A DNA stretch of 64,000 bases from Nitrosarchaeum sp. (lineage in GTDB: Archaea > Thermoproteota > Nitrososphaeria > Nitrososphaerales > Nitrosopumilaceae): NCBI GenBank assembly GCA_025699025.1, contig JAILWJ010000003.1, forward strand, positions 216,192-280,191, read 5' to 3'. Shown in pieces: positions 1 to 64,000 of this stretch. Under the pieces are notes generated by a model, which saw only the letters and a program-made list of their open reading frames with translations, ran no database searches and was not told the origin of the DNA. Positions within the stretch are counted from its first letter, which is position 1, and each line of letters starts with the position of its first letter. A program made the position numbers and the translations under genes.

Positions 1-14
1 TCATTTTATTCCCA

Positions 15-30
15 ACATTTTCTAAAATGT
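15..30. terminator. Small hairpin after the envelope gene cluster
   Basis: A perfect inverted repeat (ACATTTT, 2-nt loop, AAAATGT) lies just beyond the end of the last minus-strand gene of the cluster. It may end the transcript. The stem is AT-rich and short, so this is weak. Confidence 0.25.
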
Positions 31-41
31 ATTTTGGATTG

Positions 42-371
42 TCAATTTCTTCTTTTATCCCAAACTACAACAAATCCGATAATCACGAACGGCAGAACAA
101 TCATGCTTGTCACAAATGGCAGATTGTTCATAATTTGATCTGCAAGTGCAGGAACTTCCATTCCATCGGGCGTACCTGTCCATGAACCAACATCACTGCC
201 ATTATCCCATATGTGTGGACTAGACACTACAGGTCGCGTCAAAAGTACCATTTCGCGCCACACAATACAGTCAGAATTTGTACTATTACATACCTGCAAG
301 ATTGGAATCAATGCAAAATAAAACGTAACAAACGAACCTATAACTAGTAAGATTTTGTATCTAGTTTTCAT
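42..371 (-). CDS. Small membrane protein of the MKTR-anchor group
   Basis: A 109-residue protein of unknown function. It starts MKTRYKILL, with a hydrophobic segment at about residues 7-27, a polar outer loop with two Cys at about 28-80, and a second hydrophobic segment at about 85-103 followed by a basic end (WDKRRN). It is probably a two-pass membrane protein with an extracytoplasmic loop. It is the last gene of a minus-strand run of nine genes and shares its MKTR start with several of the others. I recognise no domain. Confidence 0.6.
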   Translation of the reverse strand: MKTRYKILLVIGSFVTFYFALIPILQVCNSTNSDCIVWREMVLLTRPVVSSPHIWDNGSDVGSWTGTPDGMEVPALADQIMNNLPFVTSMIVLPFVIIGFVVVWDKRRN

Positions 372-377
372 TTTATC

Positions 378-683
378 CTAAGAACCTCGTGAAAAGATAA
401 ACAAAATCCACACTACAACAAAAAATGGGCCAGTTAAGCAGATCACATACAGTGGGGGAAATCTAGACACAAACCGTCCAATCACAAAAGATATTCCAAC
501 AAGGGATGTTGGAATACCCACTAGAACTGCACTCATGTTGTAAAGTGCAAGATTGGGAATAGGCCTCATTTCATTTGGTTCCATGTTTGCACGTTCGAGT
601 TCAATAATCGATATTGCAGTGCCAAATACTATCAAACCAGATACAATCAAAACAATTCCCATTACCAAGAGTCTAGTTTTCAT
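378..683 (-). CDS. Small multi-pass membrane protein of the MKTR-anchor group
   Basis: A 101-residue hydrophobic protein starting MKTRLLVMGIVLIVSG. Three hydrophobic stretches are visible (about residues 5-27, 50-70 and 75-97). It overlaps the upstream gene by 4 bases, so the two are probably translationally coupled. No family is recognised. The N-terminal 15 residues closely resemble those of the neighbouring genes. Confidence 0.6.
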   Translation of the reverse strand: MKTRLLVMGIVLIVSGLIVFGTAISIIELERANMEPNEMRPIPNLALYNMSAVLVGIPTSLVGISFVIGRFVSRFPPLYVICLTGPFFVVVWILFIFSRGS

Positions 684-1831
684 TTTCTAATCCTCCATAC
701 AATGAAAACCACCAAAACTCCAATCCCCATAACAACATATGGCCAAAAAACAACAAAAAACATTCCAAACAGCATAGAAAGACCACCGTCATCTATCGTA
801 CAAGGAACTATGCTTCCATCGTCTTTTTGATACCAGCACTCACTTGTATTCTCACGTTTGTCTAATTGTTCAGCTAATTCAGACTCGCCAACTATTCTTG
901 AAAAACCACGATTTTCTTTGTGTTGTGCATATACGGCATCCTCTACTAAAAGTCTAGTTCCACTTGATTTATCAACAGGTGAGAAAAACACTGTTCCTTG
1001 GAATGCTCCAGTATCCATACCAGTCTCAGTGATTCTTAGCTGTATGCCTTTGTGATCAGTGTCTGAAAAAACATGAATGTCAAAATAATCCATTTTCTCA
1101 TTGTCAAGATTCATGTCTTTATCAGTTACATGAACAATACCGGTATCATTTGCAAGATAGTTGGATTTGTCCCACTTTACCTTTATTCCATCATCAATTG
1201 GTGCAAGCCACTTGTCACAAAGAAAATCGTTTCTGTGATTTTCAAAGCTGGAGATTTTTTGCGAGTCCACCCATTTGGCCATTCTGTAATGTTTCATGCC
1301 ATCAGCTACAAACTCGGTGCAGATTATTGCAGGTAATTGCAATCTGCCATCCACGCTATCCCAATTTCTATCTGACATTTTCCAGTCCTCATAATTTGTC
1401 TCAATGTTTCTAGCAAAATTTTCCATGATGGATGTTTCAGTCAATGGCTCAGAGCTTCCCATAAAGGCATCAAAGCAAGGTTGTGGCAGAATTGTTGCAG
1501 CGCAGCCAGCATATGCATATTTTATTTCCAAACCGCCTGCAACATCTAAAAAGATTGGTTCTATGAAACTAGTGTAAAGAGATTCCATAAATCCAGGGAC
1601 CCCATGTTCAGTTGTTTGCCAAGTGCATGTTATCAAATCAAAAGAATGAGTGTGATTGTACAATCCAATTGAAGGAACTATCTGATTATCTTCAGGAGGA
1701 ACACAGTTTTGTACCCATTCTGATTTTTTTATCTCTTGGTCTTGCAATGACAAATAATATTGATCAGATGCCAACAAAGATGCCAGTATTGCAGTAATTA
1801 TTCCAGTTATTGTCAAGAGTTTAGTTTTCAT
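680..1831 (-). CDS. Membrane-anchored extracytoplasmic protein with one THxFD...CxW motif
   Basis: A 383-residue protein with an N-terminal anchor (MKTKLLTITGIITAILASLL), a large extracytoplasmic part, and a C-terminal hydrophobic segment (about 355-378) ending in basic residues, so it is held at both ends. Near residues 45-72 it has a Cys-bounded motif, NHTHSFDLITCTW, matching the motif repeated three times in the upstream gene. The region around 220-300 (TDKDMNLD, TETGMDTGAFQGTVFF) looks like the beta-sandwich repeats of archaeal surface proteins. No enzyme motif is seen, and its role is unknown. Confidence 0.6.
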   Translation of the reverse strand: MKTKLLTITGIITAILASLLASDQYYLSLQDQEIKKSEWVQNCVPPEDNQIVPSIGLYNHTHSFDLITCTWQTTEHGVPGFMESLYTSFIEPIFLDVAGGLEIKYAYAGCAATILPQPCFDAFMGSSEPLTETSIMENFARNIETNYEDWKMSDRNWDSVDGRLQLPAIICTEFVADGMKHYRMAKWVDSQKISSFENHRNDFLCDKWLAPIDDGIKVKWDKSNYLANDTGIVHVTDKDMNLDNEKMDYFDIHVFSDTDHKGIQLRITETGMDTGAFQGTVFFSPVDKSSGTRLLVEDAVYAQHKENRGFSRIVGESELAEQLDKRENTSECWYQKDDGSIVPCTIDDGGLSMLFGMFFVVFWPYVVMGIGVLVVFIVWRIRK

Positions 1832-1838
1832 TTTTTAT

Positions 1839-2972
1839 TCACTGAAGAGATTCTGCAACTTTGATTAATTCATGTAATGGTAAAGTCGTTTCAAGCATGT
1901 AACTAACTCCGTTATCATCGATGAATTTGATTTTTGTTGTAGTCGATGTGGATTCCTGAATTATTCTGTCAGTAAAGTTTGCAGTCTGCATACCACAATC
2001 AGGACATGAATCTACTGCATATGCCAACATGCCGTTAATTGTAATTAGTTGAGGATTAAGTGAAGGATTCCCTTCCATTACGCTATCGTACGTTTCTCTA
2101 ATACGCTGTTCTGCAGAACCGTATGTGTGGAACTCTTTCTCACCAACAAAATTTCTTTCATCTATCTGATAAATGAAAATTGCACCATGACTCACCAATT
2201 CATGTATCTGCCAGTTGGCTGGAAACTCTTGATTGTAATACACAATGTAGGATTCAAAAGGCATTCCTGATCGTGAACACACATAGGAATACCCATCAGG
2301 CAGATAAGACGGAGTTTGAAAAAATGGTGCAGTCTGTTTGCTCTGTTCTATCGTCATGCAGTTTGGATCTATGATCTGTGATTGCTCTGGTTTTTCTTTT
2401 GGGCAAAATTGCGGACATCCTTTAGAGTTTAAAAAATCATATTCAGGATCTACTTTCCACAAACAGCTATCTGAATCAAAGTAATGTGTACCATTACTCC
2501 AATCCTCATCAGCTACCCATTTCTCAACATATGGAATGCACAGATTATTTCCAGTTGGGTATGGCTTGTGTGGTTTCCATTCACACGTATCAGTGTCAAT
2601 CGAGTGAGTCTCGTTGGAATAATTGTAAAAGCCATATTTGACACCAGATATATCATTGCACCAATCCAAGACTTGTTTTAACTCATTTCTGTGTATTTCA
2701 AATATCGGATCACCAAATGATCCTTGCTCAATAGTCTCCCATTTACAATCAACAGTATCTATTCTATGTGTGTCATTAAAATATGCAAGACCAGCAATAT
2801 CAATCAGATCTTTTTGATCAATACAATGACTCAATATCGCTTCTAGCTGTTGTAAAGAGCCATCATAAACAACATTTTCATTTGCATTAAAAGACATCAC
2901 AGTTATCACAGATACAATACCAACTAAGACGAATGCAACTATTCCAATCATTATCAAAAGTCTAGTTTTCAT
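1839..2972 (-). CDS. Membrane-anchored protein with three CxW repeats
   Basis: I place the start at the ATG at 2972 (MKTRLLIMIGIVAFVL), matching the starts of the sister genes; the longer frame to 3032 runs into the upstream gene. The product is 377 residues: one N-terminal membrane segment and an extracytoplasmic part. The first half holds three copies of a repeat of the form N-x-T-H-x-[I/F]-D-x3-C-x-W, preceded by another Cys: NDTHRIDTVDCKW, NETHSIDTDTCEW and NGTHYFDSDSCLW. The second half has a CPDC pair. The repeats may bind ligand or form disulfides. It overlaps the upstream gene by 11 bases. Confidence 0.6.
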   Translation of the reverse strand: MKTRLLIMIGIVAFVLVGIVSVITVMSFNANENVVYDGSLQQLEAILSHCIDQKDLIDIAGLAYFNDTHRIDTVDCKWETIEQGSFGDPIFEIHRNELKQVLDWCNDISGVKYGFYNYSNETHSIDTDTCEWKPHKPYPTGNNLCIPYVEKWVADEDWSNGTHYFDSDSCLWKVDPEYDFLNSKGCPQFCPKEKPEQSQIIDPNCMTIEQSKQTAPFFQTPSYLPDGYSYVCSRSGMPFESYIVYYNQEFPANWQIHELVSHGAIFIYQIDERNFVGEKEFHTYGSAEQRIRETYDSVMEGNPSLNPQLITINGMLAYAVDSCPDCGMQTANFTDRIIQESTSTTTKIKFIDDNGVSYMLETTLPLHELIKVAESLQ

Positions 2973-3375
2973 AAGCTCCGCACCTTTTACATCGATAACG
3001 ACCCATATCAGAGTCCTGTTCTTCAAATACAAACTCCTCAGATCCGCAGGTCTTGCACTTCCTTGGGTTGTACTCTATGTCCTCAAATTCCTTTTTCCTT
3101 TTCAGATATTCCTCCTTTGAGATTTTCTCCTCGATGTACTTTTTCTCTAGTATACGCAATGCCTCGTCGTTTTGTCTCTTCTCTTTTTCGTCTATTGGAT
3201 CAACGCGTCTGTAGTTTAGAACAGAGTCTTTTGGATGGGATGGGTGACTTTTTGCATACCAAAGAATTATTCCAACAAATAACAATCCCAGCACAATCCC
3301 GTACGGAAATGGAACAACTGTTTGCAGTCCAAAAAATACTGCAACTGACAAAATAATTGCAACTGGCAGCCTCAT
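2962..3375 (-). CDS. Membrane protein with SHOCT-like segment and zinc ribbon
   Basis: A 137-residue protein. Two hydrophobic segments fill residues 3-42. A charged helical segment follows, with EALRILEKKYIEEKISKEEY near 70-90, which matches the SHOCT short C-terminal domain pattern. The tail is a zinc ribbon (CKTC...CKRC, about 107-133). The SHOCT and zinc-ribbon parts should face the cytoplasm. It lies in the envelope-protein run and overlaps the next gene by 11 bases. It lacks the MKTR start. Its function is unknown, perhaps adaptor or regulatory. Confidence 0.6.
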   Translation of the reverse strand: MRLPVAIILSVAVFFGLQTVVPFPYGIVLGLLFVGIILWYAKSHPSHPKDSVLNYRRVDPIDEKEKRQNDEALRILEKKYIEEKISKEEYLKRKKEFEDIEYNPRKCKTCGSEEFVFEEQDSDMGRYRCKRCGAYEN

Positions 3376-3378
3376 CTT

Positions 3379-4410
3379 CTACTCCATGGTACTTGAGACA
3401 AGAAACATGTCATCAACATCATACTCTGAAAAAAAGTTCCTGACAATGTCATGCAGAATAAACTCTTTGTTTTGTCCCTCAATTGTAAAGTGCTTGGAGC
3501 CGTCTTTGAATTCAAACACATAGTTTTGTTGGTAATCTTTTGAATCACTTATCTTGATTATGGTACTGCCAATCTGCCAAAACTCTTTGTTTGGTTCTGC
3601 AAAGTCATAGTCTGAGCCATATCTTGCATGATCAATTGTCATGGTGATGTATCCAGACTTGCTTTGAAAATCAAGATGCCGTACAGTAGTACGATATTTT
3701 TCAGGAGATATCTCAGAGAGCAGATATCCGGCAAAATCTACTGGAATGGCAGGATATTCTGGATAGTGTTTTGCAAACGACTGTACCAAGAATTCAGAGC
3801 CTTGGCGGAGTTTGGTCATTGTCATATCACGGCCATACCCAATCACGCCGTTTTCATCCTTGGAAAATGTTGGTGGCTCTACATACAGCATGCCATTTTT
3901 ATCCATTGACAGGTCAAGATATGGCAGTGCAGTCATTGCAGTGCTGCGATGTATGGCACCGTATGTCAGCGCGCCGTCAATCACCCTATACATTCCACCC
4001 TGGCAGGGATTCTCTATTCTTTGCCGTCCCTCATCTCCCCAGTACTTTACAATGCAAGGGTCATCAAGGGACTTTGCGCTGTATGCCCTAAATGCTGACG
4101 TGTTGTTTTCAGCCCCTCCCATCCACTCTGGAAGTCGAATCAGCATGAACAGTTTGTATTTGTCTTTTGTTTCAGAGGGATCTGGATAATAGAAAAACTC
4201 TGCAGTATTTGGCTGCATTGTTTTGTACGAATGCGGCATTTCGGGAATTGTTGTTGAATTTGAGACAAGCGGAGCAAGGCAATAATCCCCTTTTCTCATA
4301 CCTCCACTATCACGGCATATCGTGTCAAGTGATGCAGAATCTATTGCAACTATTGAAACAACTGCCAAGACAGCAATTGACGAAATAATTATTAAAACTC
4401 TGGGTTTCAT
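3379..4410 (-). CDS. Exported protein with N-terminal anchor, unknown function
   Basis: A 343-residue protein starting MKPRVLIIISSIAVLAVVSIVA, a signal anchor or signal peptide. The rest is polar with scattered Cys (about residues 32, 43, 119 and 136) and no second membrane segment, so it is probably extracytoplasmic. It lies 3 bases after the next gene on the minus strand and reads as part of the same operon. I recognise no domain. Confidence 0.55.
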   Translation of the reverse strand: MKPRVLIIISSIAVLAVVSIVAIDSASLDTICRDSGGMRKGDYCLAPLVSNSTTIPEMPHSYKTMQPNTAEFFYYPDPSETKDKYKLFMLIRLPEWMGGAENNTSAFRAYSAKSLDDPCIVKYWGDEGRQRIENPCQGGMYRVIDGALTYGAIHRSTAMTALPYLDLSMDKNGMLYVEPPTFSKDENGVIGYGRDMTMTKLRQGSEFLVQSFAKHYPEYPAIPVDFAGYLLSEISPEKYRTTVRHLDFQSKSGYITMTIDHARYGSDYDFAEPNKEFWQIGSTIIKISDSKDYQQNYVFEFKDGSKHFTIEGQNKEFILHDIVRNFFSEYDVDDMFLVSSTME

Positions 4411-4413
4411 TTT

Positions 4414-4806
4414 CTAGTCATATTCTCCACAAACATTGTTTTTGATAATTTCAGGAGTAGGTTCTTCAAAGTAAAATATTTCCACAGGTTCCTCAGAGGA
4501 GATGATTCTCTCGCATTTGTAAGTAATTTTTTGCCCATCCATTTCATCACTAAATGTCAATGAAGCATATCTTGCATTTTTGAACCAAGTAAAACTGATA
4601 TGATCTTCAAACAGCGTACCGGACATTTCAGTCATTCCACTTTGAGGATAGCTTTCATGGAATTGTTTTACCAATTCATTGGATTGGTAATCAATGATTT
4701 GTTGATGGTTAAGCGGGGCTACAACAAACATCAAAAAACCAGTTAGCACAAAAAAAGACAAGACAACTCCAACAATTCCAGTGATGATCAGTGATTTAAT
4801 TTTCAT
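4414..4806 (-). CDS. Small anchored extracytoplasmic protein
   Basis: A 130-residue protein with an N-terminal hydrophobic anchor (MKIKSLIITGIVGVVLSFFV) and a soluble outer part with two Cys near the C-terminus (YKCERI and NVCGEYD). The start sequence is a variant of the MKTR start of its neighbours. No function can be assigned. Confidence 0.55.
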   Translation of the reverse strand: MKIKSLIITGIVGVVLSFFVLTGFLMFVVAPLNHQQIIDYQSNELVKQFHESYPQSGMTEMSGTLFEDHISFTWFKNARYASLTFSDEMDGQKITYKCERIISSEEPVEIFYFEEPTPEIIKNNVCGEYD

Positions 4807-4829
4807 TTTCTTTACTTTATCCTCAATTT

Positions 4830-6260
4830 CTATCGTCCATCAATGACAATCTCCACGTCAAACGGGATTAGTTGGTGAGCCCTTTTCAGATAGTATTCTT
4901 CAGCATCAGGAACCATTGCAACTATGGCAGGATCCAGATTTATTTTCAAAACTTTTTCTGCATTGCCTGCACCAGAGGAAACAATCGGAATGTCACTGTT
5001 GTGAAGCATTTTTTGTGCGATTCGAGCCCTGTCATCTCTTGAAAAGCCATCAATATCATCAGACAGTACAATGATGTCTCCGCCTGCATGTGTTTGCCAC
5101 CAAAGCGGATTCTCCAGATTGGGTGCTTTTCTTGCATCCCACTCTATCAGTCCTGAGATATCAAACGTCATAGTAGCGCTCTGAAACGGCAAAACTGTTG
5201 GGCCTATCCAAGCCAAAGTGTCTTCTTCGCCTATTCTGCCACTCCCACTGTCCTGAATTCGGATTACATCTGGGGTATTGTTGAAAAATTCTACTGTACC
5301 ATCATCAGCATGAATCACAAGCGTGGATGGTTCCTGTCGTGCCTTGTTGCCATCCTCGGGAAGAATTGTAACTAGCTGCGGCTTGTCAAGTAGGGATTCC
5401 ATTGGAAGATTCTCTGCAGTGTCAGGAAACTGCAGCTGTGTTGTGCGGTAGTAGCTGACTTGGTTTGCAAATGTGCCGCCTTGAAGTCTGTAATAATTTC
5501 CATCAGTTGCATAAACTACGGCACTAAAGCCGATGTGGGGAGGCAATGAGGTAAGCATTCCGCCACTAAAGACTTCAAAGTCATCATTTGCGTTTACTAT
5601 TCCCAGATTGTTCATCTGATACTGCATCTCATTTTTTATCAACAGTCTTCCCAGTTCAGTGTAAAAGTCATCACCATATTTTTGGTATCCAGAATCTAAT
5701 TCGTGTCTGTCTGTGTCGCTCCATTGCTGTATGTTCTTTGAGAGATATGTCTCATCAATGACTGGGATGGTTGTTTTGTATTTTAGAGGCTCGTGTTCAG
5801 GATTTACTATCTCAACAATACCGTCAGCAAAGGCAGTTGGTGTAGCGGGAGATTCAGGTTCTGATTTAGTGTCTATTTTGTCTTCTTGGATTAATGGCAA
5901 TCTCACATTATTAAGAAATTCAATACAGGCATCATAATCTTTTTCAGAGATGTTGTTTGGCAAGCTTGGCCATTCGATGTAAAACATTTCATGATATTCT
6001 GCATCAAGCAGGTTAGAGTATTGTGCAAGATGCTCAAGGATTGGCGTACTGCATCCGTGAATCCTCAATTCATCTAGCAAATAACAGCTTTTTACAGACT
6101 CTTTTGAGTCAAAACACAGAGAATTGCCATCAAGCAGTGAAGAAAGATGAGTTTTATTGCCATTTGTTGATTGAAAGTACTGATCATATCCAAACATGGT
6201 GACTGATATTGCAAAAACGGCAAAAATGGACAACATAGTAATAAGATTTCTAGTTTTCAT
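4830..6260 (-). CDS. Membrane-anchored exported protein; intact paralogue of the island pseudogene
   Basis: A 476-residue protein starting MKTRNLITMLSIFAVFAISV, a typical anchor of this cluster, with an extracytoplasmic body. Residues from about 235 to the end align well by eye with the broken gene at 45.1-45.9 kb: EWDARKAP.LENPLWW, GDI.VL.DD.D and the C-terminal QLIPFDVEIV are shared. The WIGP...IEWDARKAP region could be a cupredoxin-like beta fold, but I see no complete copper-ligand set. The N-terminal third has four Cys. Function unknown. Confidence 0.6.
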   Translation of the reverse strand: MKTRNLITMLSIFAVFAISVTMFGYDQYFQSTNGNKTHLSSLLDGNSLCFDSKESVKSCYLLDELRIHGCSTPILEHLAQYSNLLDAEYHEMFYIEWPSLPNNISEKDYDACIEFLNNVRLPLIQEDKIDTKSEPESPATPTAFADGIVEIVNPEHEPLKYKTTIPVIDETYLSKNIQQWSDTDRHELDSGYQKYGDDFYTELGRLLIKNEMQYQMNNLGIVNANDDFEVFSGGMLTSLPPHIGFSAVVYATDGNYYRLQGGTFANQVSYYRTTQLQFPDTAENLPMESLLDKPQLVTILPEDGNKARQEPSTLVIHADDGTVEFFNNTPDVIRIQDSGSGRIGEEDTLAWIGPTVLPFQSATMTFDISGLIEWDARKAPNLENPLWWQTHAGGDIIVLSDDIDGFSRDDRARIAQKMLHNSDIPIVSSGAGNAEKVLKINLDPAIVAMVPDAEEYYLKRAHQLIPFDVEIVIDGR

Positions 6261-6265
6261 TTTCT

Positions 6266-8233
6266 TTACTCAATAACCTCAAATGTTTTGCTTGTGCTGG
6301 TTGGAAAATACTGGTTTGGTCGCTCAAATGTTACTGTTACAGTGTACGTGCCGGACTTTTGTATGGGATAATTTCCAATAGTTCCCTTTCTTTCCAAGTG
6401 ATTTATCTCAAATTCAGCCATGTGCTGTTCTGCGGCGCACAATACCTCTGCGCCCATAGATATGGTATTGCCGTTCTCATCAGGATATTTTACATCATAG
6501 TTTGCGCATCCGTATCCATATCCTGAGATAATAAAGTAAAATGAAAATTCCTCCCCCACCACATATTTGTCTTTTAATCCGAGAATTTCTATTTCATAAT
6601 GCTCCTGTTTTTTATCTTCAACTCTCAATGGGGTTGGAGTGATATAGTTGCCTTTTGAATACACAATGTCAATTTCATCTCCTACATATTTTCGCACAAG
6701 TTGATCCATTTCTTCTAGGGTTTTTGCGGTGAATTTTTCTTCCAGTACTCCTATTTCTAGAGCAACTGGGTTTCCAACATATTGTTCATCAAGAGAATAT
6801 GCATTGTTTCCTATTGAGAAAGACATTCCAGTCATAGGATGCAGACCTTTTGCCCCAACATCATCAAATGCTATTTCAAGCTGGTCGCGTTTGTTGGTCA
6901 GATGCCCTAGCAGATCATCATTCTGCAAATCAACTCCGGTTCCACGAAACAAGACTGGACTGTATTTGAGAATGTTTGCATCTTGGGTTTCATGTTCTTT
7001 TGTGGTTTCTTTGCAATCATGTCTTGCCAGTTGAAATGGAATATCTTCCTGTGCAAGCTCAAACCTGTGGGTGTTTTGGAAATAGCAGTGAAAATCAATG
7101 TGATCAAGTGTATGGTTTTCATCAAAGAACATGTTCATTCTGGCCATATAGCCATCCTCGCTTCCTGCAAAGTATGACACATGGTCTTCTCTTACTGATT
7201 TTTCTGCACCATCATACACTGCATAAAACTCCCTTACCTCTGGTGAGTTTTGGAACATCTGAGTCATTTCGTTTTTGTCATACTTTGTGTCTGTCCATCC
7301 GCGCTTGATCAGTTTTGAGATGCTTTGCAATTCTACACATGCAGGAGAGCCGTCATACTTTTGGAGCAAAATCAATCCCTCATTGCATTTTACAGAGGTA
7401 GATTTCATTCCGTTATCTATCTGGTTTCTAGGCGGAAGGTATGGTTTGTCAAATCCTTCCACAACTCCACAGTATTGTGCAGGAGATGGAGATGGAAGTA
7501 TTATTGTACCTGAGATTTGAATTCTGTGAAACCCTTCTTCAAGTTCTACGCTAACAGAATTGCCAATGTCTGATTCAGCAATATTGTATATTGGAGATTC
7601 TTCTCTGTTATCCATCACAATAAAATCCCCACTTGGGATACAATCAGTACTGGGAAGAGAGTATACCATCTCTATTGGTATGTCTACTTCAAAGATTGCA
7701 TCAGAGGAAGCATCAAGCAATGCAAAGACAGAATTTTCTTTCTCACATATCCCGTAAACCTTTCCAGCAGATATGCTGTGTTTTAAATTTACAAAATCAC
7801 AGTTATTGGGGTAAAAATTGTCCATGGTTATGTTGTCAGACTTTATCAGATTCATAATCTCTGTAAAATTTCCAATTGTGTTGACGACTGTTACATCAAT
7901 TGCGCCATCACTGTATTTGTAGTGATATTCCACTGGAATATAGCATCCTTTTTCATCTGTATTAAAATGCAGTTCCAGAGTCTCTTTTACTGAATCATGC
8001 TCTGCATAAAGCACAAATTGGTTTTTTGGGTTTTCAGAGTCATCAGCAGAGATGGTTTTTGTAGAGTTTGGATGCTGTTTTAGAAATTCCTTGACTGCGA
8101 GGTCTTTTGCAAATTTGTCAGGTAATGGAGTCATTGTATCGCCAAATGTGCAGTCAGGTACTTGTTGGGCCAATGAAATCGGAATGATAGCAGGCAAGAG
8201 CATCAGAGCAAATAAAATTACAAAATACCTCAT
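6266..8233 (-). CDS. Secreted protein with C-terminal Ig-like domain
   Basis: A 655-residue protein and the first gene of the minus-strand envelope run. A clear signal peptide (MRYFVILFALMLLPAIIPISLAQQ) is probably cleaved near residue 22. The mature part has many Cys and no further membrane segment. The last 110 residues (LKDKYVVGEEFSFYFIISGY ... GTYTVTVTFERPNQYF) look like a beta-sandwich of the kind common in archaeal surface proteins. It probably sits at or outside the S-layer. The gap to the next operon is 108 bases. No enzyme family is recognised. Confidence 0.6.
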   Translation of the reverse strand: MRYFVILFALMLLPAIIPISLAQQVPDCTFGDTMTPLPDKFAKDLAVKEFLKQHPNSTKTISADDSENPKNQFVLYAEHDSVKETLELHFNTDEKGCYIPVEYHYKYSDGAIDVTVVNTIGNFTEIMNLIKSDNITMDNFYPNNCDFVNLKHSISAGKVYGICEKENSVFALLDASSDAIFEVDIPIEMVYSLPSTDCIPSGDFIVMDNREESPIYNIAESDIGNSVSVELEEGFHRIQISGTIILPSPSPAQYCGVVEGFDKPYLPPRNQIDNGMKSTSVKCNEGLILLQKYDGSPACVELQSISKLIKRGWTDTKYDKNEMTQMFQNSPEVREFYAVYDGAEKSVREDHVSYFAGSEDGYMARMNMFFDENHTLDHIDFHCYFQNTHRFELAQEDIPFQLARHDCKETTKEHETQDANILKYSPVLFRGTGVDLQNDDLLGHLTNKRDQLEIAFDDVGAKGLHPMTGMSFSIGNNAYSLDEQYVGNPVALEIGVLEEKFTAKTLEEMDQLVRKYVGDEIDIVYSKGNYITPTPLRVEDKKQEHYEIEILGLKDKYVVGEEFSFYFIISGYGYGCANYDVKYPDENGNTISMGAEVLCAAEQHMAEFEINHLERKGTIGNYPIQKSGTYTVTVTFERPNQYFPTSTSKTFEVIE

Positions 8234-8341
8234 ACAATATGAAATCTATAATCCATCATTGAAAAGTGCTTCGAATCACTAGTACTCAAAAAGGATTTGT
8301 ACAATTGATTCAACACTCTTGTACATACGGCCGAAGAGATC

Positions 8342-8647
8342 CTAGGAAAATTTTTCCATACGAATCACACCAATATCATTAACGTATGTTACTATGGCAT
8401 AATCTGAAAAGATAGTCCTTGCAATCTCTTCCAGTATACGGTATAATTTCTCTTCTTGCAATATCGCTTCTAGTTTGATGTTTTTTTCGTTTTGCAATCC
8501 TTGACCTCGAATCCCCTTAGAACCATTTCCGCGGACTTCGTAAAACGTGTATCCAGAGACATTGTTCTTTTCAAGAATTTCTATGATATTTTTTTGTGCA
8601 GGTGCCTCACAAACAATTGTCAACAGTTTGATGGCATAGAGTTTCAT
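8342..8647 (-). CDS. sbtB: PII-like regulatory protein (SbtB-like)
   Basis: A 101-residue protein with the size and ferredoxin-like pattern of PII-family signalling proteins: MKLYAIKLLTIVCEAP at the start, a loop with GYTFYEVRGNGSKGIRGQG corresponding to the T-loop, and a closing strand DYAIVTYVNDIGVIRM. It overlaps the end of the SbtA-type transporter gene by 4 bases. In cyanobacteria SbtB binds SbtA and adenine nucleotides and controls bicarbonate uptake, so the same role is inferred here. The C-terminal Cys pair of some SbtB proteins is absent. The family call rests on context plus fold pattern. Confidence 0.7.
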   Translation of the reverse strand: MKLYAIKLLTIVCEAPAQKNIIEILEKNNVSGYTFYEVRGNGSKGIRGQGLQNEKNIKLEAILQEEKLYRILEEIARTIFSDYAIVTYVNDIGVIRMEKFS

Positions 8648-9768
8648 TTCAAACCATCCACAAAATAGCGGCTCAAGTCAAGCGTTCCAGCATCATGAAG
8701 AACTGTTGAGAATATGAACATTGCAGGCAGTAAGACGATCATGTTAAATGGAAATGTTATCCCAAGTGCAGAGGTTATGTATAATCCCGGATTTGCCTTT
8801 CTTATCGCGGTTCTCAAAACAGATGGCGCTGCAATAAAAGAAGCACTAGCAAACAACAGACCCAACAACACGGAACCTCCAATGCTCAATCCAATGTATG
8901 TAGACACAACAACTCCGACAATGCCATTAAAAGTCGGCACTGCCACAGAGAAAATTATTAAAAATTTACCTGCTTTTTTTACATCCTCCAATTTTTGACC
9001 AGTTATTATCCCCATTTCAATTAGAAATATCACCAGTGCAGGAAAAAACATGTCTTCAAATCCAAGCTTTATGGATTGAAAACCGCCCTCTCCAATAACA
9101 TATCCGATAATGATTGAGCCCAATAAAATCACAATGGCCTTTCCTGCCATGGTGTTTTGCAAGACTTGTTTCATTGATGCCTCGTCACGCACTTCTCCAA
9201 TTTCAACTGCAATAGAATCATCGCTTGGAACCTGCTTTACATCTGTCAGAATTTGTTTTGTTTCATAGTGTTTTGATTTTTGATTTTTTGTTATTGACAT
9301 GTTTACTAGAAAAACGCACAAAATCAGGCTTACAGGTTCCAAAACTGCAAGTATTACAGCCATGAATCCCTCTGACGGTTGATTTTGAGTTTTGAGAAAA
9401 GACAAGCCGACAGAAAAACTAGTTGCGCCTACAGATCCGTATGCTGCTGCAATGGCATATGAATCAAAAATGTTGAACTTGCCAAGGCGTCTGAGTATTT
9501 GATAGTGATTAAGAGTCATTGCAACAGACAGGCCAACTGCAACCAAAATCGGGACTATCATATTGTCAAACCCCATTTTTCTCATTTCCAAACCACCATG
9601 CAATCCAATTACTGCCAGAAGATAGATTGGCAAAAACTCTGAAATGGCATCAGGAATTTTCAAGTCAGATTTTATCCGTGTTGCGACTATCCCTAAAATA
9701 AAAAACAGGATCAAAGGAGTAAGAATGCTAGATTGAATAATTGCAACAATATCCATCCAACTCAACAC
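8644..9768 (-). CDS. sbtA: SbtA-type sodium-dependent bicarbonate transporter
   Basis: A 374-residue polytopic membrane protein with about ten hydrophobic segments and one polar loop at about 170-205. The start (MDIVAIIQSSILTPLILFFILG, DLKIPDAISEFLPIYLLAVIGLHGG) and the inverted-repeat pattern, with similar segments such as PALVIFLIEMGIITGQ in the second half, match the SbtA family. The length is close to that of cyanobacterial SbtA. It would bring bicarbonate into the cell, the substrate of the acetyl/propionyl-CoA carboxylase encoded at 60-64 kb. It forms an operon with the PII-like gene downstream and lies 11 bases after a DUF1059-like gene. Confidence 0.75.
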   Translation of the reverse strand: MLSWMDIVAIIQSSILTPLILFFILGIVATRIKSDLKIPDAISEFLPIYLLAVIGLHGGLEMRKMGFDNMIVPILVAVGLSVAMTLNHYQILRRLGKFNIFDSYAIAAAYGSVGATSFSVGLSFLKTQNQPSEGFMAVILAVLEPVSLILCVFLVNMSITKNQKSKHYETKQILTDVKQVPSDDSIAVEIGEVRDEASMKQVLQNTMAGKAIVILLGSIIIGYVIGEGGFQSIKLGFEDMFFPALVIFLIEMGIITGQKLEDVKKAGKFLIIFSVAVPTFNGIVGVVVSTYIGLSIGGSVLLGLLFASASFIAAPSVLRTAIRKANPGLYITSALGITFPFNMIVLLPAMFIFSTVLHDAGTLDLSRYFVDGLK

Positions 9769-9779
9769 TCCTAGTTTTT

Positions 9780-10052
9780 TTATGGAAAGTTTCTATGGCC
9801 AATACGCCATTTATCTAATCTAAATGACTCACACCCATCAACACAGGTTATTTTTTCATTCTTTGTGGATTCCAAATGCTCCAGTGCGATGTTTTGGACA
9901 GCAATAAAATCAAAAATATCCTTTTTTTGATAGTCTCGCCTGTGGCTAATTCGTACGTGCTTTTCAAAGTCATTTGCCAGTGTTTTTTGATCATTGTTAT
10001 GTACAATAAAATCACAATCAAAGCCAACCTTTTTGCAAATTAACTTGTACAT
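9780..10052 (-). CDS. DUF1059-like small protein, first gene of the sbt operon
   Basis: A 90-residue protein starting MYKLICKKVGFDCDFIVHNN, which fits the DUF1059 pattern (C...G.DCDF followed by a helix with a His-rich end, here FEKHVRISHRRDYQK). The C-terminal part (EKITCVDGCESF) adds two Cys. It is probably a small metal-binding or regulatory protein. It stands directly upstream of the transporter, 11 bases apart, and is probably co-transcribed. A TATA-like AAATTATAT lies about 25-30 bases before the start codon. Confidence 0.5.
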   Translation of the reverse strand: MYKLICKKVGFDCDFIVHNNDQKTLANDFEKHVRISHRRDYQKKDIFDFIAVQNIALEHLESTKNEKITCVDGCESFRLDKWRIGHRNFP

Positions 10053-10090
10053 GGAAATAACGTATCATGCGTAGATATAATTTCTCAGTC

Positions 10091-10109
10091 TACAGTGTGG
10101 GACACTGTA
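10091..10109. promoter_or_regulatory. Perfect inverted repeat between sbt operon and RHH regulator
   Basis: TACAGTGT-GGG-ACACTGTA is a perfect 8-bp inverted repeat with a 3-bp centre. It sits in the divergent intergenic region, just upstream of the TATA-like box of the minus-strand DUF1059-sbtA-sbtB operon. It has the size and symmetry of an operator. The adjacent RHH-type gene is the natural candidate binder (inference). Confidence 0.5.
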
Positions 10110-10229
10110 ACACAAGTCACAATCATGACCAATAATGCTCCAGATCAAACACAGGTGATGGGAATCCTGATTGCAACTCAGCTGTTTTTAATTAAATTAA
10201 AATGGTGTACTTGTCAATCCCAACCATCA

Positions 10230-10760
10230 ATGGTTCAGAAAAAAAGAGCCCCTACAGAACACGCAAGTTTTAGAATAAACACAAGCACTTTGGATAATTT
10301 AAAAAAAATCTCCAAAGACCAAAAACTAAGTCTCAACACATACGTAAACCAAATTTTTGACTCTCATGTAAACTGGGATGTAAATGCTTCTGAAATAGGC
10401 TGGATTGTGATGCTAAAATCAGCTTCCATGGAGTTGATAAAACACATAGACAACCAAACGATAATCAAAATAGCAAAAGATGCAGCAGAGAGTGGCGCAA
10501 AAGAGATTGCATTATCAATGAGAGGAAAATACGGTGTTAACGAATGGATTTCAATTTTAAAAGAGCGAGCAAAATCATCAGGGTTTTCAATTAAAGAGTA
10601 CAATGAAGACAGCGGCACAAAATTAGTCATGTATCATGAAATGGGAGAGCAGTGGTCTTTGTTTTTCAGAACATATTATGAGGCAGTGTTTTTTGATTTG
10701 GGCTCCAAGATAAAAACAGAATATACAGAAAATTCAATCATAATAGAATTGGAATCGTAG
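10230..10760 (+). CDS. Ribbon-helix-helix type DNA-binding regulator with unknown C-terminal domain
   Basis: I take the ATG at 10230 (MVQKKRAPTEHASFRINTST): a TATA-like stretch (TTTTTAATTAA) lies about 35 bases upstream, and the longer frame from a GTG at 10095 runs through the promoter and the inverted repeat. The product is 176 residues. Residues 11-45 (HASFRINTSTLDNLKKISKD, then LSLNTYVNQIF) match an Arc/CopG-type ribbon-helix-helix. The remaining 130 residues are a domain I do not recognise, perhaps for ligand sensing. It is divergent from the sbt operon and may control it. Confidence 0.6.
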   Translation: MVQKKRAPTEHASFRINTSTLDNLKKISKDQKLSLNTYVNQIFDSHVNWDVNASEIGWIVMLKSASMELIKHIDNQTIIKIAKDAAESGAKEIALSMRGKYGVNEWISILKERAKSSGFSIKEYNEDSGTKLVMYHEMGEQWSLFFRTYYEAVFFDLGSKIKTEYTENSIIIELES

Positions 10761-10855
10761 AGAGTATTCAGATCAATCCTTAAAGGGTTTGAACTGTTGT
10801 TTTCTGTTATGCACACATCATATCACTTGGCCCTACATCACTATTTGATTTAGGA

Positions 10856-10951
10856 TTGGCAGAACCTGCAATAATTTGGACTGTTCTAATTGTGTTTGTC
10901 GCAGTAGGAATTGCTGTGCTTGGCAATGCATCTGAAACCATGCGGGATTGA
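10856..10951 (+). CDS. Possible 31-residue single-pass membrane peptide (TTG start)
   Basis: In a gap of about 300 bases before tRNA-His, a reading frame from a TTG gives MAEPAIIWTVLIVFVAVGIA followed by VLGNASETMRD and a stop: one clean membrane helix. A 14-codon ORF (ATG at 10809) ends 2 bases before it. The start codon is uncertain because the frame is open further upstream without an ATG. The clean helix is the only support. Confidence 0.3.
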   Translation: MAEPAIIWTVLIVFVAVGIAVLGNASETMRD

Positions 10952-11064
10952 ACCCAATTGCAGTGTTGAATAAATGGTTTGATATTATGATCCTACAAGA
11001 AAATTATTCTTAGTTCAAAATCGTCTCTTCTAGGCATCAAAAGGATCTTAAACTAATTTGTGTA

Positions 11065-11137
11065 GGCCCTCGAGGGGAATCGAACCCCTGTCCGGGGATC
11101 CACAGTCCCCTATACTAGCCACTATACTACGAGGGCC
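11065..11137 (-). tRNA. tRNA-His (GTG)
   Basis: Cloverleaf on the minus strand: acceptor stem GCCCTCG/CGAGGGC, anticodon stem GGGGA/TCCCC with loop CTGTGGA (anticodon GTG), and T-arm CAGGGG TTCGATT CCCCT. The His identity elements are encoded: an extra 5' G (position -1) opposite a discriminator C. No CCA is encoded and no intron is seen. Confidence 0.93.
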
Positions 11138-11234
11138 ACGAGAAAGAAAAGTTGTTTATCCTGTAATAATCTTTGATTTCGCTTTGATGAAAATGAGCCT
11201 GTAGATTTATTATTGAGCAGTTTAGATTTCAGTT

Positions 11235-11315
11235 ATGAGATTTTGGTGGGTAGCTATGGCAATAGCAATCGGACTCACATGGGTCGGCGTAAACTATATG
11301 CTGCCATGGAAATAG
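11235..11315 (+). CDS. Tiny 26-residue membrane peptide
   Basis: ATG to TAG encodes MRFWWVAMAIAIGLTWVGVN plus YMLPWK: a single hydrophobic helix with three Trp before a short basic end. A TATA-like TTTATTATT lies about 33 bases before the ATG, as expected for a leaderless thaumarchaeal transcript. This promoter fit makes it more credible than a random ORF. It could be a small subunit of a membrane complex. No homology was tested. Confidence 0.4.
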   Translation: MRFWWVAMAIAIGLTWVGVNYMLPWK

Positions 11316-11404
11316 AGACCAGCCATACACTTTTGATTGACTTAGAAACTTGCGATAAAAATTAACGATCGCTTTAAATTTGTTGTATTAGGCTATTTGT
11401 CATC

Positions 11405-12424
11405 TTGAAGAGAAGCATCATACCAAACAGATTACGCGTGGGAAAAAAGCCAGTGGAGGAATCATCAGGCAAATCAGTAGAAAGAATTCAGGGTAATGGA
11501 TTCACATGGATAGATGTCCAAAATCCTGAAAGATGGATAATTGAGGATCTTGCGCAGGAATTCAACCTAAATACGCTTAACATCGAAGACAGTCTGGCAA
11601 AATTTGAGCTTCCAAAACTAGACGCATATGACGATCATTTCTTTCTGATTCTTCATTTTCCGCCATTATTCTCAAAAATTTCCGTGCCACAAGTCAGCCA
11701 GTTATCAGTTTTCATGGGAAAGAACTTTCTCATTACAATCCACCAAGGCGATCTGACACCACTAGTAGAGATAGTCAAGACATGCAAGGATGCACATGAC
11801 GTCCAACGCAGAGATCAGTTGTTGGGAGAATCATCAGGTGCATTGCTACACGAGATAATAGATGTACTGGTCGACGACATGCTTCACACTTTGCGAAGAA
11901 TCATGGCAAATCTGGTAGAGATTGAGGAGGGGGTATTTGATGAGAGAAGGTCGGTTGCAAGACAGATTTCGCGATTAAGAAAGGAGATCACAATACTTAG
12001 GCGAATTTCAAATCCATTAAAGAGGCTAGTGTTGGAAACCGGTAAACAAGTAGAGCGTTTTATTCCAAGAGATGACGTTGAGCTCAAATTATACTTTGAT
12101 GATGTCATTGACCACCTTGATAGAATAATTGAAAGCCTAGAAGAGTCCAAGGAGACAATGGAAATCTACAAGGATACAGATTTCGTGTTGAGTACAGAAA
12201 AGACAAACAAAGTACTTGCCGTACTCACCATGATATTCACACTTGCAATCCCAGCTACAGTAATTGGAACATTTTATGGGATGAACATCGCACTGCCAGG
12301 AGGCACGGATGATGTCCCGACGATATTTGGAACATATTCTTCGTTTATAATAATTGTTTTAGCATCAGTCATTCCAGCAGGGCTGATGTTTGCATACTTT
12401 AGAAGAATCGGATGGATTGATTAG
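11405..12424 (+). CDS. corA: CorA-type magnesium/metal transporter
   Basis: A 339-residue protein with the CorA architecture: a cytoplasmic domain of about 270 residues with a long helical part, then two C-terminal membrane helices, with the signature YGMN just after the first. It forms a pentameric Mg2+ (or Co2+/Ni2+) channel. The start is a TTG (MKRSIIPNRLRVGKKP) with a TATA-like TTTAAATTT about 30 bases upstream; no ATG fits better. Its end overlaps the end of the convergent minus-strand gene by 4 bases. Confidence 0.9.
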   Translation: MKRSIIPNRLRVGKKPVEESSGKSVERIQGNGFTWIDVQNPERWIIEDLAQEFNLNTLNIEDSLAKFELPKLDAYDDHFFLILHFPPLFSKISVPQVSQLSVFMGKNFLITIHQGDLTPLVEIVKTCKDAHDVQRRDQLLGESSGALLHEIIDVLVDDMLHTLRRIMANLVEIEEGVFDERRSVARQISRLRKEITILRRISNPLKRLVLETGKQVERFIPRDDVELKLYFDDVIDHLDRIIESLEESKETMEIYKDTDFVLSTEKTNKVLAVLTMIFTLAIPATVIGTFYGMNIALPGGTDDVPTIFGTYSSFIIIVLASVIPAGLMFAYFRRIGWID

Positions 12425-13230
12425 AACTCAGTTACTGTCTCATGCAGACTGATTCTAATTTTTGTCAGAGACAAGCTAAGATCATCCGGGATTACGACCA
12501 ACAAGCCTGAATTTGCGCCAACATTGGTACAGATTCCAGTAAAGCTCTGGCGGTTTAGCGCAAAGCATCCATCCTGTTCATAATATTCAAAAGAATTTTC
12601 ATTCAGAAGATTCTCCAGTTCTTTTGCAGAAGGAACAAAGAACACATCAAATCCAACATTTTTGTCATTTATGGAAATCGCATATTCATATGAAGTATTA
12701 TCTCTGGACGTGCAAATTGGAATGAATTCAGCATATCCGGTTTGTATAAGCTCTTTTTGTTTTTCTAAATCATAGTTTTCATTAGCAACATCTGAAAACT
12801 TGAACACGTACGGATCGTTTCCGATCTGGGTACCCTGAATAAACTCCATGTTGCTTCTAACAGCATCAATGGCATACCTGTACAATGGTGGTTTCCAGCT
12901 AGACTCACAATTGCTAAATTCATGTGTCAGTCGTACGAATGGTTTCTGGTTCTGATACTGTAGCTGGTTTGAGTTATAGTCAAAGGATTCACTTGGATCA
13001 TAAAAAACGCTTTTTGATGATTCCGGGTTAGGATTAGACCATACGGTTGTAACATCATAGAAGATGTTTCCAGGATAGCTGTTCCATTCTTCCTGAAGGT
13101 GTACATAGACAGAATATTTGTTAATGTCCTGCTCATATGGAGAACTAAATACCATATGGCCATACAACATGTTAAACAAGATTAGCAGGAATGCGGCTGT
13201 GGGAAAAATAAAATAAAATATTTTTTTCAT
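12421..13230 (-). CDS. Exported protein with N-terminal anchor, unknown function
   Basis: A 269-residue protein with a hydrophobic N-terminus (MKKIFYFIFPTAAFLLILFN) and a polar extracytoplasmic part. Four Cys (about residues 109, 173, 222 and 233) could form disulfides. Asn, Tyr and Ser are frequent, as in other exported proteins of this genome. It is a monocistronic gene convergent with corA. I recognise no family. Confidence 0.6.
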   Translation of the reverse strand: MKKIFYFIFPTAAFLLILFNMLYGHMVFSSPYEQDINKYSVYVHLQEEWNSYPGNIFYDVTTVWSNPNPESSKSVFYDPSESFDYNSNQLQYQNQKPFVRLTHEFSNCESSWKPPLYRYAIDAVRSNMEFIQGTQIGNDPYVFKFSDVANENYDLEKQKELIQTGYAEFIPICTSRDNTSYEYAISINDKNVGFDVFFVPSAKELENLLNENSFEYYEQDGCFALNRQSFTGICTNVGANSGLLVVIPDDLSLSLTKIRISLHETVTEF

Positions 13231-13366
13231 GTGTAAAAATTGAGAATTCCAAGTAATAATTCTTGGTCAGAACATCATAATTCCAAGAGGCATTATTTTA
13301 AACAAAAGCAAATAATCTGTAATTTTTATCAGCTTAGATAAATACAAGATGTAGGGATACTGTGTC

Positions 13367-13639
13367 ATGGGAAAAATCAAAATCAGAACCGGTAGGGGTA
13401 CAGGGACTAGAGAAGTAGACGACGAACAGAAAAAATGGTCTGGTGATGAATACAGAAAATTGCAAGAAGAGCGAAAAAAGGCAGCAGGAAACAGGACTGT
13501 TCATACAGGTAGAGGTACAGGCTCAAGAAAGTTAGGAGACTTGCCAGATCCAAAACCAAGACCATCAACTGAGGGCATGACAAGGGTTACAGGACGAGGA
13601 ACCGGTTCAAGAAAGAGTACAAACAAAGGTTCTGGATAA
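13367..13639 (+). CDS. Basic low-complexity protein with three GRGTGxR repeats
   Basis: A 90-residue, strongly basic protein with three copies of a short motif: TGRGTGTRE near the start, TGRGTGSRK in the middle and TGRGTGSRK near the end, separated by about 35-40 residues including a charged helix (EYRKLQEERKKAA). The Arg/Gly-rich motifs recall RGG-type nucleic-acid binding regions, so it may bind RNA or DNA. It is monocistronic with its own upstream region. I do not recognise a named family. Confidence 0.55.
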   Translation: MGKIKIRTGRGTGTREVDDEQKKWSGDEYRKLQEERKKAAGNRTVHTGRGTGSRKLGDLPDPKPRPSTEGMTRVTGRGTGSRKSTNKGSG

Positions 13640-13747
13640 AAAATCTAGAATTTTCATTTTTCTGGATTTGCCTAGTGAATCTCATAGTTAGAGCAGACAG
13701 ATAGATTTAGAAAATTATATTTAATCAGAGTAAGCTTTGTTAGTATC

Positions 13748-14173
13748 TTGGGAAAGATAAAAAACATTCTAGTGCCACTTGATGGTTCGGTTTCGTCTAA
13801 GAAAGGGTTTAACCTTGCAATAACTCTTGCAAAGTCACTTGATTCAAAAATTACTGCAATCAACGTGATAAGATTTTCAAATGATTTTCAATTTCCAGTG
13901 TCATCAGAAATAAAGAAAATTCACGCTAAAAACGCGGAAAAAATTATTTCAGATGCACAAAATATTGCAAAAAAAGAAAAGATACCGTTTGTTGGAAAAA
14001 TTGCAAAGGGAGCAAACATCGGAGGCGAGATTATAAAATTTTCAAGGAATAAAAAAATTGATCTTATAATTATCGGCTCCAGGGGACCGTATCCAGGCTC
14101 AGAAACGTTTCTGGGAAGTGTTGCAAACTATGTACTGCACAAAACCAACATTCCAATAACAATAATAAAATAA
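13748..14173 (+). CDS. Universal stress protein (UspA family)
   Basis: A 141-residue cytoplasmic protein with the Usp fold: opening strand ILVPLDGS, and the ATP-binding signature G-2x-G-9x-G-S near the end (GSRGPYPGSETFLGSVANYV), closing with IPITIIK. The start is a TTG (MGKIKNILVP). The intact nucleotide motif suggests an ATP-binding type. It is convergent with the transaldolase gene. Two further Usp genes lie at 43.9-44.8 kb. Confidence 0.9.
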   Translation: MGKIKNILVPLDGSVSSKKGFNLAITLAKSLDSKITAINVIRFSNDFQFPVSSEIKKIHAKNAEKIISDAQNIAKKEKIPFVGKIAKGANIGGEIIKFSRNKKIDLIIIGSRGPYPGSETFLGSVANYVLHKTNIPITIIK

Positions 14174-14183
14174 AAAACTAAAA

Positions 14184-14855
14184 CTAGATTTTGACGTCTG
14201 GGTTTCCTTTCTTCAGTTTTTCCCAGTCAGAGAGAAAGTTTTCCAGTCCGATGTCAGTGAGTGGATGGCTAAGCATCTTTTCCAGCACTGCAGGAGGCAA
14301 TGTGACAACGTCTGCGCCAATTTTAGCGGCATCGACAACATGCATTGGATGTCTGACACTGGCAACAAGGATCTGTGTGGTAAAACTGTCTTTATAATTA
14401 GAGAATATCTCCTTAATTTCTTTAATCAGATGCATGCCGTCCTGACCAATATCATCCAGTCGTCCAATAAACGGACTGACATATTTTGCGCCAGACTTTG
14501 CTGCAAGAAGCGCTTGGTTGGGCGAGAACACAAGAGTAACATTTACTGGAATTCCTTGAGAAGAAAGGCTTTTGCAGGCTTTGAGTCCATCAGGGGTCAT
14601 TGGAACTTTAACTACAACGTTTTTTCCATATTCTCGCAACCGCTTTCCCTCTTCCATCATACCAGAGTAATCAGTACTTACAACCTCAAGACTCACGTCG
14701 CCTTTGATGATTTTAGTGATTTCTGCCATTGCGTCTTTTGGATTTCCGCCCTCTTTTGACAGCAATGAAGGATTTGTGGTAATCCCATCAAGCAAGCCCA
14801 TGTCATTGAATTTTCTAATGGATTCAAGGTTGGCAGTGTCTAGAAAAATTTTCAT
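14184..14855 (-). CDS. tal: Transaldolase (small TalC/Fsa-like type)
   Basis: A 223-residue TIM-barrel aldolase: MKIFLDTANLESIRKFNDMG, GITTNPSLLSKEGG, VVVKVPMTPDGLKA with the Schiff-base lysine region, and LVFSPNQALLAAKSGAKYVS with FIGRLDDIGQDG. The length matches the short TalC/F6P-aldolase subfamily. In this operon with transketolase and RPE it completes the non-oxidative pentose-phosphate route, giving ribose and erythrose phosphates from glycolytic intermediates. It is the last gene of three and overlaps the preceding one by 4 bases. Confidence 0.9.
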   Translation of the reverse strand: MKIFLDTANLESIRKFNDMGLLDGITTNPSLLSKEGGNPKDAMAEITKIIKGDVSLEVVSTDYSGMMEEGKRLREYGKNVVVKVPMTPDGLKACKSLSSQGIPVNVTLVFSPNQALLAAKSGAKYVSPFIGRLDDIGQDGMHLIKEIKEIFSNYKDSFTTQILVASVRHPMHVVDAAKIGADVVTLPPAVLEKMLSHPLTDIGLENFLSDWEKLKKGNPDVKI

Positions 14856-15826
14856 AATTTTTTGCTCCTTAACTCTTTGACCTGCTTTGCTATATTAAAA
14901 GATGTTATGCCGTGCTTTTCTAAAAGAAGTGGGATCTCATCATCGCGTGCTGATTCCCCAAACATGTCTTGCGCACCAATACGCCTTATTGGAACTGGAT
15001 ACCGCTCAGATACTGCCTCAGCAACTGCAGAGCCCATGCCGCCAAGAATATTATGCTCCTCGCATGTGACAATGCAACCAGTCTCACGAGAAGCCTTCTC
15101 TAGCAACTCAGCATCAATCGGTTTGACTGAGAACATGTCCAAGACTCTGCATGAAATTCCTTCCTGCTGCAACGAGTCGGCTGCTTCAAGTGCCATCCTA
15201 ACTGTAATTCCGCATGCAGCTATGGTACAGTCATTCCCATCACGGATTGTGATTCCTTTTCCTATCTGAAATTCCTGAGACGGAGAGTGCACTACAGGGG
15301 TCTGTGATCTTGCCATCCTCATGTAGAACGGACCGTATTCTTTTGACATCAGTCTAGTCAATTTTGAGACTGCAAATGTATCTGCAGGGATAAATACACG
15401 AAAGTTAGGAATCGCCCTCATTATTGCAATGTCTTCAATTTGCTGATGAGAGCCGCCATCAGGACCTACCGAAAGGCCTCCATGGGATACCACCAGCTTC
15501 ACATTCAAGCCTTTTTTTCCTGGAGGCGAGGGGTATGCAATTCCATTTCTAATTTGATCCACTGCTCTTCCTGGAAGAAATATTGCATACGTGCTTGCAA
15601 AAGAGGTCTTACCTGAAGCAGCAAGACCTGCAGAAAGAGATACGAGGTTTCCTTCTGCAATTCCAACATTAAAGAAGCGGTCTGGAAATTCTTTGCCAAA
15701 TCCAGATGTCTTCAGAGAGTCAGTTGTATCGGCTCCCAGAACAACAACGTTGGGATTTTCTCTGCCGATCTCAATCAGAGTTTTTGAGTATTCCGTTCTC
15801 ATGTCAGTCATTTCCGGAGGATTCAA
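14852..15826 (-). CDS. tktB: Transketolase C-terminal subunit
   Basis: A 324-residue protein equivalent to the pyrimidine-binding and C-terminal domains of transketolase: TEYSKTLIEIGRENPNVVVL, FFNVGIAEGNLVSLSAGLAA with the catalytic Glu of the TPP site, YGPFYMRMARSQTP, and the C-terminal domain with EEHNILGGMGSAVAE. It needs the N-terminal half, encoded upstream as part of a fusion, to make an active enzyme. It overlaps its neighbours by 4 bases on each side. Confidence 0.9.
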   Translation of the reverse strand: MNPPEMTDMRTEYSKTLIEIGRENPNVVVLGADTTDSLKTSGFGKEFPDRFFNVGIAEGNLVSLSAGLAASGKTSFASTYAIFLPGRAVDQIRNGIAYPSPPGKKGLNVKLVVSHGGLSVGPDGGSHQQIEDIAIMRAIPNFRVFIPADTFAVSKLTRLMSKEYGPFYMRMARSQTPVVHSPSQEFQIGKGITIRDGNDCTIAACGITVRMALEAADSLQQEGISCRVLDMFSVKPIDAELLEKASRETGCIVTCEEHNILGGMGSAVAEAVSERYPVPIRRIGAQDMFGESARDDEIPLLLEKHGITSFNIAKQVKELRSKKL

Positions 15827-17490
15827 AGATAGCCTGCCTCCTGTGCAATTTTCTTAATTTGATCCTTCTTTTCACCAACAATATGCAAGCCAATCCATTT
15901 CTTTACTAGTTCAGTTCCACCTAATTCATTGGCTTTATCAAGAAGCAGTTTTCTTCGGGTTTTCATGACTTGGTTCCTGAACTCTCTTATCGTACCCCTC
16001 ACATCTTGCTGCCCAATTATTGCACTGCCGCCAACAAACGCTCTTGCACCGTCTGCAAAGATAGAGCCAATATTGTCAAGTGTAACACCCCCATCGGCTT
16101 CAATATATCCTGAAAACTTGTTATCGTTTAGGACTGACTTTAATGATCTCATTTTTTCATGTGTTGCTTCAATGTATTTTTGTCCAGACTGTCCTGGAAC
16201 GACAGACATCACTATTAGCTGATCAAGTGTTGGAATGAATTTGTATGACCAGGCAGGCAGATCAGTGCTTGGATTTATTGCAAGACCCACACCGACTTGG
16301 TTTTGTTTCAGAAAGTCGTGAATTTCACCAAAGCTGGATTCATCACAGACTTCGGCATGTACGGTAATCATGTCACTTCCAGCATCAACATAGTCGCGTA
16401 CATGCTTTACTGGCTCATTAATCATCAGATGAGAATCAAACGGGATTACAGTTAGTGGTCTTAATTCTTTGATTTTTGTATGATCAAAAGTTTTGTTTGG
16501 CACAAATTGACCATCCATGACATCAAGATGAATATAGTCTGCCCTTCCAGCTACACATCGTTTGACTTCATTTTCCAGATTTGTCATATCCCCAGCAATG
16601 ATTGAAGGGGCAATCATGAATTGGGAATCAAGTTCGTCATAAATTATCGGCACTACGTCTGAATCAGGGGCCTTTCCATGCCATTGAGGATTATCCTCCA
16701 TGTGCTCAACTGCTTTTCCTTTAATGGTTCTTGAGATGATTATTGTAGGTATACCTTTTGTGGCATTGGCTTTTGCGATTGCCGCATCAATTTGTTCAAT
16801 TCTATGACCATCAATTTCAATCACATTCCAGCCAAATGATCGCCATTTGTCTCCGGTCTTCCATCTTGAAGCATCTTTCCACATCTCTGAAAGATCATCG
16901 CCGTCCAATCTTTCATCAAGAGGCATGATTTTTTCAGTGTATGAATCCTGTTGGATAAAGTTTCTATCTAAAAATGCCGTAAGGTTGTCTACTTTGTATT
17001 TTGCTGCAGTCATTGCAGCTTCCCACACTTGCCCCTCATCGGATTCTCCATCCCCCATAATTGTATAGACGTGGTAATTTTTCCCGTCAATCTTTCCAGC
17101 CAAAGCAATTCCGACAGAATACGATAGACCGGTGCCCAACGAGCCGCCGCAAAATTCAACGCCAGGGCATTTGAGATCAGGATGACCTTGGAGCTTGCTT
17201 CCAAATTTTCTCAGTGTGTCAAGTTCTGATTTAGGAAAATATCCTGCAACTGCCATGTTAGAAAACAGACCAGGGGCAGCATGACCCTTTGACAATACAA
17301 GACGATCTCGATCCTCCCATGTAGGATTTTTTGGATCGTATTTCAAATATTTGTAAAACAAGCAACCTAAAATTTCAGCCATTGAAAAAGAACCTCCCGG
17401 ATGACCAGAGCCTGCGTTGTTGGTGGCACGAATCACCAGTTTTCGGGCCTTTAGTACATTCTTCTTGATTTGATAATAATTCAGGCCCAT
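15823..17490 (-). CDS. Fusion: transketolase N-terminal subunit and ribulose-phosphate 3-epimerase
   Basis: One open frame holds two enzymes. In numbering from an upstream TTG at 17499, residues 1 to about 285 are the TPP-binding half of transketolase (SGHPGGSFSMAE at 31-42, GDGESDEGQ at 149-157). Residues about 295-510 are ribulose-5-phosphate 3-epimerase (APSIIAGD, HLDVMDGQFVPN at 324-335, FDSHLMI, MSVVPGQSGQ at 431-440, EADGGV at 468-472, GGSAI). The last 50 residues are a basic helical tail. I prefer the ATG at 17490; the TTG at 17499 also fits the TATA box near 17513-17525. The fusion may channel ribulose/xylulose 5-phosphate into transketolase. Confidence 0.85.
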   Translation of the reverse strand: MGLNYYQIKKNVLKARKLVIRATNNAGSGHPGGSFSMAEILGCLFYKYLKYDPKNPTWEDRDRLVLSKGHAAPGLFSNMAVAGYFPKSELDTLRKFGSKLQGHPDLKCPGVEFCGGSLGTGLSYSVGIALAGKIDGKNYHVYTIMGDGESDEGQVWEAAMTAAKYKVDNLTAFLDRNFIQQDSYTEKIMPLDERLDGDDLSEMWKDASRWKTGDKWRSFGWNVIEIDGHRIEQIDAAIAKANATKGIPTIIISRTIKGKAVEHMEDNPQWHGKAPDSDVVPIIYDELDSQFMIAPSIIAGDMTNLENEVKRCVAGRADYIHLDVMDGQFVPNKTFDHTKIKELRPLTVIPFDSHLMINEPVKHVRDYVDAGSDMITVHAEVCDESSFGEIHDFLKQNQVGVGLAINPSTDLPAWSYKFIPTLDQLIVMSVVPGQSGQKYIEATHEKMRSLKSVLNDNKFSGYIEADGGVTLDNIGSIFADGARAFVGGSAIIGQQDVRGTIREFRNQVMKTRRKLLLDKANELGGTELVKKWIGLHIVGEKKDQIKKIAQEAGYL

Positions 17491-17544
17491 AAGATCCAAT
17501 TGTTCTTCAAATTTAATAAAAATCTACTTGAAAAAAAGAACGTC

Positions 17545-17772
17545 TTGAAAAACAATCTAACACTTACAATCATTATTTTGCTATTGGCAGTAGCAATCTC
17601 AATTTTTCTCTGGTCGATCGGGGTTTACTTTTTCTTCCTACCCATAATTTTCCTGCCTTTTCTCAGATTTCTAAGATTAAGCTCAAACCAAAGCAAACCA
17701 AGGATTTGTCATATTTGTGGACTCCAGTCAGATGGAGATTATTGCTCAAGATGTGGGACAAAATTAGCATGA
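17545..17772 (+). CDS. Membrane protein with C-terminal zinc ribbon
   Basis: From a TTG at 17545 the product is 75 residues: two hydrophobic segments in the first 45 residues and a zinc ribbon CHIC...CSRC at the end (about 54-71). The frame is open further upstream, but there it would overlap the transketolase start and the divergent promoter, whose AT-rich box lies about 30 bases before this TTG. This small-membrane-protein-plus-ribbon design recurs at 24371. Confidence 0.5.
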   Translation: MKNNLTLTIIILLLAVAISIFLWSIGVYFFFLPIIFLPFLRFLRLSSNQSKPRICHICGLQSDGDYCSRCGTKLA

Positions 17773-17824
17773 TTGATTTACAATAGTTTAATTACAACAC
17801 AAATTCATCAAAATTTAGTAAAAT

Positions 17825-18172
17825 ATGTCATTTGATAGAGAACGAGAGATGTTTACCGCAACATGCGGTGACTGTGGAAATGAATGTCAAATACCATTCA
17901 AACCAAAAGACGACAGACCTGTTTATTGCAGAGAATGTTTCCAAAACCACAAACCACAACAAAGCAGTGGTTCCAGATTTGGAAGAGGTTCAAGCTATGG
18001 CAGAAGTGATAGAGGCTCTAGATTCAGTAGAGGCCCTAGAAACGACAGGCCAAGAGAGATGTTTACCGCAACATGCGGTGACTGTGGAAATGAATGTCAA
18101 ATACCATTCAAACCAAAAGACGACAGACCTGTTTATTGCAGAGAATGTTTCCAAAACCATAGACAAAATTAG
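17825..18172 (+). CDS. Tandem CxxC-x17-CxxC zinc-ribbon protein
   Basis: A 115-residue soluble protein made of two near-identical zinc-ribbon domains, each EMFTATCGDCGNECQIPFKP followed by KDDRPVYCRECFQNH (CxxC, 17 residues, CxxC), joined by an Arg/Gly/Ser-rich linker (SRFGRGSSYGRSDRGSRFSR). The design suggests nucleic-acid or ribosome binding. The two domain copies are identical at the DNA level over 106 bases. The upstream gap holds a TATA-like TTTAATTA region. Confidence 0.75.
   Translation: MSFDREREMFTATCGDCGNECQIPFKPKDDRPVYCRECFQNHKPQQSSGSRFGRGSSYGRSDRGSRFSRGPRNDRPREMFTATCGDCGNECQIPFKPKDDRPVYCRECFQNHRQN
17844..17949 (+). repeat. 106-bp perfect direct repeat, copy 1
   Basis: Bases 17844-17949 are identical to 18054-18159 (period 210). 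It encodes the first zinc-ribbon domain of the gene at 17825. There are no synonymous differences between the copies, so the duplication is recent or kept uniform by gene conversion. Confidence 0.95.
18054..18159 (+). repeat. 106-bp perfect direct repeat, copy 2
   Basis: Second copy of the repeat, encoding the second zinc-ribbon domain. The identity starts and ends just outside the domain, so the unit duplicated is the domain itself. Confidence 0.95.
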
Positions 18173-18272
18173 AAGATTTTTTAAAAAATTCTAGTTTATT
18201 CTAATATTTTCATTAATTTAGATAACGACGCTAACGTGTAAAATTTTAATTCGATGAATGTGATTAAACGTC

Positions 18273-18662
18273 ATGAGTTACAAAGAACAGATTCCAATAA
18301 TAGTGTATGATAATCAGTGTTATCTCTGTGTCAAGTTTGCCAAAATAATCAACTTTATGTCAAGAGGAAGAATAACAATGGTAGGCCATTATACAAATTT
18401 AGGAAAAACAATCAGAGAGAAAATTTTGGATGAATCTGCACTTGAAATGTTTTGGTTTATTGATGAAAAAAATGCCTTTGGGGGAAGGGCTGCCCTTCTG
18501 CCACTGGTAAAAGAAATTATGAGGTTTAAGAGAAAAGAAACAACTATGGTAAATTTTGATGACGAATGCAGTCAAGACTGTAAAACAATAAAAGCAGTGT
18601 TTGTCAGATCTGCAAGTTTGATATCTAAAAGCAAGAAGATAGAGTTTGGTAAATCTAAATAA
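18273..18662 (+). CDS. DCC-family (DUF393-like) thiol protein
   Basis: A 129-residue protein starting MSYKEQIPIIVYDNQCYLCV, where the thioredoxin-like DCC family has YDxxCxxC; the CxLC pair is at about residues 16-19. The middle (ALEMFWFIDEKNAFGGRAALL) fits the region after the active site in that family, and a CSQDC pair follows near 104. It could act in disulfide exchange in the cytoplasm, since no signal peptide is seen. It stands 23 bases before the aminopeptidase gene. Confidence 0.55.
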   Translation: MSYKEQIPIIVYDNQCYLCVKFAKIINFMSRGRITMVGHYTNLGKTIREKILDESALEMFWFIDEKNAFGGRAALLPLVKEIMRFKRKETTMVNFDDECSQDCKTIKAVFVRSASLISKSKKIEFGKSK

Positions 18663-18685
18663 CACAGCAGAATAGTTGTTTTCAT

Positions 18686-20158
18686 ATGAGGATCAAGATA
18701 GAGACTTCTAGTCCCGATAAAAAAAAGACATCCATGCTTTGTGGATTTGTGGTGGAGGGAGCAGACAAAATTTTAGGACTAAACAGAATTGATTCAAAAA
18801 TTGCTCCATTCGTCAAGCAGTCCATCATAGATATGGGAGGAAAGTTTGGCAAAATATCAGTCATTCCTGTAAAATCACCTGCTCAGAGAATTCTATTGGC
18901 AGGCATTGGCAAGAAAGAGCAGCTTACAAAGGATACTTTTAGGTACGTCTCAGGAAAGATTGCTCAAAAAGCAAGAGAGTTGAAGTTAAGAGAATTTTCC
19001 ATCATATGCCCACCAAGTTCAATGTCAGAGTCAACATCGACAGTTTCACAGATTGTAGAAGGGTGTAAATTATCACTATACAAATTTGAAAAATATAAAT
19101 CAGAAAAAGACAACTCTATGCCGGATCTTTTCATAATCTCACCAAAATCAGAGAAAATTATCAATGCAATGAAAACTGCAGAGACAGTCTCAGATGGTGC
19201 AATATTTACAAAAAGTATTGCAAATTTGCCTCCAAACGAATGTACGCCATCAACATTAGCCAATTTTGCAAGAGACATGGCAAAAAAGAACAAAATGAAA
19301 TGCACTATAATTTCCAAAGATGAGTTAAAGAAAAGGGGTTTTGGCGGGATTACTGCAGTGGGCCAAGGAAGCAAGAATGAACCAAAGTTGATAATTCTAG
19401 AGCACAATAGAGGAAAGGCATCAGAAAAGCCAATTGTGCTGGTTGGAAAAGCAGTAACGTTTGACACTGGCGGAATATCTCTAAAGCCCGGAGAAAAAAT
19501 GGATGAGATGAAATTTGACAAGTGTGGCGGCTGCACGGTTCTAGGAATAATGAAGGCAGTGTCAGAATTGAAACTTCCAATAAACGTTGTAGGAATTGTC
19601 CCGTCAGTTGAAAACATGCCAGGAGGAGAATCATACAGGCCAGGAGACATCATAAAGCTGTATAGCGGAAAAACTGCGGAAATACTAAACACTGATGCAG
19701 AAGGTCGATTGATCCTAGCTGACGCGTTATCCTTTGGAGAAAAACACTATTCTCCAAAAGCAATCATAGACTTTGCAACATTAACTGGTGCATGCATCGT
19801 TGCATTAGGTACAAACGTGGCCGGAATGGTTTCAAGCAATGACAAACTAAAGCAGCAGATGTTAGAGTCGTCAAAAAACACCACCGAGGAGATTTGGGAG
19901 TTGCCTCTAAATGACGATTACATGGACATGATAAAATCAGACGTGGCAGACATGAAAAACGTAGGGATTGGAAGAGCTGCAGGAACAATTACTGCTGCAG
20001 CATTTCTAAGAAATGCAATAAAAGATACGCCATGGGTTCACATGGATATTGCAGGCGTGGCATGGACTCAAGTCGCAACAAAAGACAAGCCATACAATCC
20101 AAAAGGGGCTACAGGGTTTGGAGTAAGACTGATTCTTGATTATTTACAAAATATTTGA
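18686..20158 (+). CDS. pepA: Leucyl aminopeptidase (M17, PepA)
   Basis: A 490-residue cytosolic dimetal aminopeptidase. The C-terminal catalytic domain has all signature blocks: VGKAVTFDTGGISLKPGEKM, DKCGGCTVLG, the family signature NTDAEGRLILADAL, and ATLTGACIVALG. The N-terminal half is the smaller regulatory domain. It removes N-terminal residues from peptides, for example proteasome products. The start at the ATG gives full family length. Confidence 0.95.
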   Translation: MRIKIETSSPDKKKTSMLCGFVVEGADKILGLNRIDSKIAPFVKQSIIDMGGKFGKISVIPVKSPAQRILLAGIGKKEQLTKDTFRYVSGKIAQKARELKLREFSIICPPSSMSESTSTVSQIVEGCKLSLYKFEKYKSEKDNSMPDLFIISPKSEKIINAMKTAETVSDGAIFTKSIANLPPNECTPSTLANFARDMAKKNKMKCTIISKDELKKRGFGGITAVGQGSKNEPKLIILEHNRGKASEKPIVLVGKAVTFDTGGISLKPGEKMDEMKFDKCGGCTVLGIMKAVSELKLPINVVGIVPSVENMPGGESYRPGDIIKLYSGKTAEILNTDAEGRLILADALSFGEKHYSPKAIIDFATLTGACIVALGTNVAGMVSSNDKLKQQMLESSKNTTEEIWELPLNDDYMDMIKSDVADMKNVGIGRAAGTITAAAFLRNAIKDTPWVHMDIAGVAWTQVATKDKPYNPKGATGFGVRLILDYLQNI

Positions 20159-20231
20159 GCACACGTGAGATCAATTATCAGTATTGAAAATTAATTTCTA
20201 TATTATTATACAAAATATGGGTTGTCACCAC

Positions 20232-20351
20232 ATGGGTAAGAAAGCCTGTAACAATACACGTCATGCAGGATATGCTCTCAGCGATTACAGACATGTGGAT
20301 GATCAATTTGTTCATCCGGATAGTCACATTAAGATAGGTGAAGAATGCTGA
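20232..20351 (+). CDS. Small His/Cys protein, unknown
   Basis: A 39-residue protein starting MGKKACNNTRHAGYALSDYR, with several His and two Cys. An in-frame ATG at 20217 would add MGCHH, but the TATA-like TATATTATTATA lies only about 10-20 bases before that one, and the correct 25 bases before 20232. It overlaps the next gene by 7 bases, so the two look coupled. It may bind metal. No family is recognised. Confidence 0.45.
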   Translation: MGKKACNNTRHAGYALSDYRHVDDQFVHPDSHIKIGEEC

Positions 20352-20536
20352 CAGTAGAAAATGCCGTAATGAGATTAAGCGATTTGATTATTGAAAGAGA
20401 GCAATTAAAAGAACTGATTGAAAAAGAAATGAAGTATAACATATCAGATACGGCAAAAAATAGTGTTATTGCTACGGCAGATTTTCTTAAAGACGAAATT
20501 GACACTCTGAAAGATATTCTAAAAGAGCTAGACTAG
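20345..20536 (+). CDS. Small coiled-coil protein
   Basis: A 63-residue, almost wholly helical charged protein (LIIEREQLKELIEKEMKYNI, and FLKDEIDTLKDILKELD at the end) with a heptad-like spacing of Leu/Ile. It overlaps the preceding small gene by 7 bases and the convergent zinc-finger gene by 4. Its function is unknown, perhaps a dimerising partner. Confidence 0.55.
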   Translation: MLTVENAVMRLSDLIIEREQLKELIEKEMKYNISDTAKNSVIATADFLKDEIDTLKDILKELD

Positions 20537-20661
20537 TACCCTCTGCTATTTCTATCAGGTTTGTCGATGTTTGGATTTCTAAAACCATGTTTTTCCATCA
20601 TATGATTTAAGAAGCGAATGTCATCGGAGAATTTTTCTCCACATACACTACAATTTGGCAT
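20533..20661 (-). CDS. 42-residue C2H2 zinc-finger protein
   Basis: ATG to TAG encodes MPNCSVCGEKFSDDIRFLNH, then MMEKHGFRNPNIDKPDRNSRGY. The first half is a single classical C2H2 finger (C-x2-C-x12-H-x4-H). It is probably a small nucleic-acid binding or regulatory protein of a kind common in archaea. It is convergent with the coiled-coil gene and overlaps it by 4 bases. Confidence 0.65.
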   Translation of the reverse strand: MPNCSVCGEKFSDDIRFLNHMMEKHGFRNPNIDKPDRNSRGY

Positions 20662-20716
20662 TAGAATCAAACTTCATGATTCGAGTCTATATTAAAAGAT
20701 TGAATAATAATTGAAA

Positions 20717-20834
20717 ATGCCAGCACTGTTGCTTCCCAAGAGCTCTCGCATCTTAGTAGCACAACAGCGACGTCAGGTTTGACTTCCAAGTTCGGAAAGG
20801 GATTGGGTCGCACCCTAACGCTATGGCCGGCTTG
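20717..20834 (-). rRNA. rrf: 5S ribosomal RNA
   Basis: On the minus strand the sequence begins AGCCGGCCATAGCGTTAGGG and ends GTGCTGGCA. The terminal helix GCCGGC/GCTGGC closes with one G-T pair, and the conserved loop region CCGAACTTGGAAGTCAAACC is present. It stands alone, without 16S or 23S in the window, as is usual for this group. The ends are approximate to a few bases. Confidence 0.9.
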
Positions 20835-20926
20835 AAAATTAATGTCAGATTCTCATCTATTAACGTAACGCCGTAACTGAGATTAGTTCAAAAGAGGTAT
20901 AAAGCAAATGCTTATGGAAATACGAT

Positions 20927-22714
20927 ATGACACATAGGGTAGCAGTGCTTGACAAGGAACTTTGTCAGCCTAGAAAATGTGGGTTGGAATGCATAAAGTA
21001 CTGTCCAGTAAACAAATCAGGGGCAGATTGCATAGTCCTCAACGAAGAGACAAAAAAAGCCCAGATTGACGAGAATATTTGCAATGGGTGTGGCATATGT
21101 GTCAAAGTATGTCCATTTGAGGCAATCACCATTGTCAATTTAGCTTCAGAGCTTGCTACTGACAAAATTCATCAATACGGTCCAAATTCATTTAGACTTT
21201 ACAAACTGCCCACTCCAAAAAAAGGCGAGGTAGTGGGACTCCTTGGAAGAAACGGCATGGGAAAAAGCACAGTGGTGAATATTCTTTCAGGAAACCTCAA
21301 ACCAAACCTTGGCAGGTATGATGATCCTCCAGAATGGGATGAAATTCTAAAGTATTACAGTGGGACAGAGTTGAAATCGCACTTTGAAAAAATAAAGCAA
21401 AATAAAATTCGCGCATCTATCAAGCCACAACAGGTACACCACATCGCTCAGGCATTTAATGGGACAGGAAAGGAACTCATTGAAAAATACGATGAAAGGG
21501 GAGTATCAAATCAGATAATCAAGGAGTTAGGATTGGAAAACTCGCTTGAGCAAAATCTAAAAGAGCTGAGCGGCGGAGAATTGCAAAGAATTGCAGTTGC
21601 AGCTGCAGCATCTAAAGACACAGAGTTTTACTTTTTTGATGAGCCGTCGTCATACAATGACGTTTTCCAAAGAAGAGGTGTTGCAAGAGTCATTCAAAGT
21701 CTTGCAGAGATTGGAAAAAGTGTCATGGTTGTAGAACACGACCTCACATTGCTAGACTTCTTGAGCGACTATATCGAAGTTCTGTATGGAGAGCCAGCAG
21801 CATATGGAGTGGTATCCAGTGTTTTATCTACAAAGGTTGGAATCAATGTGTTTCTTGACGGGTATCTTCCAAACGAGAACGTGAGGTTCAGAGACAAAAA
21901 ATTCTCATTTGATGTTTCATCGTCATCAACTGATGAATTCCAGGAAGGAAGTGAGATCGTATCATATCCAAGACTAGAAAAAAAATACCCAACGTTTTCA
22001 GTGACTATTGATCCAGGGGTGGTAAGAAAAGGCGAGATTCTTGGAATAATGGGAGCAAATGCTCTTGGCAAAACTACAATGATGAAAATGATTGCAGGCG
22101 TAGAAAAACCAGACTTGGGTTCAATAGATAAGAAAATAAAAATCGCATACAAACCGCAATACCTTCAAAACGACATAGATGTCGAAGTTATCGCATTGCT
22201 AGAAAAAGCAAACGAGGGGGCAATTGAAGGAAGTCAGGAAGAAGAGCAGATTCTGGATCCATTAAAAATTAAAAAACTGTATAACAAATCAGTCAAGAAT
22301 TTGTCAGGAGGAGAACTTCAAAAGGTTGCTGTCGCATCATGTCTGTTGCAAAAAGTAGACCTTTATGCGCTAGATGAACCATCAGCTTTCTTGGATGTCG
22401 AAGACAGAATTGCAGTCGCAAAGTTTTTGCAAAAGTTTGTTCGCTCATTTGGAAAATCAGCAATAGTAATCGATCATGACTTGCAGTTGATGGATCTCAT
22501 TTCAGACTCGATGGTAATTTTTGAAGGCGAGTCAGGAAAGGCAGGCCATGCAACATCACCAATGAACAAATCAAACGCCATGAATAGATTCCTAAAGTCC
22601 CTTGACATGTCATTTAGAAGAGATGAAAAGAGCCTGAGACCTCGCGTTAATAAATTAGAAAGTAGGCTTGACAAAGAACAAAAAAGCTCCGGAAATTTCT
22701 ATTACAAGAATTGA
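20927..22714 (+). CDS. abcE1: ABCE1/Rli1 ribosome-recycling ATPase
   Basis: A 595-residue soluble twin-ABC ATPase. The N-terminal Fe-S domain carries two Cys clusters (CGLECIKYCPVN and CNGCGICVKVCPF). ABC domain 1 has Walker A GRNGMGKST and signature LSGGELQR; domain 2 has GANALGKTT and LSGGELQK; each has its Walker B region (FDEPSSY, LDEPSAF). It splits ribosomes after termination with aRF1/Pelota and acts in initiation. It overlaps the start of the Trm5-like gene by 4 bases, a translation-linked operon. Confidence 0.97.
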   Translation: MTHRVAVLDKELCQPRKCGLECIKYCPVNKSGADCIVLNEETKKAQIDENICNGCGICVKVCPFEAITIVNLASELATDKIHQYGPNSFRLYKLPTPKKGEVVGLLGRNGMGKSTVVNILSGNLKPNLGRYDDPPEWDEILKYYSGTELKSHFEKIKQNKIRASIKPQQVHHIAQAFNGTGKELIEKYDERGVSNQIIKELGLENSLEQNLKELSGGELQRIAVAAAASKDTEFYFFDEPSSYNDVFQRRGVARVIQSLAEIGKSVMVVEHDLTLLDFLSDYIEVLYGEPAAYGVVSSVLSTKVGINVFLDGYLPNENVRFRDKKFSFDVSSSSTDEFQEGSEIVSYPRLEKKYPTFSVTIDPGVVRKGEILGIMGANALGKTTMMKMIAGVEKPDLGSIDKKIKIAYKPQYLQNDIDVEVIALLEKANEGAIEGSQEEEQILDPLKIKKLYNKSVKNLSGGELQKVAVASCLLQKVDLYALDEPSAFLDVEDRIAVAKFLQKFVRSFGKSAIVIDHDLQLMDLISDSMVIFEGESGKAGHATSPMNKSNAMNRFLKSLDMSFRRDEKSLRPRVNKLESRLDKEQKSSGNFYYKN

Positions 22715-23547
22715 CTCGGATGTTAAAGCAAGCACTAGAAAGCATCCTTACAGAAGAGGAGAGCAGCGAGTTAATTTCTGCATTTGATCAGATAGGAGAC
22801 ATCATCATAGTAAGAATCCCAGATTCATTGTTATCAAAGAAGAAGATAATTGGAGAAACGCTGCTAAAAGAAGTAAAAATAGCAAAAAGTGTATTTTATC
22901 AGGCCTCAGCAGTTGAAGGAGACTTTCGTACAAGGCACTTGGAGATTTTAGCAGGCGAAGACAAAACAGAGACAGAATACAAGGAATTTGGATGCAGGTT
23001 TACCGTAGATGTTGAAAATGCGTTCTTTTCACCAAGATTGTCTACAGAGAGGGAAAGAATAGCAAACCAGGTAAATGACGGAGAAACTGTAGTCAACATG
23101 TTTGCAGGAGTGGGAATGTTTTCAATCATGGCTGCAAAAAAGAAAAAATGTACTGTATACAGCATAGACATTAACCCCGTGGCATCAATGCTATGTGAAA
23201 AAAACATAGTATCAAACAGGCTTTTAGGCAAAGTAATTTCAATAAACGGCGATGCATCTAAAGTAATCAAAGAGCAGCTAGAAAACAAATCAGACAGGAC
23301 TCTGATGCTGCTTCCCGAGAGATCAGACGAGTTTCTACAGTCGGCAATAGATGCTACAAAAAGTGGCGGGATTATTCACTATTATTCTCACATTCATGCA
23401 GATAAAAAATCTGAGGCAGGAAAACTGTCTGAGGAGCACTATTTGCAAGTAACCCCAGTAAGATCTGAGATACTTGGTTCAAAAATCGTAAGACCCGTGG
23501 GGCCTAGATACTATCAAACGGTAGTGGACGTAAAGATTACAAAATAA
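22711..23547 (+). CDS. trm5: Trm5-like tRNA (guanine37-N1)-methyltransferase
   Basis: A 278-residue SAM-dependent methyltransferase. The Trm5/Tyw2 pattern is clear: RTRHLEILAG, YKEFGCRFTVDVENAFFSPR, the SAM-binding NMFAGVGMFSIMAA, and SIDINPVASMLCEKNI. It would methylate G37 beside the anticodon, or make the wyosine side chain if it is a Tyw2-like member. The first codon is a TTG overlapping the ABCE1 stop; an ATG nine bases on is possible. Co-transcription with ABCE1 fits a translation role. Confidence 0.85.
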   Translation: MTRMLKQALESILTEEESSELISAFDQIGDIIIVRIPDSLLSKKKIIGETLLKEVKIAKSVFYQASAVEGDFRTRHLEILAGEDKTETEYKEFGCRFTVDVENAFFSPRLSTERERIANQVNDGETVVNMFAGVGMFSIMAAKKKKCTVYSIDINPVASMLCEKNIVSNRLLGKVISINGDASKVIKEQLENKSDRTLMLLPERSDEFLQSAIDATKSGGIIHYYSHIHADKKSEAGKLSEEHYLQVTPVRSEILGSKIVRPVGPRYYQTVVDVKITK

Positions 23548-23548
23548 C

Positions 23549-23776
23549 CTAATCATCAGAAGAGATTGAGGCTGTCGAAGGCTTTGTTGTTGCCATTACA
23601 TAGCCAATCCATGCAACAACTCCAAGAATTCCACCTGCGATCATCAAAACAGAGAGTTGCAAAACAATAGGACTCCATTCAGATAACATCAGCAGATATG
23701 CATAAAGGAAGAATCCGCCAATACAAAGAGCAAATATTGCAATTCCCATACCTTTACGCTTGTCCATGGCGGACAA
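23549..23776 (-). CDS. Small two-pass membrane protein
   Basis: A 75-residue protein: basic start (MSAMDKRKG), two hydrophobic segments (about 10-31 and 37-62), and a short Ser/Thr/Asp tail. It is convergent with the methyltransferase gene, 1 base apart. I recognise no family. Confidence 0.5.
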   Translation of the reverse strand: MSAMDKRKGMGIAIFALCIGGFFLYAYLLMLSEWSPIVLQLSVLMIAGGILGVVAWIGYVMATTKPSTASISSDD

Positions 23777-23805
23777 ATTTTTCGTGAGTTATTTATTGGT
23801 TTGAA

Positions 23806-24303
23806 CTAGTTTAGCTCAATGGCCATAAGATACGCATCCTCACCATCGCGATAATATGCGTTAAGTTGTTGTCTAATCATAAAGCCAAGTTTTTCATACA
23901 GTCTCACTGCATCAGTGTTTGAACATCGAACCTCAAGATAGAATTCATCGCATTTTTTGATTTTAACTCCATTAATTGACTCTTCAACAAGTGCTTTTCC
24001 AATTCCTTGTTTTCGATACTCGTCCAAAACAGCAATTGAGACAACATGGCCCTTTTTTACAAAGCCCAATTTTTTGAAATTTGAGAACCCATATTCTGTC
24101 TTGCACATGATATATCCAACATGTTTCCCACCAATTTCTGCAACAATGAATGCCTCTGGAATTTCTGCAAGGAGGCTCTCATAGAAATAGTCAGAATAAT
24201 GCTCTGGAAGCGTTTTCAGATTTATTTCCATGACAGGGATTAGATCGCTTGGCTCTGCCCGTCGAAGAATACAATCTCCCAGCTGTCTGAGAATAACTTG
24301 CAT
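23806..24303 (-). CDS. GNAT N-acetyltransferase (RimI-like)
   Basis: A 165-residue acetyltransferase: LRRAEPSDLIPVMEIN at the start, GHVVSIAVLDEYRKQGIGKA as the acetyl-CoA binding motif A (V-x4-R-x-x-G-[IL]-[GA]), and LEVRCSNTDAVRLYEKLGF as motif B. This is the pattern of archaeal RimI/Ard1, which acetylate protein N-termini. The start used gives MQVILRQLGDCILRRAEP. Monocistronic. Confidence 0.85.
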   Translation of the reverse strand: MQVILRQLGDCILRRAEPSDLIPVMEINLKTLPEHYSDYFYESLLAEIPEAFIVAEIGGKHVGYIMCKTEYGFSNFKKLGFVKKGHVVSIAVLDEYRKQGIGKALVEESINGVKIKKCDEFYLEVRCSNTDAVRLYEKLGFMIRQQLNAYYRDGEDAYLMAIELN

Positions 24304-24370
24304 GGGTAATGTAGGCTCAACTCAATATTTAATTTTTAGAACTATATACTATGAATAATAAACATAGTTT

Positions 24371-24556
24371 ATGGTGCTGTTATGGATTGGAATCGCAATA
24401 GGAATTTTGCTGGTAATAGTCTTGATTGCAAAAGCATCAAAGACTTCATCTACGGCAATAGTTGGGATGAAGATACGTTGCAGAAAATGCGGTTTTGAGA
24501 CCAACGGCCTTGACTGCCCGAGATGTAAACAAAAACCTCAGTCATTTGGAGTTTAG
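24371..24556 (+). CDS. Small membrane protein with zinc ribbon
   Basis: A 61-residue protein: one N-terminal membrane helix (MVLLWIGIAIGILLVIVLIA) and a cytoplasmic zinc ribbon RCRKC...CPRC at about 37-54. It has the same design as the gene at 17545. Its end overlaps the convergent gene by 4 bases. Function unknown. Confidence 0.55.
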   Translation: MVLLWIGIAIGILLVIVLIAKASKTSSTAIVGMKIRCRKCGFETNGLDCPRCKQKPQSFGV

Positions 24557-24936
24557 TTTTTAGAATCAAGAAAAGGTGTGTCTGGAAAACACAAATCTCG
24601 CCATTTCATAAGGTCGTAAAAAATTTCCAAATAGTTTTCAGATCTTGTTGTGATGTGAACATGAGCATCAAAGTCCTCACAATGACCTTCAAAAATCATT
24701 ACGCTTTGCCTCTTGAACTGAGGTATTGTAAGTCCAACCTTCTTGACATTGTAAAACACATAATCATTAATTTGGATTGATTTGCCGCTAATCAAGACAT
24801 GTTTTTTTGCCACATTCGTATTAATGTCCGCATTAACTTTGTCTTTTATGAAGTCACTCCATCTGGGAGTGTCTGGTGGCCAGTGATGAAAATAAACCTT
24901 CTCAGCAAGGAACTCAATTCTGTTGTCAGTCAACAA
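24553..24936 (-). CDS. Conserved-looking hypothetical protein
   Basis: A 127-residue soluble protein with no signal peptide, starting MLTDNRIEFLAEKVYFHHWP. It is rich in aromatic and His residues (HHWPPDTPRW, HCEDFDAHVHITT). The compact mixed alpha/beta pattern suggests a folded domain, but I do not recognise it. It is convergent with the zinc-ribbon gene. Confidence 0.5.
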   Translation of the reverse strand: MLTDNRIEFLAEKVYFHHWPPDTPRWSDFIKDKVNADINTNVAKKHVLISGKSIQINDYVFYNVKKVGLTIPQFKRQSVMIFEGHCEDFDAHVHITTRSENYLEIFYDLMKWRDLCFPDTPFLDSKN

Positions 24937-24990
24937 TTATTCTAAAGATCATTTCAACTTAAGAGTATTGAGAAGATACAATTTGAACCG

Positions 24991-25143
24991 TTATTTTTTG
25001 ATTCCAGTATCTGATAATACCCATTCCAGAGCTTTGAAATAACCTTGTTTGAAATCTTTTTCGTCAATTGCCATATCAGGATTGCTTCGTAATTCTGAAA
25101 GTAGCTGATTTGCCTTTTTTGTTATTGTTGCTTCATCTAGCAT
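24991..25143 (-). CDS. Small 50-residue helical protein
   Basis: ATG to TAA encodes MLDEATITKKANQLLSELRS, NPDMAIDEKDFKQGYFKALE, WVLSDTGIKK. The helical, charged sequence has normal coding composition and fills the gap between the 24.5-kb gene and the site-2 protease. It is divergent from the protease gene. Function unknown. Confidence 0.45.
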   Translation of the reverse strand: MLDEATITKKANQLLSELRSNPDMAIDEKDFKQGYFKALEWVLSDTGIKK

Positions 25144-25243
25144 GTCATTATTCCGTTTAATCATGTTTTAATGGATTTCGCACATTAAAATATATCAGAT
25201 AAATCACAAAACCATTTAATGCAAAACATAGGTCTAAAAATAA

Positions 25244-26338
25244 ATGAGTGATCCCGACCAAGAAGACGTTATTTCTTTAGTCAATTCCCTATTTGATGTT
25301 ACTTTGTTCAACAAAGGCATGTATTCTCTGGAATTTAGAATAGAGAATCATGATTTTAAAGAAAAATTCGAGAATCTTGCACGAGAACTAGAGTCAAAAA
25401 ACTATGTTTGCAAGATGGAACTGATGAACAATGAAAAATACATCATAATTCAAAAGTTTGCTGCAAAAAAACAAAGAAAATGGCTCAATACAGCATGGAC
25501 TCCGAGGATTCTCTTTGCGGTTGTTATCACATTTGTAATGATTGATGGATACTATAGAACTGCGGGGACAAATTCCATAGTAAATATCGGAGACCCTTTA
25601 GAGATGGCTGGAGTCTATACTTTGTCATTATTAGGAATTTTAGGCATTCATGAGCTTGGCCATATTGTTGCAGCAAAGATTCACAAACTAAAGACAACAT
25701 GGCCATACTTTATTCCAGGAATACCAGTCATTGGAATTCCAACATTTGGAGCATTTATTCAATCAAAAGGATTAACAATAAACAGGGAAATTCTGTTTGA
25801 CGTAGCAATCGCAGGTCCCATTGCAGGACTAATTGTTGCAGTGATTGTTTCAATTTATGGAGCATACACTGCCCCAATTCTTGGTGAAGACATCGCACAA
25901 GGATTATTTGCAGAATCAAAGCTGATAGAATGGAATCAGGGAGAGCCTCTTCTTATGACTGCCAGTCTTGCAATGTTTGGAAAAGGAGGACAGGGTCATG
26001 ATGTAATTATGACTCCAGTTTTGTTTGCAGCATGGATCGGATTCTTGATTACATTTTTGAACTTACTGCCTGCATGGCAATTAGATGGAGGTCACATGGC
26101 AAGAACGTTACTCGGACCGAAATTGCACAGATATGCTACATTTGGGAGTATGGCAATATTGGTTCTATTAGGCTACTGGTTAATGGCAATGCTAATTCTT
26201 GTAATGAGTTCAAGAAATCCAAGTGCAAATCCATTAGATGACATATCACCGCTATCAAAAAACCGCAAGTTAGCATATGTTGGAGTGATCGTACTTGCTA
26301 TTTTGTGTGCACCGCTACCATCCAGTCTTTTACCGTAG
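25244..26338 (+). CDS. Site-2 protease family membrane metalloprotease (M50)
   Basis: A 364-residue polytopic membrane protease. The zinc motif HELGH is at residues 136-140 within a membrane segment, and the second catalytic motif LPAWQLDGGH is at about 275-285, giving the third zinc ligand Asp. The first 80 residues are a soluble cytoplasmic domain. Enzymes of this family cut membrane-spanning substrates such as anti-sigma-like or signalling proteins. No PDZ domain is seen. Its end overlaps the convergent gene by 9 bases. Confidence 0.88.
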   Translation: MSDPDQEDVISLVNSLFDVTLFNKGMYSLEFRIENHDFKEKFENLARELESKNYVCKMELMNNEKYIIIQKFAAKKQRKWLNTAWTPRILFAVVITFVMIDGYYRTAGTNSIVNIGDPLEMAGVYTLSLLGILGIHELGHIVAAKIHKLKTTWPYFIPGIPVIGIPTFGAFIQSKGLTINREILFDVAIAGPIAGLIVAVIVSIYGAYTAPILGEDIAQGLFAESKLIEWNQGEPLLMTASLAMFGKGGQGHDVIMTPVLFAAWIGFLITFLNLLPAWQLDGGHMARTLLGPKLHRYATFGSMAILVLLGYWLMAMLILVMSSRNPSANPLDDISPLSKNRKLAYVGVIVLAILCAPLPSSLLP

Positions 26339-27412
26339 CAGTAATCGCGCACCGTCTGAAACTACTGCAACTTTTTGTCTTGCACCTTGTGTTTTCAAGA
26401 TATAATCCATCGCATATTTTATGCCCGGAAGAGAAATCATGTTTAATTTCTTTGCATAAAATTCGGGCAAGATTGAAACCAATCCAATTTGAAAATTCTT
26501 TTGAATCTCAGACAAGAACAGCAGATCCTCCATGCCACTGACATATTTTGCAGGGTTTCTAAGCTGCTCCACACTTAGTCGATCTTCGATGAACTGCTGT
26601 ATTGCATCAGAGCCTAATCCGCCTTTGCATTCAGCAACTAGTATTGCAAGCCCATCTTTCTTAATTGCACCAGCACAATTCCATAACGATGAGAGAGACT
26701 TTCCCAGATTATCATTGCTTGCGTCTTTACCCGTGCTGATTATCATTGATTTTTGCTCACCAATGTCTTTTATTCCAAATGACTCCAGAGTCTTTGTAGC
26801 AGATACTGTTTTGGAGGGATGTCCAAGTACAAAATCCACAATACCGTTCGAATTTGCAACAATCTCTATGCCTTGAATCTCAAAATTGTCTGCAAATTTT
26901 TTTGCTTCCTCAAAGCTTTCTGTTGGTTGACCAGGGGCAGGAAGATTGTCTTTTCTTTTTGCATATGCGGAGAGCATGGAATCATGACCAAATTTTTTGA
27001 TCAATCTGGTTGCAATAGTCTCATAACCAAAAAGCCCGTCAAACTCCACTTCACCCATAAAGACAAGATTAGAGTTGGAGATATCCGCATTGTCAAATTC
27101 GTTTATGGAGCTTCCCTCTGGCAACCCAGACTTTACCAAGTTCAGGATTTTTTTCTCAGCCAGTATTTTTGGAAATGGGGCAGATTTTTGCTCACACATA
27201 GTAAACAGAGATGAAATGATTTTTTGGACTGACTTGGAATTATGCAAGACCACCAATTCCATCGGTTTTTTCAAATCAATGGAGGCAATTTTTTCATTGA
27301 TCGCCTCGTCTTCAAGAATTTTGGCATCAGAATCAATTTTCTGCTCCAGATTCTCGGCTTTAATATCTAAAACGACATCAGTAATACCATAGTTTAACCA
27401 AATTTCAGGCAT
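26330..27412 (-). CDS. LarA-like (DUF2088-type) protein
   Basis: A 360-residue protein. The C-terminal 170 residues look like the second domain of nickel-dependent lactate racemase LarA: DGLAILVAECKGGLGSDAIQ corresponds to the GG-rich block of LarA, and the closing KVAVVSDGARLLLR resembles VTVIPDGLGVIVK. The His motifs of the LarA active site are not obvious here; GHPSKTV is the nearest. It may be a relative with another 2-hydroxyacid-like substrate. It is divergent from pyrE, sharing a tight intergenic region. Confidence 0.45.
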   Translation of the reverse strand: MPEIWLNYGITDVVLDIKAENLEQKIDSDAKILEDEAINEKIASIDLKKPMELVVLHNSKSVQKIISSLFTMCEQKSAPFPKILAEKKILNLVKSGLPEGSSINEFDNADISNSNLVFMGEVEFDGLFGYETIATRLIKKFGHDSMLSAYAKRKDNLPAPGQPTESFEEAKKFADNFEIQGIEIVANSNGIVDFVLGHPSKTVSATKTLESFGIKDIGEQKSMIISTGKDASNDNLGKSLSSLWNCAGAIKKDGLAILVAECKGGLGSDAIQQFIEDRLSVEQLRNPAKYVSGMEDLLFLSEIQKNFQIGLVSILPEFYAKKLNMISLPGIKYAMDYILKTQGARQKVAVVSDGARLLLR

Positions 27413-27462
27413 AATTGATAGTCAATACAAACCAAAATAAATCCAGTGTAGTTAATTTTAGT

Positions 27463-28068
27463 ATGGAATTTGTAAAAGAGTTTGCAAAATTTTTACATCA
27501 AAAGGGAATAATAAAATTCGGAGATTTTACTCTTGCAAGCGGTAAAAAGAGCTCGTATTATGTAGACTTGAGGCTAGTTCCTAGCTACCCTCATGAATTT
27601 AGAATGATGATCAAGCACCTTCAAAACGATGTTGCCACAAACATAGGATTGGACAATTTTGATTCGATTGTATCTGTGCCAACAGGGGGACTGGTGATAG
27701 CATCAGCATTGGCCATTGAAACGGTCAAACCACTAATCTATGTCAGAAGTAAGCCAAAAGAGTACGGCACATCAAAGTCAGTCGAGGGAAAAATTCAAGA
27801 CGGGATGAAGATTTTGATGATAGATGATGTGGCTACAACCGGAGGATCAGTCGTTAACGCCATAAAGTCGCTCAGAGAGGCAAACATCAGGGTTACAGAT
27901 GCATATGTAATTGTGAACAGGATGGAAGGGGCAGATGAAGCACTAAAGGAACAAGGAGTTAGCATGCATTCAATTCTAAACATAATGCAAATTACCCAGA
28001 TACTGCATGAACAAAATCTTGTTGACGACTCGGTGTTACAAAAAGTAAAAAACCAAATTGGAAATTAG
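27463..28068 (+). CDS. pyrE: Orotate phosphoribosyltransferase
   Basis: From the ATG at 27463 (MEFVKEFAKFLHQKG) the product is 201 residues. Signature blocks are FGDFTLASGKKSSYYVDLRL, VPTGGLVIASALA, YVRSKPKEYGT and the PRPP-binding loop ILMIDDVATTGGSV. It makes OMP from orotate and PRPP in pyrimidine synthesis. A longer frame begins at 27415, but a TATA-like AAAATAAAT about 26 bases before 27463 favours the shorter one. It is the last core gene before the island. Confidence 0.92.
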   Translation: MEFVKEFAKFLHQKGIIKFGDFTLASGKKSSYYVDLRLVPSYPHEFRMMIKHLQNDVATNIGLDNFDSIVSVPTGGLVIASALAIETVKPLIYVRSKPKEYGTSKSVEGKIQDGMKILMIDDVATTGGSVVNAIKSLREANIRVTDAYVIVNRMEGADEALKEQGVSMHSILNIMQITQILHEQNLVDDSVLQKVKNQIGN

Positions 28069-28174
28069 AGGCAGCTCAGTCAAATGCCTTCACATCATCT
28101 TTCAGATATAACTCTGATTCTTCATTGCAGCCAGTAAAATTAGTCAGTGCTCATTTTAAAACTAATGGAAGAGA

Positions 28175-28192
28175 ATGGGCCCGAAGGGCTTC
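28175..28192. mobile_element. Distal attachment site (displaced tRNA 3' end)
   Basis: The 18 bases atgggcccgaagggcttc match 17 of 18 bases of the tRNA(CAT) 3' end at 47369-47386 (atgggcccaaagggcttc), in the same orientation, about 19.2 kb away. It lies in the noncoding gap after pyrE. This is the expected position and orientation of the old tRNA fragment left at the far end of an integrated element. Confidence 0.7.
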
Positions 28193-28462
28193 AGAATATT
28201 TTGCTTGTGAAATTAGATTCAGTTTAGGCATGATAATTTTTCTCTTTTAGAACATTATCTATACAAACAACTAGAAAATAAGTTTTTCACATATTCAAAA
28301 GTAAAGTATTGAATTAAAACAATAATTCTATTTCAGAGAATTGATAGTCACATATTCGCAGGTTTACAAAAATTAACAGGTGTTAACAGAGTTAATTTGG
28401 TTTGCATGCCAAGAAGTGATTTCCGAGCTGGTGGCTTAGGTTGCCAATCGTAAATTCTTCCG

Positions 28463-28482
28463 CTAGCAACTTCAGTTGCTAG
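28463..28482. ncRNA. Strong hairpin in the 500-base gap inside the island edge
   Basis: CTAGCAAC-TTCA-GTTGCTAG is a perfect 8-bp stem, extendable by a G-T and a C-G pair to 10. It lies in the roughly 390 bases between the attachment site and the first island gene, where I see no protein gene. It could be part of a small RNA or a terminator. No promoter was identified. Confidence 0.25.
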
Positions 28483-28580
28483 TGACATTATTTTCAAGGG
28501 CACTAATTTTCTAACAATTGATCTAATCTAGGTTATCAACTGTTCTTTTGTAAAAACTATCAGAAATCATGACTAAATTT

Positions 28581-28688
28581 CTAACAGTTGCAAGAAATTT
28601 TTCTTTTCTTTGTATTACATACTTCACAATCTAGCAGACATTTGTCTTCAGGACAATAACCACAAAACTGCTTTTTCTTTGATTCCAA
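28581..28688 (-). CDS. 35-residue Cys-rich peptide downstream of the Met-rich gene
   Basis: A TTG-started frame of 35 codons gives MESKKKQFCGYCPEDKCLLD, CEVCNTKKRKISCNC: eight Cys spaced as CxxC-x4-C-x3-CxxC and a final CxC. The start lies 2 bases past the stop of the Met-rich gene, so it is probably co-translated. It would be a zinc- or copper-binding mini-protein. The CxC/CxxC content beside a Met-rich putative copper protein is suggestive. Confidence 0.45.
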   Translation of the reverse strand: MESKKKQFCGYCPEDKCLLDCEVCNTKKRKISCNC

Positions 28689-28690
28689 GA

Positions 28691-29944
28691 TTATGGATTT
28701 AACTGTTGCATGAATTGTTGATTATTCATCATGTTCTGCATCATCTGAGGGTGCATCATCATGTTGTCCATCATCTGTTGACGTAATTTAGGATCATCCA
28801 TCATGGCATTCATCATTGGACTCATCATGTTGTTCATCATTCCTTGCATGTGCCAAGGATTGTTTAACATCATATCATGCATGTTCTGCATTACTTGAGG
28901 ATCATTCATCATTTGATTCATCATGTTGTTCATCATTTGTGGATTATTCATAGTCCAATTACTGTTCATCATAGTTCCCATATTCATCATGTTCATCATT
29001 TGATTATTGTTCATCATGTCATACATCATTTGTGGATGATTCATCATGTCATACATCATCTGTTGTCTTAGTTCAGGATCATTCATTGCAGTTCCCATAG
29101 CACTCATGTTATTCATATTTGACATCATTCCATGATTCATTCCCATCATGTGACCATTCATCATGTTGTTGCCCATCATAGAACCGCCCATCATGTTGTT
29201 GCCCATCATGTTGTTGCCCATCATGTTGTTGCCCATCATGTTACCAGTCATCATTTTACCAGTCATCATATTCATCATCATTCCATTGTTCATCATATCT
29301 TGCGTCATCTGAGGATTGTTCATTATCATATCCATCATCTGTTGTCTTAGTTCAGGATCATTCATCATTCCCATCATTCCGTGATTCATAGAACCGCCCA
29401 TCATCATATCCATCATTGTACTGTTTCCTCGCATTGTCTGCATCATTGGTTGATGTTGCGCCATCATATCCATCATTTGTTGACGAAGTTCTGGATCATC
29501 CATCATTGTATTCATCATAGGACTCATCATCTGAGGATTGTTCATCATGGTTGTTTTCATTTGATCAGTCATTGTCTGCAAATGTTGAGGATCATTTGTC
29601 ATAGTATCATACCAAAGTTTTCCAGTTTGTTGATTACTTAACATGCTATTCATTACACGTTGCATTTGTTGTGGGTCGTTTGTCATCATGTTCATATCCC
29701 AATTACCCCAGCCTCTATCTGCCAATCTCAGATAGCTGTCAGGACTAACACATACAGGCATTCCCATGTTTTTCATCATGAGAACCTTACCGTCAGCACA
29801 TACGATTTGGTTTGGATTTGTTCCCATCATCATCTGTTGTCTAGGAGTCATTATGGTTTGTGCCATGACTTGTTCAGAAAGTAATGATATGGAAATTGTA
29901 GTAATAGCAAATATCAGGATTACTGAAAATATGGAATTTGTCAT
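28691..29944 (-). CDS. Exported Met-rich repeat protein, putative copper binder
   Basis: A 417-residue protein with a signal peptide (MTNSIFSVILIFAITTISIS, cleavage near residue 28) and a mature part that is about 30% Met by my count, with Asn, Gln, Asp and Gly. Units such as NDPELRQQMMDM followed by NPQMMQDMM recur at least five times, and a GNNMM run sits in the middle. MxxM-type arrays bind Cu(I) in known copper-resistance proteins, so copper capture outside the membrane is likely. A CADGKVLMMK...PVC segment near residues 49-65 has two Cys. Its promoter motif recurs at 43.1 kb. Confidence 0.7.
   Translation of the reverse strand: MTNSIFSVILIFAITTISISLLSEQVMAQTIMTPRQQMMMGTNPNQIVCADGKVLMMKNMGMPVCVSPDSYLRLADRGWGNWDMNMMTNDPQQMQRVMNSMLSNQQTGKLWYDTMTNDPQHLQTMTDQMKTTMMNNPQMMSPMMNTMMDDPELRQQMMDMMAQHQPMMQTMRGNSTMMDMMMGGSMNHGMMGMMNDPELRQQMMDMIMNNPQMTQDMMNNGMMMNMMTGKMMTGNMMGNNMMGNNMMGNNMMGGSMMGNNMMNGHMMGMNHGMMSNMNNMSAMGTAMNDPELRQQMMYDMMNHPQMMYDMMNNNQMMNMMNMGTMMNSNWTMNNPQMMNNMMNQMMNDPQVMQNMHDMMLNNPWHMQGMMNNMMSPMMNAMMDDPKLRQQMMDNMMMHPQMMQNMMNNQQFMQQLNP
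29189..29233. repeat. 15-bp tandem repeat in the Met-rich gene
   Basis: Three perfect 15-bp units (catcatgttgttgcc on the plus strand), with a further isolated unit at 29159-29173. They encode the GNNMM run. This is slippage-prone coding DNA, so the copy number may vary between strains. Confidence 0.85.
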
Positions 29945-29957
29945 ATTCTATAATCAT

Positions 29958-29991
29958 GATTTTGCTAAATTTAAAGTATTTACCACATTTC
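29958..29991 (-). promoter_or_regulatory. Promoter region of the Met-rich gene; 34-bp element also at 43.1 kb
   Basis: Read on the minus strand it holds GAAATGTGGTAAATA followed by the TATA-like CTTTAAATTTA, about 25-35 bases before the gene start. The same 34 bases with one mismatch occur at 43101-43134. Conservation of both the box and its upstream flank suggests an operator as well as a core promoter. Confidence 0.55.
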
Positions 29992-30004
29992 AAAAATCCT
30001 TCTG

Positions 30005-30820
30005 TCAAAGGAGAATTTCTCCAACTAAATCTTGCAATCTCTGCAATCTAGATAAAGAAATGTGTGTTTTTCTAGAAATTTGTTTCAAGTCAGCTGTCAA
30101 AAGATCTTTTGCAATCATAAATTTAATGTCAGAAAATGCCTTCAGTTCTAATTTACTAAGATTTAGCAATGTGATTGGATAGAGTCCTTTCCCATCAATC
30201 ATTTTTTCTAGGCTCATGTCCGTAGGATGATTCCAACACAGTAGATTTTGTCCTATACACGTTGCATACTCTAATGCATCCTCAGATAATTTTGTGTTAC
30301 ATGATAAAATCTCTTCATCAAAATCCTCACGTAAATCTAAAAATCTTGCATGTGTGTAAAGAGATTGTTTTAGATTTGTATGAATTCCCCTTCTGTGATG
30401 ATATTTGCATTCTATCATGAATCGTTTATCTTCTAGTTTAGCAATGACATCTATCTCATGTTTACCACATTTTCCACGTGTCTTTTTTCGAACTCCTTCT
30501 ATTGCATATCCATACTTTGAAAGAATCTGACTTATGAAAGATTCAAAAGGAAATCCAGCTGGTCCCATTTTCATTATTGATTCTTTTAGTCTGTATCTAT
30601 GTTGAATTACTCTGCCTCTGTTAATTTTTGAAATATTATTTAGGACAATTCTATAAACTTCTTTGGTAGTGAATCCACTTTCAATCATCTTTTGAGTGTT
30701 TCTTGCAATTTTCTTCGCTTCCTTTCTACTTGCACCAGCTCTAATACAAGTTCTAATCACTTTGTTAGGATTAAAAATAACTTTCCGCCCATCTGCTTTA
30801 ATTATATAGATTTTTTTCAT
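30005..30820 (-). CDS. ATP-cone plus Mrr-like restriction endonuclease fusion
   Basis: From the ATG at 30820 (MKKIYIIKADGRKVIFNPNK) the product is 271 residues. The first 85 residues are an ATP-cone (nucleotide-sensing domain of ribonucleotide reductases and NrdR). Next comes a PD-(D/E)xK nuclease core (GKHEIDVIAKLEDKRFMIECKYHH: E/D...ExK), as in Mrr-like enzymes. The C-terminal segment (LKQISRKTHISLSRLQRLQD) looks helix-turn-helix-like. It may be a nucleotide-gated defence or DNA-maintenance nuclease. No methylase accompanies it. Confidence 0.7.
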   Translation of the reverse strand: MKKIYIIKADGRKVIFNPNKVIRTCIRAGASRKEAKKIARNTQKMIESGFTTKEVYRIVLNNISKINRGRVIQHRYRLKESIMKMGPAGFPFESFISQILSKYGYAIEGVRKKTRGKCGKHEIDVIAKLEDKRFMIECKYHHRRGIHTNLKQSLYTHARFLDLREDFDEEILSCNTKLSEDALEYATCIGQNLLCWNHPTDMSLEKMIDGKGLYPITLLNLSKLELKAFSDIKFMIAKDLLTADLKQISRKTHISLSRLQRLQDLVGEILL

Positions 30821-30833
30821 AAAAAAATTCCTT

Positions 30834-31271
30834 TCAAATTTTTGGATCATATTTAATGGAATCTTGAATTTCCTTAAGAATAGATAACATCAGTTCTTTA
30901 TCTTTTTGATTAGTTTCTTCCAATAGTTGAATTCTTTTCATAATTTTTTTATATTGTTCATCATTTGTCAGATCTTGTTTTCCATGAATTAATCGTGTTC
31001 GGATCAGTGTCGCACCTATAGTAGAAATAAAAATTCCCAATATCGAAATGCCTACAAACATGAAGATAATACCGATAATTCGCCCCACATCGGTTATTGG
31101 AACAATATCTCCATATCCAACTGTAGTGACAGTTGCTGCTGTCCACCATACAGCATCTAACATAGTTTTAATTTCGGAATCATCATTAGGAGATTCAATT
31201 AGGAAAATTACAACTGTTCCAATTAGAAGTATTCCTGCAGATATTGCAAGAAGATGTATTAACATGTGCAA
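30834..31271 (-). CDS. Two-helix potassium channel
   Basis: A 145-residue protein: membrane helix 1 (about 3-25), pore helix and selectivity filter WWTAATVTTVGYGDIVP, membrane helix 2 (IIGIIFMFVGISILGIFIST), and a charged C-terminal coiled coil (about 100-140) suited to tetramer assembly. This is the KcsA/MthK-type minimal channel, without an RCK domain. It precedes the ATP-cone nuclease on the same strand, 13 bases apart, so the two may be co-expressed. Confidence 0.85.
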   Translation of the reverse strand: MHMLIHLLAISAGILLIGTVVIFLIESPNDDSEIKTMLDAVWWTAATVTTVGYGDIVPITDVGRIIGIIFMFVGISILGIFISTIGATLIRTRLIHGKQDLTNDEQYKKIMKRIQLLEETNQKDKELMLSILKEIQDSIKYDPKI

Positions 31272-31291
31272 ATTATCTGTTACCTCCTTTG

Positions 31292-31490
31292 ATCATATTT
31301 TTCAACACATATTGTGTCAAGTCATATTTCTTAAATTTAATGAATCGTTGAATATTGAAATACGTTACATTTGTAAAATCCAAAAAATGTGTATTTAGTC
31401 ACAAACCTGTATATCAAATATGAAAAGTAAGTTTTAATATTTTAGTAAGAAGTGTGAGATCTTATCATGGCAAAGGATCCAGTATGTGGA
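31292..31490. repeat. Duplicated divergent promoter, copy A (with prs start remnant)
   Basis: About 190 bases here align with 36060-36255 in the same orientation; shared blocks include acatttgtaaaatccaaaa and a long block from ttttaatattttag to the ATG. In this copy the plus-strand gene (P-type ATPase) is intact, while the minus-strand side holds only a dead start, TTG AAA AAT ATG ATC AAA GGA GGT, matching the first codons of the PRPP synthetase at 36070. Confidence 0.85.
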
Positions 31491-33632
31491 ATGGTAGTAA
31501 ATGAAGAGACAGGAATAAGCTCAGAGATAGGCGGCAGGTTGTTCTATTTTTGCAGCCCAGTCTGCAAGCAGACGTTTGTTCAGCCTGAAAAAGAGCTTGC
31601 CAAAATGAAAAAGAGAATGTATGTAGCAGCTTCTGGCGCTCTTATTTTAGCAATAATACGTGCTGCACTTTACATCAGTGTTGCAGCAGGTGCAATGGTA
31701 GTATCTTGGGTTCCATTTCCAGAAATACCATTTCTCTCATACGGCATGTTATTGTTCATCATTGTAACTCCTGTTCAGTTTATTGGAGGATGGACATTTT
31801 ATGTTGGAGCATACCATGCAGTAAAACACAGAACAGCAAACATGGATTTTTTAATTGCAATGGCTACTCTTACTGCATACATTTACAGTACGATTGTCTT
31901 GTTCTTTCCAGAACTCATACCTGGTGAAGAAAAATATGTCTATTTTGAAGTATCTGCAGTAATTATCGCATTTGTCTTACTTGGCAAATACATGGAAGAG
32001 GCAATCAAGAAGAAAAGCTCAGCTGCGGTAAAAAAATTACTTGATCTAAAACCAGCAATGGCTCGTGTCATAAGAGATGGTTTAGAACTTGACATCCCAT
32101 CAAATCAAGTAGTACAGGGAGATATAATGATAATAAAACCTGGAGAAAAAATTCCAACTGATGGAGTTGTAATTGAAGGAGAATCATCAGTTGATGAAAA
32201 AATGATCACAGGTGAGAGCCTACCTGTTGGGAAAAAACCTGATGAGGAGGTGATTGGGGCCACTCTAAACAAACAAGGATTGTTAAAGGTAAAGGCAACC
32301 AAGGTAGGAAAAGAAACAGCACTATCTCAAATCATACATGTAGTTGAGCAGGCACAAAGTTCTACTGCCAAATCCCAGAGATTAGCTGATTCTATTGCTG
32401 CAAAATTTGTACCGTCAGTAGTTTCTGCATCTGTTATTACTTTTCTAGTATGGTATTTTGGAATGAATGATTTTATCTCGGGATTGTTGGCTTTTGTTGC
32501 TGTACTGATTATTGCATGTCCATGTGCATTAGGTGTTGCTACTCCAGCTGCACTAATGGTTGGAGTTGGAAAAGGGGCAGAATCTGGAATATTGATACGA
32601 GGTGCAGAATACTTGGAACGTTCTCAGAAAATTACTACAATAGTATTTGACAAGACTGGAACCCTAACAAAAGGAGAACCTGAAGTCACAGACATTGTTT
32701 CATTAGGAAATATTTCAGAAAATGATCTTATCATATTATGTGCTGCAGTTGAATCTGGCTCTGAGCATCCAATAGCTCAGGCAATTGTGAAAAAATGTAA
32801 GGCAGAAAACATTTCACTACCAACCATTACAAACTTTGAATCATTAAACGGACTAGGAGTACAAGCTGTTGTAAATGGAAAAAACATCTATAATGGCAAT
32901 AGAAAGATGATGACAAAATATGGAATTTCATCAGATGATGTTGAACAAAAAATGAGCGGGTTGGAATCACAGGGAAAGACTGCAATCATTGTTGCAGTTG
33001 ATAAAAAAATTGAAGGCATCATTGCAGTTGCCGATTCATTAAAGGAGTCATCGCCAATGGCAATTGCTGCACTAAAAGATCTTGGAATTGAGTGTATTAT
33101 GATTACAGGAGACAATGAAAAGACAGCAAATGCTATTGCAAAAGAGGTAGGAATATTCAAGGTGATAGCTAATGTTTTGCCTTCTGACAAAGCTGAGGAA
33201 ATAAAGAAATTGCAGTCACAGGGCAAGATAGTTTCAATGGTAGGGGATGGAATTAATGATGCTCCTGCATTAGCACAGGCGGACATCGGAATAGCAATAG
33301 GAAGTGGTTCTGATATTGCCAAAGAGACAGGAGGGATTGTTTTGATCAAAGATGACATCATGGACGTGTCACGTGCAATAAGATTGAGTCAGGCAACTAT
33401 GAAAAAGATAAAACAAAATCTCTTTTGGGCATTTGCATATAATTCAGGAGCAATTCCATTGGCTGCAATAGGATTGCTCAGTCCAATTATTGCAGCAGCT
33501 GCTATGGCATTAAGTTCAATTTCAGTTATTGCCAATTCTGCAATGCTAAGGCGATACAACATCACAAGCGGAGAGGAAAAATTGATGAAAATTTACAAGT
33601 CTAAAAAACAAAAACTCGAGGTTTTGAATTAA
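31467..33632 (+). CDS. copA: Copper-transporting P1B-type ATPase with N-terminal YHS domain
   Basis: A 721-residue membrane ATPase. Residues 1-45 are a YHS metal-binding domain (DPVCGMVV ... FYFCSPVCKQTF) in place of the usual heavy-metal-associated domain. The transport Cys pair CPC (IIACPCALGVATPAA), the phosphorylation motif DKTGTLTKGE, a TGES loop, the HP motif (SEHPIAQ) and GDGINDAPAL are all present. The CPC motif indicates Cu+ (or Ag+) export. A TATA-like TTTTAATATTTT lies about 30 bases before the ATG. It heads an operon with AMP phosphorylase, 5 bases apart. Confidence 0.93.
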   Translation: MAKDPVCGMVVNEETGISSEIGGRLFYFCSPVCKQTFVQPEKELAKMKKRMYVAASGALILAIIRAALYISVAAGAMVVSWVPFPEIPFLSYGMLLFIIVTPVQFIGGWTFYVGAYHAVKHRTANMDFLIAMATLTAYIYSTIVLFFPELIPGEEKYVYFEVSAVIIAFVLLGKYMEEAIKKKSSAAVKKLLDLKPAMARVIRDGLELDIPSNQVVQGDIMIIKPGEKIPTDGVVIEGESSVDEKMITGESLPVGKKPDEEVIGATLNKQGLLKVKATKVGKETALSQIIHVVEQAQSSTAKSQRLADSIAAKFVPSVVSASVITFLVWYFGMNDFISGLLAFVAVLIIACPCALGVATPAALMVGVGKGAESGILIRGAEYLERSQKITTIVFDKTGTLTKGEPEVTDIVSLGNISENDLIILCAAVESGSEHPIAQAIVKKCKAENISLPTITNFESLNGLGVQAVVNGKNIYNGNRKMMTKYGISSDDVEQKMSGLESQGKTAIIVAVDKKIEGIIAVADSLKESSPMAIAALKDLGIECIMITGDNEKTANAIAKEVGIFKVIANVLPSDKAEEIKKLQSQGKIVSMVGDGINDAPALAQADIGIAIGSGSDIAKETGGIVLIKDDIMDVSRAIRLSQATMKKIKQNLFWAFAYNSGAIPLAAIGLLSPIIAAAAMALSSISVIANSAMLRRYNITSGEEKLMKIYKSKKQKLEVLN

Positions 33633-33637
33633 GATTC

Positions 33638-35179
33638 ATGGAACTAAAAATTAAAAATATTGGAATTGAATCGGGCGGAAAACCAATTGTATTTCTTAAT
33701 GTTCACGATGCAGATGAGCTAGGCGTGTCAGCATCTGGAAGATTGCAGATCAATTCAGGCAGAGAAGTTACTGTGATAGTTAACATTGCGTCAGATTCGA
33801 TTCAGAAGGGATATTTAGGAACAAGTAAGGAAGTCCAAAAAATTTTGAAATTAGAACAAGATTCTGTTGTCGATGTCCAGATCTCTGCTTTTCCAAAATC
33901 TTTACAATTCATACGTAACAAACTAAATAGAAAAAAACTCACTTATGAAGAAATTCATGAAATTGTAAATGATGTAGTTGGTGGAAATCTCAGTGAAAGT
34001 GAGATTGCTTCTTTTGTAACTTCATTACATATTCAAGGTCTCAGTTTGGATGAAGCCACTAGTTTATCATTATCAATGGTGATGACAGGAAAACAGCTTT
34101 TTCTTGATGCCAAACAAATTGTAGACAAACACAGTATAGGTGGTGTTCCTGGTGATAAAACCACCTTGCTTGTGGTTCCCATTATTGCCGCAGCAGGGTT
34201 GATCATCCCAAAAACATCTTCAAGAGCAATTACATCTGCAGCTGGAACTGCCGATAGAGCAGAGACAATAATGCCTGTTGATTTGGGGATCTCCGAAATG
34301 AAACAAGTAATTAACAAAACTAACGGGTGTATTGTGTGGGGAGGATCTCTAGATTTAGCACCTGCAGATGATATTTTTGTAAAAACTGAATATTCATTAT
34401 GCATTGATCCTTTACTTCTACCTTCTATTATGAGTAAAAAGAAGGCGGTGGGGGCAACTCATTTGATAGTAGATATTCCAACAGGCAGAGGTGCTAAAGT
34501 AAAAACAATTGGAGAAGCAGATCTACTTGCAAAAGACATTATTGAATTAGGCAAACGTCTTGATATTCACTGTCATTGTGTGTTGACTTATGGTGAACAA
34601 CCAATTGGAAATGCTATAGGTCCATCACTTGAAGCACAAGAAGCACTAAATGTGTTAATGAATAAATCGCAAGTTCCTGATTTGTTTGATAAAGCATGTC
34701 ATGTTGCAGGTTCCATCTTTGAAATAACTGGAAAAAAGGATGGATTTGAATTAGCAAAAGACATTCTTCTTTCTGGAAAAGCAGAAAAGAAACTCAGAGA
34801 GATAATTTCACATCAGGGCGGGCAGCCTGAAATTAAACCCAATGATTTTACTATTGGCGCAAATACATTTGAATATCATTCAAAAGATGAAGGGCAAGTT
34901 TTATGGATAGACAACAACATGGTAGTAGAAATAGCAAGAGCTGCGGGTGCTCCAAAGAACAAGGGTTCTGGAATAATATTTAACAAGAAAAACGGGGATA
35001 AAGTTTCTAAAAATGAATTACTCTTTACAGTATACTCTGAAAAAGCTCAGAAACTCTCAAGAGCAGAACAGATTCTTGATGAAAAAATGCCTATGGGCAT
35101 AGGCAAAAAAATGGAAATGCTGATTCATCAAGTAAAGGAACCTCCAGTCGTAAGAAGATCTTTTGTGTTAGACAGATAG
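33638..35179 (+). CDS. AMP phosphorylase (archaeal DeoA-related)
   Basis: A 513-residue enzyme. The N-terminal 85 residues are the extra domain found in archaeal AMP phosphorylases but not in bacterial thymidine phosphorylase. The catalytic part has KHSIGGVPGDKTTLLVVPII and SSRAITSAAGTADRAETIMP. It would split AMP and phosphate into adenine and ribose 1,5-bisphosphate. It lies 5 bases after the copper ATPase and converges on PRPP synthetase. No RuBisCO is in the window, so the fate of the product is open. Confidence 0.85.
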   Translation: MELKIKNIGIESGGKPIVFLNVHDADELGVSASGRLQINSGREVTVIVNIASDSIQKGYLGTSKEVQKILKLEQDSVVDVQISAFPKSLQFIRNKLNRKKLTYEEIHEIVNDVVGGNLSESEIASFVTSLHIQGLSLDEATSLSLSMVMTGKQLFLDAKQIVDKHSIGGVPGDKTTLLVVPIIAAAGLIIPKTSSRAITSAAGTADRAETIMPVDLGISEMKQVINKTNGCIVWGGSLDLAPADDIFVKTEYSLCIDPLLLPSIMSKKKAVGATHLIVDIPTGRGAKVKTIGEADLLAKDIIELGKRLDIHCHCVLTYGEQPIGNAIGPSLEAQEALNVLMNKSQVPDLFDKACHVAGSIFEITGKKDGFELAKDILLSGKAEKKLREIISHQGGQPEIKPNDFTIGANTFEYHSKDEGQVLWIDNNMVVEIARAAGAPKNKGSGIIFNKKNGDKVSKNELLFTVYSEKAQKLSRAEQILDEKMPMGIGKKMEMLIHQVKEPPVVRRSFVLDR

Positions 35180-35188
35180 TGAATATCA

Positions 35189-36070
35189 TCATCCTTGAAT
35201 GATCTTAGAAATAATTCCTGATAAATCAACTAGGGCATATTTTCCAGAAATGGTATTTGTACTGATAATTTTGCATACTCCTGCCTTTTTGAGTCTATTT
35301 TCAGCATTGCCAGATAGAACTGCATGAGTACATGCAACGTAAATTCTTCCAAGATTTTTCTTTTTAAGAAATTTTATTGCTTTTACTATGCTGCCTCCAG
35401 TGCTTACCATGTCATCCAACAGAATCATGTCTTGAAAGTTGGCTTTAGGAATTCTGGATGACTTGATGATTAGTTCTCCTGTCTTTCGATTTCTTTGTTT
35501 GTTTAATGCAATGTATTCACAATTCAATATCTTAGCAAATTCTTTTGCTTTGTTTTCCCAAAAAAGATCAGGGGACACCACCAATGGTTGATGAAGTTCT
35601 ATCTTTGCAAAATGATTTGCAAGTAATGGCACTGCAGATAGATTCTTTGAGGGTATTTTGAAAAACTTTAATTCTTCATTACTGTGAATGTCTACAACAA
35701 TTAGTTTGGTTGCACCTGCGGCCTTGAGTAATTTTGCAATGACCGAAATTGTGATAATCTCTCCTTTCAAAAATTCCTTGTCTTGTTTTGCATATCCCAT
35801 GTATGGTATTACAGCAATTACTTCAGATGACATTTGTCTTGCTTGGTGAATTAATGAAAATGCCCGAATGAGATTTGTATCTACGGGTGTATGGGTTGAT
35901 TGAACTACAATAATTTTCTGAGCTTTTTTCATTCCTTTGATTGTGAGTTTGCTTTCACCATCATGAAATATTTTCAATTCTGTCTTCAAGAATTTTGCAT
36001 TTAATTTTTTTGAAATCTTTTTAGCTAAACCTTCTGATGAAGGGCCTCCTATCACTACGTATTTTTTCAA
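35189..36070 (-). CDS. prs: Ribose-phosphate pyrophosphokinase (PRPP synthetase)
   Basis: A 293-residue enzyme with the family blocks: VIGGPSSEGLAKKISKKLNA, KIIVVQSTHTPVDTNL, VIPYMGYAKQDKEF, VVDIHSNE, and the PRPP loop DMILLDDMVSTGGSIVKAI. It makes PRPP from ribose 5-phosphate and ATP, feeding pyrE and purine synthesis. The start is a TTG (MKKYVVIGG) with a TATA-like ATTAAATTTAAG about 26 bases upstream, inside the duplicated promoter. Whether the genome has a second copy outside the island cannot be seen here. Confidence 0.92.
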   Translation of the reverse strand: MKKYVVIGGPSSEGLAKKISKKLNAKFLKTELKIFHDGESKLTIKGMKKAQKIIVVQSTHTPVDTNLIRAFSLIHQARQMSSEVIAVIPYMGYAKQDKEFLKGEIITISVIAKLLKAAGATKLIVVDIHSNEELKFFKIPSKNLSAVPLLANHFAKIELHQPLVVSPDLFWENKAKEFAKILNCEYIALNKQRNRKTGELIIKSSRIPKANFQDMILLDDMVSTGGSIVKAIKFLKKKNLGRIYVACTHAVLSGNAENRLKKAGVCKIISTNTISGKYALVDLSGIISKIIQG

Positions 36071-36255
36071 TACATATTGTGTCTAGTGATACGTCTTAAA
36101 TTTAATGAACTGCCAAATGTTTGAAACACTTCTTTACATTTGTAAAATCCAAAAAACAAGCCCTTAGTCACAAACCTGAATATCAAATATGAAAATTGAA
36201 TTTTAATATTTTAGTAAGAAGTGTGAGATCTTAACATGGCAAAAAATCCACATCG
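36060..36255. repeat. Duplicated divergent promoter, copy B (with ATPase start remnant)
   Basis: Second copy of the 31.3-kb element. Here the minus-strand gene (prs) is intact, while the plus-strand side keeps only the first codons of the copper ATPase, ATG GCA AAA AAT CCA (MAKNP, against MAKDP). The two copies are thus complementary halves of one ancestral divergent pair. Confidence 0.85.
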
Positions 36256-36277
36256 GAAAAAAGGAATTTTGGCATGA
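36236..36277 (+). pseudogene. 13-codon remnant of the copper ATPase start, coupled to phaC
   Basis: The frame reads MAKNPHRKKGILA and stops at a TGA that overlaps the ATG of the PHA synthase (ATGA). The promoter in front is the duplicated ATPase promoter, so a leaderless transcript would start at this mini-ORF and reach phaC by termination-reinitiation. It is a fossil that may now act as a leader peptide. Confidence 0.7.
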
Positions 36278-37593
36278 TTGAGAATTACCTTGAACAGTTC
36301 AGAAAATTTTATTTATCCTTGGCAGATTTTGCCAAAAACTCGAACCAATTACTTTTTCAATATAACACAAATTTGGCAGATTCTGTAACCAACGCATTTG
36401 AGGAAAACAATGCAACGTTTACGTCACTAGTATCAGAGAATATGCGAGAAAAGATGAGAAAGTCTTTTGATAGGATTTTTCGAGAAAAAATGAAAGATGA
36501 ACGTTTTATTGACTCTCTTTCAAATACTATGGATTCTTGGTTTGCGTTATCTGAATTTTATGGGATAAACAAGTCATATCAAATTTTTACTGATTTATTT
36601 TCTTCATGGAATAAAATTCTAGAACCATTGCGAGATAATCTGAACAGAACAGATTCAGAAACAATACGAATGAATGGAAGATATCATTTACTACACTACA
36701 AATCAAAAAATAAACCACAGCAAAAAACCCCGATACTGATTGTGTATTCTCTGATTAATAGGCATTACATACTTGATCTGTTACCTGAAGTAAGTGTTGT
36801 AAAGCATTTCATAGATGCAGGGTTTGATGTGTATGCAACAGATTGGGAAACCCCTTCTACTTTTGACAAAGACATGACGCTTGAAAAATACATTCATGAA
36901 TATGTTGAAAATGCAGTAAACAAGGTACGAGAAATCACAAGTTCGGATAAAGTAACATTGTTTGGTTACTGTTGGGGAGGAATCTTTTCATTGATTTATT
37001 CAACAATGCATGCAAATACTGTACAGAATTTGATCTTGCATGCAACCCCATTAGATCTAGAAAAACCAGACACAGTGATTGAGAAATGGACAGAAAAAAT
37101 TCCACCTGATGTGATGGTGGAAAAACTAGGAAATGTGCCAGGTCAACTTCTAAACTTTGCATTTATGATGAGAAATCCTTTGGAAAATATCTTCAAGTAT
37201 CCGAATTATTTTCAAAAACCACGCTCTGCAGATGAGATCAAACAATTTTTTGCAATAGAGACATGGCTGTATGACAGCAGACCTATTTCAGGAAAGGTAT
37301 ACTGTGAGATTATCAAAAAGATTTACCACCAGAATCAACTGATCAAAGGCAAGATGCAGGTAGGCAAAAGACCAGTTAATCTAAAAAACCTGAAAATGCC
37401 AGTTCTAAACATAGTCGGAACAAAGGATGATTTGGTTCCTCCAGATTCAAGCAAGTATGTGATGTGTGATATTCCAAGCACAGACAAGGAATTGATTGAG
37501 TATCCAACAGGACATGTTGGCTTGTGTATTAGCAAAAGAGCTCACAAAGAATTATGGCCAAAAGTTGTCAATTGGGTAAATAAAAGATCATGA
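36274..37593 (+). CDS. phaC: Polyhydroxyalkanoate synthase (PhaC)
   Basis: A 439-residue alpha/beta-hydrolase. The lipase-like box is GYCWGG with the catalytic Cys at residue 233; Asp (GTKDDLVPP) and His (PTGHVGLCI) complete the triad. YATDWETPS is a further PhaC mark. It polymerises hydroxyacyl-CoA into storage granules. The first 125 residues form a helical N-terminal region, longer than in class III PhaC, that could replace or resemble the PhaE partner. The next gene overlaps its stop by 4 bases. Confidence 0.9.
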   Translation: MIENYLEQFRKFYLSLADFAKNSNQLLFQYNTNLADSVTNAFEENNATFTSLVSENMREKMRKSFDRIFREKMKDERFIDSLSNTMDSWFALSEFYGINKSYQIFTDLFSSWNKILEPLRDNLNRTDSETIRMNGRYHLLHYKSKNKPQQKTPILIVYSLINRHYILDLLPEVSVVKHFIDAGFDVYATDWETPSTFDKDMTLEKYIHEYVENAVNKVREITSSDKVTLFGYCWGGIFSLIYSTMHANTVQNLILHATPLDLEKPDTVIEKWTEKIPPDVMVEKLGNVPGQLLNFAFMMRNPLENIFKYPNYFQKPRSADEIKQFFAIETWLYDSRPISGKVYCEIIKKIYHQNQLIKGKMQVGKRPVNLKNLKMPVLNIVGTKDDLVPPDSSKYVMCDIPSTDKELIEYPTGHVGLCISKRAHKELWPKVVNWVNKRS

Positions 37594-38276
37594 AACGTAA
37601 TGTTATCGTAGCACTTGGGGTTTTGGCTACATTTAGTGCGGTTATGGGCGTAACGGCTGATGTATTTTCTGCATGGTCTCCGAACGAAAGTGAAATGAAC
37701 ACAGCGTTTTCAGTTGATCTGGATAGCATTAGAAGTTTCTATGACGACAAACCACGATGGACTTTCATTCTGGGAAATTATTTTGGTGTGTATTTTATTC
37801 CTCTACACATCTTGGGGTTTTTTCTAGTCTATCATGCTTTGAAACCTGCCAACAAAAATTTTGCCTTGGCGTTATTTGCGCTATCTGTTTACGCCACAAC
37901 TATTGGAGTTGGCCTACACGGAACCCTTGCATTCGTTGGAGATATTTTACAGTCGGGAAATGCTGCCCTGATTGAAGGGATGAAGGATTACTGGCAGCCA
38001 TGGGCATATTCATTGGTGGTGTTGTATTCTATTGTCTCAGTCATGATATTGGTATTGATAATTACTGGACGTTCACTTTATCCAAGATGGGCTGCTTTTG
38101 TCAGTCCTATAGCCATCGTAGTTATGACAGTATTTGTAATCGCTATTCTTCCCAACAGTACTGCTGGTGTAAGATCATTTCTTTCCATTAGCGGTCTAAA
38201 CTTGCCTTTGGTGATTTTCTTTGCTATTACAACATGGGTTTTGGCAAGACATAAAAAACTAGAAATTTCTTTGTAA
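37590..38276 (+). CDS. Six-helix membrane protein coupled to phaC
   Basis: A 228-residue protein with about six membrane segments (first at 5-25, then around 62-82, 88-110, 132-160, 165-185 and 200-220) and a loop of about 35 residues after the first. The start overlaps the phaC stop by 4 bases (ATGA), so the two products are made together. I recognise no family. A link to polymer granules or to the membrane stage of substrate supply is only a guess. Confidence 0.6.
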   Translation: MKRNVIVALGVLATFSAVMGVTADVFSAWSPNESEMNTAFSVDLDSIRSFYDDKPRWTFILGNYFGVYFIPLHILGFFLVYHALKPANKNFALALFALSVYATTIGVGLHGTLAFVGDILQSGNAALIEGMKDYWQPWAYSLVVLYSIVSVMILVLIITGRSLYPRWAAFVSPIAIVVMTVFVIAILPNSTAGVRSFLSISGLNLPLVIFFAITTWVLARHKKLEISL

Positions 38277-38519
38277 TTATTTTAAATAAGACAGAAAACA
38301 TGTTTTTTTGAAACCTCAACTAATCCATTTAGAATCGAATATTTTTTTATAAAATATCTCCAGTTTACGTATTACCTTTGAATTAAATAGTTAGGGTTTG
38401 TTGCAGTGATTTTCAATTATGTTTTACACAAGATATTCAGTATTATCGATATGCCCAAACGCAATAGTGGAAATTTGTATATGGTAATTTTAAAAAGAAC
38501 TTACACCAATCCATAATAC

Positions 38520-39404
38520 TTGACTTTAATTATTGGCTTCAAATGTGCTGACGGAATTGCACTGGTATCTGACACTAAAATAATAGACATTGAAACAGGC
38601 GATGTCTCATACGATTCAAAGATACTGACCCCGCTACAAGACACTCCATGCATGGTCGGACTGGCAGGATATGTGAATCTGTTTAACGAGTTTAACAGGA
38701 AAATACCTGAGATTGTAAAACAGAGAATTGCAGAAGTAAGAGTATCCAATGTTGGAGAGATGATCAAAACAGGATTGACGCGCAAGGAAGCAATAGAATA
38801 CATCACGTCCAGAGAAAAATGCATTTCATCCACATTAAGAGAAATTAAAAATGATTCAAAAAACGAGTGTGTGACAAATCCAGACATTGGAGAAATTGAG
38901 CTGCCATACCAGTATTCGGAGGAAAATTTCATAGATGACTGCAAATCATCAGTAAAACAGATCAGTTCTCAAAATGAAAGCATTGAGGATTCTTTAGAGT
39001 TGATAATCGGAATTAGAAGACCCAGAGACAAAAAGATGCATCTGCACCAAATATTTTCAGACGGCACCGAGATTGAAAGTGACGAATACTTGGCAATAGG
39101 ATCAGGGTATCAGTATGCTGAAACATTGTTTGGTAGAGTGTATGACTACAAAAAAGAAATGTCAGTGTTGATTACGGAGGCATTTCGCACTATATCATAT
39201 GCAGTTTTGGTTGGAAAAGAAAGTCTGGTAGGATATACCAAATCGCATCCGCCTGAAGCTGTAGTGATTCACAATGACGGCACATATGGCAAGATGTCAT
39301 TTGAGAATGAATCACAAGTTATTTCAGAGATTGAAAAAGAGATGGAAAATATTGTATTGCAAGTTAAAAATTCGCATGTGCCACATCTAAAGCCAAAACA
39401 GTAA
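38520..39404 (+). CDS. Proteasome-beta-like Ntn hydrolase
   Basis: A 294-residue protein starting M-TLIIGFKCADGIALVSDTK, which has the strand pattern of proteasome beta and HslV subunits with a Thr directly after the initiator Met. Removal of Met would expose a catalytic N-terminal Thr without a propeptide. Asp18 (SDTK) fits the conserved Asp of the family. The TTG start fits the motif exactly. The C-terminal 100 residues exceed a standard beta subunit. It may be a stand-alone, non-20S peptidase, similar in idea to Anbu or HslV. Confidence 0.65.
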   Translation: MTLIIGFKCADGIALVSDTKIIDIETGDVSYDSKILTPLQDTPCMVGLAGYVNLFNEFNRKIPEIVKQRIAEVRVSNVGEMIKTGLTRKEAIEYITSREKCISSTLREIKNDSKNECVTNPDIGEIELPYQYSEENFIDDCKSSVKQISSQNESIEDSLELIIGIRRPRDKKMHLHQIFSDGTEIESDEYLAIGSGYQYAETLFGRVYDYKKEMSVLITEAFRTISYAVLVGKESLVGYTKSHPPEAVVIHNDGTYGKMSFENESQVISEIEKEMENIVLQVKNSHVPHLKPKQ

Positions 39405-39429
39405 AGCCACTAAAATTTGAAAATAAAAT

Positions 39430-39891
39430 CTAGGGGTTATTCATCATGTCATCTGACATATCATCATCCATTATGGTCATGTTTCCCATCATTTGATTTT
39501 GTGTCATTCCACCCTGTGCCATTTGCTGCATCTGCTCCATTGCCTCTTGGTTTTCTGACATGTGACCTAGCATCTGCAATCTAAGATTTGGATCATTGAT
39601 CATCTCCATCATCATCTCCTGCATAAAGTCATGATTTCCTCTCATCAGATCTGCCATCTGTCTGACGTGCTGTGGGCTTTCCATCCATTTCTCCATTGCC
39701 TCAGGGTCATCCATCATGACCTGTTGCCACATTGCCATCTGCTGTGGATTACCCATCATATCTCGCATCTGCTGCTGATTAATCATCATGTAGTTAAAAT
39801 GAGTACTTTGCTGAAATGTAACATACCCCATGCCAAGTCCTGCTGCAAATACTCCAAAGATTATTGCAATCCAAACATACTGACTAGTCAT
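39430..39891 (-). CDS. Membrane-anchored Met-rich protein, putative copper binder
   Basis: A 153-residue protein with an N-terminal anchor (YVWIAIIFGVFAAGLGMGYV) and a Met/Gln/Asp-rich outer part: MMDDPEAMEKWMESPQHVRQ, NHDFMQEMMMEMINDPNLRL, QMLGHMSEN. The NDPNLRLQML unit matches the NDPELRQQMM unit of the 417-residue protein at 28.7 kb, so they are one family with different anchors. Copper binding by Met clusters is inferred. It is divergent from the cupredoxin operon. Confidence 0.65.
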   Translation of the reverse strand: MTSQYVWIAIIFGVFAAGLGMGYVTFQQSTHFNYMMINQQQMRDMMGNPQQMAMWQQVMMDDPEAMEKWMESPQHVRQMADLMRGNHDFMQEMMMEMINDPNLRLQMLGHMSENQEAMEQMQQMAQGGMTQNQMMGNMTIMDDDMSDDMMNNP

Positions 39892-40051
39892 ATTTTTGAT
39901 CAGGACATCATAGTATTATATCATGATATCAGATTTTATCATTGAGAATCAAATATTCGATATTAAAAATAAGAATCCATAGATAAAGAATCAAAGTCAG
40001 ATATGATAATCAGTATTCCTCCATATTAGTAATGATTTCCAATCAATATCA

Positions 40052-40588
40052 TTGAGTCAAATCATCTTAATTGGAATATCAGCATGGTTGGTTGTTTTTT
40101 CAATTTCTACAGTTTATGCTGAAGAAATATTCATTTCAATACCTCAAGGTGATCATACTCAACAATTAAAGACTGTACTTGAATGGTATGTTCCAATTAA
40201 TCACGATGTTGAAATTGGCGACACGGTAACGTGGAAAAATGATGACATTACTGGACACACTGTAACTAGTGGCAAGGGAATTGGGTTTTTAGGTGATCCT
40301 AAAACAGACAAGGCACAACCTGACGGATATTTTGATAGTGGAATTATTCTCCCTGGAAAATCATGGTCATTCACATTCAAAGAAAAAGGATTTTTTGAGT
40401 ACACATGTACAATTCATCCTTGGGTGGAAAGAAGCATCACTGTTTTAGAGCCAGGAATAGATGTTTCTAAAAACATCAGAATTAGTTATGCGACAATTAC
40501 AACAATTGCAATAATCATGATTTCAATTGGCATTGCATATGCAATAGTTAAAACTAGACAGAAGAGAGCAGAGAAATCATCGGGATAG
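40052..40588 (+). CDS. Membrane-bound cupredoxin (plastocyanin-like)
   Basis: A 178-residue protein: signal peptide (to about residue 23), a type-1 copper domain at about 45-133, and a C-terminal membrane anchor (149-166) with a basic tail. Copper ligands are His69 (DITGHTVTS), Cys119 and His122 (YTCTIHPWV). The usual axial Met after the His is replaced, with Val at 125, which would shift the redox potential. The domain faces outside. The start is a TTG. It heads the five-gene operon 40052-43041. Confidence 0.85.
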   Translation: MSQIILIGISAWLVVFSISTVYAEEIFISIPQGDHTQQLKTVLEWYVPINHDVEIGDTVTWKNDDITGHTVTSGKGIGFLGDPKTDKAQPDGYFDSGIILPGKSWSFTFKEKGFFEYTCTIHPWVERSITVLEPGIDVSKNIRISYATITTIAIIMISIGIAYAIVKTRQKRAEKSSG

Positions 40589-40590
40589 AA

Positions 40591-41556
40591 ATGGCCCAAG
40601 AAGTAACTAGTAAAGCAAAAAATATTCTAATAATGTTACTGTTTGCTTTGCTTTCTGCATTCATTATTGGAATGATCTATCTTTCCACAGTTGATCTTGT
40701 TGAAGAACAAGTAGGTGTCACACCATATGCATCATGGTTACTCATTGCATATGCTGCAGGACTATCAATGATTATTTTGCCATGTACTTTGCCAATGGTA
40801 TTCATCATTGTGCCACTATGTATGGGAAAAGGATACAAAAATGGTCTTAGTATTGCGGTTCTTTTTGGAGTAGGACTGGTCATAACAATAACTGCTTATG
40901 GTATAATGGTGGCACTGCTTGGACAGTATACTGGAATTGACCAAGCAACTAGAGTTATGTGGTTTTTTGCAGGGGCCATAGCTTTCACTTTTGGGTTATC
41001 TGAACTGAAATTACTAAACTTGAAACTGCCATCTTATGCAGGTACTCCAAAATTCATAGAAAAACGTGGAGATAAACTAAAACCACTTCTCATGGGTTTG
41101 CTTTTGGGCAATGCAGGAGTTGGATGTCCTAATCCGTTCTTCTATTTTCTGTTAACGTACATTATTGGTACTGGAAGTGTAGTTGTAGGAGGATCATTGG
41201 GTTTAATTCACGGTATTGGCAGAGCAGTCCCTTTGATATTCATTGCAATATTGGCAATACTTGGAATCAGTGCAACACAAACTTTGGTAAAGAAGAGAGT
41301 AGCTGTTGAAAAGGCAACTGGGTTTGGATTGTTGGGTGTTGGTGCATTCATACTTTTACTTGGACTTTTTGGACATCCATGGTGGGAACGCTCGCCATTT
41401 CATCTTGCATGGAATGAAATAATGCCATTGTTTGGAATAGAACCCGAGTTAACAATGGGAGCACATGTAATCATGCCAATTCCTTGGACCATGTTGATAC
41501 TGTTAATTGTAATACCCGCTATAGGGTATTGGGTGAAGGAAAAGTATGGCAAGTAA
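40591..41556 (+). CDS. CcdA/DsbD-like transmembrane thiol transporter
   Basis: A 321-residue polytopic protein with about eight membrane segments. The two Cys-Pro motifs of the CcdA/DsbD core are present: LPCTLP at Cys65 and GCPNP at Cys179, in equivalent positions of the two internal repeats. Proteins of this family carry reducing power, and in some branches metals, across the membrane for cytochrome maturation or copper-site assembly. A GHPWWERSPFH loop and an extra C-terminal helix pair are added. It starts 2 bases after the cupredoxin and overlaps the next gene by 11. Confidence 0.75.
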   Translation: MAQEVTSKAKNILIMLLFALLSAFIIGMIYLSTVDLVEEQVGVTPYASWLLIAYAAGLSMIILPCTLPMVFIIVPLCMGKGYKNGLSIAVLFGVGLVITITAYGIMVALLGQYTGIDQATRVMWFFAGAIAFTFGLSELKLLNLKLPSYAGTPKFIEKRGDKLKPLLMGLLLGNAGVGCPNPFFYFLLTYIIGTGSVVVGGSLGLIHGIGRAVPLIFIAILAILGISATQTLVKKRVAVEKATGFGLLGVGAFILLLGLFGHPWWERSPFHLAWNEIMPLFGIEPELTMGAHVIMPIPWTMLILLIVIPAIGYWVKEKYGK

Positions 41557-42640
41557 AAAAACAATAAACTCTGTAGTACTTGGATCCGTAATAGCAGTCA
41601 TTGTAATCGGCTACATTATGATGAATTACACTCCAATGGGTGCCACATCAGGTGAAGACAAGAGTTTTGATATTACTGCATTTCAGTGGGGATTTGAGCC
41701 GCAATTCATTGAGGTAAACAAAGGAGATCATGTCACTTTCAATCTTGCAACTGATGATGTAGCTCATGGGATTGCAATTAATGAATATCAGATCAATGAG
41801 CCAATTATGGTAGAAAAAGATGCCAAAGTGGAATTTACTGCAGACAAGACAGGAACTTTTGAATTTTATTGTTCAATACCTTGTGGTGCAGGACATGATC
41901 AACAAGGAGGATTTCTAATAGTCAAAGACCCATCAGTGCAAGAACCAGAGAAAGTAATTTTAACTTCAGTCAAATCAGATGAAGTGATTACTGTTGATGG
42001 AACAATAGATGACAAATGGAATGATGTTGCTGATGCAATATTTTCAACAGTGTATGTTCATGAAAATCGTCAAGTGGTAGCTAAATCATTAAACGATGGA
42101 GAGAGGATCTATTTCTTGCTTCGTTGGCAAGACGATGATGCAAATAATGACGGTACAACTGAAACTGATAGAATTGCTTTGGGTTTTGATATTTCTGGAA
42201 ATTCAGATATTGCAATGGGTGCAGCTGGAGTTCCACATGTCACAGTTCCTCAAAGAACAATAGGGGAAGGAGTTGTAGATATTTGGCACTGGAAGGCATT
42301 TGATAGTCACACCAAATCCCCAAATGTGATAGATGATGAGTTTGCTGGACCATTTGAGCAACTAAAAGATCACTACTACAGAGATGATGATAACAATCAA
42401 GGAGGGGAGAACAATCTTACTGCAGTTGGTGTTTATGACCCTACTACAAAAGAATGGATAGTTGAAGTCTCACGATCCCTTCTCACTGAAGATATAGATG
42501 TGACAGGATTTGGAATGATGGATAAGCAGTTTACAGTTGGAGAGGAATACAAAATAGGATTTGCTATTTGGGATGGAGGACAAGGAGAAACAGCAGGGAA
42601 TCATGCTGTAACTGATTGGGGTGTTTTGAAAATTGATTAA
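41546..42640 (+). CDS. CuA-like (COX2-type) domain fused to ethylbenzene-dehydrogenase-like heme domain
   Basis: A 364-residue protein: N-terminal membrane anchor (10-27), then a cupredoxin domain of the COX2/NosZ type at about 40-128, with His74 and CSIPCGAGH (Cys109, Cys113, His117). The Met ligand of classical CuA is missing, with Gln in the expected place. Residues about 140-364 look like the EB_dh/DOMON-like heme-b domain (VDGTIDDKWNDVADAIFSTV, RIYFLLRWQDDD, W..EVSRSLLTE, FAIWDGGQGE). A protein with copper and heme sites on the outer face suggests electron transfer or a terminal reductase role. Confidence 0.75.
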   Translation: MASKKTINSVVLGSVIAVIVIGYIMMNYTPMGATSGEDKSFDITAFQWGFEPQFIEVNKGDHVTFNLATDDVAHGIAINEYQINEPIMVEKDAKVEFTADKTGTFEFYCSIPCGAGHDQQGGFLIVKDPSVQEPEKVILTSVKSDEVITVDGTIDDKWNDVADAIFSTVYVHENRQVVAKSLNDGERIYFLLRWQDDDANNDGTTETDRIALGFDISGNSDIAMGAAGVPHVTVPQRTIGEGVVDIWHWKAFDSHTKSPNVIDDEFAGPFEQLKDHYYRDDDNNQGGENNLTAVGVYDPTTKEWIVEVSRSLLTEDIDVTGFGMMDKQFTVGEEYKIGFAIWDGGQGETAGNHAVTDWGVLKID

Positions 42641-42661
42641 GATTTTCAGGAAGTGCAGGAA

Positions 42662-42811
42662 ATGGTAAAAGATCTAGTTTGCAATATGGATGTAGATGAA
42701 AAAAAAGCAGCAAAAAAAGAATACAAGGGAAAGATATACCACTTTTGTAGCCCTACATGTCAATGGGCATTTGATATGAATCCTGAATCATTTATAGAGG
42801 CAGAATCATGA
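42662..42811 (+). CDS. YHS-domain mini-protein
   Basis: A 49-residue protein: MVKDLVCNMDVDEKKAAKKE, YKGKIYHFCSPTCQWAFDMN, PESFIEAES. It is a single YHS domain with three Cys, closely resembling the N-terminus of the copper ATPase at 31467. It probably carries Cu or Zn in the cytoplasm. The stop overlaps the glutaredoxin-like start (ATGA). Confidence 0.8.
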   Translation: MVKDLVCNMDVDEKKAAKKEYKGKIYHFCSPTCQWAFDMNPESFIEAES

Positions 42812-43041
42812 AAGTAGAAATTCTCACCACTCCGGGCTGTTCTAATTGCAGTGTTGTGGAAAAGATGTTAGACGAGATGAAAATACCATACGATGTAATT
42901 GATGTAACTGAAAAACCAGAGTATCTGGAAAAATATCCAATTTACACGGCTCCAGGAGTTGTAATTGATGGAAAACTAGAGTTTACAGGCGTTCCAAAAA
43001 AACAAGAACTTGTTGAGAAGCTAAAAGCACAGGTCTTGTAG
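42808..43041 (+). CDS. Glutaredoxin/thioredoxin-like protein
   Basis: A 77-residue protein with a redox CxxC at residues 11-14 (TTPGCSNCSVVEKMLDE), a thioredoxin fold pattern and the TAPGVVIDGKLEF block with the cis-Pro. It resembles small archaeal glutaredoxins. As the last gene of the operon it could supply electrons to the CcdA-like protein or keep copper-site Cys reduced. Confidence 0.85.
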   Translation: MKVEILTTPGCSNCSVVEKMLDEMKIPYDVIDVTEKPEYLEKYPIYTAPGVVIDGKLEFTGVPKKQELVEKLKAQVL

Positions 43042-43100
43042 ATTGTCAATAAAAAAAGTCCCAAATAATCAATGCATACAAAAAATATGCTAACAATTAC

Positions 43101-43134
43101 GATTTTGTTAAATTTAAAGTATTTACCACATTTC
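43101..43134 (-). promoter_or_regulatory. Second copy of the 34-bp promoter element
   Basis: It matches 29958-29991 with one mismatch. It lies between the convergent glutaredoxin-like and CDF genes and points (minus strand) into the 3' end of the copper/redox operon, where I see no ORF. It may drive an antisense RNA, or be a relic of a lost Met-rich gene. Confidence 0.5.
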
Positions 43135-43165
43135 GTAATTGATTCTAAAAATATAGAATAATAAT

Positions 43166-43783
43166 TTACGATTCAAATTTTTTTAATTCACTTTGAGCAT
43201 CTTTAATGATTGACCAAGACGATTGAAGAAAGAGACTAGCGATAATTCCTGCAGCTATAAGATCAGGCCAGGATGTATTTGTCCAAAATACTAAACCAGC
43301 TGCAACTACTACAAGAATATTTCCAAGTGCGTCATTGCGACTAAAGAGCCATACTGCACGAACGTTTGCATCACCTTTTCGATGTGGAAGCAATATGATG
43401 ACTGCAATAATATTGATCAAAAGTGCACCGATACCAAAAACTCCCATCAGTCCAGCTTCTGGAGTATGCAAAACTTGTGTACGATAAATTGTGTAACCAA
43501 GTATTGCTATCCCCATCACACCAAGAAATATTCCTTGAATGAGAGCTGAGCGAGCTCTCAATTTAAGACCCCATCCTATTGCAAGCAATCCTAAGAATGT
43601 GATAGAACCATCACCGAGAAAATCAAGTGCATCAGCTTTGAGTGCTTGAGAATCTGCAAGGAACCCTCCAATCATCTCAACAATTCCGTAACCTACATTG
43701 ATCAAAACAACTATCCATAATGCCTTACGATATGCAGGAGTTATGTGAGAAAGATCTTTTGGTAAATCGTCATCATCTGGCAT
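43166..43783 (-). CDS. Cation diffusion facilitator (CDF) transporter
   Basis: A 205-residue, six-helix membrane protein: WIVVLINVGYGIVEMIGGFL, DSQALKADALDFLGDGSITF (Asp pairs of the metal site in helix 2), and AVWLFSRNDALGNILVVVAA with NDxxGN in helix 5. It lacks the cytoplasmic C-terminal domain, so it belongs to the short form. It is likely a Zn2+, Co2+ or Cd2+ proton antiporter. It is minus strand, convergent with the copper/redox operon. Confidence 0.85.
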   Translation of the reverse strand: MPDDDDLPKDLSHITPAYRKALWIVVLINVGYGIVEMIGGFLADSQALKADALDFLGDGSITFLGLLAIGWGLKLRARSALIQGIFLGVMGIAILGYTIYRTQVLHTPEAGLMGVFGIGALLINIIAVIILLPHRKGDANVRAVWLFSRNDALGNILVVVAAGLVFWTNTSWPDLIAAGIIASLFLQSSWSIIKDAQSELKKFES

Positions 43784-43815
43784 TAAATCACCATATCAGG
43801 ATTTGGATTGAGTTT

Positions 43816-43920
43816 TCATTTTTTATGATTCCCAAACAAACAAAAAATACAAACATCATAGTAGACATTTGATATATTTCGTTCACATCCACATATACAA
43901 GGACATTTTTTGTTACTCAT
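43816..43920 (-). CDS. 34-residue Cys-rich peptide
   Basis: ATG to TGA encodes MSNKKCPCICGCERNISNVY, YDVCIFCLFGNHKK: CxCxCxC and then CxxC, enough for a zinc or Cu(I) site. It lies between the CDF transporter and the first Usp gene on the same strand. Confidence 0.45.
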   Translation of the reverse strand: MSNKKCPCICGCERNISNVYYDVCIFCLFGNHKK

Positions 43921-43933
43921 TTTTTGATATTAT

Positions 43934-44368
43934 CTATTTTATAATTAAAACAGGACATTTAGCTGACTGGCATACAGCATTACTCACACTACCTAAAAGA
44001 AATCTGTTAAATCCTGTCTGTCCATGTGAGCCAATTACAATTAGATTGATTTTTTTAGAATCAGCAAAACGAAGAATCCGTTTTGAGATGGATTTTGCCT
44101 CAAGAATGTGAATAGAAAGCGAAACATCAGAGTCCTTTGCTGTCTTTTCTAATTTTGAGAGAAACCCCATTGCAAATTTCTTGGCATCTTTTATTATTTT
44201 TTCATTTACTCTTTTATCAACATACCAAGCTCCAAGATTTTCTTTTTCTAAACAAGTTAAAACATTAATTTTAGCTTTCTTTCTTTTTGCAATTCCTAAT
44301 GCCGCATTAAATGCCTTGACTGAATAAGATGAACCATCAAAAGGCACTAGAATATTTGTTATTGCCAT
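43934..44368 (-). CDS. Universal stress protein (copy 1 of island pair)
   Basis: A 144-residue Usp: ITNILVPFDGSSYSVKAFNA at the start, and the ATP motif GSHGQTGFNRFLLGSVSNAV (G-2x-G-9x-G-S) followed by CPVLIIK. It lies 3 bases after its tandem paralogue. It is probably an ATP-binding stress protein carried as cargo with the copper genes. Confidence 0.9.
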   Translation of the reverse strand: MAITNILVPFDGSSYSVKAFNAALGIAKRKKAKINVLTCLEKENLGAWYVDKRVNEKIIKDAKKFAMGFLSKLEKTAKDSDVSLSIHILEAKSISKRILRFADSKKINLIVIGSHGQTGFNRFLLGSVSNAVCQSAKCPVLIIK

Positions 44369-44371
44369 GTC

Positions 44372-44806
44372 TTATTTTACCACCATTACTGGAACATTTG
44401 CATTATGTGCTACATCATTTGCAACACTTCCCAAAATAACCTTGTTAAGACCAGTTCTGCCATGAGATCCAATTACAATTAGATCAAATTCATGAGATTT
44501 TACGTAATTCCTAATTGCTTTTGATACAGAAGGATTATGTAATATTCTTAATGAAAGAGGTATGCCTTTTTTGATTGCAGCAGTTTGAAGATGTGAAACT
44601 AGTTTTTTCAGGGTTTTGTTTTGTTTTTCTAGAACTTCTTTGTTTAATTTCATTGAAAAACCAATAGAAGGTTGGTATATGCCTGTTACAACCGTAACTA
44701 GAGTTATTTTACTTTTATTTGGTTCTGCAATATCTAACGCACTATTGAAAGCTCTATTTGAAAACCCCGAAGCATCATACGCTACTAGGATATTTTTTAA
44801 ATCCAT
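44372..44806 (-). CDS. Universal stress protein (copy 2 of island pair)
   Basis: A 144-residue Usp: LKNILVAYDASGFSNRAFNS, with ATP motif GSHGRTGLNKVILGSVANDV and the end VPVMVVK. It is the upstream gene of the pair and has the same length as copy 1. The two are diverged paralogues, so this is an old tandem duplication. Confidence 0.9.
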   Translation of the reverse strand: MDLKNILVAYDASGFSNRAFNSALDIAEPNKSKITLVTVVTGIYQPSIGFSMKLNKEVLEKQNKTLKKLVSHLQTAAIKKGIPLSLRILHNPSVSKAIRNYVKSHEFDLIVIGSHGRTGLNKVILGSVANDVAHNANVPVMVVK

Positions 44807-44918
44807 ATTGATTATAATGTAAATTCGCTTGTTATTAACTCATAATACCATATTCATTCTTGAACCCATTAAAGTAGATTCATTGTTAGCAGAACGAATC
44901 ACACCGTATATGATGTAA

Positions 44919-44935
44919 AATGAGAATTTCTCATT
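44919..44935. promoter_or_regulatory. Inverted repeat upstream of the Usp pair
   Basis: AATGAGAA-T-TTCTCATT is a perfect 8-bp inverted repeat with a 1-base centre. It lies in the gene-free stretch 44807-45095, about 115 bases before the Usp start codon. It may be an operator. Nothing else is recognised in this stretch. Confidence 0.35.
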
Positions 44936-45095
44936 AAATCTTTGAGCGAGATTTACAAAATCACATCTACACTCTATCGCGGGTAAGGCTCGATTGAGTT
45001 GCTACTTTGTTCAGTTTCGTTGTGAGTTGTTATGATATCAGGTTCCACGATCTAGAAAAAGTATTGTAGTGAGTTTCTAAATAATTTTAAAATTA

Positions 45096-45921
45096 TCATT
45101 CAGTTATTATTGGAATATCAAATGGCATCAACTGCTCTGCTCTATCCTGATAATATTGTACAGCATCAGGTAACATCTCATAAACAGCAGATCTCAAACT
45201 AACTTTCAGAGCATGTTCTGCATTACCTATCCCCATACCAGCATAGGGAATCTCTGAGTTCATCAATATTGCTCTGCCCATACGTAATCTATCTTCTAAT
45301 GGTAAATCATCCATATCATCAGCCAGAACTACAATATCTCCTCTAGCATGAGAATCCCACCATAATGGATTCTCAAGAGTAGGAGCTTTTCGTGCATCCC
45401 ATTCATAAATACCTGGCTTTTCAAAAACCACTTTATCATTTCCAAAAGGAGGGATAACAGGTCCAATCCAAGTTAATTCATGTTCTTTTGCTATTTCGCC
45501 AGTACCTGACTCTTGAATCCGTATAGTTTCAGGAGTATGATTAACAAAATTTATTGTGTTGTTATCAACATGTATAATCAGATCAGATGGCTCTGCTTTT
45601 GAGTGATTTCCATCTTCAGGAAAGACATGTATTGTTTGCGGGTAACTAAGAATATCCACAAGTGACAATTCTTCTGATGTATCAAAAAATGTCAGTTGTG
45701 TTATGGCATAATAATTAACACGGTTAGAATGCGCAGAAGCTTCTATGAGATAAGAATTGCCATCAGTTGCATTAATCACACAAATACCAAACATCATCTT
45801 TTTTCAAGGAACCTGAATCAAATGTCACCTTGAATTGTTTCTCATTATTATCAATACAATAGAAAACTAAGCCTAGATCCTTATTGTGTAATTCAGTATT
45901 TAGTTTCTTTTCTGAAATCAT
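45096..45921 (-). pseudogene. Frameshifted, truncated paralogue of the 4830-6260 envelope gene
   Basis: The frame at 45096-45797 (233 residues) aligns with the C-terminal half of the protein at 4830-6260 (EWDARKAPTLENPLWW, QLMPFDIPII). Upstream, a 49-codon frame from an ATG at 45921 aligns with the preceding segment and breaks in a run of six A (near 45795-45802). Removing one A would join ...FDSGSLKK to MMFGICVINATDGN. Even when joined, it lacks the paralogue's N-terminal anchor. It is probably a decayed copy; a slippage-dependent or sequencing-error case cannot be excluded. Confidence 0.65.
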
Positions 45922-46127
45922 AATGATTAATTGTTTTAGGGATTTAAAAGACTAGGTCTAGAGGAATTTTAAAAAATACTAGATGGTGTACAGGGTAGAC
46001 CAATAAAATTATTTTATAAATGCCTTATTTCAAACCAACCAAAATTTAGGATAATTGATTTACAATCTAACTCATAATTTTGTCCATTCATGTTTCTTCC
46101 TTTCTTCTCTTCTTCAAATAATGGTTT

Positions 46128-47321
46128 TCAATTGTTTGGCAATACAGCATCACTAGTTTTTTTATTTTCTTGGCGTGCTATCCAGTCCATGATTTTTGCA
46201 TTGTCATCTTTGACCTTTTGAAGTTCTGATTTTTCTTGCTTTAGTTGTTCATTTTCCAGTCGCATTCTCTCATCATCAGAGATGGTTAGAAATGGAATTG
46301 CCTTTTGATATTCTGAAAATCGCTCAAAGTCTTCTTCTTCATATCTCTCATAGCTTGATTCTAGTGCCACCTTGTGTCCCATCATGTCCTCCTTGTCTGC
46401 AAAATTCACCTTTGCCCGTCTAAGCATTGTGTTAAAGTATTTCCTGAATCCATGATCCAGTTGTACCTCGTATCTTTTCTTACCTGGAATCATATTATTT
46501 CTCAACCCTAGATGTTCAACTATTTTTTTGACTCTTCTTGAGACTCCGCCGTGTTTCAATCTGGCAGGATAGGGCAGTCTTTCTTGGGCCAAAAGAGGAT
46601 CAGAGGGCAATGGTTCTGCAAAGAACTTGCTTTTCCAGTATACTTTGTAGATGTCCATCAAATTGCAAAATTCAGGTGTGATATGGGTCCAGTATTCCTC
46701 TGCATCTCCATGATATACACGCAATGCACCACCTTTGTACGTCCCATCATCATTTTTGAAAACCACAACGTCACTCCAAGTGAAATAGTCCCATGCTTCC
46801 AATCGAAATCCGCCTGATGAGAATCCTACAATGATCATCTTGTCTGTGATATCCTCACAATGAACTATCATCTTTTGAATTTCAGTTCTTGTGTATGCCC
46901 TGTCTTCACTTTTTGTTTCCTTTGGCATCATTCTGTCTATCAAATACCAAGAAAAGTCAATCTCATTTGCACGCAGCAAAGTCTTGATTGGTTTTAGTCT
47001 GTTTCTTGATGTGTTTGGATTTAGTTTCTTATCATCAATCTGTTGTTTTAGTGTCATGACATAACGTTTGATTTTATTTTTTCCAGCGTTAGGATCTTTT
47101 CGAATTAATTCAACAAAATTATTCACTAGTATTGCAAATTTCTTTTCTGGAAGCAGTTTTCTTTTCTGCTGTGATTTTTCCCAATCATAGTTTGGATTGA
47201 GAAACATCTCTAGCTGTCCTGCATATTTTTTCTTGGTTACCTTGTCTCTAATTGCTGTGATGTAATTCTCGTACGGCGTAATCTCAGAGAACTCATCTAG
47301 AGGAGAGTCTTGCTTGCTCAT
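46128..47321 (-). CDS. int: Tyrosine recombinase (integrase) of the island
   Basis: I start at the ATG at 47321 (MSKQDSPLDEFSEITPYENY), 397 residues; the longer TTG frame reaches into the tRNA. The N-terminal part is a SAM-like DNA-binding region. The catalytic residues are visible in order: Arg in SSGGFRLEAW, H-x-x-R in LDHGFRKYFN, the GH of MMGHKVAL and the nucleophile Tyr in SSYERYEEED. A C-terminal coiled coil (LENEQLKQEKSELQKVKDDN) follows. It lies 48 bases from the tRNA 3' end, the usual place for an element integrase. Confidence 0.9.
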   Translation of the reverse strand: MSKQDSPLDEFSEITPYENYITAIRDKVTKKKYAGQLEMFLNPNYDWEKSQQKRKLLPEKKFAILVNNFVELIRKDPNAGKNKIKRYVMTLKQQIDDKKLNPNTSRNRLKPIKTLLRANEIDFSWYLIDRMMPKETKSEDRAYTRTEIQKMIVHCEDITDKMIIVGFSSGGFRLEAWDYFTWSDVVVFKNDDGTYKGGALRVYHGDAEEYWTHITPEFCNLMDIYKVYWKSKFFAEPLPSDPLLAQERLPYPARLKHGGVSRRVKKIVEHLGLRNNMIPGKKRYEVQLDHGFRKYFNTMLRRAKVNFADKEDMMGHKVALESSYERYEEEDFERFSEYQKAIPFLTISDDERMRLENEQLKQEKSELQKVKDDNAKIMDWIARQENKKTSDAVLPNN

Positions 47322-47368
47322 GGCATCTTTCCTATGATCATGGGACCAAATAAAGGAGATACTAGGGT

Positions 47369-47386
47369 ATGGGCCCAAAGGGCTTC
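47369..47386. mobile_element. Proximal attachment site in the tRNA 3' end
   Basis: 18 bases (atgggcccaaagggcttc) covering the 3' acceptor strand and the 3' part of the T-arm of the tRNA(CAT) gene. It is repeated with one mismatch at 28175-28192. Confidence 0.7.
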
Positions 47387-47443
47387 GATCCCTTGGCTCA
47401 CCGGTTATGAGCCGGTTACTCTACCAAGCTGAGTTATGGGCCC
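47370..47443 (-). tRNA. tRNA with CAT anticodon (elongator Met or Ile2)
   Basis: Minus-strand cloverleaf: acceptor GGGCCCA/TGGGCCC, D-arm ACTC/GAGT, anticodon stem ACCGG/CCGGT with loop CTCATAA, T-stem AAGGG/CCCTT, discriminator A. The anticodon stem lacks the three G-C pairs of an initiator. The T-loop reads ATCGAAG, with A where T54 is expected. It is the integration target of the island; its 3' part would derive from the element. CCA is not encoded. Confidence 0.88.
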
Positions 47444-47484
47444 TAAGCAGATGAAATTTTACTTAGGTATAAAATGTTATGAGC

Positions 47485-48117
47485 CTAACAATATGCTTCG
47501 TAACAACTGTCAAGTAACAGGTTTTGTGCAGAAATTGACTTGTCTGCAATTTCAATCAAATTATCTTTGTCAGTAGATACGTTCTCAAGAATATGTCTCC
47601 AAGCTGCAGCATGTCTAATGTCAGCTTCAGTGTGAAGTTTAAAGTACTCAGTAGCGTCTTGGCTTGACATGCCATAGAATTCTGCCAGTCCCTCCAACTT
47701 TGTTTGGCTAATTTTGGGTATTTCTTTTTCAAACGCATACATTGCGCACGAACCACCCTCATAGGTGTTCATCAGTTGTGCCAGATCAGAAACTGCATGT
47801 TGTGTTTTTGGAAGACCTTCATACTGCATTAATTCTTCTTCAGATATCCCTAGTGTTCCAGCGAATCTAATCCATGGCTGTATATGCTCAGATTCCTCTT
47901 TCTGGTTTGCAACAAGTTCACTTATTTCAGATGGCGGGGCTTTTTCAATAATAGGAGTCATAAAGCTTGGAACAGACTTAACTAGTTGAAAATATTCTTT
48001 TGAATATCCAGCTAAAGAATCGAGAGTTAATTTTCCATCAGACCACATTTCATAAAATGGGTGTTTGAGTAAGCTTCTTTCTTCAATCATTTGATCAATG
48101 TGTTTTATTAGATTCAT
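47485..48117 (-). CDS. TenA/PqqC-like (CADD-type) oxygenase-fold protein
   Basis: A 210-residue, all-helical protein of the heme-oxygenase-like fold: HPFYEMWSDGKLTLDSLAGY at the start, then Glu/His-containing helices EESEHIQPW, YEGGSCAMYAFEKEIP and LHTEADIRHAAAW, which could hold a dimetal site. The sequence is closest in pattern to CADD-type proteins, proposed to make p-aminobenzoate for folate-like cofactors, rather than to TenA. It ends in a Cys (CYEAYC). It flanks the island on the core side. Confidence 0.6.
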   Translation of the reverse strand: MNLIKHIDQMIEERSLLKHPFYEMWSDGKLTLDSLAGYSKEYFQLVKSVPSFMTPIIEKAPPSEISELVANQKEESEHIQPWIRFAGTLGISEEELMQYEGLPKTQHAVSDLAQLMNTYEGGSCAMYAFEKEIPKISQTKLEGLAEFYGMSSQDATEYFKLHTEADIRHAAAWRHILENVSTDKDNLIEIADKSISAQNLLLDSCYEAYC

Positions 48118-48196
48118 GACACAACTCCTTATTTGCCAATAAAAAATCTTTGTGGTTTACAAAAGATTTTATGGACAAAATACCAAATTTTCTTGG

Positions 48197-48290
48197 GTTC
48201 CAGTGGTGTAGACCGGTCAAGCATACTGCCCTTTCAAGGCAGTGATCCCGGGTTCAAAATCTAACGATGAAAATCCCGGCTGGAGCACCA
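48197..48290 (+). tRNA. tRNA-Glu (TTC) with a 15-nt T-loop intron
   Basis: Acceptor GTTCCAG/CTGGAGC, anticodon stem CTGCC/GGCAG with loop CTTTCAA (anticodon TTC), T-stem CCGGG/CCCGG. The T-loop region carries 15 extra bases: removing them leaves the normal loop TTCAAAT. The extra part can fold with TTC/GAA and ATC/GAT pairs around a TAAC loop, with 3-base bulges on opposite strands, much like a bulge-helix-bulge splicing site. CCA is encoded, unlike in the other two tRNAs here. Confidence 0.88.
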
Positions 48291-48333
48291 AGATTTAATT
48301 ACTAATGAAAAAGTTTTTGGAGTAGGCACAATC

Positions 48334-49185
48334 TTGGACAGGAAAAATATCGAGATTAATCCTTTGCTTGAAACATATGGTAACTACATAAAGAAAATAG
48401 ACCATGCCCTAGACAAGGAACTATCATTGTATTCAGAATCAGAGTTCATCGAGCCTCTAAAGTATTCCTTAGAGGGAGGCAAGAGGATCAGACCCATAAT
48501 TCTGACTCTGTCTGCAGAATGTGTAGGAAAAGTTGACGATAACACATTGGCAGCATCATGCGCTGTCGAGTTTTTGCACATGGAATCAATCATTCATGAC
48601 GACATTATTGATAATGAAACTATGCGTAGACAAAAGGATCCGTTTCATATCAAGTACGGGTATAATACCAGTATTCTTACAGGCGATTTTGTTTTGGGAT
48701 TAATTCTGGCAATATCTTCTAGGTTAAACAATCCAAGAATTACAAAGGATTTGGCGACAACTGCAATGCTAATGAGCGAAGGCGAGATGATCGAAAATAG
48801 GCTGGAGACAAGCGAGGATGTGACATTTGATGACTATCTCAAAGTAATCGAATACAAGACAGCCACTGCATTTGAAGTTGCTGCAAGAATAGGAGCAATC
48901 ATTGCCAACGGTACAGAAGAGCAAATTGAAGCCCTTACAGAATACGGAAGAAATATCGGTATTGCTTATCAGATAAGAGATGACTTGTTAGATTGGAAAA
49001 ACGAAGACAAGCTGTTTAATTTTCTAATCAAGAAAAGCTCTGATCCCAGAGATGTTTTTAACAAGATGGAAGATCTCTTGAAAGAGTATTCTGAGAAGGC
49101 AAGAGCAGGTTTGAGAAAAATTCCAGACAACAATGCAAAAGCAAATCTAGAAAATCTAATTAAATTTACAACCTTTAAGGCGTAA
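48334..49185 (+). CDS. Polyprenyl (geranylgeranyl) diphosphate synthase
   Basis: A 283-residue all-helical prenyltransferase. The first Asp-rich motif is HDDIIDNETMRR (Asp89, Asp90, Asp93) and the second QIRDDLLDW; GGKRIRP is the substrate-binding block. It makes the C20 (or C15) chain for archaeal ether lipids. It is somewhat shorter at the C-terminus than many family members. The start is a TTG (MDRKNIEINP). It overlaps the convergent nuoN end by 11 bases. Confidence 0.9.
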   Translation: MDRKNIEINPLLETYGNYIKKIDHALDKELSLYSESEFIEPLKYSLEGGKRIRPIILTLSAECVGKVDDNTLAASCAVEFLHMESIIHDDIIDNETMRRQKDPFHIKYGYNTSILTGDFVLGLILAISSRLNNPRITKDLATTAMLMSEGEMIENRLETSEDVTFDDYLKVIEYKTATAFEVAARIGAIIANGTEEQIEALTEYGRNIGIAYQIRDDLLDWKNEDKLFNFLIKKSSDPRDVFNKMEDLLKEYSEKARAGLRKIPDNNAKANLENLIKFTTFKA

Positions 49186-50659
49186 TACCTAGACCAATTG
49201 TCGGTGAGGCCATCTCTACGAATTTGATAATTGGATCCGGATAGACTCCCAAAGCGACCATAAAGATCATTGAGAAGATCATCACTGCGATTACAGATTT
49301 TGGTTCGGATACTCTCTTTTCGGTTTCTCCCTCAAAGTACATTTTTCTCATAATCCAACCATAGTAAGCCAGCGATAATGCGCTGTTAAGAACGCCAGCG
49401 ATGGCAAGCCATGGAGCCCATGACAATGAAGAGCTTGCATCCAGGGCTCCGCCAAATAGCATGAGTTTGCTCCAAAATCCATTAAGTGGAGGAACTCCTG
49501 CAAGAGCCAAAAGTGAAATCACCAAGCCAAGGGAGGTTATTGGCATTCTTCTTCCAAGTCCTTTGAGCTTGTCAAGGTTGGTAACTGCCAAAGTAGTAAC
49601 AATACCACCTACTGCAATGAATGCAGCGCCTTTCATTACAGCGTGATTCAAAATATGATACATCGAGCCCTGAATTCCCATCGAGGAGAAAGGAGCAACG
49701 GCCAAACCTATCAAGATGTATCCGGCATGTCCAATGCTGGAGTATGCCAGCATCCTTGCGAGATTCTTTTGCATGATTGCAGCAATGTTGCCAATTGTCA
49801 TCGTCATGACGGCAATTATACCCAATGCCAAAGTCCAATCAAGGTTTAATGCAACCATTCCCAGAATGATTATTCTTATTGCTGCGGCAAATCCTGCCTT
49901 CTTGGTTCCTGCTGCAAGCAACGTTGTGATCGGAGTTGGTGCACCCTCGTATGTATCTGGAAGCCACATATGGAATGGAACAAGTCCCATCTTGAATCCA
50001 AACCCTGCAATAAACAGTCCAACTGAAAGTAATGCCAGTGGAAGGAAGGAGGGATCTAGTGTAGAGTATCCCTGGATTACTTCGCCAATATTTGTAGAGC
50101 CAGTTAATCCATATGATATTGAAATTCCATATACTATAATTGCAGAAGATAGTGCTCCAAACAAAAAGTACTTTAATGCTGCCTCATTTGAGCTTGGATT
50201 TCTTTTCATGAATCCAGCAAGAACGTATGTTGGTATACTCATCAACTCCCATGCAACAAACAACATCACAAGATCTGTTGAATATGCTACAAGCACCATA
50301 CCAATTGTTGAAAGCAGAATTAGTGAATAGTAAACAGCCGGATGGTTTTGCTTTCTCATGTAGTTAAATGAACCAACAGTTGTGAAGATTGCAACAATCA
50401 ACATTGCAATGGCAAAGAAGCCACCAAAAGCATCATCAACTAAAACATCCTCTGAGAATAATGCAGAAGGAAGAACGTGCTCTGTTACAAATTGATATGC
50501 AACGTATCCTATTGAAACAATTAATGCTGCAAATGCTATAACAGCATAAAATGAGTTAGAACCAGTTTCCTTTCTTGCAATACTGATAATTGGCAGAATT
50601 ACTCCAATTGTTCCAAGTATTGCAATTATTACTAGTGGGGTTGAGCTAATTTCTAACAT
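49175..50659 (-). CDS. nuoN: Complex I subunit NuoN
   Basis: A 494-residue antiporter-like membrane subunit with about 14 helices. The conserved proton-channel features are seen: WELMSIPTYVL, FKMGLVPFHMWLPDTYEGAP, and LARMLAYSSIGHAGY. Together with NuoL and NuoM it pumps protons (or Na+) when quinone is reduced or, in reverse, drives electrons toward reductants for CO2 fixation. It is the last gene of the operon. Confidence 0.95.
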   Translation of the reverse strand: MLEISSTPLVIIAILGTIGVILPIISIARKETGSNSFYAVIAFAALIVSIGYVAYQFVTEHVLPSALFSEDVLVDDAFGGFFAIAMLIVAIFTTVGSFNYMRKQNHPAVYYSLILLSTIGMVLVAYSTDLVMLFVAWELMSIPTYVLAGFMKRNPSSNEAALKYFLFGALSSAIIVYGISISYGLTGSTNIGEVIQGYSTLDPSFLPLALLSVGLFIAGFGFKMGLVPFHMWLPDTYEGAPTPITTLLAAGTKKAGFAAAIRIIILGMVALNLDWTLALGIIAVMTMTIGNIAAIMQKNLARMLAYSSIGHAGYILIGLAVAPFSSMGIQGSMYHILNHAVMKGAAFIAVGGIVTTLAVTNLDKLKGLGRRMPITSLGLVISLLALAGVPPLNGFWSKLMLFGGALDASSSLSWAPWLAIAGVLNSALSLAYYGWIMRKMYFEGETEKRVSEPKSVIAVMIFSMIFMVALGVYPDPIIKFVEMASPTIGLGITP

Positions 50660-50671
50660 CTCATAACACTC

Positions 50672-52750
50672 CTAGATCAGCAATATCAGGACTACGAATA
50701 GCAATCCTGCTCCAAATACGAATAGGTATGATTGTGCCACACCAGTTTGTGTTCCTTGTACGACCTTTGCTCCCCAACCAACCGCCTTTTGGAATCCATT
50801 GTTCATTCCATAGTCAATTGCAGTCTTTTCAAAGTATCGGAATATACCTCTTGAGAGCCATAGTGGTGCCACTACAAAGCACCAGTAGATAATTGCGTTA
50901 AGATACCATCTGTTTAGAATAACTTTGTGAATTGCATAAAAGAAGATGTTTGAATTTACGAATTTTACAGGATCAACCCACCTGCCAATATAGAATACGT
51001 ATCCCAATCCAATTCCAATTGAGAATGCCACCAATGACGAACCTAGAGCAACAGGGTTGAGACCGTCCAATGGTGCAGGTAAGAACGAGTCTCCAGATTC
51101 AACATGTGCTGTGTGTATGCCAAATGTATGATCAAGATATTCAGCAAACAAGTGGTGGATTCCGCCTTCGGCTGAAAATCCAATCAGTCCAATTCCAATG
51201 GTCAGGACGGCAAGTATTCCATATGGAACCCACATTGACAATGATGCCTCATGAATATGATGTCCTTCTTCTTCCATCTTTTCAATATGTCTGCTCTTCT
51301 TTCCATAGAAAACCATTCCAATCATTCTTGTGGTGTAGAATGCTGTGATTACTGCCGTCAAAACTGCAATTGCAAAAATCGGTAAAGCCCACTCACTTCC
51401 AGATTCATAAACTGCTGCAAATATTGCATCCTTGCTCCAGAAACCTGTTGTGATAAATGGCGCGCCCATTAATCCCAGACCCGCAGCCCACATAAACGCA
51501 TACGTCTTTTTCATATGTTTTCGCAAGCCACCCATATCAGTCATAAACCTAGAACCAACAATATGCAACAGTGAACCTGCTGCCATAAAGAGAGACGCCT
51601 TGAACATAGCATGCGAAATTAAGTGGAAGAATCCAGCAGTGTACCCATCTACATATTGATGAGACAGTCCTGCAACCCCCAAAGCCATCATCATATAACC
51701 AATCTGGGAACCAGTAGAGTATGCAAGAACTTTCTTGATTTCAGGATTAACCATCCCTTGCGTTGCCAATAGCAGTGCAGTGATTGCGCCAACCCAAGCC
51801 ACAATTTCAAAGAATTGATCAGCTAAAATTCCGGCTGCGCCTAAAGCAAAGACAAGTGGGCCTATTCTTGCAACAAGGAACACACCAGCTTTTACCATGG
51901 TTGCGGCATGAATCAAGGCAGATACGGCAGTTGGACCAGTCATTGCCTCAAGCAGCCATTCATTGAGTGGGAATTGTGCAGATTTACCTATGGCTCCTCC
52001 AAACAGTAGAACAAACGCAGGGACCAACAAGCCCTGAGCAGACATTGCCGTAGCCCAAGTATGATCATCCATCAGTTCCCTGAATCCAAAGGTTCCAGCA
52101 AACAAGAAAATCAATAGCATGCCTGCAATCATCATCACGTCACCTACTTTGGTCATGATGAATGCCTTCATGCCAGCATGTGTCGGAGCATAATAGTCTA
52201 ACAATCCCAATACAGTACGTCCTTCAGTACCGACATGATCTTTCTTTTTGTCACGATACCAAAAGCTAATCAATGCATATGATGCAAGACCAACTCCTTC
52301 CCATCCAAAGAATACTTGGAGCAGGTTATCAGATAACACAATAAGTTGCATGGAGCCAATGAAGAACATCATCCAGAACCAGAATCTTGTAATGTCCTTA
52401 TCGCCTTTCATGTATCCTGTGCTGTAAATCATGATGAGGAACGAAATCCATCCAACAACGTTGGCCATTATGATTGAGAGTGGATCAGCTAGCACACCGC
52501 CTTTCAAACCAATTGATTCAATCCACATCACTTGATCATGAATCTCATGTGCTTCTAATGCCATAGGCAGCATTGACGCTGCAGAAAGGGCACTCATCAG
52601 AGCAAACCCTACTGCAACATATCCAGTTGTATTTTTTGATAATTTACCAATTCCCGGCATTATCAGAGCCGCAATAAATGGAAGTATCCAGACTAACCAC
52701 GCACTTGCTGCGCCAACTTCAAAAGGTAAACCAAGAGCTTCTGTTGCCAT
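50672..52750 (-). CDS. nuoL: Complex I subunit NuoL
   Basis: A 692-residue, the largest of the antiporter-like subunits. Recognisable blocks are WEGVGLASYALISFWYRDKK, KSAQFPLNEWLLEAMTGPTA, and VLAYSTGSQIGYM; the long C-terminal extension has the lateral-helix character of NuoL. A His/Glu-rich loop (EKMEEEGHHIHEASL) lies near residue 490. Next to nuoM (2 bases apart) and nuoN (12). Confidence 0.95.
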   Translation of the reverse strand: MATEALGLPFEVGAASAWLVWILPFIAALIMPGIGKLSKNTTGYVAVGFALMSALSAASMLPMALEAHEIHDQVMWIESIGLKGGVLADPLSIIMANVVGWISFLIMIYSTGYMKGDKDITRFWFWMMFFIGSMQLIVLSDNLLQVFFGWEGVGLASYALISFWYRDKKKDHVGTEGRTVLGLLDYYAPTHAGMKAFIMTKVGDVMMIAGMLLIFLFAGTFGFRELMDDHTWATAMSAQGLLVPAFVLLFGGAIGKSAQFPLNEWLLEAMTGPTAVSALIHAATMVKAGVFLVARIGPLVFALGAAGILADQFFEIVAWVGAITALLLATQGMVNPEIKKVLAYSTGSQIGYMMMALGVAGLSHQYVDGYTAGFFHLISHAMFKASLFMAAGSLLHIVGSRFMTDMGGLRKHMKKTYAFMWAAGLGLMGAPFITTGFWSKDAIFAAVYESGSEWALPIFAIAVLTAVITAFYTTRMIGMVFYGKKSRHIEKMEEEGHHIHEASLSMWVPYGILAVLTIGIGLIGFSAEGGIHHLFAEYLDHTFGIHTAHVESGDSFLPAPLDGLNPVALGSSLVAFSIGIGLGYVFYIGRWVDPVKFVNSNIFFYAIHKVILNRWYLNAIIYWCFVVAPLWLSRGIFRYFEKTAIDYGMNNGFQKAVGWGAKVVQGTQTGVAQSYLFVFGAGLLFVVLILLI

Positions 52751-52752
52751 AT

Positions 52753-54306
52753 CTATACCCCCAATACTCCATTAAAGTATGGAATAATTTGTTCAAAGAA
52801 AATATCCGGATAAATTCCCAATACTACGGTGAATCCTGCAAGAACCATCATGGGCGCTGTCATGTACCAGCTTCCTTCTTTTACATTCTCAAGATGTTCC
52901 GGAGTCTTTCCAAAGAACACTCGCTTTAGCATCCACAGCATGTAAGACATTGTGAGGGCAGTTGCAACAAGACCAAGTCCAAATGTTACTGCCCTGACAG
53001 TAGAGCCTTCCTCAATTGCAGTTTCAAGGGCGCCATAAAACAGAGTCCACTCACCCATGAATCCGCTTGTTGGTGGAACTCCCATTATCGTAAGTGCTCC
53101 AATAACTGCACAAACTGCAGTGATTGGCATTTTCCCCGCAAGACCGCCTAGTTTTGAAATGCTCCTAGTACCAACTTTTACAATCAAAATTCCAGCCATC
53201 ATGAAGAGTATGCCTTTTCCTAATGCATGCGTGACATACATCATTTCTGCGCCAGACAGTCCAAGTACGGACATTGAACCGATGCCAAACAGGATGTAAC
53301 CCATCTGACTAATACTGGAGTATGCCAGCAATCGTTTGATGTCATCTTGCATCAAGGCCATTGCACCGCCATACAGCATGGTGACTAAACCCCATATGTG
53401 GAACCATATCGCAAGGTCGGCAAATGTTGCCGGTAAAAATTCTACAATCAGTCTAAAAATACCATATGCTCCGATTCCGATCATGGCTGGAGACAGTAAT
53501 GCGCTGATTGGCGTTGGTGCAGAACCGTGGACCCATGGTAACCAGATATGGAACATAAAGACTGCAAGTTTAACTCCCAGTCCGATAGAGATGGCTATTG
53601 CAGATACAAGTACAATATCTTGTGGAATTTCAGATTCGTGAATGTCGGCAAAATCAAAGCTGCCAACAGTAAGACCAATCATCAAGAAGCCCAATAGCAA
53701 AACGACTGCTCCTGCATGAGTCCAGAACAAGAACATAAGACCGATTTTTCGTCTGGGTCCGTCACCCCATAACGCCACCAAGAAGAAACCAGGAATGAGC
53801 ATTATCTCAAAGAAGACATAAAATTCAATCAGATTCGTTGCAAGTACTGTGCCAAGCATTCCCATTGCAAATACGAGATAAAGTGCAAAATAGAGCCCAG
53901 ATTTTGCATTCACATAGTTTGAGAGTGATGATGACTCCACAACAGTTGAGGTACCAGTGGTAGTTGCAATCTCTTTATGCTCCTCTTCATATTGCTCGTG
54001 GAATTTGTGAATCATGTATGGCTTTGAGTAAAGTGCCAGTATGGTACATAGAACATAAATCATTATTGCAAATGGAGATGCAAGGCCATCCAGAAGGAAG
54101 CCAAATTCTCCAAACTGATCAGTCCATGGATAGTGTTCTTCAACAGTACCGCTCAATGCAGCCTGGATCACAATTATTGTTGTGTATAGTAGGATTGCAA
54201 AGGTAAACCACATAGCTGGAGTTGGCCCCATCTTTCTGCCAATAATATAGGCAACCGGAGACAACAGTAAGGGCAAGAATACAGCTTGCAGTAATGCATA
54301 CTCCAT
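52753..54306 (-). CDS. nuoM: Complex I subunit NuoM
   Basis: A 517-residue antiporter-like subunit: FYVFFEIMLIPGFFLVALWG, KLAVFMFHIWLPWVHGSAPT, KRLLAYSSISQMGYILFGIG. It shares one base with the end of nuoK. The order K-M-L-N is standard for archaeal complex I clusters. Confidence 0.95.
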   Translation of the reverse strand: MEYALLQAVFLPLLLSPVAYIIGRKMGPTPAMWFTFAILLYTTIIVIQAALSGTVEEHYPWTDQFGEFGFLLDGLASPFAIMIYVLCTILALYSKPYMIHKFHEQYEEEHKEIATTTGTSTVVESSSLSNYVNAKSGLYFALYLVFAMGMLGTVLATNLIEFYVFFEIMLIPGFFLVALWGDGPRRKIGLMFLFWTHAGAVVLLLGFLMIGLTVGSFDFADIHESEIPQDIVLVSAIAISIGLGVKLAVFMFHIWLPWVHGSAPTPISALLSPAMIGIGAYGIFRLIVEFLPATFADLAIWFHIWGLVTMLYGGAMALMQDDIKRLLAYSSISQMGYILFGIGSMSVLGLSGAEMMYVTHALGKGILFMMAGILIVKVGTRSISKLGGLAGKMPITAVCAVIGALTIMGVPPTSGFMGEWTLFYGALETAIEEGSTVRAVTFGLGLVATALTMSYMLWMLKRVFFGKTPEHLENVKEGSWYMTAPMMVLAGFTVVLGIYPDIFFEQIIPYFNGVLGV

Positions 54307-54611
54307 TAGCCTTTCAAGCTCCTAAAGTCTGCAATATCTATATTCTGATACATGCGATATGCTACAATAATCAATGACAATCCCACTGCAACCTCAGCTG
54401 CAGCAATTGCGATAGAGAATAAGGCTAATGTCTGACCACCACTGTGTGGCAAGAATCTTCCAAAAGCGACCATGTTGAGGTTTGCTGCATTGATTATAAT
54501 TTCAACTGCAAACAGCATTCTGATTGCATTTCTCTTTACCGATAGGCCATAGATCCCAATTCCCAGTAGGGCCACAGATACTAGGACAAAATCAATTAGC
54601 TCGTTGCTCAT
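54306..54611 (-). CDS. nuoK: Complex I subunit NuoK
   Basis: A 101-residue protein with three membrane helices. The Glu in helix 2 needed for proton transfer is in FAVEIIINAANLNMVAF, and a second acid is in AIAAAEVAVGLSLII. It overlaps nuoJ by 20 bases. Confidence 0.93.
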   Translation of the reverse strand: MSNELIDFVLVSVALLGIGIYGLSVKRNAIRMLFAVEIIINAANLNMVAFGRFLPHSGGQTLALFSIAIAAAEVAVGLSLIIVAYRMYQNIDIADFRSLKG

Positions 54612-55113
54612 TTCCTACATCCTCCCTTCTTGCTAAAACTAGTGCACCTGTGACAGAGCCTGCCAAGATCAGCGCCATCAGAATCAGAGCTGGCCAATAA
54701 TATGTCAAAAAGTCAGCGCCAATATCCCTAAAGTCAACTGCAGGTTCATCGGTGGTTATGGATTTAATGCCAGAATCCAAAATTACGGACCCAAGTCCAA
54801 CCATCAAGACTAGCATGAGTCCAATACCTGCAAACTTTCTTCGTTTATCCTCTATTTTCTTGAAGATAAGTTCTCTTTTCACAAGCATTACTGTAAACAA
54901 AATTAAAACTGCAATGGAGCCAACATAAACTGCAATCTGAAACATTGCAACAAAAGGAGAGTCCAACAGCAAGAAAAATCCCGCAATTCCACCCAAGGTA
55001 CCCATTAACGCAATTGAGCCATAGATCAGAGAGCGTAATTCAAGAGCTGCAATTGCAGAACCAATTGTAATTACGGACAGTGCAAGGAAGACAGCATCAG
55101 CCATGTGTTGCAC
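54592..55113 (-). CDS. nuoJ: Complex I subunit NuoJ
   Basis: A 173-residue protein with about five membrane helices. Helix 3 has the NuoJ mark, here MFQIAVYVGSIAVLILFTVM, with the conserved Tyr and Gly. The loop after it is charged (KKIEDKRRK). It overlaps nuoI by 17 and nuoK by 20 bases, typical tight coupling. Confidence 0.9.
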   Translation of the reverse strand: MQHMADAVFLALSVITIGSAIAALELRSLIYGSIALMGTLGGIAGFFLLLDSPFVAMFQIAVYVGSIAVLILFTVMLVKRELIFKKIEDKRRKFAGIGLMLVLMVGLGSVILDSGIKSITTDEPAVDFRDIGADFLTYYWPALILMALILAGSVTGALVLARREDVGNEQRAN

Positions 55114-55594
55114 CTCGGTCAGTAATTTTTATCTCAGAATCTTGAGTAACATATGGTTTCACTGCAAGTTGAGCTGGCGTGTAAATCAGCCCTTCTTTGC
55201 TAAATGAAGATAATTCATAATCATTTGTCATGTATAATGCATAAAATGGGCATGCATCAACACACAGGCCACAGAATACACATTTGCCATAATCAATTTG
55301 TGGCATGATAGATTTTTTATTCTGAGTTTGTTGGTCTGGCACCTTGACCATAGCAATTGCTTCTGCTACTCCTTCACATGCAATGGAACACAGCTGGCAT
55401 CCCGTACAGTGATCATGGAATAGCATATGACGCCCTTTGAGACCGGCGATTCCAACACCTGTTGACGGATCAAATTGATAACCATCACCTACAAACTTTA
55501 GTTTCTCCTCAGGATATCTTAGAGTAAATCTTTTGATTGCAATGTGCTTGATCCCAGAATTTAGAGCTTTGATAATTCCTGTAGCTGTGCCCAT
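55097..55594 (-). CDS. nuoI: Complex I iron-sulfur subunit NuoI
   Basis: A 165-residue ferredoxin-type subunit carrying the two 4Fe-4S clusters N6a/N6b: Cys63, 66, 69, 73 (CTGCQLCSIAC) and Cys105, 108, 111, 115 (CVFCGLCVDAC). It passes electrons toward NuoB. With NuoEFG missing, a ferredoxin or another donor must feed it directly. It shares one base with nuoH. Confidence 0.95.
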   Translation of the reverse strand: MGTATGIIKALNSGIKHIAIKRFTLRYPEEKLKFVGDGYQFDPSTGVGIAGLKGRHMLFHDHCTGCQLCSIACEGVAEAIAMVKVPDQQTQNKKSIMPQIDYGKCVFCGLCVDACPFYALYMTNDYELSSFSKEGLIYTPAQLAVKPYVTQDSEIKITDRGATHG

Positions 55595-56892
55595 TACAAC
55601 ATTCCTCCAGGTCCCAAGACTCCAGCGTAAAGCAAACCAAGTGCTATAAAGATGTTAATGAATGCCATGCCAATCAGTTTGTACCATCCAAGACTCAGCA
55701 ACATATCAATTCTGATTCTTGGGAAAACTCCTCTTGGCAACAATATGAAAAATATAACGCCGACTGTTTTGATTACAAACCAGACGATTCCGTTTAGGGT
55801 TTCTTGTGAGAACAAGGGCAGCCCTGGAATTTGTACAGTTATTGGTCCTGCCTCTATGCCTTTTGTGATAATTTCTTCTGGGAATGGTGGCCAGATCATG
55901 GGGCCGTTCCATCCACCTAAAAACAAGACAACAAACAGTGCTGCAAATGCATATAATTTAAGATAGGTTCCAAGCTGAACCAGACCATACATCATTCCAG
56001 AAAATTCCGTCAGCCATCCTGCGACTATTTCACTTTCAGCCTCTGGTAAGTCAAATGGGATTCTTTCAAGTTCAGCTAGTATGGTTATGAAAAATACGAT
56101 TGCCCCTACTGGCAAAAACACAATCCACGGGAAAGCAGACTGGCTTGCTGCAATTTCAGAGAGGTTTAGGGTTCCTGTAAGAATTACAACACCAAGTAAT
56201 GACAAGATCAATGGAATTTCAAATGATACCATTTGGTGCAAAGCCCTAATCCCTCCAATGAATGGGAACTTGCTGTTTGCAGACCATGCAGAAAGTATTG
56301 TGATAATTGGGAAGAACCCAATAACGGCAAACACTGCCAATAATCCAACATCTACATCTGCAACTACCCAGCCAGGCGCAACAGGAATTAATGCGACAAA
56401 TGCTGCTGCTGCACCTACAAAGATAACAGGTGCTGCCCAGAAGATTGGCTTGTCAGCTTTTGCAGGAATTATAATTTCCTTTGAGAGTAGTTTGAGACCG
56501 TCACCCATAAGTTGTAAGATTCCTTCGATTTTACCGCAATAAAATGGGCCAACTCTGAGCTGTAGTTTTGCCAACATCTTTCTTTCGACAAAGATTGTTC
56601 CTGCTGCAAGTAATGCCGCAAAGCCAAATCCCGGAAATGCTGCAATTCTAAATAAATCAGTCGTCATAAACGCTTTTAGAATTGGCAGCGTTCGCGATGG
56701 ATCAGCCAGCCATGTCAATGCAAGAAATGGTGTAAGTAATTCGCCATTAATTACCGGCATTTCAACATAAAAGAGAATTATTTGGACCAGCGGAACTCCG
56801 ATTAATGCAAAGATCAGTAGAAACCAAAATAGATTATCTAGAATGGACTTTACAAATTCGCTAAACTTGAACTTGGGTGCTATAACTGACAT
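55594..56892 (-). CDS. nuoH: Complex I subunit NuoH
   Basis: A 432-residue quinone-site membrane subunit. Signatures are ERKMLAKLQLRVGPFYCGKI, LAELERIPFDLPEAESEIVA and PRIRIDMLLSLGWYKLI. It is about 90 residues longer than bacterial NuoH, the excess being an N-terminal helix pair of about 75 residues and a loop. It forms the link between the Fe-S arm and the membrane pumps. Confidence 0.95.
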   Translation of the reverse strand: MSVIAPKFKFSEFVKSILDNLFWFLLIFALIGVPLVQIILFYVEMPVINGELLTPFLALTWLADPSRTLPILKAFMTTDLFRIAAFPGFGFAALLAAGTIFVERKMLAKLQLRVGPFYCGKIEGILQLMGDGLKLLSKEIIIPAKADKPIFWAAPVIFVGAAAAFVALIPVAPGWVVADVDVGLLAVFAVIGFFPIITILSAWSANSKFPFIGGIRALHQMVSFEIPLILSLLGVVILTGTLNLSEIAASQSAFPWIVFLPVGAIVFFITILAELERIPFDLPEAESEIVAGWLTEFSGMMYGLVQLGTYLKLYAFAALFVVLFLGGWNGPMIWPPFPEEIITKGIEAGPITVQIPGLPLFSQETLNGIVWFVIKTVGVIFFILLPRGVFPRIRIDMLLSLGWYKLIGMAFINIFIALGLLYAGVLGPGGML

Positions 56893-58026
56893 TTATCTAT
56901 CTGCCTCCACTGGCCAATAGTTTAGACTCCAATAGACAGACGGCATGTTGCCCAATTTTTCTCCTTTGAGAAGATATGGCAATGCAATCAGATTTCTAAA
57001 TGAGCCAACACTAAGCTTTACTCTGTAGGGTTCAGGTTTTTTATCAGAAACAATATAGCAGCCCAAAGAACCCCTACCAGACTCTACACGTTTGTAGACT
57101 GAATCGTCGCCTCCCTTAGGATTTGGTTTTAGTTTAACTCTAACAGAGCCAGATTTTGGCATTTTTTCAAGGGCATTTCGGATTATTCTGCAGCTCTCCA
57201 TCATGTCAAGCCACGGTACCTTGGATCTGGCGTAAGAATCGCCTTCTTTAAGAACATTGGTTTGAAAGTCTAATTCATCATAAACATCATAAGGTTCTTT
57301 CTTTCGTAGATCATAATCAACACCGCTTGCTCGAAGCACAGAGCCCGTAGTCCCGAGTCTAATTGCATCTTGTCTTGAAAGAATACCGGTTTTTTCAGTT
57401 CTTGCAATCAAAATCGGGTTATCATAAAAGATTGCAGCGTATTCTTTGATACGCTTTTCAAAGTAGTTTACCTGTCGCAGACAAACGTCTTCAAAGTTTG
57501 GAGGCAGATCATTTCTAACTCCACCGGGAACAAAATGCGCATGGGTTACTCTGGCACCAGACATTTTTTCCATCAAGTCAATTAAAAGTTCACGATCACC
57601 TGCAGGCCACATGAACATTGTAGAGTGTCCTAAGAAAATCCCATAGATAGCAAGCCAATACATCGTATAGATACATCGGTTTAATTCAGATGCGATAACA
57701 CGGATGTATTTTGCACGTTCTGGAACTTCGATTCCCAATAGCTCTTCAACTCCCAAGACATATGGATAAAGTATATTGCAAGAATCATGAATAACAGGTC
57801 TTTCCAAGTGAGGGATGTTTGTAATGTAGTTTCTGTATTCAGCCATTTTTTCTTCTCCACGGTGAACATATCCTGGATCTGGATCACATGCAACAATATA
57901 GTCACCATCAATCTGTACAATAATTCTCATATGTCCAGAACCGGGATGTTGCGGCCCCACGTTGAGAGTCATAATTCTCTCATCTACTTTTTGAAGTGCC
58001 AATCCGGGTGGTAGTTCTGTAGTCAT
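56893..58026 (-). CDS. nuoD: Complex I subunit NuoD
   Basis: A 377-residue 49-kDa-type subunit: TLNVGPQHPGSGHMRIIVQI, PDPGYVHRGEEKMAEYRNYI, RLGTTGSVLRASGVDYDLRK and a C-terminal end VYWSLNYWPVEADR. It forms part of the quinone pocket with NuoB. The hydrogenase-type Cys are absent, as expected for complex I. Directly adjacent to nuoH. Confidence 0.95.
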   Translation of the reverse strand: MTTELPPGLALQKVDERIMTLNVGPQHPGSGHMRIIVQIDGDYIVACDPDPGYVHRGEEKMAEYRNYITNIPHLERPVIHDSCNILYPYVLGVEELLGIEVPERAKYIRVIASELNRCIYTMYWLAIYGIFLGHSTMFMWPAGDRELLIDLMEKMSGARVTHAHFVPGGVRNDLPPNFEDVCLRQVNYFEKRIKEYAAIFYDNPILIARTEKTGILSRQDAIRLGTTGSVLRASGVDYDLRKKEPYDVYDELDFQTNVLKEGDSYARSKVPWLDMMESCRIIRNALEKMPKSGSVRVKLKPNPKGGDDSVYKRVESGRGSLGCYIVSDKKPEPYRVKLSVGSFRNLIALPYLLKGEKLGNMPSVYWSLNYWPVEADR

Positions 58027-58030
58027 TTCT

Positions 58031-58612
58031 CTATCTTCCTTTTATTGCAAAGTCTTTTCGTAATGGAGGTAAATCCGCCCAATCTTCAGGCAAGAGCAAT
58101 CTTCTGTTGTCAGGATGACCGTTAAAGTAAACACCTAGCATTTCAAAAACTTCTCTTTCAAAAAATTCCACGCTGTAGAATATATCTCTAAGAGAAGGAA
58201 GTTTTGTTCCGTCGTTTCCCGGAATGGGATTCTCTTCTCGTGGAGCACGCGTTGCCAATACAAGAACTTGTCTTGCAAGAGATGCGTCAGTATAAGAACC
58301 TAAATGATAGACAACTTCAATTTCTTTATCCTGAGGGTAATCTACGCCTGAAACAGACTCTGCATGATCAAAATTTAGCTCATCACGAATGAATTCTGCA
58401 ACAGCATGTACGTTTTCTTTATCAACATTAATTCTAACTCGATCTGGTTTTACAAACGCAACTTTGGTCTTTTCTCCAAACTTTGCAACTATTTTATCTG
58501 CGATTCCTTTTTCAAATGCAGGAAGATCAACCTCTTTTGTAGCCGCTGGTTTTTTATCAGCAGGTGTTTGCTTCTCTGTGGTTTCAATTGATTCTTTTTC
58601 TTCACTCATCAT
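58031..58612 (-). CDS. nuoC: Complex I subunit NuoC
   Basis: A 193-residue 30-kDa-type subunit. The C-terminal signature FEREVFEMLGVYFNGHPDNR, RLLLPEDWADLPPLRKDF is clear. The first 40 residues are a charged Lys/Glu/Ala-rich extension (EKESIETTEKQTPADKKPAA), which is extra relative to the core domain. It overlaps nuoB by 4 bases. Confidence 0.93.
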   Translation of the reverse strand: MMSEEKESIETTEKQTPADKKPAATKEVDLPAFEKGIADKIVAKFGEKTKVAFVKPDRVRINVDKENVHAVAEFIRDELNFDHAESVSGVDYPQDKEIEVVYHLGSYTDASLARQVLVLATRAPREENPIPGNDGTKLPSLRDIFYSVEFFEREVFEMLGVYFNGHPDNRRLLLPEDWADLPPLRKDFAIKGR

Positions 58613-59133
58613 ACAAACTTCCTAGCCTTCATCCTCTTGATTTTTTCTTGTAATAACATACAGCCTTGAATTAGAGTTTCAGGTCTAGGTGGACAACCTG
58701 GAACATAGACATCTACTGGTATGACACCATCAATTCCCGGAAGTACATTGTATGAATCAAAATACAAGCCTCCGGTAATGGCACATGCTCCCATAGCTAT
58801 AACGTATTTTGGTTCTGGCATTTGATCATAAACTAAACGAAGACGTGGTGCCATTTTTCTGGTTATTGTTCCCTGTACAACAATCAAATCACATTGACGA
58901 AGTGATCCAAATGCTTCAATGATGCCAAATCTTTCAACATCATATCGTGGACTTGATGCCGCCCCAAATTCAACACTGCAACAGGCTGTTTCAATGTGAA
59001 CCGGCCAGAGGGACCAAATTCGGCCCCAGTTGATGGCATATCCCAACGGTTTATCAATTGCCTTTTCTAAAATATCACCCAGTTTTCCAACAAACACATT
59101 TGCATTTTCAGGCGTAATCAGATCTTTTAGCAA
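58609..59133 (-). CDS. nuoB: Complex I iron-sulfur subunit NuoB
   Basis: A 174-residue PSST-type subunit holding cluster N2. Tandem Cys51-Cys52 (IETACCSVEFGA), GACAITGG and VPGCPPRPE supply the ligands. RYDVERFGI is also conserved. It gives electrons to quinone at the NuoD interface. It lies 40 bases after nuoA. Confidence 0.95.
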   Translation of the reverse strand: MLKDLITPENANVFVGKLGDILEKAIDKPLGYAINWGRIWSLWPVHIETACCSVEFGAASSPRYDVERFGIIEAFGSLRQCDLIVVQGTITRKMAPRLRLVYDQMPEPKYVIAMGACAITGGLYFDSYNVLPGIDGVIPVDVYVPGCPPRPETLIQGCMLLQEKIKRMKARKFV

Positions 59134-59173
59134 CTCAATCCCCTAACCTTGTAATTTGTATTTGTATAAATCA

Positions 59174-59548
59174 TTACCATATGTTTCGTCTCCCTGATTG
59201 ATATAATGCAAACGCCATAGCGGCAAACATAATTCCCAAGAATCCAATTATTGGAAGAGTTGCAGATTTTGGTAACTCCAGAATTGTGCTTCCCCACGCA
59301 TACAAGAATATAGCCATAACATCAAAAACGACGAACATCAAAATGTAAGCGTAATATTGCATCATAAAGTGGGTTCGTCCTTCGCCGGATGGGACTTGGC
59401 CACATTCCATTGGTAGAAACTTGACAGGATTACTTTTTTTTCGGGGTGAAATCATTCTGGAAATGATCAGTGCAGGTGCCATAGCAGCTACTGCAAAGCC
59501 AAACATCAACATCACGGTACTGTAATTGCCCGCTAATTCCCCGACCAA
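59174..59548 (-). CDS. nuoA: Complex I subunit NuoA
   Basis: A 124-residue protein with three membrane helices: first gene of the operon. The loop KFLPMECGQVPSGEGRTHFM has the conserved ECG motif, and FVVFDVMAIFLYAWG the conserved acids. A TATA-like TTTTTATAC lies about 25-30 bases before the start, in the region divergent from the peroxiredoxin gene. Confidence 0.94.
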   Translation of the reverse strand: MVGELAGNYSTVMLMFGFAVAAMAPALIISRMISPRKKSNPVKFLPMECGQVPSGEGRTHFMMQYYAYILMFVVFDVMAIFLYAWGSTILELPKSATLPIIGFLGIMFAAMAFALYQSGRRNIW

Positions 59549-59661
59549 TTTAGCTTTTGACCCAAGTTTTTGTATAAAAAGGTATGCTCGGTTTTTTTAG
59601 TCCATTTTTTGAAAATTTGTTTTTTGTAAAGTACTTTATAGGATGACAACAAATTGCGATC

Positions 59662-60132
59662 ATGTCGTTGAATATTGGAGATATCGCTCCTAATTTTGAA
59701 CTTCCAGATACCGCACTAAAAATGCGATCTTTGGATGAATTCAAAGGAAAAAAGATCGTTTTGTCATTCTTTGTTGCTGCAAGCTCTCCAGTTTGTGAAA
59801 CCGAACTGTGCACGTTCAGAGACTCTTGGGGAGAGATTTCAAATCTTGGTGCCCAAGTGATTGCAATAAGTAATGACGGTCCATTTGCAAACAAAGCATT
59901 TGCAGAAAAAAACAACTACAACTTCCCAGTATTGGCAGACTATACCAGTAAAACAATTAAAGAATACGGGGTATTAATGCCAGACTTGCTCCACATAAAG
60001 GATTACAATGCTGCAAAACGCTCTGTGTTTGTAATAATGGAGGACGGAAAGATCGGATACAAGTGGGTATCTGATGATCCATTAAAAGAACCAAACTATC
60101 AAGAAATTAAAGAATTCCTAAGCAGGAAATAA
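59662..60132 (+). CDS. Peroxiredoxin (BCP/AhpC-TSA family)
   Basis: A 156-residue thioredoxin-fold peroxidase. The peroxidatic Cys is Cys45 (FFVAASSPVCETELC), and Cys50 in the C-x4-C spacing of BCP-type enzymes would be the resolving Cys. It removes H2O2 and organic peroxides with thioredoxin. A TATA-like TACTTTATA lies about 27 bases before the ATG. Divergent from the nuo operon. Confidence 0.92.
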   Translation: MSLNIGDIAPNFELPDTALKMRSLDEFKGKKIVLSFFVAASSPVCETELCTFRDSWGEISNLGAQVIAISNDGPFANKAFAEKNNYNFPVLADYTSKTIKEYGVLMPDLLHIKDYNAAKRSVFVIMEDGKIGYKWVSDDPLKEPNYQEIKEFLSRK

Positions 60133-60141
60133 TTTCTTTTT

Positions 60142-60654
60142 TTATTCTATTTCTGCAATAACGTCGCCTTTGGCGACACTGCCGCCTTGTTTGACTTTAA
60201 TGGATTTAACTGAGCCGTCTTTATGAGACTTTACGGAAACCTGCATCTTCATTGATTCTAACGTACATACAACATCACCTTGCTTAACAGAATCACCTTC
60301 TGCCACTGCAATTGACACGACTTTGCCAGGAATCTGGCTTTTCAGAGATATCTGTGCATTGCCTGCACTAGCACCACCCGAGTTCTTAAAAACAATTTCA
60401 TCAAACTTGGAATGTCTATTTAGTATTACAGGTACATTATCAATAACAATGTTCATCTCATTAGTGGTACTATCAAGATATTTTACTTTGTGATATTTTT
60501 GATCCAAAATGAATTCGATTCCTCTAGAATCCATAGTGAGGATTTTTACTTGGTGCTCAACGTCATTGATCTTAATCACATACGCATTATTTCCCAGATG
60601 TTCGGTGATTTCTCCCTCAAATGTTTTTTCAACGTCTTGAATTTTGTATTCCAT
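60142..60654 (-). CDS. Biotin carboxyl carrier subunit of acyl-CoA carboxylase
   Basis: A 170-residue carrier protein. The biotin site is ESMKM with Lys136, in a C-terminal beta-barrel (about 100-170: SQIPGKVVSIAVAEGDSVKQ ... GDVIAEIE). The N-terminal 90 residues are a separate beta-rich part that may contact the other subunits. It moves carboxylated biotin between the two enzymes encoded upstream. It is the last gene of the three-gene carboxylase operon. Confidence 0.93.
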   Translation of the reverse strand: MEYKIQDVEKTFEGEITEHLGNNAYVIKINDVEHQVKILTMDSRGIEFILDQKYHKVKYLDSTTNEMNIVIDNVPVILNRHSKFDEIVFKNSGGASAGNAQISLKSQIPGKVVSIAVAEGDSVKQGDVVCTLESMKMQVSVKSHKDGSVKSIKVKQGGSVAKGDVIAEIE

Positions 60655-60660
60655 GTTTCA

Positions 60661-62157
60661 TCAATCCAGTTTGTTTTTCCATGTGGAATTACTTTGTGTG
60701 GAATTTTGTATTCTGCTCTTAAAGTATTCAGAGTGTAAAATTGCGGCAGCTACTGCTGGTTCACTTTTTGCTATCTTTTCTTCTTTGAGATCTTTTTTGA
60801 GTCTTTCAATTATATCAAAGCGCTTTAGAAAATCAGTAGACAGTTGACCATTTTTGTACTCATCAGTTTCAAGAATTGTTTTGTAAAGTGGAATTGATGT
60901 CTCCACACCCTGAATGTAAAAGTCATTTAATGCATTAAGCATACGTGTTCTTGACTCTTCAAATGTTTGCCCCCACGTACAGAGTTTTGCCATAAGCGAA
61001 TCATAAAATGGAGAAACTGTGCATCCAGGATAGAGATATGTATCGCATCTAACGTTTGGGCCTGCGGGAATTGTTACATCTGGAACTGGGCCTGTAGATG
61101 GTGCAAAGTCCAAGAATGTATCTTCTGCATTAATTCTACATTCAATTGCATAACCATTCATTTTAAGATCTTTTTGTTTGAATGGTAAAGGCTCTCCGTT
61201 TGCAATATCTATCTGAAGTTTTACAAAGTCTAATCCAGATACCATTTCAGATATAGGATGTTCTACTTGCAATCTTGCATTGATTTCTATAAAATAAAAT
61301 TCGCCATCATCAGATCGCAAAAATTCAGCCGTACCCAAGTTAGTGTAATCAACTGCCTCTGCTGCCTTGACAACTAATTCACCTATTCTGTCTCTAGTTT
61401 TTTGATCAACCACAGGGGACGGAGTTTGCTCAATGAGTTTTTGATTACGTCTTTGAATAGAACATTCTCGTTCAAAAAGATGGACAGAATTACCATGTTT
61501 GTCTCTGCACATCTGATATTCAATGTGCCTAGTTTTTTCAAGGAATTTTTCAACAATGATTGCCGATTTCCCTACAGCAGAAATTGACTCGCTTGTTACA
61601 GTCTCAAAGCCTTCACGTAGTTCTTTATCATTTGTCACCAATCTAATTCCACGACCACCACCGCCATAAACCGATTTGAGTAAAACAGGATAGCCAATTT
61701 TATTTGCAATGTTTAATGCTTCTTCAACATCTTTTACAAGACCAGGACTACCCGGAACAGTTGGGACTTGCGCTTTTAGCATTGCAGATTTGCATCGCAT
61801 TTTATCTCCACAGAGATTCATTGAATCGGCAGTAGGACCAATAAAATTAATTTTATTTTTCTCACACAGTCTTGCAAAGTCATCGTTTTCAGAAAGGAAA
61901 CCATAACCCGGATGTACAGCATCGGCACCAGAAGATAGCATTACATCAAGGATTTTGTCTTGGTTTAGGTATGATTTTGCGGGTGCGGCTTCACCAATAT
62001 GATATGCTTCTGTTGCTTTTTTCACATGCATTGAATTGTAATCTTCATCAGAGTAAACTGCAACGGTTTTGATTCCTAGTCTTTGGCATGTTCTAATGAC
62101 ACGTAGTGCGATTTCCCCTCTGTTTGCAATAAGTACTTTTTCTATCATCTTAATCAC
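60661..62157 (-). CDS. accC: Biotin carboxylase subunit of acetyl/propionyl-CoA carboxylase
   Basis: A 498-residue ATP-grasp enzyme: KVLIANRGEIALRVIRTCQR, KVYGGGGRGIRLV (glycine-rich ATP loop), ECSIQRRNQKLIEQTPSP, FIEINARLQVEHPISEMVSG. It carboxylates biotin with bicarbonate and ATP. In this lineage the complex feeds the 3-hydroxypropionate/4-hydroxybutyrate cycle by carboxylating both acetyl- and propionyl-CoA. The GTG start overlaps the pccB stop (GTGA); an ATG nine bases on is an alternative. It is a bicarbonate user, which gives sense to the SbtA transporter at 8.6 kb. Confidence 0.95.
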   Translation of the reverse strand: MIKMIEKVLIANRGEIALRVIRTCQRLGIKTVAVYSDEDYNSMHVKKATEAYHIGEAAPAKSYLNQDKILDVMLSSGADAVHPGYGFLSENDDFARLCEKNKINFIGPTADSMNLCGDKMRCKSAMLKAQVPTVPGSPGLVKDVEEALNIANKIGYPVLLKSVYGGGGRGIRLVTNDKELREGFETVTSESISAVGKSAIIVEKFLEKTRHIEYQMCRDKHGNSVHLFERECSIQRRNQKLIEQTPSPVVDQKTRDRIGELVVKAAEAVDYTNLGTAEFLRSDDGEFYFIEINARLQVEHPISEMVSGLDFVKLQIDIANGEPLPFKQKDLKMNGYAIECRINAEDTFLDFAPSTGPVPDVTIPAGPNVRCDTYLYPGCTVSPFYDSLMAKLCTWGQTFEESRTRMLNALNDFYIQGVETSIPLYKTILETDEYKNGQLSTDFLKRFDIIERLKKDLKEEKIAKSEPAVAAAILHSEYFKSRIQNSTQSNSTWKNKLD

Positions 62158-63701
62158 AAATTGATATTCCCATGTTTTCTTGGAAGTTGTTTTTCCCTTT
62201 TGTTTTGAAGCATTTCAAGTGCTTTAATCAACATTGGTCTGGTCTCTGCGGGATCGATTACATTATCAACAGTCCCATGAGAAGCAGCCACATATGGATT
62301 TTCAAATTTTTCGGCAAATTCGTCAATTAGTTTTTTCTTGGTAGATTCAGGATCTGGGGAATCGGCAATTTCTTTTCTTGACATAATTTTTACAGCAGCT
62401 TCTGCTCCCAGTACTGCACACCGTGCAGTAGGCCATGCATAATTGATATCAGTTCGAAGATTTTTGCTCCCCATTGCAATATAGGCACCGCCATATGCCT
62501 TTCCAATCACGAGGGTGATTCTAGGTACCGTTGCCTCACAATAAGCATAAAGCAGTTTGCTTCCATGTCGAATGATTCCATTATGCTCTTGATTGGAACC
62601 TGGCATATAGCCGGGAGTATCCACTAAAGTAATGATTGGAATGTTAAATGCATCACAGAATCTAATGAAGCGTGCTGCCTTGTTGGACGAGTCAATATCA
62701 AGTGCGCCAGCAAGATGCAATGGTTGGTTTGCTACAATGCCAACTACTTTGCCATTCATTCTACCATAACCAACTACAATATTGGGTGCAAACAATTCAT
62801 GCACTTCAAAAAACTCGTGATTATCTACAATAGAATTAATGATTTCTTTCATATCATAAGGCTGAAGTGGGTTTTCTGGGATAACATTGATAAGGTTATG
62901 ATCTAGCCTGTTTGGATCATCATCAGTCAGGATTTTTGGTGGTTCTTCAGCATTGTTTTGTGGTAAAAATGAAATCAATTTTCGGATGTAATCCATGCAT
63001 TGGTATTCATTTTGTGCTACAAAGTGTGCAACACCGCTTTTTGTTCCATGAGTCATAGCACCACCCAAATCATCAAAGGAGATCTCCTCTCCCAATACTG
63101 TCTTTACCACATCAGGACCAGTAACAAACATTGTTCCTGCTTTATCCACCATTATTACAAAATCAGTCATTGCAGGAGAATACACAGAACCCCCTGCAGA
63201 CGGACCAATGCTTGCGGTAATCTGTGGAATCACTCCAGAAGCTAACTGATTATGATAGAAAATATCGGCAAAGCCATCAAGACTCATAATTCCCTCTTGA
63301 ATTCGGGCACCGCCTGAATCCATGATTCCAACAATCGGGCATCCAGTTTTTAGCGCATGATCCATAAGTTTTGTAATTTTTCTGGCTCCCATCTGACTCA
63401 GAGTGCCACCAAGAACGGTAAAATCATATGCGAAAACAAATACTTGTCTGCCGTCTACCTTCCCATATCCTCCAACCACGCCATCAGTATAGAACTTCTT
63501 TTTTTGCATATCATATTCATGATAATGATGGGTTGTCAGTGGATCTACCTCAGTAAAAGTCCCCTCGTCAAGCAAGAGATCTATTCTTTCTCGTGCGGTA
63601 AGCTTTCCTTTATCATGTTGAGCTTTTATTCTATCTTGCCCACCACCTTGTAAGGAAATTTTGCGTTTCTTGGAATATTCCTCAATCTTTTCGGAATGCA
63701 T
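62154..63701 (-). CDS. pccB: Carboxyltransferase subunit of acetyl/propionyl-CoA carboxylase
   Basis: A 515-residue crotonase-fold carboxyltransferase. Signature regions are GKLTARERIDLLLDEGTFTE, MDSGGARIQEGIMSLDGFAD, ITASIGPSAGGSVYSPAMTD with its oxyanion Gly pair, and ITLVDTPGYMPGSNQEHNGI. It transfers CO2 from carboxybiotin to acetyl- or propionyl-CoA. It is the first gene of the operon; its product and the two downstream ones form the complete enzyme. Confidence 0.95.
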   Translation of the reverse strand: MHSEKIEEYSKKRKISLQGGGQDRIKAQHDKGKLTARERIDLLLDEGTFTEVDPLTTHHYHEYDMQKKKFYTDGVVGGYGKVDGRQVFVFAYDFTVLGGTLSQMGARKITKLMDHALKTGCPIVGIMDSGGARIQEGIMSLDGFADIFYHNQLASGVIPQITASIGPSAGGSVYSPAMTDFVIMVDKAGTMFVTGPDVVKTVLGEEISFDDLGGAMTHGTKSGVAHFVAQNEYQCMDYIRKLISFLPQNNAEEPPKILTDDDPNRLDHNLINVIPENPLQPYDMKEIINSIVDNHEFFEVHELFAPNIVVGYGRMNGKVVGIVANQPLHLAGALDIDSSNKAARFIRFCDAFNIPIITLVDTPGYMPGSNQEHNGIIRHGSKLLYAYCEATVPRITLVIGKAYGGAYIAMGSKNLRTDINYAWPTARCAVLGAEAAVKIMSRKEIADSPDPESTKKKLIDEFAEKFENPYVAASHGTVDNVIDPAETRPMLIKALEMLQNKREKQLPRKHGNINL

Positions 63702-63822
63702 GCCGGCAATTAAGAAAAGGAATGTGCCTATATTAATTTAGTTTGATCAGACATGGTTTAGGATTTCTTTTGTCATGGATATAAAAAAAATCACGAGTTT
63801 TTTAGTAGATCATGCAGATCCG

Positions 63823-63999
63823 CTAAGAATTTAGATTAAGTAGGGAAAATTTCTTCTTGACAGATTTCTGATAAGACTCAAACACGTCATTTGCCTCACT
63901 GCACTTTTTGCAGATGCATAATTGAGACACCTTCTCAATGTTACAATTATCCAGAAATTCACATTGTAAGCACCCTGCAGGACCGCCACACACAATGCA
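63823..63999 (-). CDS. Cys-rich protein, cut by the window edge
   Basis: The last 58 codons of a minus-strand frame whose start lies beyond the window: CIVCGGPAGCLQCEFLDNCN, IEKVSQLCICKKCSEANDVF, then a basic helix to the stop. The eight Cys (CxxC, CxxC, CxCxxC) suggest two zinc knuckles. It follows no gene visible here. Confidence 0.5.
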   Translation of the reverse strand, partial: CIVCGGPAGCLQCEFLDNCNIEKVSQLCICKKCSEANDVFESYQKSVKKKFSLLNLNS

Positions 64000-64000
64000 T

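Follow-up and report, generated by a model that had tools for sequence, protein, structure and literature searches.

The window analysed in the current work, a 64,000-nucleotide stretch of DNA from Nitrosarchaeum sp., carries between positions 40052 and 43041 five open reading frames, all on the + strand, which according to the ORF list and to Pfam and NCBIfam matches encode, in this order, a cupredoxin, a CcdA protein, a CuA-heme fusion, a YHS protein and a thioredoxin (Table 1). Genes 1 and 2 are separated by a 2 bp gap, genes 2 and 3 overlap by 11 bp, genes 3 and 4 are separated by 21 bp, assuming that the YHS gene starts at the ATG at 42662, and genes 4 and 5 overlap by 4 bp. The original prediction, made from this DNA alone, had described five tightly packed genes at this place with 21 bases before the YHS gene, and this layout is confirmed. 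The host genome encodes an archaeal AmoA, and the host is therefore an ammonia-oxidising archaeon.

Table 1. Features of the operon and of the island on which it lies (positions within the window)
Feature	Position	Strand	Basis
Gene 1, exported cupredoxin, putatively type 1, with C-terminal anchor	40052-40588	+	Pfam Copper-bind 3.8e-6
Gene 2, CcdA/DsbD_TM membrane protein, putative thiol relay, with Cys65 and Cys179	40591-41556	+	Pfam DsbD_TM 1.3e-9
Gene 3, N-terminal membrane anchor, CuA domain and EB_dh heme-b domain	41546-42640	+	Pfam Cupredoxin_1 3.4e-9, EB_dh 3.6e-22
Gene 4, small cytoplasmic YHS protein with conserved Cys residues	42662-42811 (alternative GTG start 42653)	+	Pfam YHS 6.7e-16
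Gene 5, cytoplasmic 77-aa thioredoxin-like protein with CSNC active site	42808-43041	+	Pfam Thioredoxin_3 2.4e-16
Membrane-anchored Met-rich protein, divergent from the operon	39430-39891	-	Met-rich sequence
Genomic island of 19.2 kb carrying the operon, inserted at the tRNA-Met 3' end	28177-47370	.	Contiguous flanks in relatives, att junction, GC
Left att repeat TGGGCCCGAAGGGCTTC, 17 bp	28177-28193	+	One mismatch to the tRNA-Met 3'-end copy near 47370
Right att repeat TGGGCCCAAAGGGCTTC, the tRNA-Met 3' end	47370-47386	+	tRNA gene call, junction reading
tRNA-Met	47370-47443	-	
Island tyrosine recombinase/integrase, abutting tRNA-Met	46128-47378	-	NCBIfam recomb_XerA_Arch 1e-12 (below curated cut-off), weak Pfam Phage_integrase
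CopA, Cu(I)/Ag(I) P1B-1 ATPase with N-terminal YHS domain, on the island	31467-33632	+	E1-E2_ATPase 2.3e-57, YHS 8.1e-10
CDF-family cation efflux protein, on the island	43166-43783	-	Pfam Cation_efflux 1.2e-18

In gene 1, alignment places the copper ligands His, Cys and His in the motifs GHTV and CTIHPW, with a Val (HPWV) at the axial Met position, where the cupredoxins of relatives read HPWM; the metal-ligand assignments of this gene and of gene 3 are predictions. Gene 2 matches DsbD_TM with 38.1 bits, above the curated cut-off of 27.1, while a comparison of its sequence with the PDB returned chance-level matches only. Among 41 CcdA homologues Cys179 is kept in all and Cys65 in 40, the sole exception being a copy in L105, which has a stop. 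The protein had been described beforehand as a thiol or metal transporter: the thiol part of this description is supported, and retention of the DsbD-type Cys pair makes it unnecessary to assume a role in metal transport. The label of gene 5 as a glutaredoxin was dropped, since according to Pfam and NCBIfam the protein is nearer to small archaeal/ArsE-type thioredoxins. A sigma-70/terminator scan, whose model is ill-suited to archaea, returned promoter-like matches that were not above chance.

The surroundings of the operon were analysed by means of an empty-site test, in which positions 28000-47990 were used as the query of a DNA search. In the same-genus relatives G398, G397 and G013 the sequence to the left of 28193 directly adjoins that to the right of 47370, and the empty site of G398 holds a single copy of TGGGCCCAAAGGGCTTC at the junction; two copies, one of them with a mismatch, flank the island. 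From these empty sites and the duplicated att repeat it follows that the operon lies on a 19.2-kb island, which has a GC content of 35.5%, lower than the 38.7% and 40.3% of its flanks. The integrase, the direct repeats and the empty sites thus bear out the earlier description of the operon as mobile. Besides the operon, the island content includes two Met-rich proteins, a CDF transporter and CopA, in which the motifs CPC, N-x6-YN-x4-P and P-x6-M-x2-SS-x5-N-x3-L can be read. Searches of viral contigs and plasmids revealed no relative of CcdA, and a search of viral contigs none of the CuA-heme protein, so that there is no sign of spread via known viruses or plasmids.

Of 398 genomes sampled from the phylum, 59 contain homologues of CcdA, and the genes for CcdA, YHS protein and thioredoxin (Trx) are contiguous in that order in 28 of 30 homologous loci, the remaining two having YHS only. 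In one locus of this count, L042 (the G378 copy), YHS and Trx lie behind the CuA-heme gene, beyond the part retrieved; both can be seen in L009/L102 and were scored as present. The recurrence of this gene order indicates that the arrangement in the window is not due to chance, the only interruption there being the CuA-heme gene between CcdA and YHS. Copies of the gene 5 thioredoxin with 63-86% identity occur in each of 20 genomes searched, and a literature search for DsbD together with YHS in this archaeal group found nothing. The families named in the original prediction do therefore co-occur elsewhere, but its notion of a self-contained five-gene system without relatives is not supported in that form, as the conserved unit is the CcdA-YHS-Trx trio, which occurs across the Nitrosopumilaceae, frequently with DsbA, cupredoxin and CopR-type genes as neighbours.

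Two main contexts of the trio are observed. The first is a fixed chromosomal locus, in which a DUF gene and then a radical-SAM gene follow downstream and which is devoid of copper genes (e.g. L076, L078 and L084); the resident second trio copy of the host genome (L006) is located directly behind an arsM-arsC-aquaporin cassette. Considering that the trio is found both in a copper-free core locus and next to ars genes, its general role may be wider than copper. The genes in the window might then belong to a general soft-metal/metalloid or oxidative thiol-stress module that is not copper-specific, with the cupredoxins as passengers of a metal island, a reading with which the position of the L006 copy and the copper-free core copies in many genomes would agree. 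Comparison with L111 and L104 reveals that the ars genes at L006 are an addition to the conserved core locus, which speaks against such a module, as does the second context of the trio, and we consider it unlikely.

In this second context, a copper-type cluster, the order is cupredoxin, DsbA-like, CcdA, YHS and Trx (L077, L079-L081 and L085), and genes for Lrp/AsnC-TRASH proteins, a second DsbA-like protein, Met-rich proteins and a multicopper oxidase (MCO) lie near the trio, DSBA and TRASH having been identified by domain search. Such copper-type neighbours are seen in several genera. Among 20 genomes, 13 of 17 full-length Lrp-TRASH genes are positioned at most 6 kb from a trio, where 0.2 are expected, i.e. 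approximately 60-fold over chance; CopR of Pyrococcus, an Lrp-TRASH-type regulator, senses copper (PMC7830388). The stretch analysed here contains no Lrp-TRASH regulator, the only full-length copy of the host being located on another contig (G000:C1:28083). The operon in the window resembles the copper-type cluster in that a divergent Met-rich gene is followed by a cupredoxin and then by CcdA (in L075 and L080, homologues of this Met-rich protein with 41-46% identity are likewise divergent neighbours of the trio cluster), and departs from it in that YHS is separated from CcdA by the CuA-heme gene and DsbA is lacking. With the archaeal CopR-CopM-CopA copper system it has in common the TRASH/YHS metal-binding proteins, the CopA of the island and the CopR-type genes near the trio of relatives, whereas a thiol relay and a CuA-heme protein are foreign to that system and no CopR-type gene lies beside the operon.

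Full-length CuA-EB_dh fusions were found in four lineages only, being this genome, L038, L039 (= G378) and L040 (= G397). In the first three of these the fusion gene shares an overlap with ccdA and is succeeded by YHS and Trx; L039 has another cupredoxin in between and an in-frame stop within the fusion gene. The fusion of L040/G397 is without CcdA and possesses an extra Met-rich N-terminal part, which is related to the island Met-rich protein encoded at 28691-29944. The CcdA sequences of the window, L038 and L039/G378 form one clade (100/100) outside the main family group, from which it follows that the island copy did not arise by recent duplication of the resident one. The full five-gene set is present in the window only, and four of the five genes, without the cupredoxin, in two further genomes (L038 and L039). 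Metal genes gather on islands, and the cupredoxin directly upstream of the CcdA-fusion set holds this position solely in the window; five unrelated genes sharing a metal-resistance island, with no joint function, would account for both facts. The overlapping reading frames and the repetition of the CcdA/CuA-heme/YHS/Trx set in L038 and L039 make mere co-residence very improbable.

The cupredoxin domain of gene 3 is grouped by NCBIfam with the NosZ and CoxB CuA domains, and its best PDB matches are CuA domains, of the Thermus ba3 oxidase. When aligned to the Thermus CuA, the predicted ligands His74, Cys109, Cys113 and His117 are invariant in the four fusions, representing the set of His, Cys-x3-Cys and x3-His shared with cytochrome oxidase subunit II and NosZ. 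In contrast, the axial position is Gln120 in all four fusions and Met in all 24 other CuA domains of the phylum bearing the full motif, and gene 3 belongs neither to an oxidase nor to NosZ. Judged by these residues, the domain is CuA-like and not a canonical CuA. The EB_dh match of gene 3 (PF09459) reaches 80 bits, above the cut-off of 33.3, and Met224 is invariant in 33 of 33 sequences, whereas the second heme ligand, a Lys in all 30 other EB_dh proteins, is replaced by His353 in the fusion. The heme b of ethylbenzene dehydrogenase has Met/Lys axial ligands (PMC8840923). A heme domain, as predicted originally, is plausible, while the second ligand differs from that of the family. The EB_dh domain and the axial Met are shared with EbdC and NxrC, the heme b-containing gamma subunits of the type II DMSO-reductase family; gene 3 differs from these in its fusion to CuA, in having His353 for the axial Lys and in the absence of a molybdenum catalytic or Fe-S subunit gene nearby. 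An AlphaFold model of the fusion, built from four sequences, reached a mean pLDDT of 57.8, which is too poor for ligand geometry, and in a Foldseek search this model ranked NxrC, EbdC and CuA domains high with low TM-scores. What is new in the current work is the fusion of CuA and heme b, in which two axial ligands are changed, and its tie to the thiol relay.

Considering the gene content and order, the cysteine pair, the ligand residues, the island and the linkage to copper-type genes, we propose, with a probability of about one half, that the operon is a form of the Nitrosopumilaceae CcdA-YHS-thioredoxin module which is borne by an island and specialised in the assembly and protection of extracytoplasmic copper proteins. 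A thiol relay is the simplest reading because the CcdA cysteines are kept, a dedicated thioredoxin is adjacent and clients of the DsbA-like or CuA-cysteine type lie outside. In the direction of electron flow that we infer, the gene 5 thioredoxin, reduced in the cytoplasm, would pass electrons to the two cysteines of CcdA, which would carry them outward and reduce the Cys-x3-Cys of the gene 3 apo-CuA as its substrate, either directly or via a DsbA-like partner; cysteines of other copper sites are perhaps also clients of CcdA. Once reduced, the CuA cysteines could be loaded with copper. As a chaperone or buffer that binds Cu(I) on the cytoplasmic side, the YHS protein would couple the module to the copper state, and the finished CuA/heme-b protein would, together with the blue cupredoxin, serve as an electron carrier at the outer face, probably in the redox handling of Cu(I)/Cu(II) along with the CopA pump, the Met-rich proteins and the CDF transporter of the island.

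Precedents for such steps are known, since CcdA takes electrons outward from cytoplasmic thioredoxin and TlpA holds the CuA cysteines of apo-CoxB reduced (PMC6696091, PMC9145763). The operon therefore resembles the CcdA/ResA and CcdA-TlpA (ScoI, CoxB) pathways of cytochrome c and CuA assembly in its cytoplasmic thioredoxin, its two-Cys CcdA-type relay and its presumed outer CuA-cysteine client. It differs from them in that the operon in the window contains no outer DsbA-, TlpA- or ResA-like gene, has an additional YHS protein and a dedicated 77-aa thioredoxin, and has as its presumed client a CuA-heme b fusion and not an oxidase subunit II. In Nitrososphaera viennensis, an ammonia oxidiser, genes of the DsbD family rank among those most strongly up-regulated when copper is limiting, and N. 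maritimus displays no DsbD response (PMC7785015). The likeness to these N. viennensis genes, compared at family level, consists of the DsbD family, the ammonia-oxidising archaeal host and the link to copper; the authors reported the redox counterparts of DsbD as missing there (PMC7785015), whereas here thioredoxin and YHS are adjacent and DsbA is adjacent in relatives.

Counting against the assembly model are the result in N. maritimus, the occurrence of the trio in a copper-free core locus and, in the host genome, beside ars genes, the G397 fusion without CcdA and the window operon without a DsbA- or TlpA-like gene.

The overlap of ccdA with the CuA-heme gene in three lineages and the nature of CuA and EB_dh domains as electron-transfer modules would also suit a route of electron export, in which electrons from cytoplasmic thiols, carried by CcdA, would enter the CuA and heme b centres of the holoprotein and finally be handed to an acceptor outside, such as Cu(II), Fe(III), an oxygen species or the cupredoxin, the CuA-heme protein being the terminal part of the relay and not a client of assembly. 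The replacement of Met by Gln in CuA and of Lys by His at the heme is expected to shift both potentials, plausibly down towards those of thiols, which favours such an export. Against it, direct reduction of a metal centre by a member of the DsbD family is not known to us, transfer from a two-electron thiol to a one-electron metal is uncommon, and the CuA-heme gene is absent from most copies of the trio; in addition, the potential of the EbDH heme b is high, at +256 mV (PMC8840923). Electron export is not a probable explanation, and it appears doubtful that the CuA(Gln)-heme b(Met/His) fusion represents a new kind of outer-face redox protein which is fed with thiol electrons through CcdA and provides ammonia-oxidising archaea with a thiol-to-metal export route, for instance as a Cu(II) or Fe(III) reductase.

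If gene 2 instead moved copper or another soft metal, and not electrons, the YHS protein could be an inner chaperone and the cupredoxins outer donors or acceptors. Soft metals are bound by YHS/TRASH domains, and Cu(I) binding by DsbD, like ScsB, was raised by the N. viennensis authors (PMC7785015). Both DsbD-type cysteines are invariant, a thioredoxin adjoins in nearly all loci and a dedicated Cu(I)-ATPase is already present on the island, all of which argues against metal transport and renders it quite improbable. Of the original prediction, the inner Cys proteins, the membrane thiol relay, with both CcdA cysteines invariant, and the outer copper/heme domains are supported; the claim of an unprecedented self-contained module is right only in part, the operon being a variant of a widespread archaeal trio.

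Ammonia-oxidising archaea depend on copper proteins outside the membrane, the assembly of which and their upkeep in a reduced state are poorly known. The five genes probably pass reducing power across the membrane, and would in this way help to build an outer copper-heme protein. The thiol-relay half of the operon is common in the family, while the copper-heme half, in which metal ligands are altered, is rare. With its ties to CopR-type regulators and DsbA, the trio provides candidates for the redox partners that were reported missing for the copper-responsive DsbD of this group, and the CuA-heme b fusion with its two changed ligands constitutes a natural experiment in the tuning of both centres, in a protein that could be purified and measured directly.

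Two exported island proteins are very rich in methionine and contain repeated M/N/Q-rich units (table); at locus L040 of the related genome G397, the CuA-heme domain is fused to a relative of the first of them. Genes similar to the island pair encoding an AMP-phosphorylase-like protein and PRPP-synthetase are likewise paired in G397 and G399, and the island PRPP-synthetase gene has a second copy elsewhere in the same genome. The island encodes a PhaC-like alpha/beta hydrolase with a DUF6796 membrane protein after it; in G397, too, a PhaC-like gene lies on the same contig as the CuA-heme gene. The island CDF transporter gene also has a second copy in the source genome (84% DNA identity). Immediately 5' of the resident CcdA-YHS-Trx copy, at locus L006, lie genes for an HxlR-like regulator, ArsM, LMW ArsC and an aquaporin; the ars genes are absent at this core locus in same-genus relatives.

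Coordinates of the features (strand in brackets)
Feature	Location
Exported Met-rich proteins	window 28691-29944 (-); 39430-39891 (-)
AMP-phosphorylase-like, PRPP-synthetase	window 33638-36070
PhaC-like alpha/beta hydrolase, then DUF6796 membrane protein	window 36274-38276
CDF transporter	window 43166-43783 (-)
CDF transporter copy	G000:C1:276230
HxlR-like regulator, arsM, LMW arsC, aquaporin	L006:4111-7790 (G000:C2)
CuA-heme gene of a MAG	L039:6001-7089
CcdA copy	L105:5975-6769 (G397:C25)

The CuA-heme gene at L039 carries an in-frame TAA within its EB_dh domain. At L105, a CcdA copy in which the relay cysteine Cys65 is replaced by Tyr, and which contains an internal stop, adjoins Met-rich and multicopper-oxidase genes; this locus is a decayed copper-type cluster.
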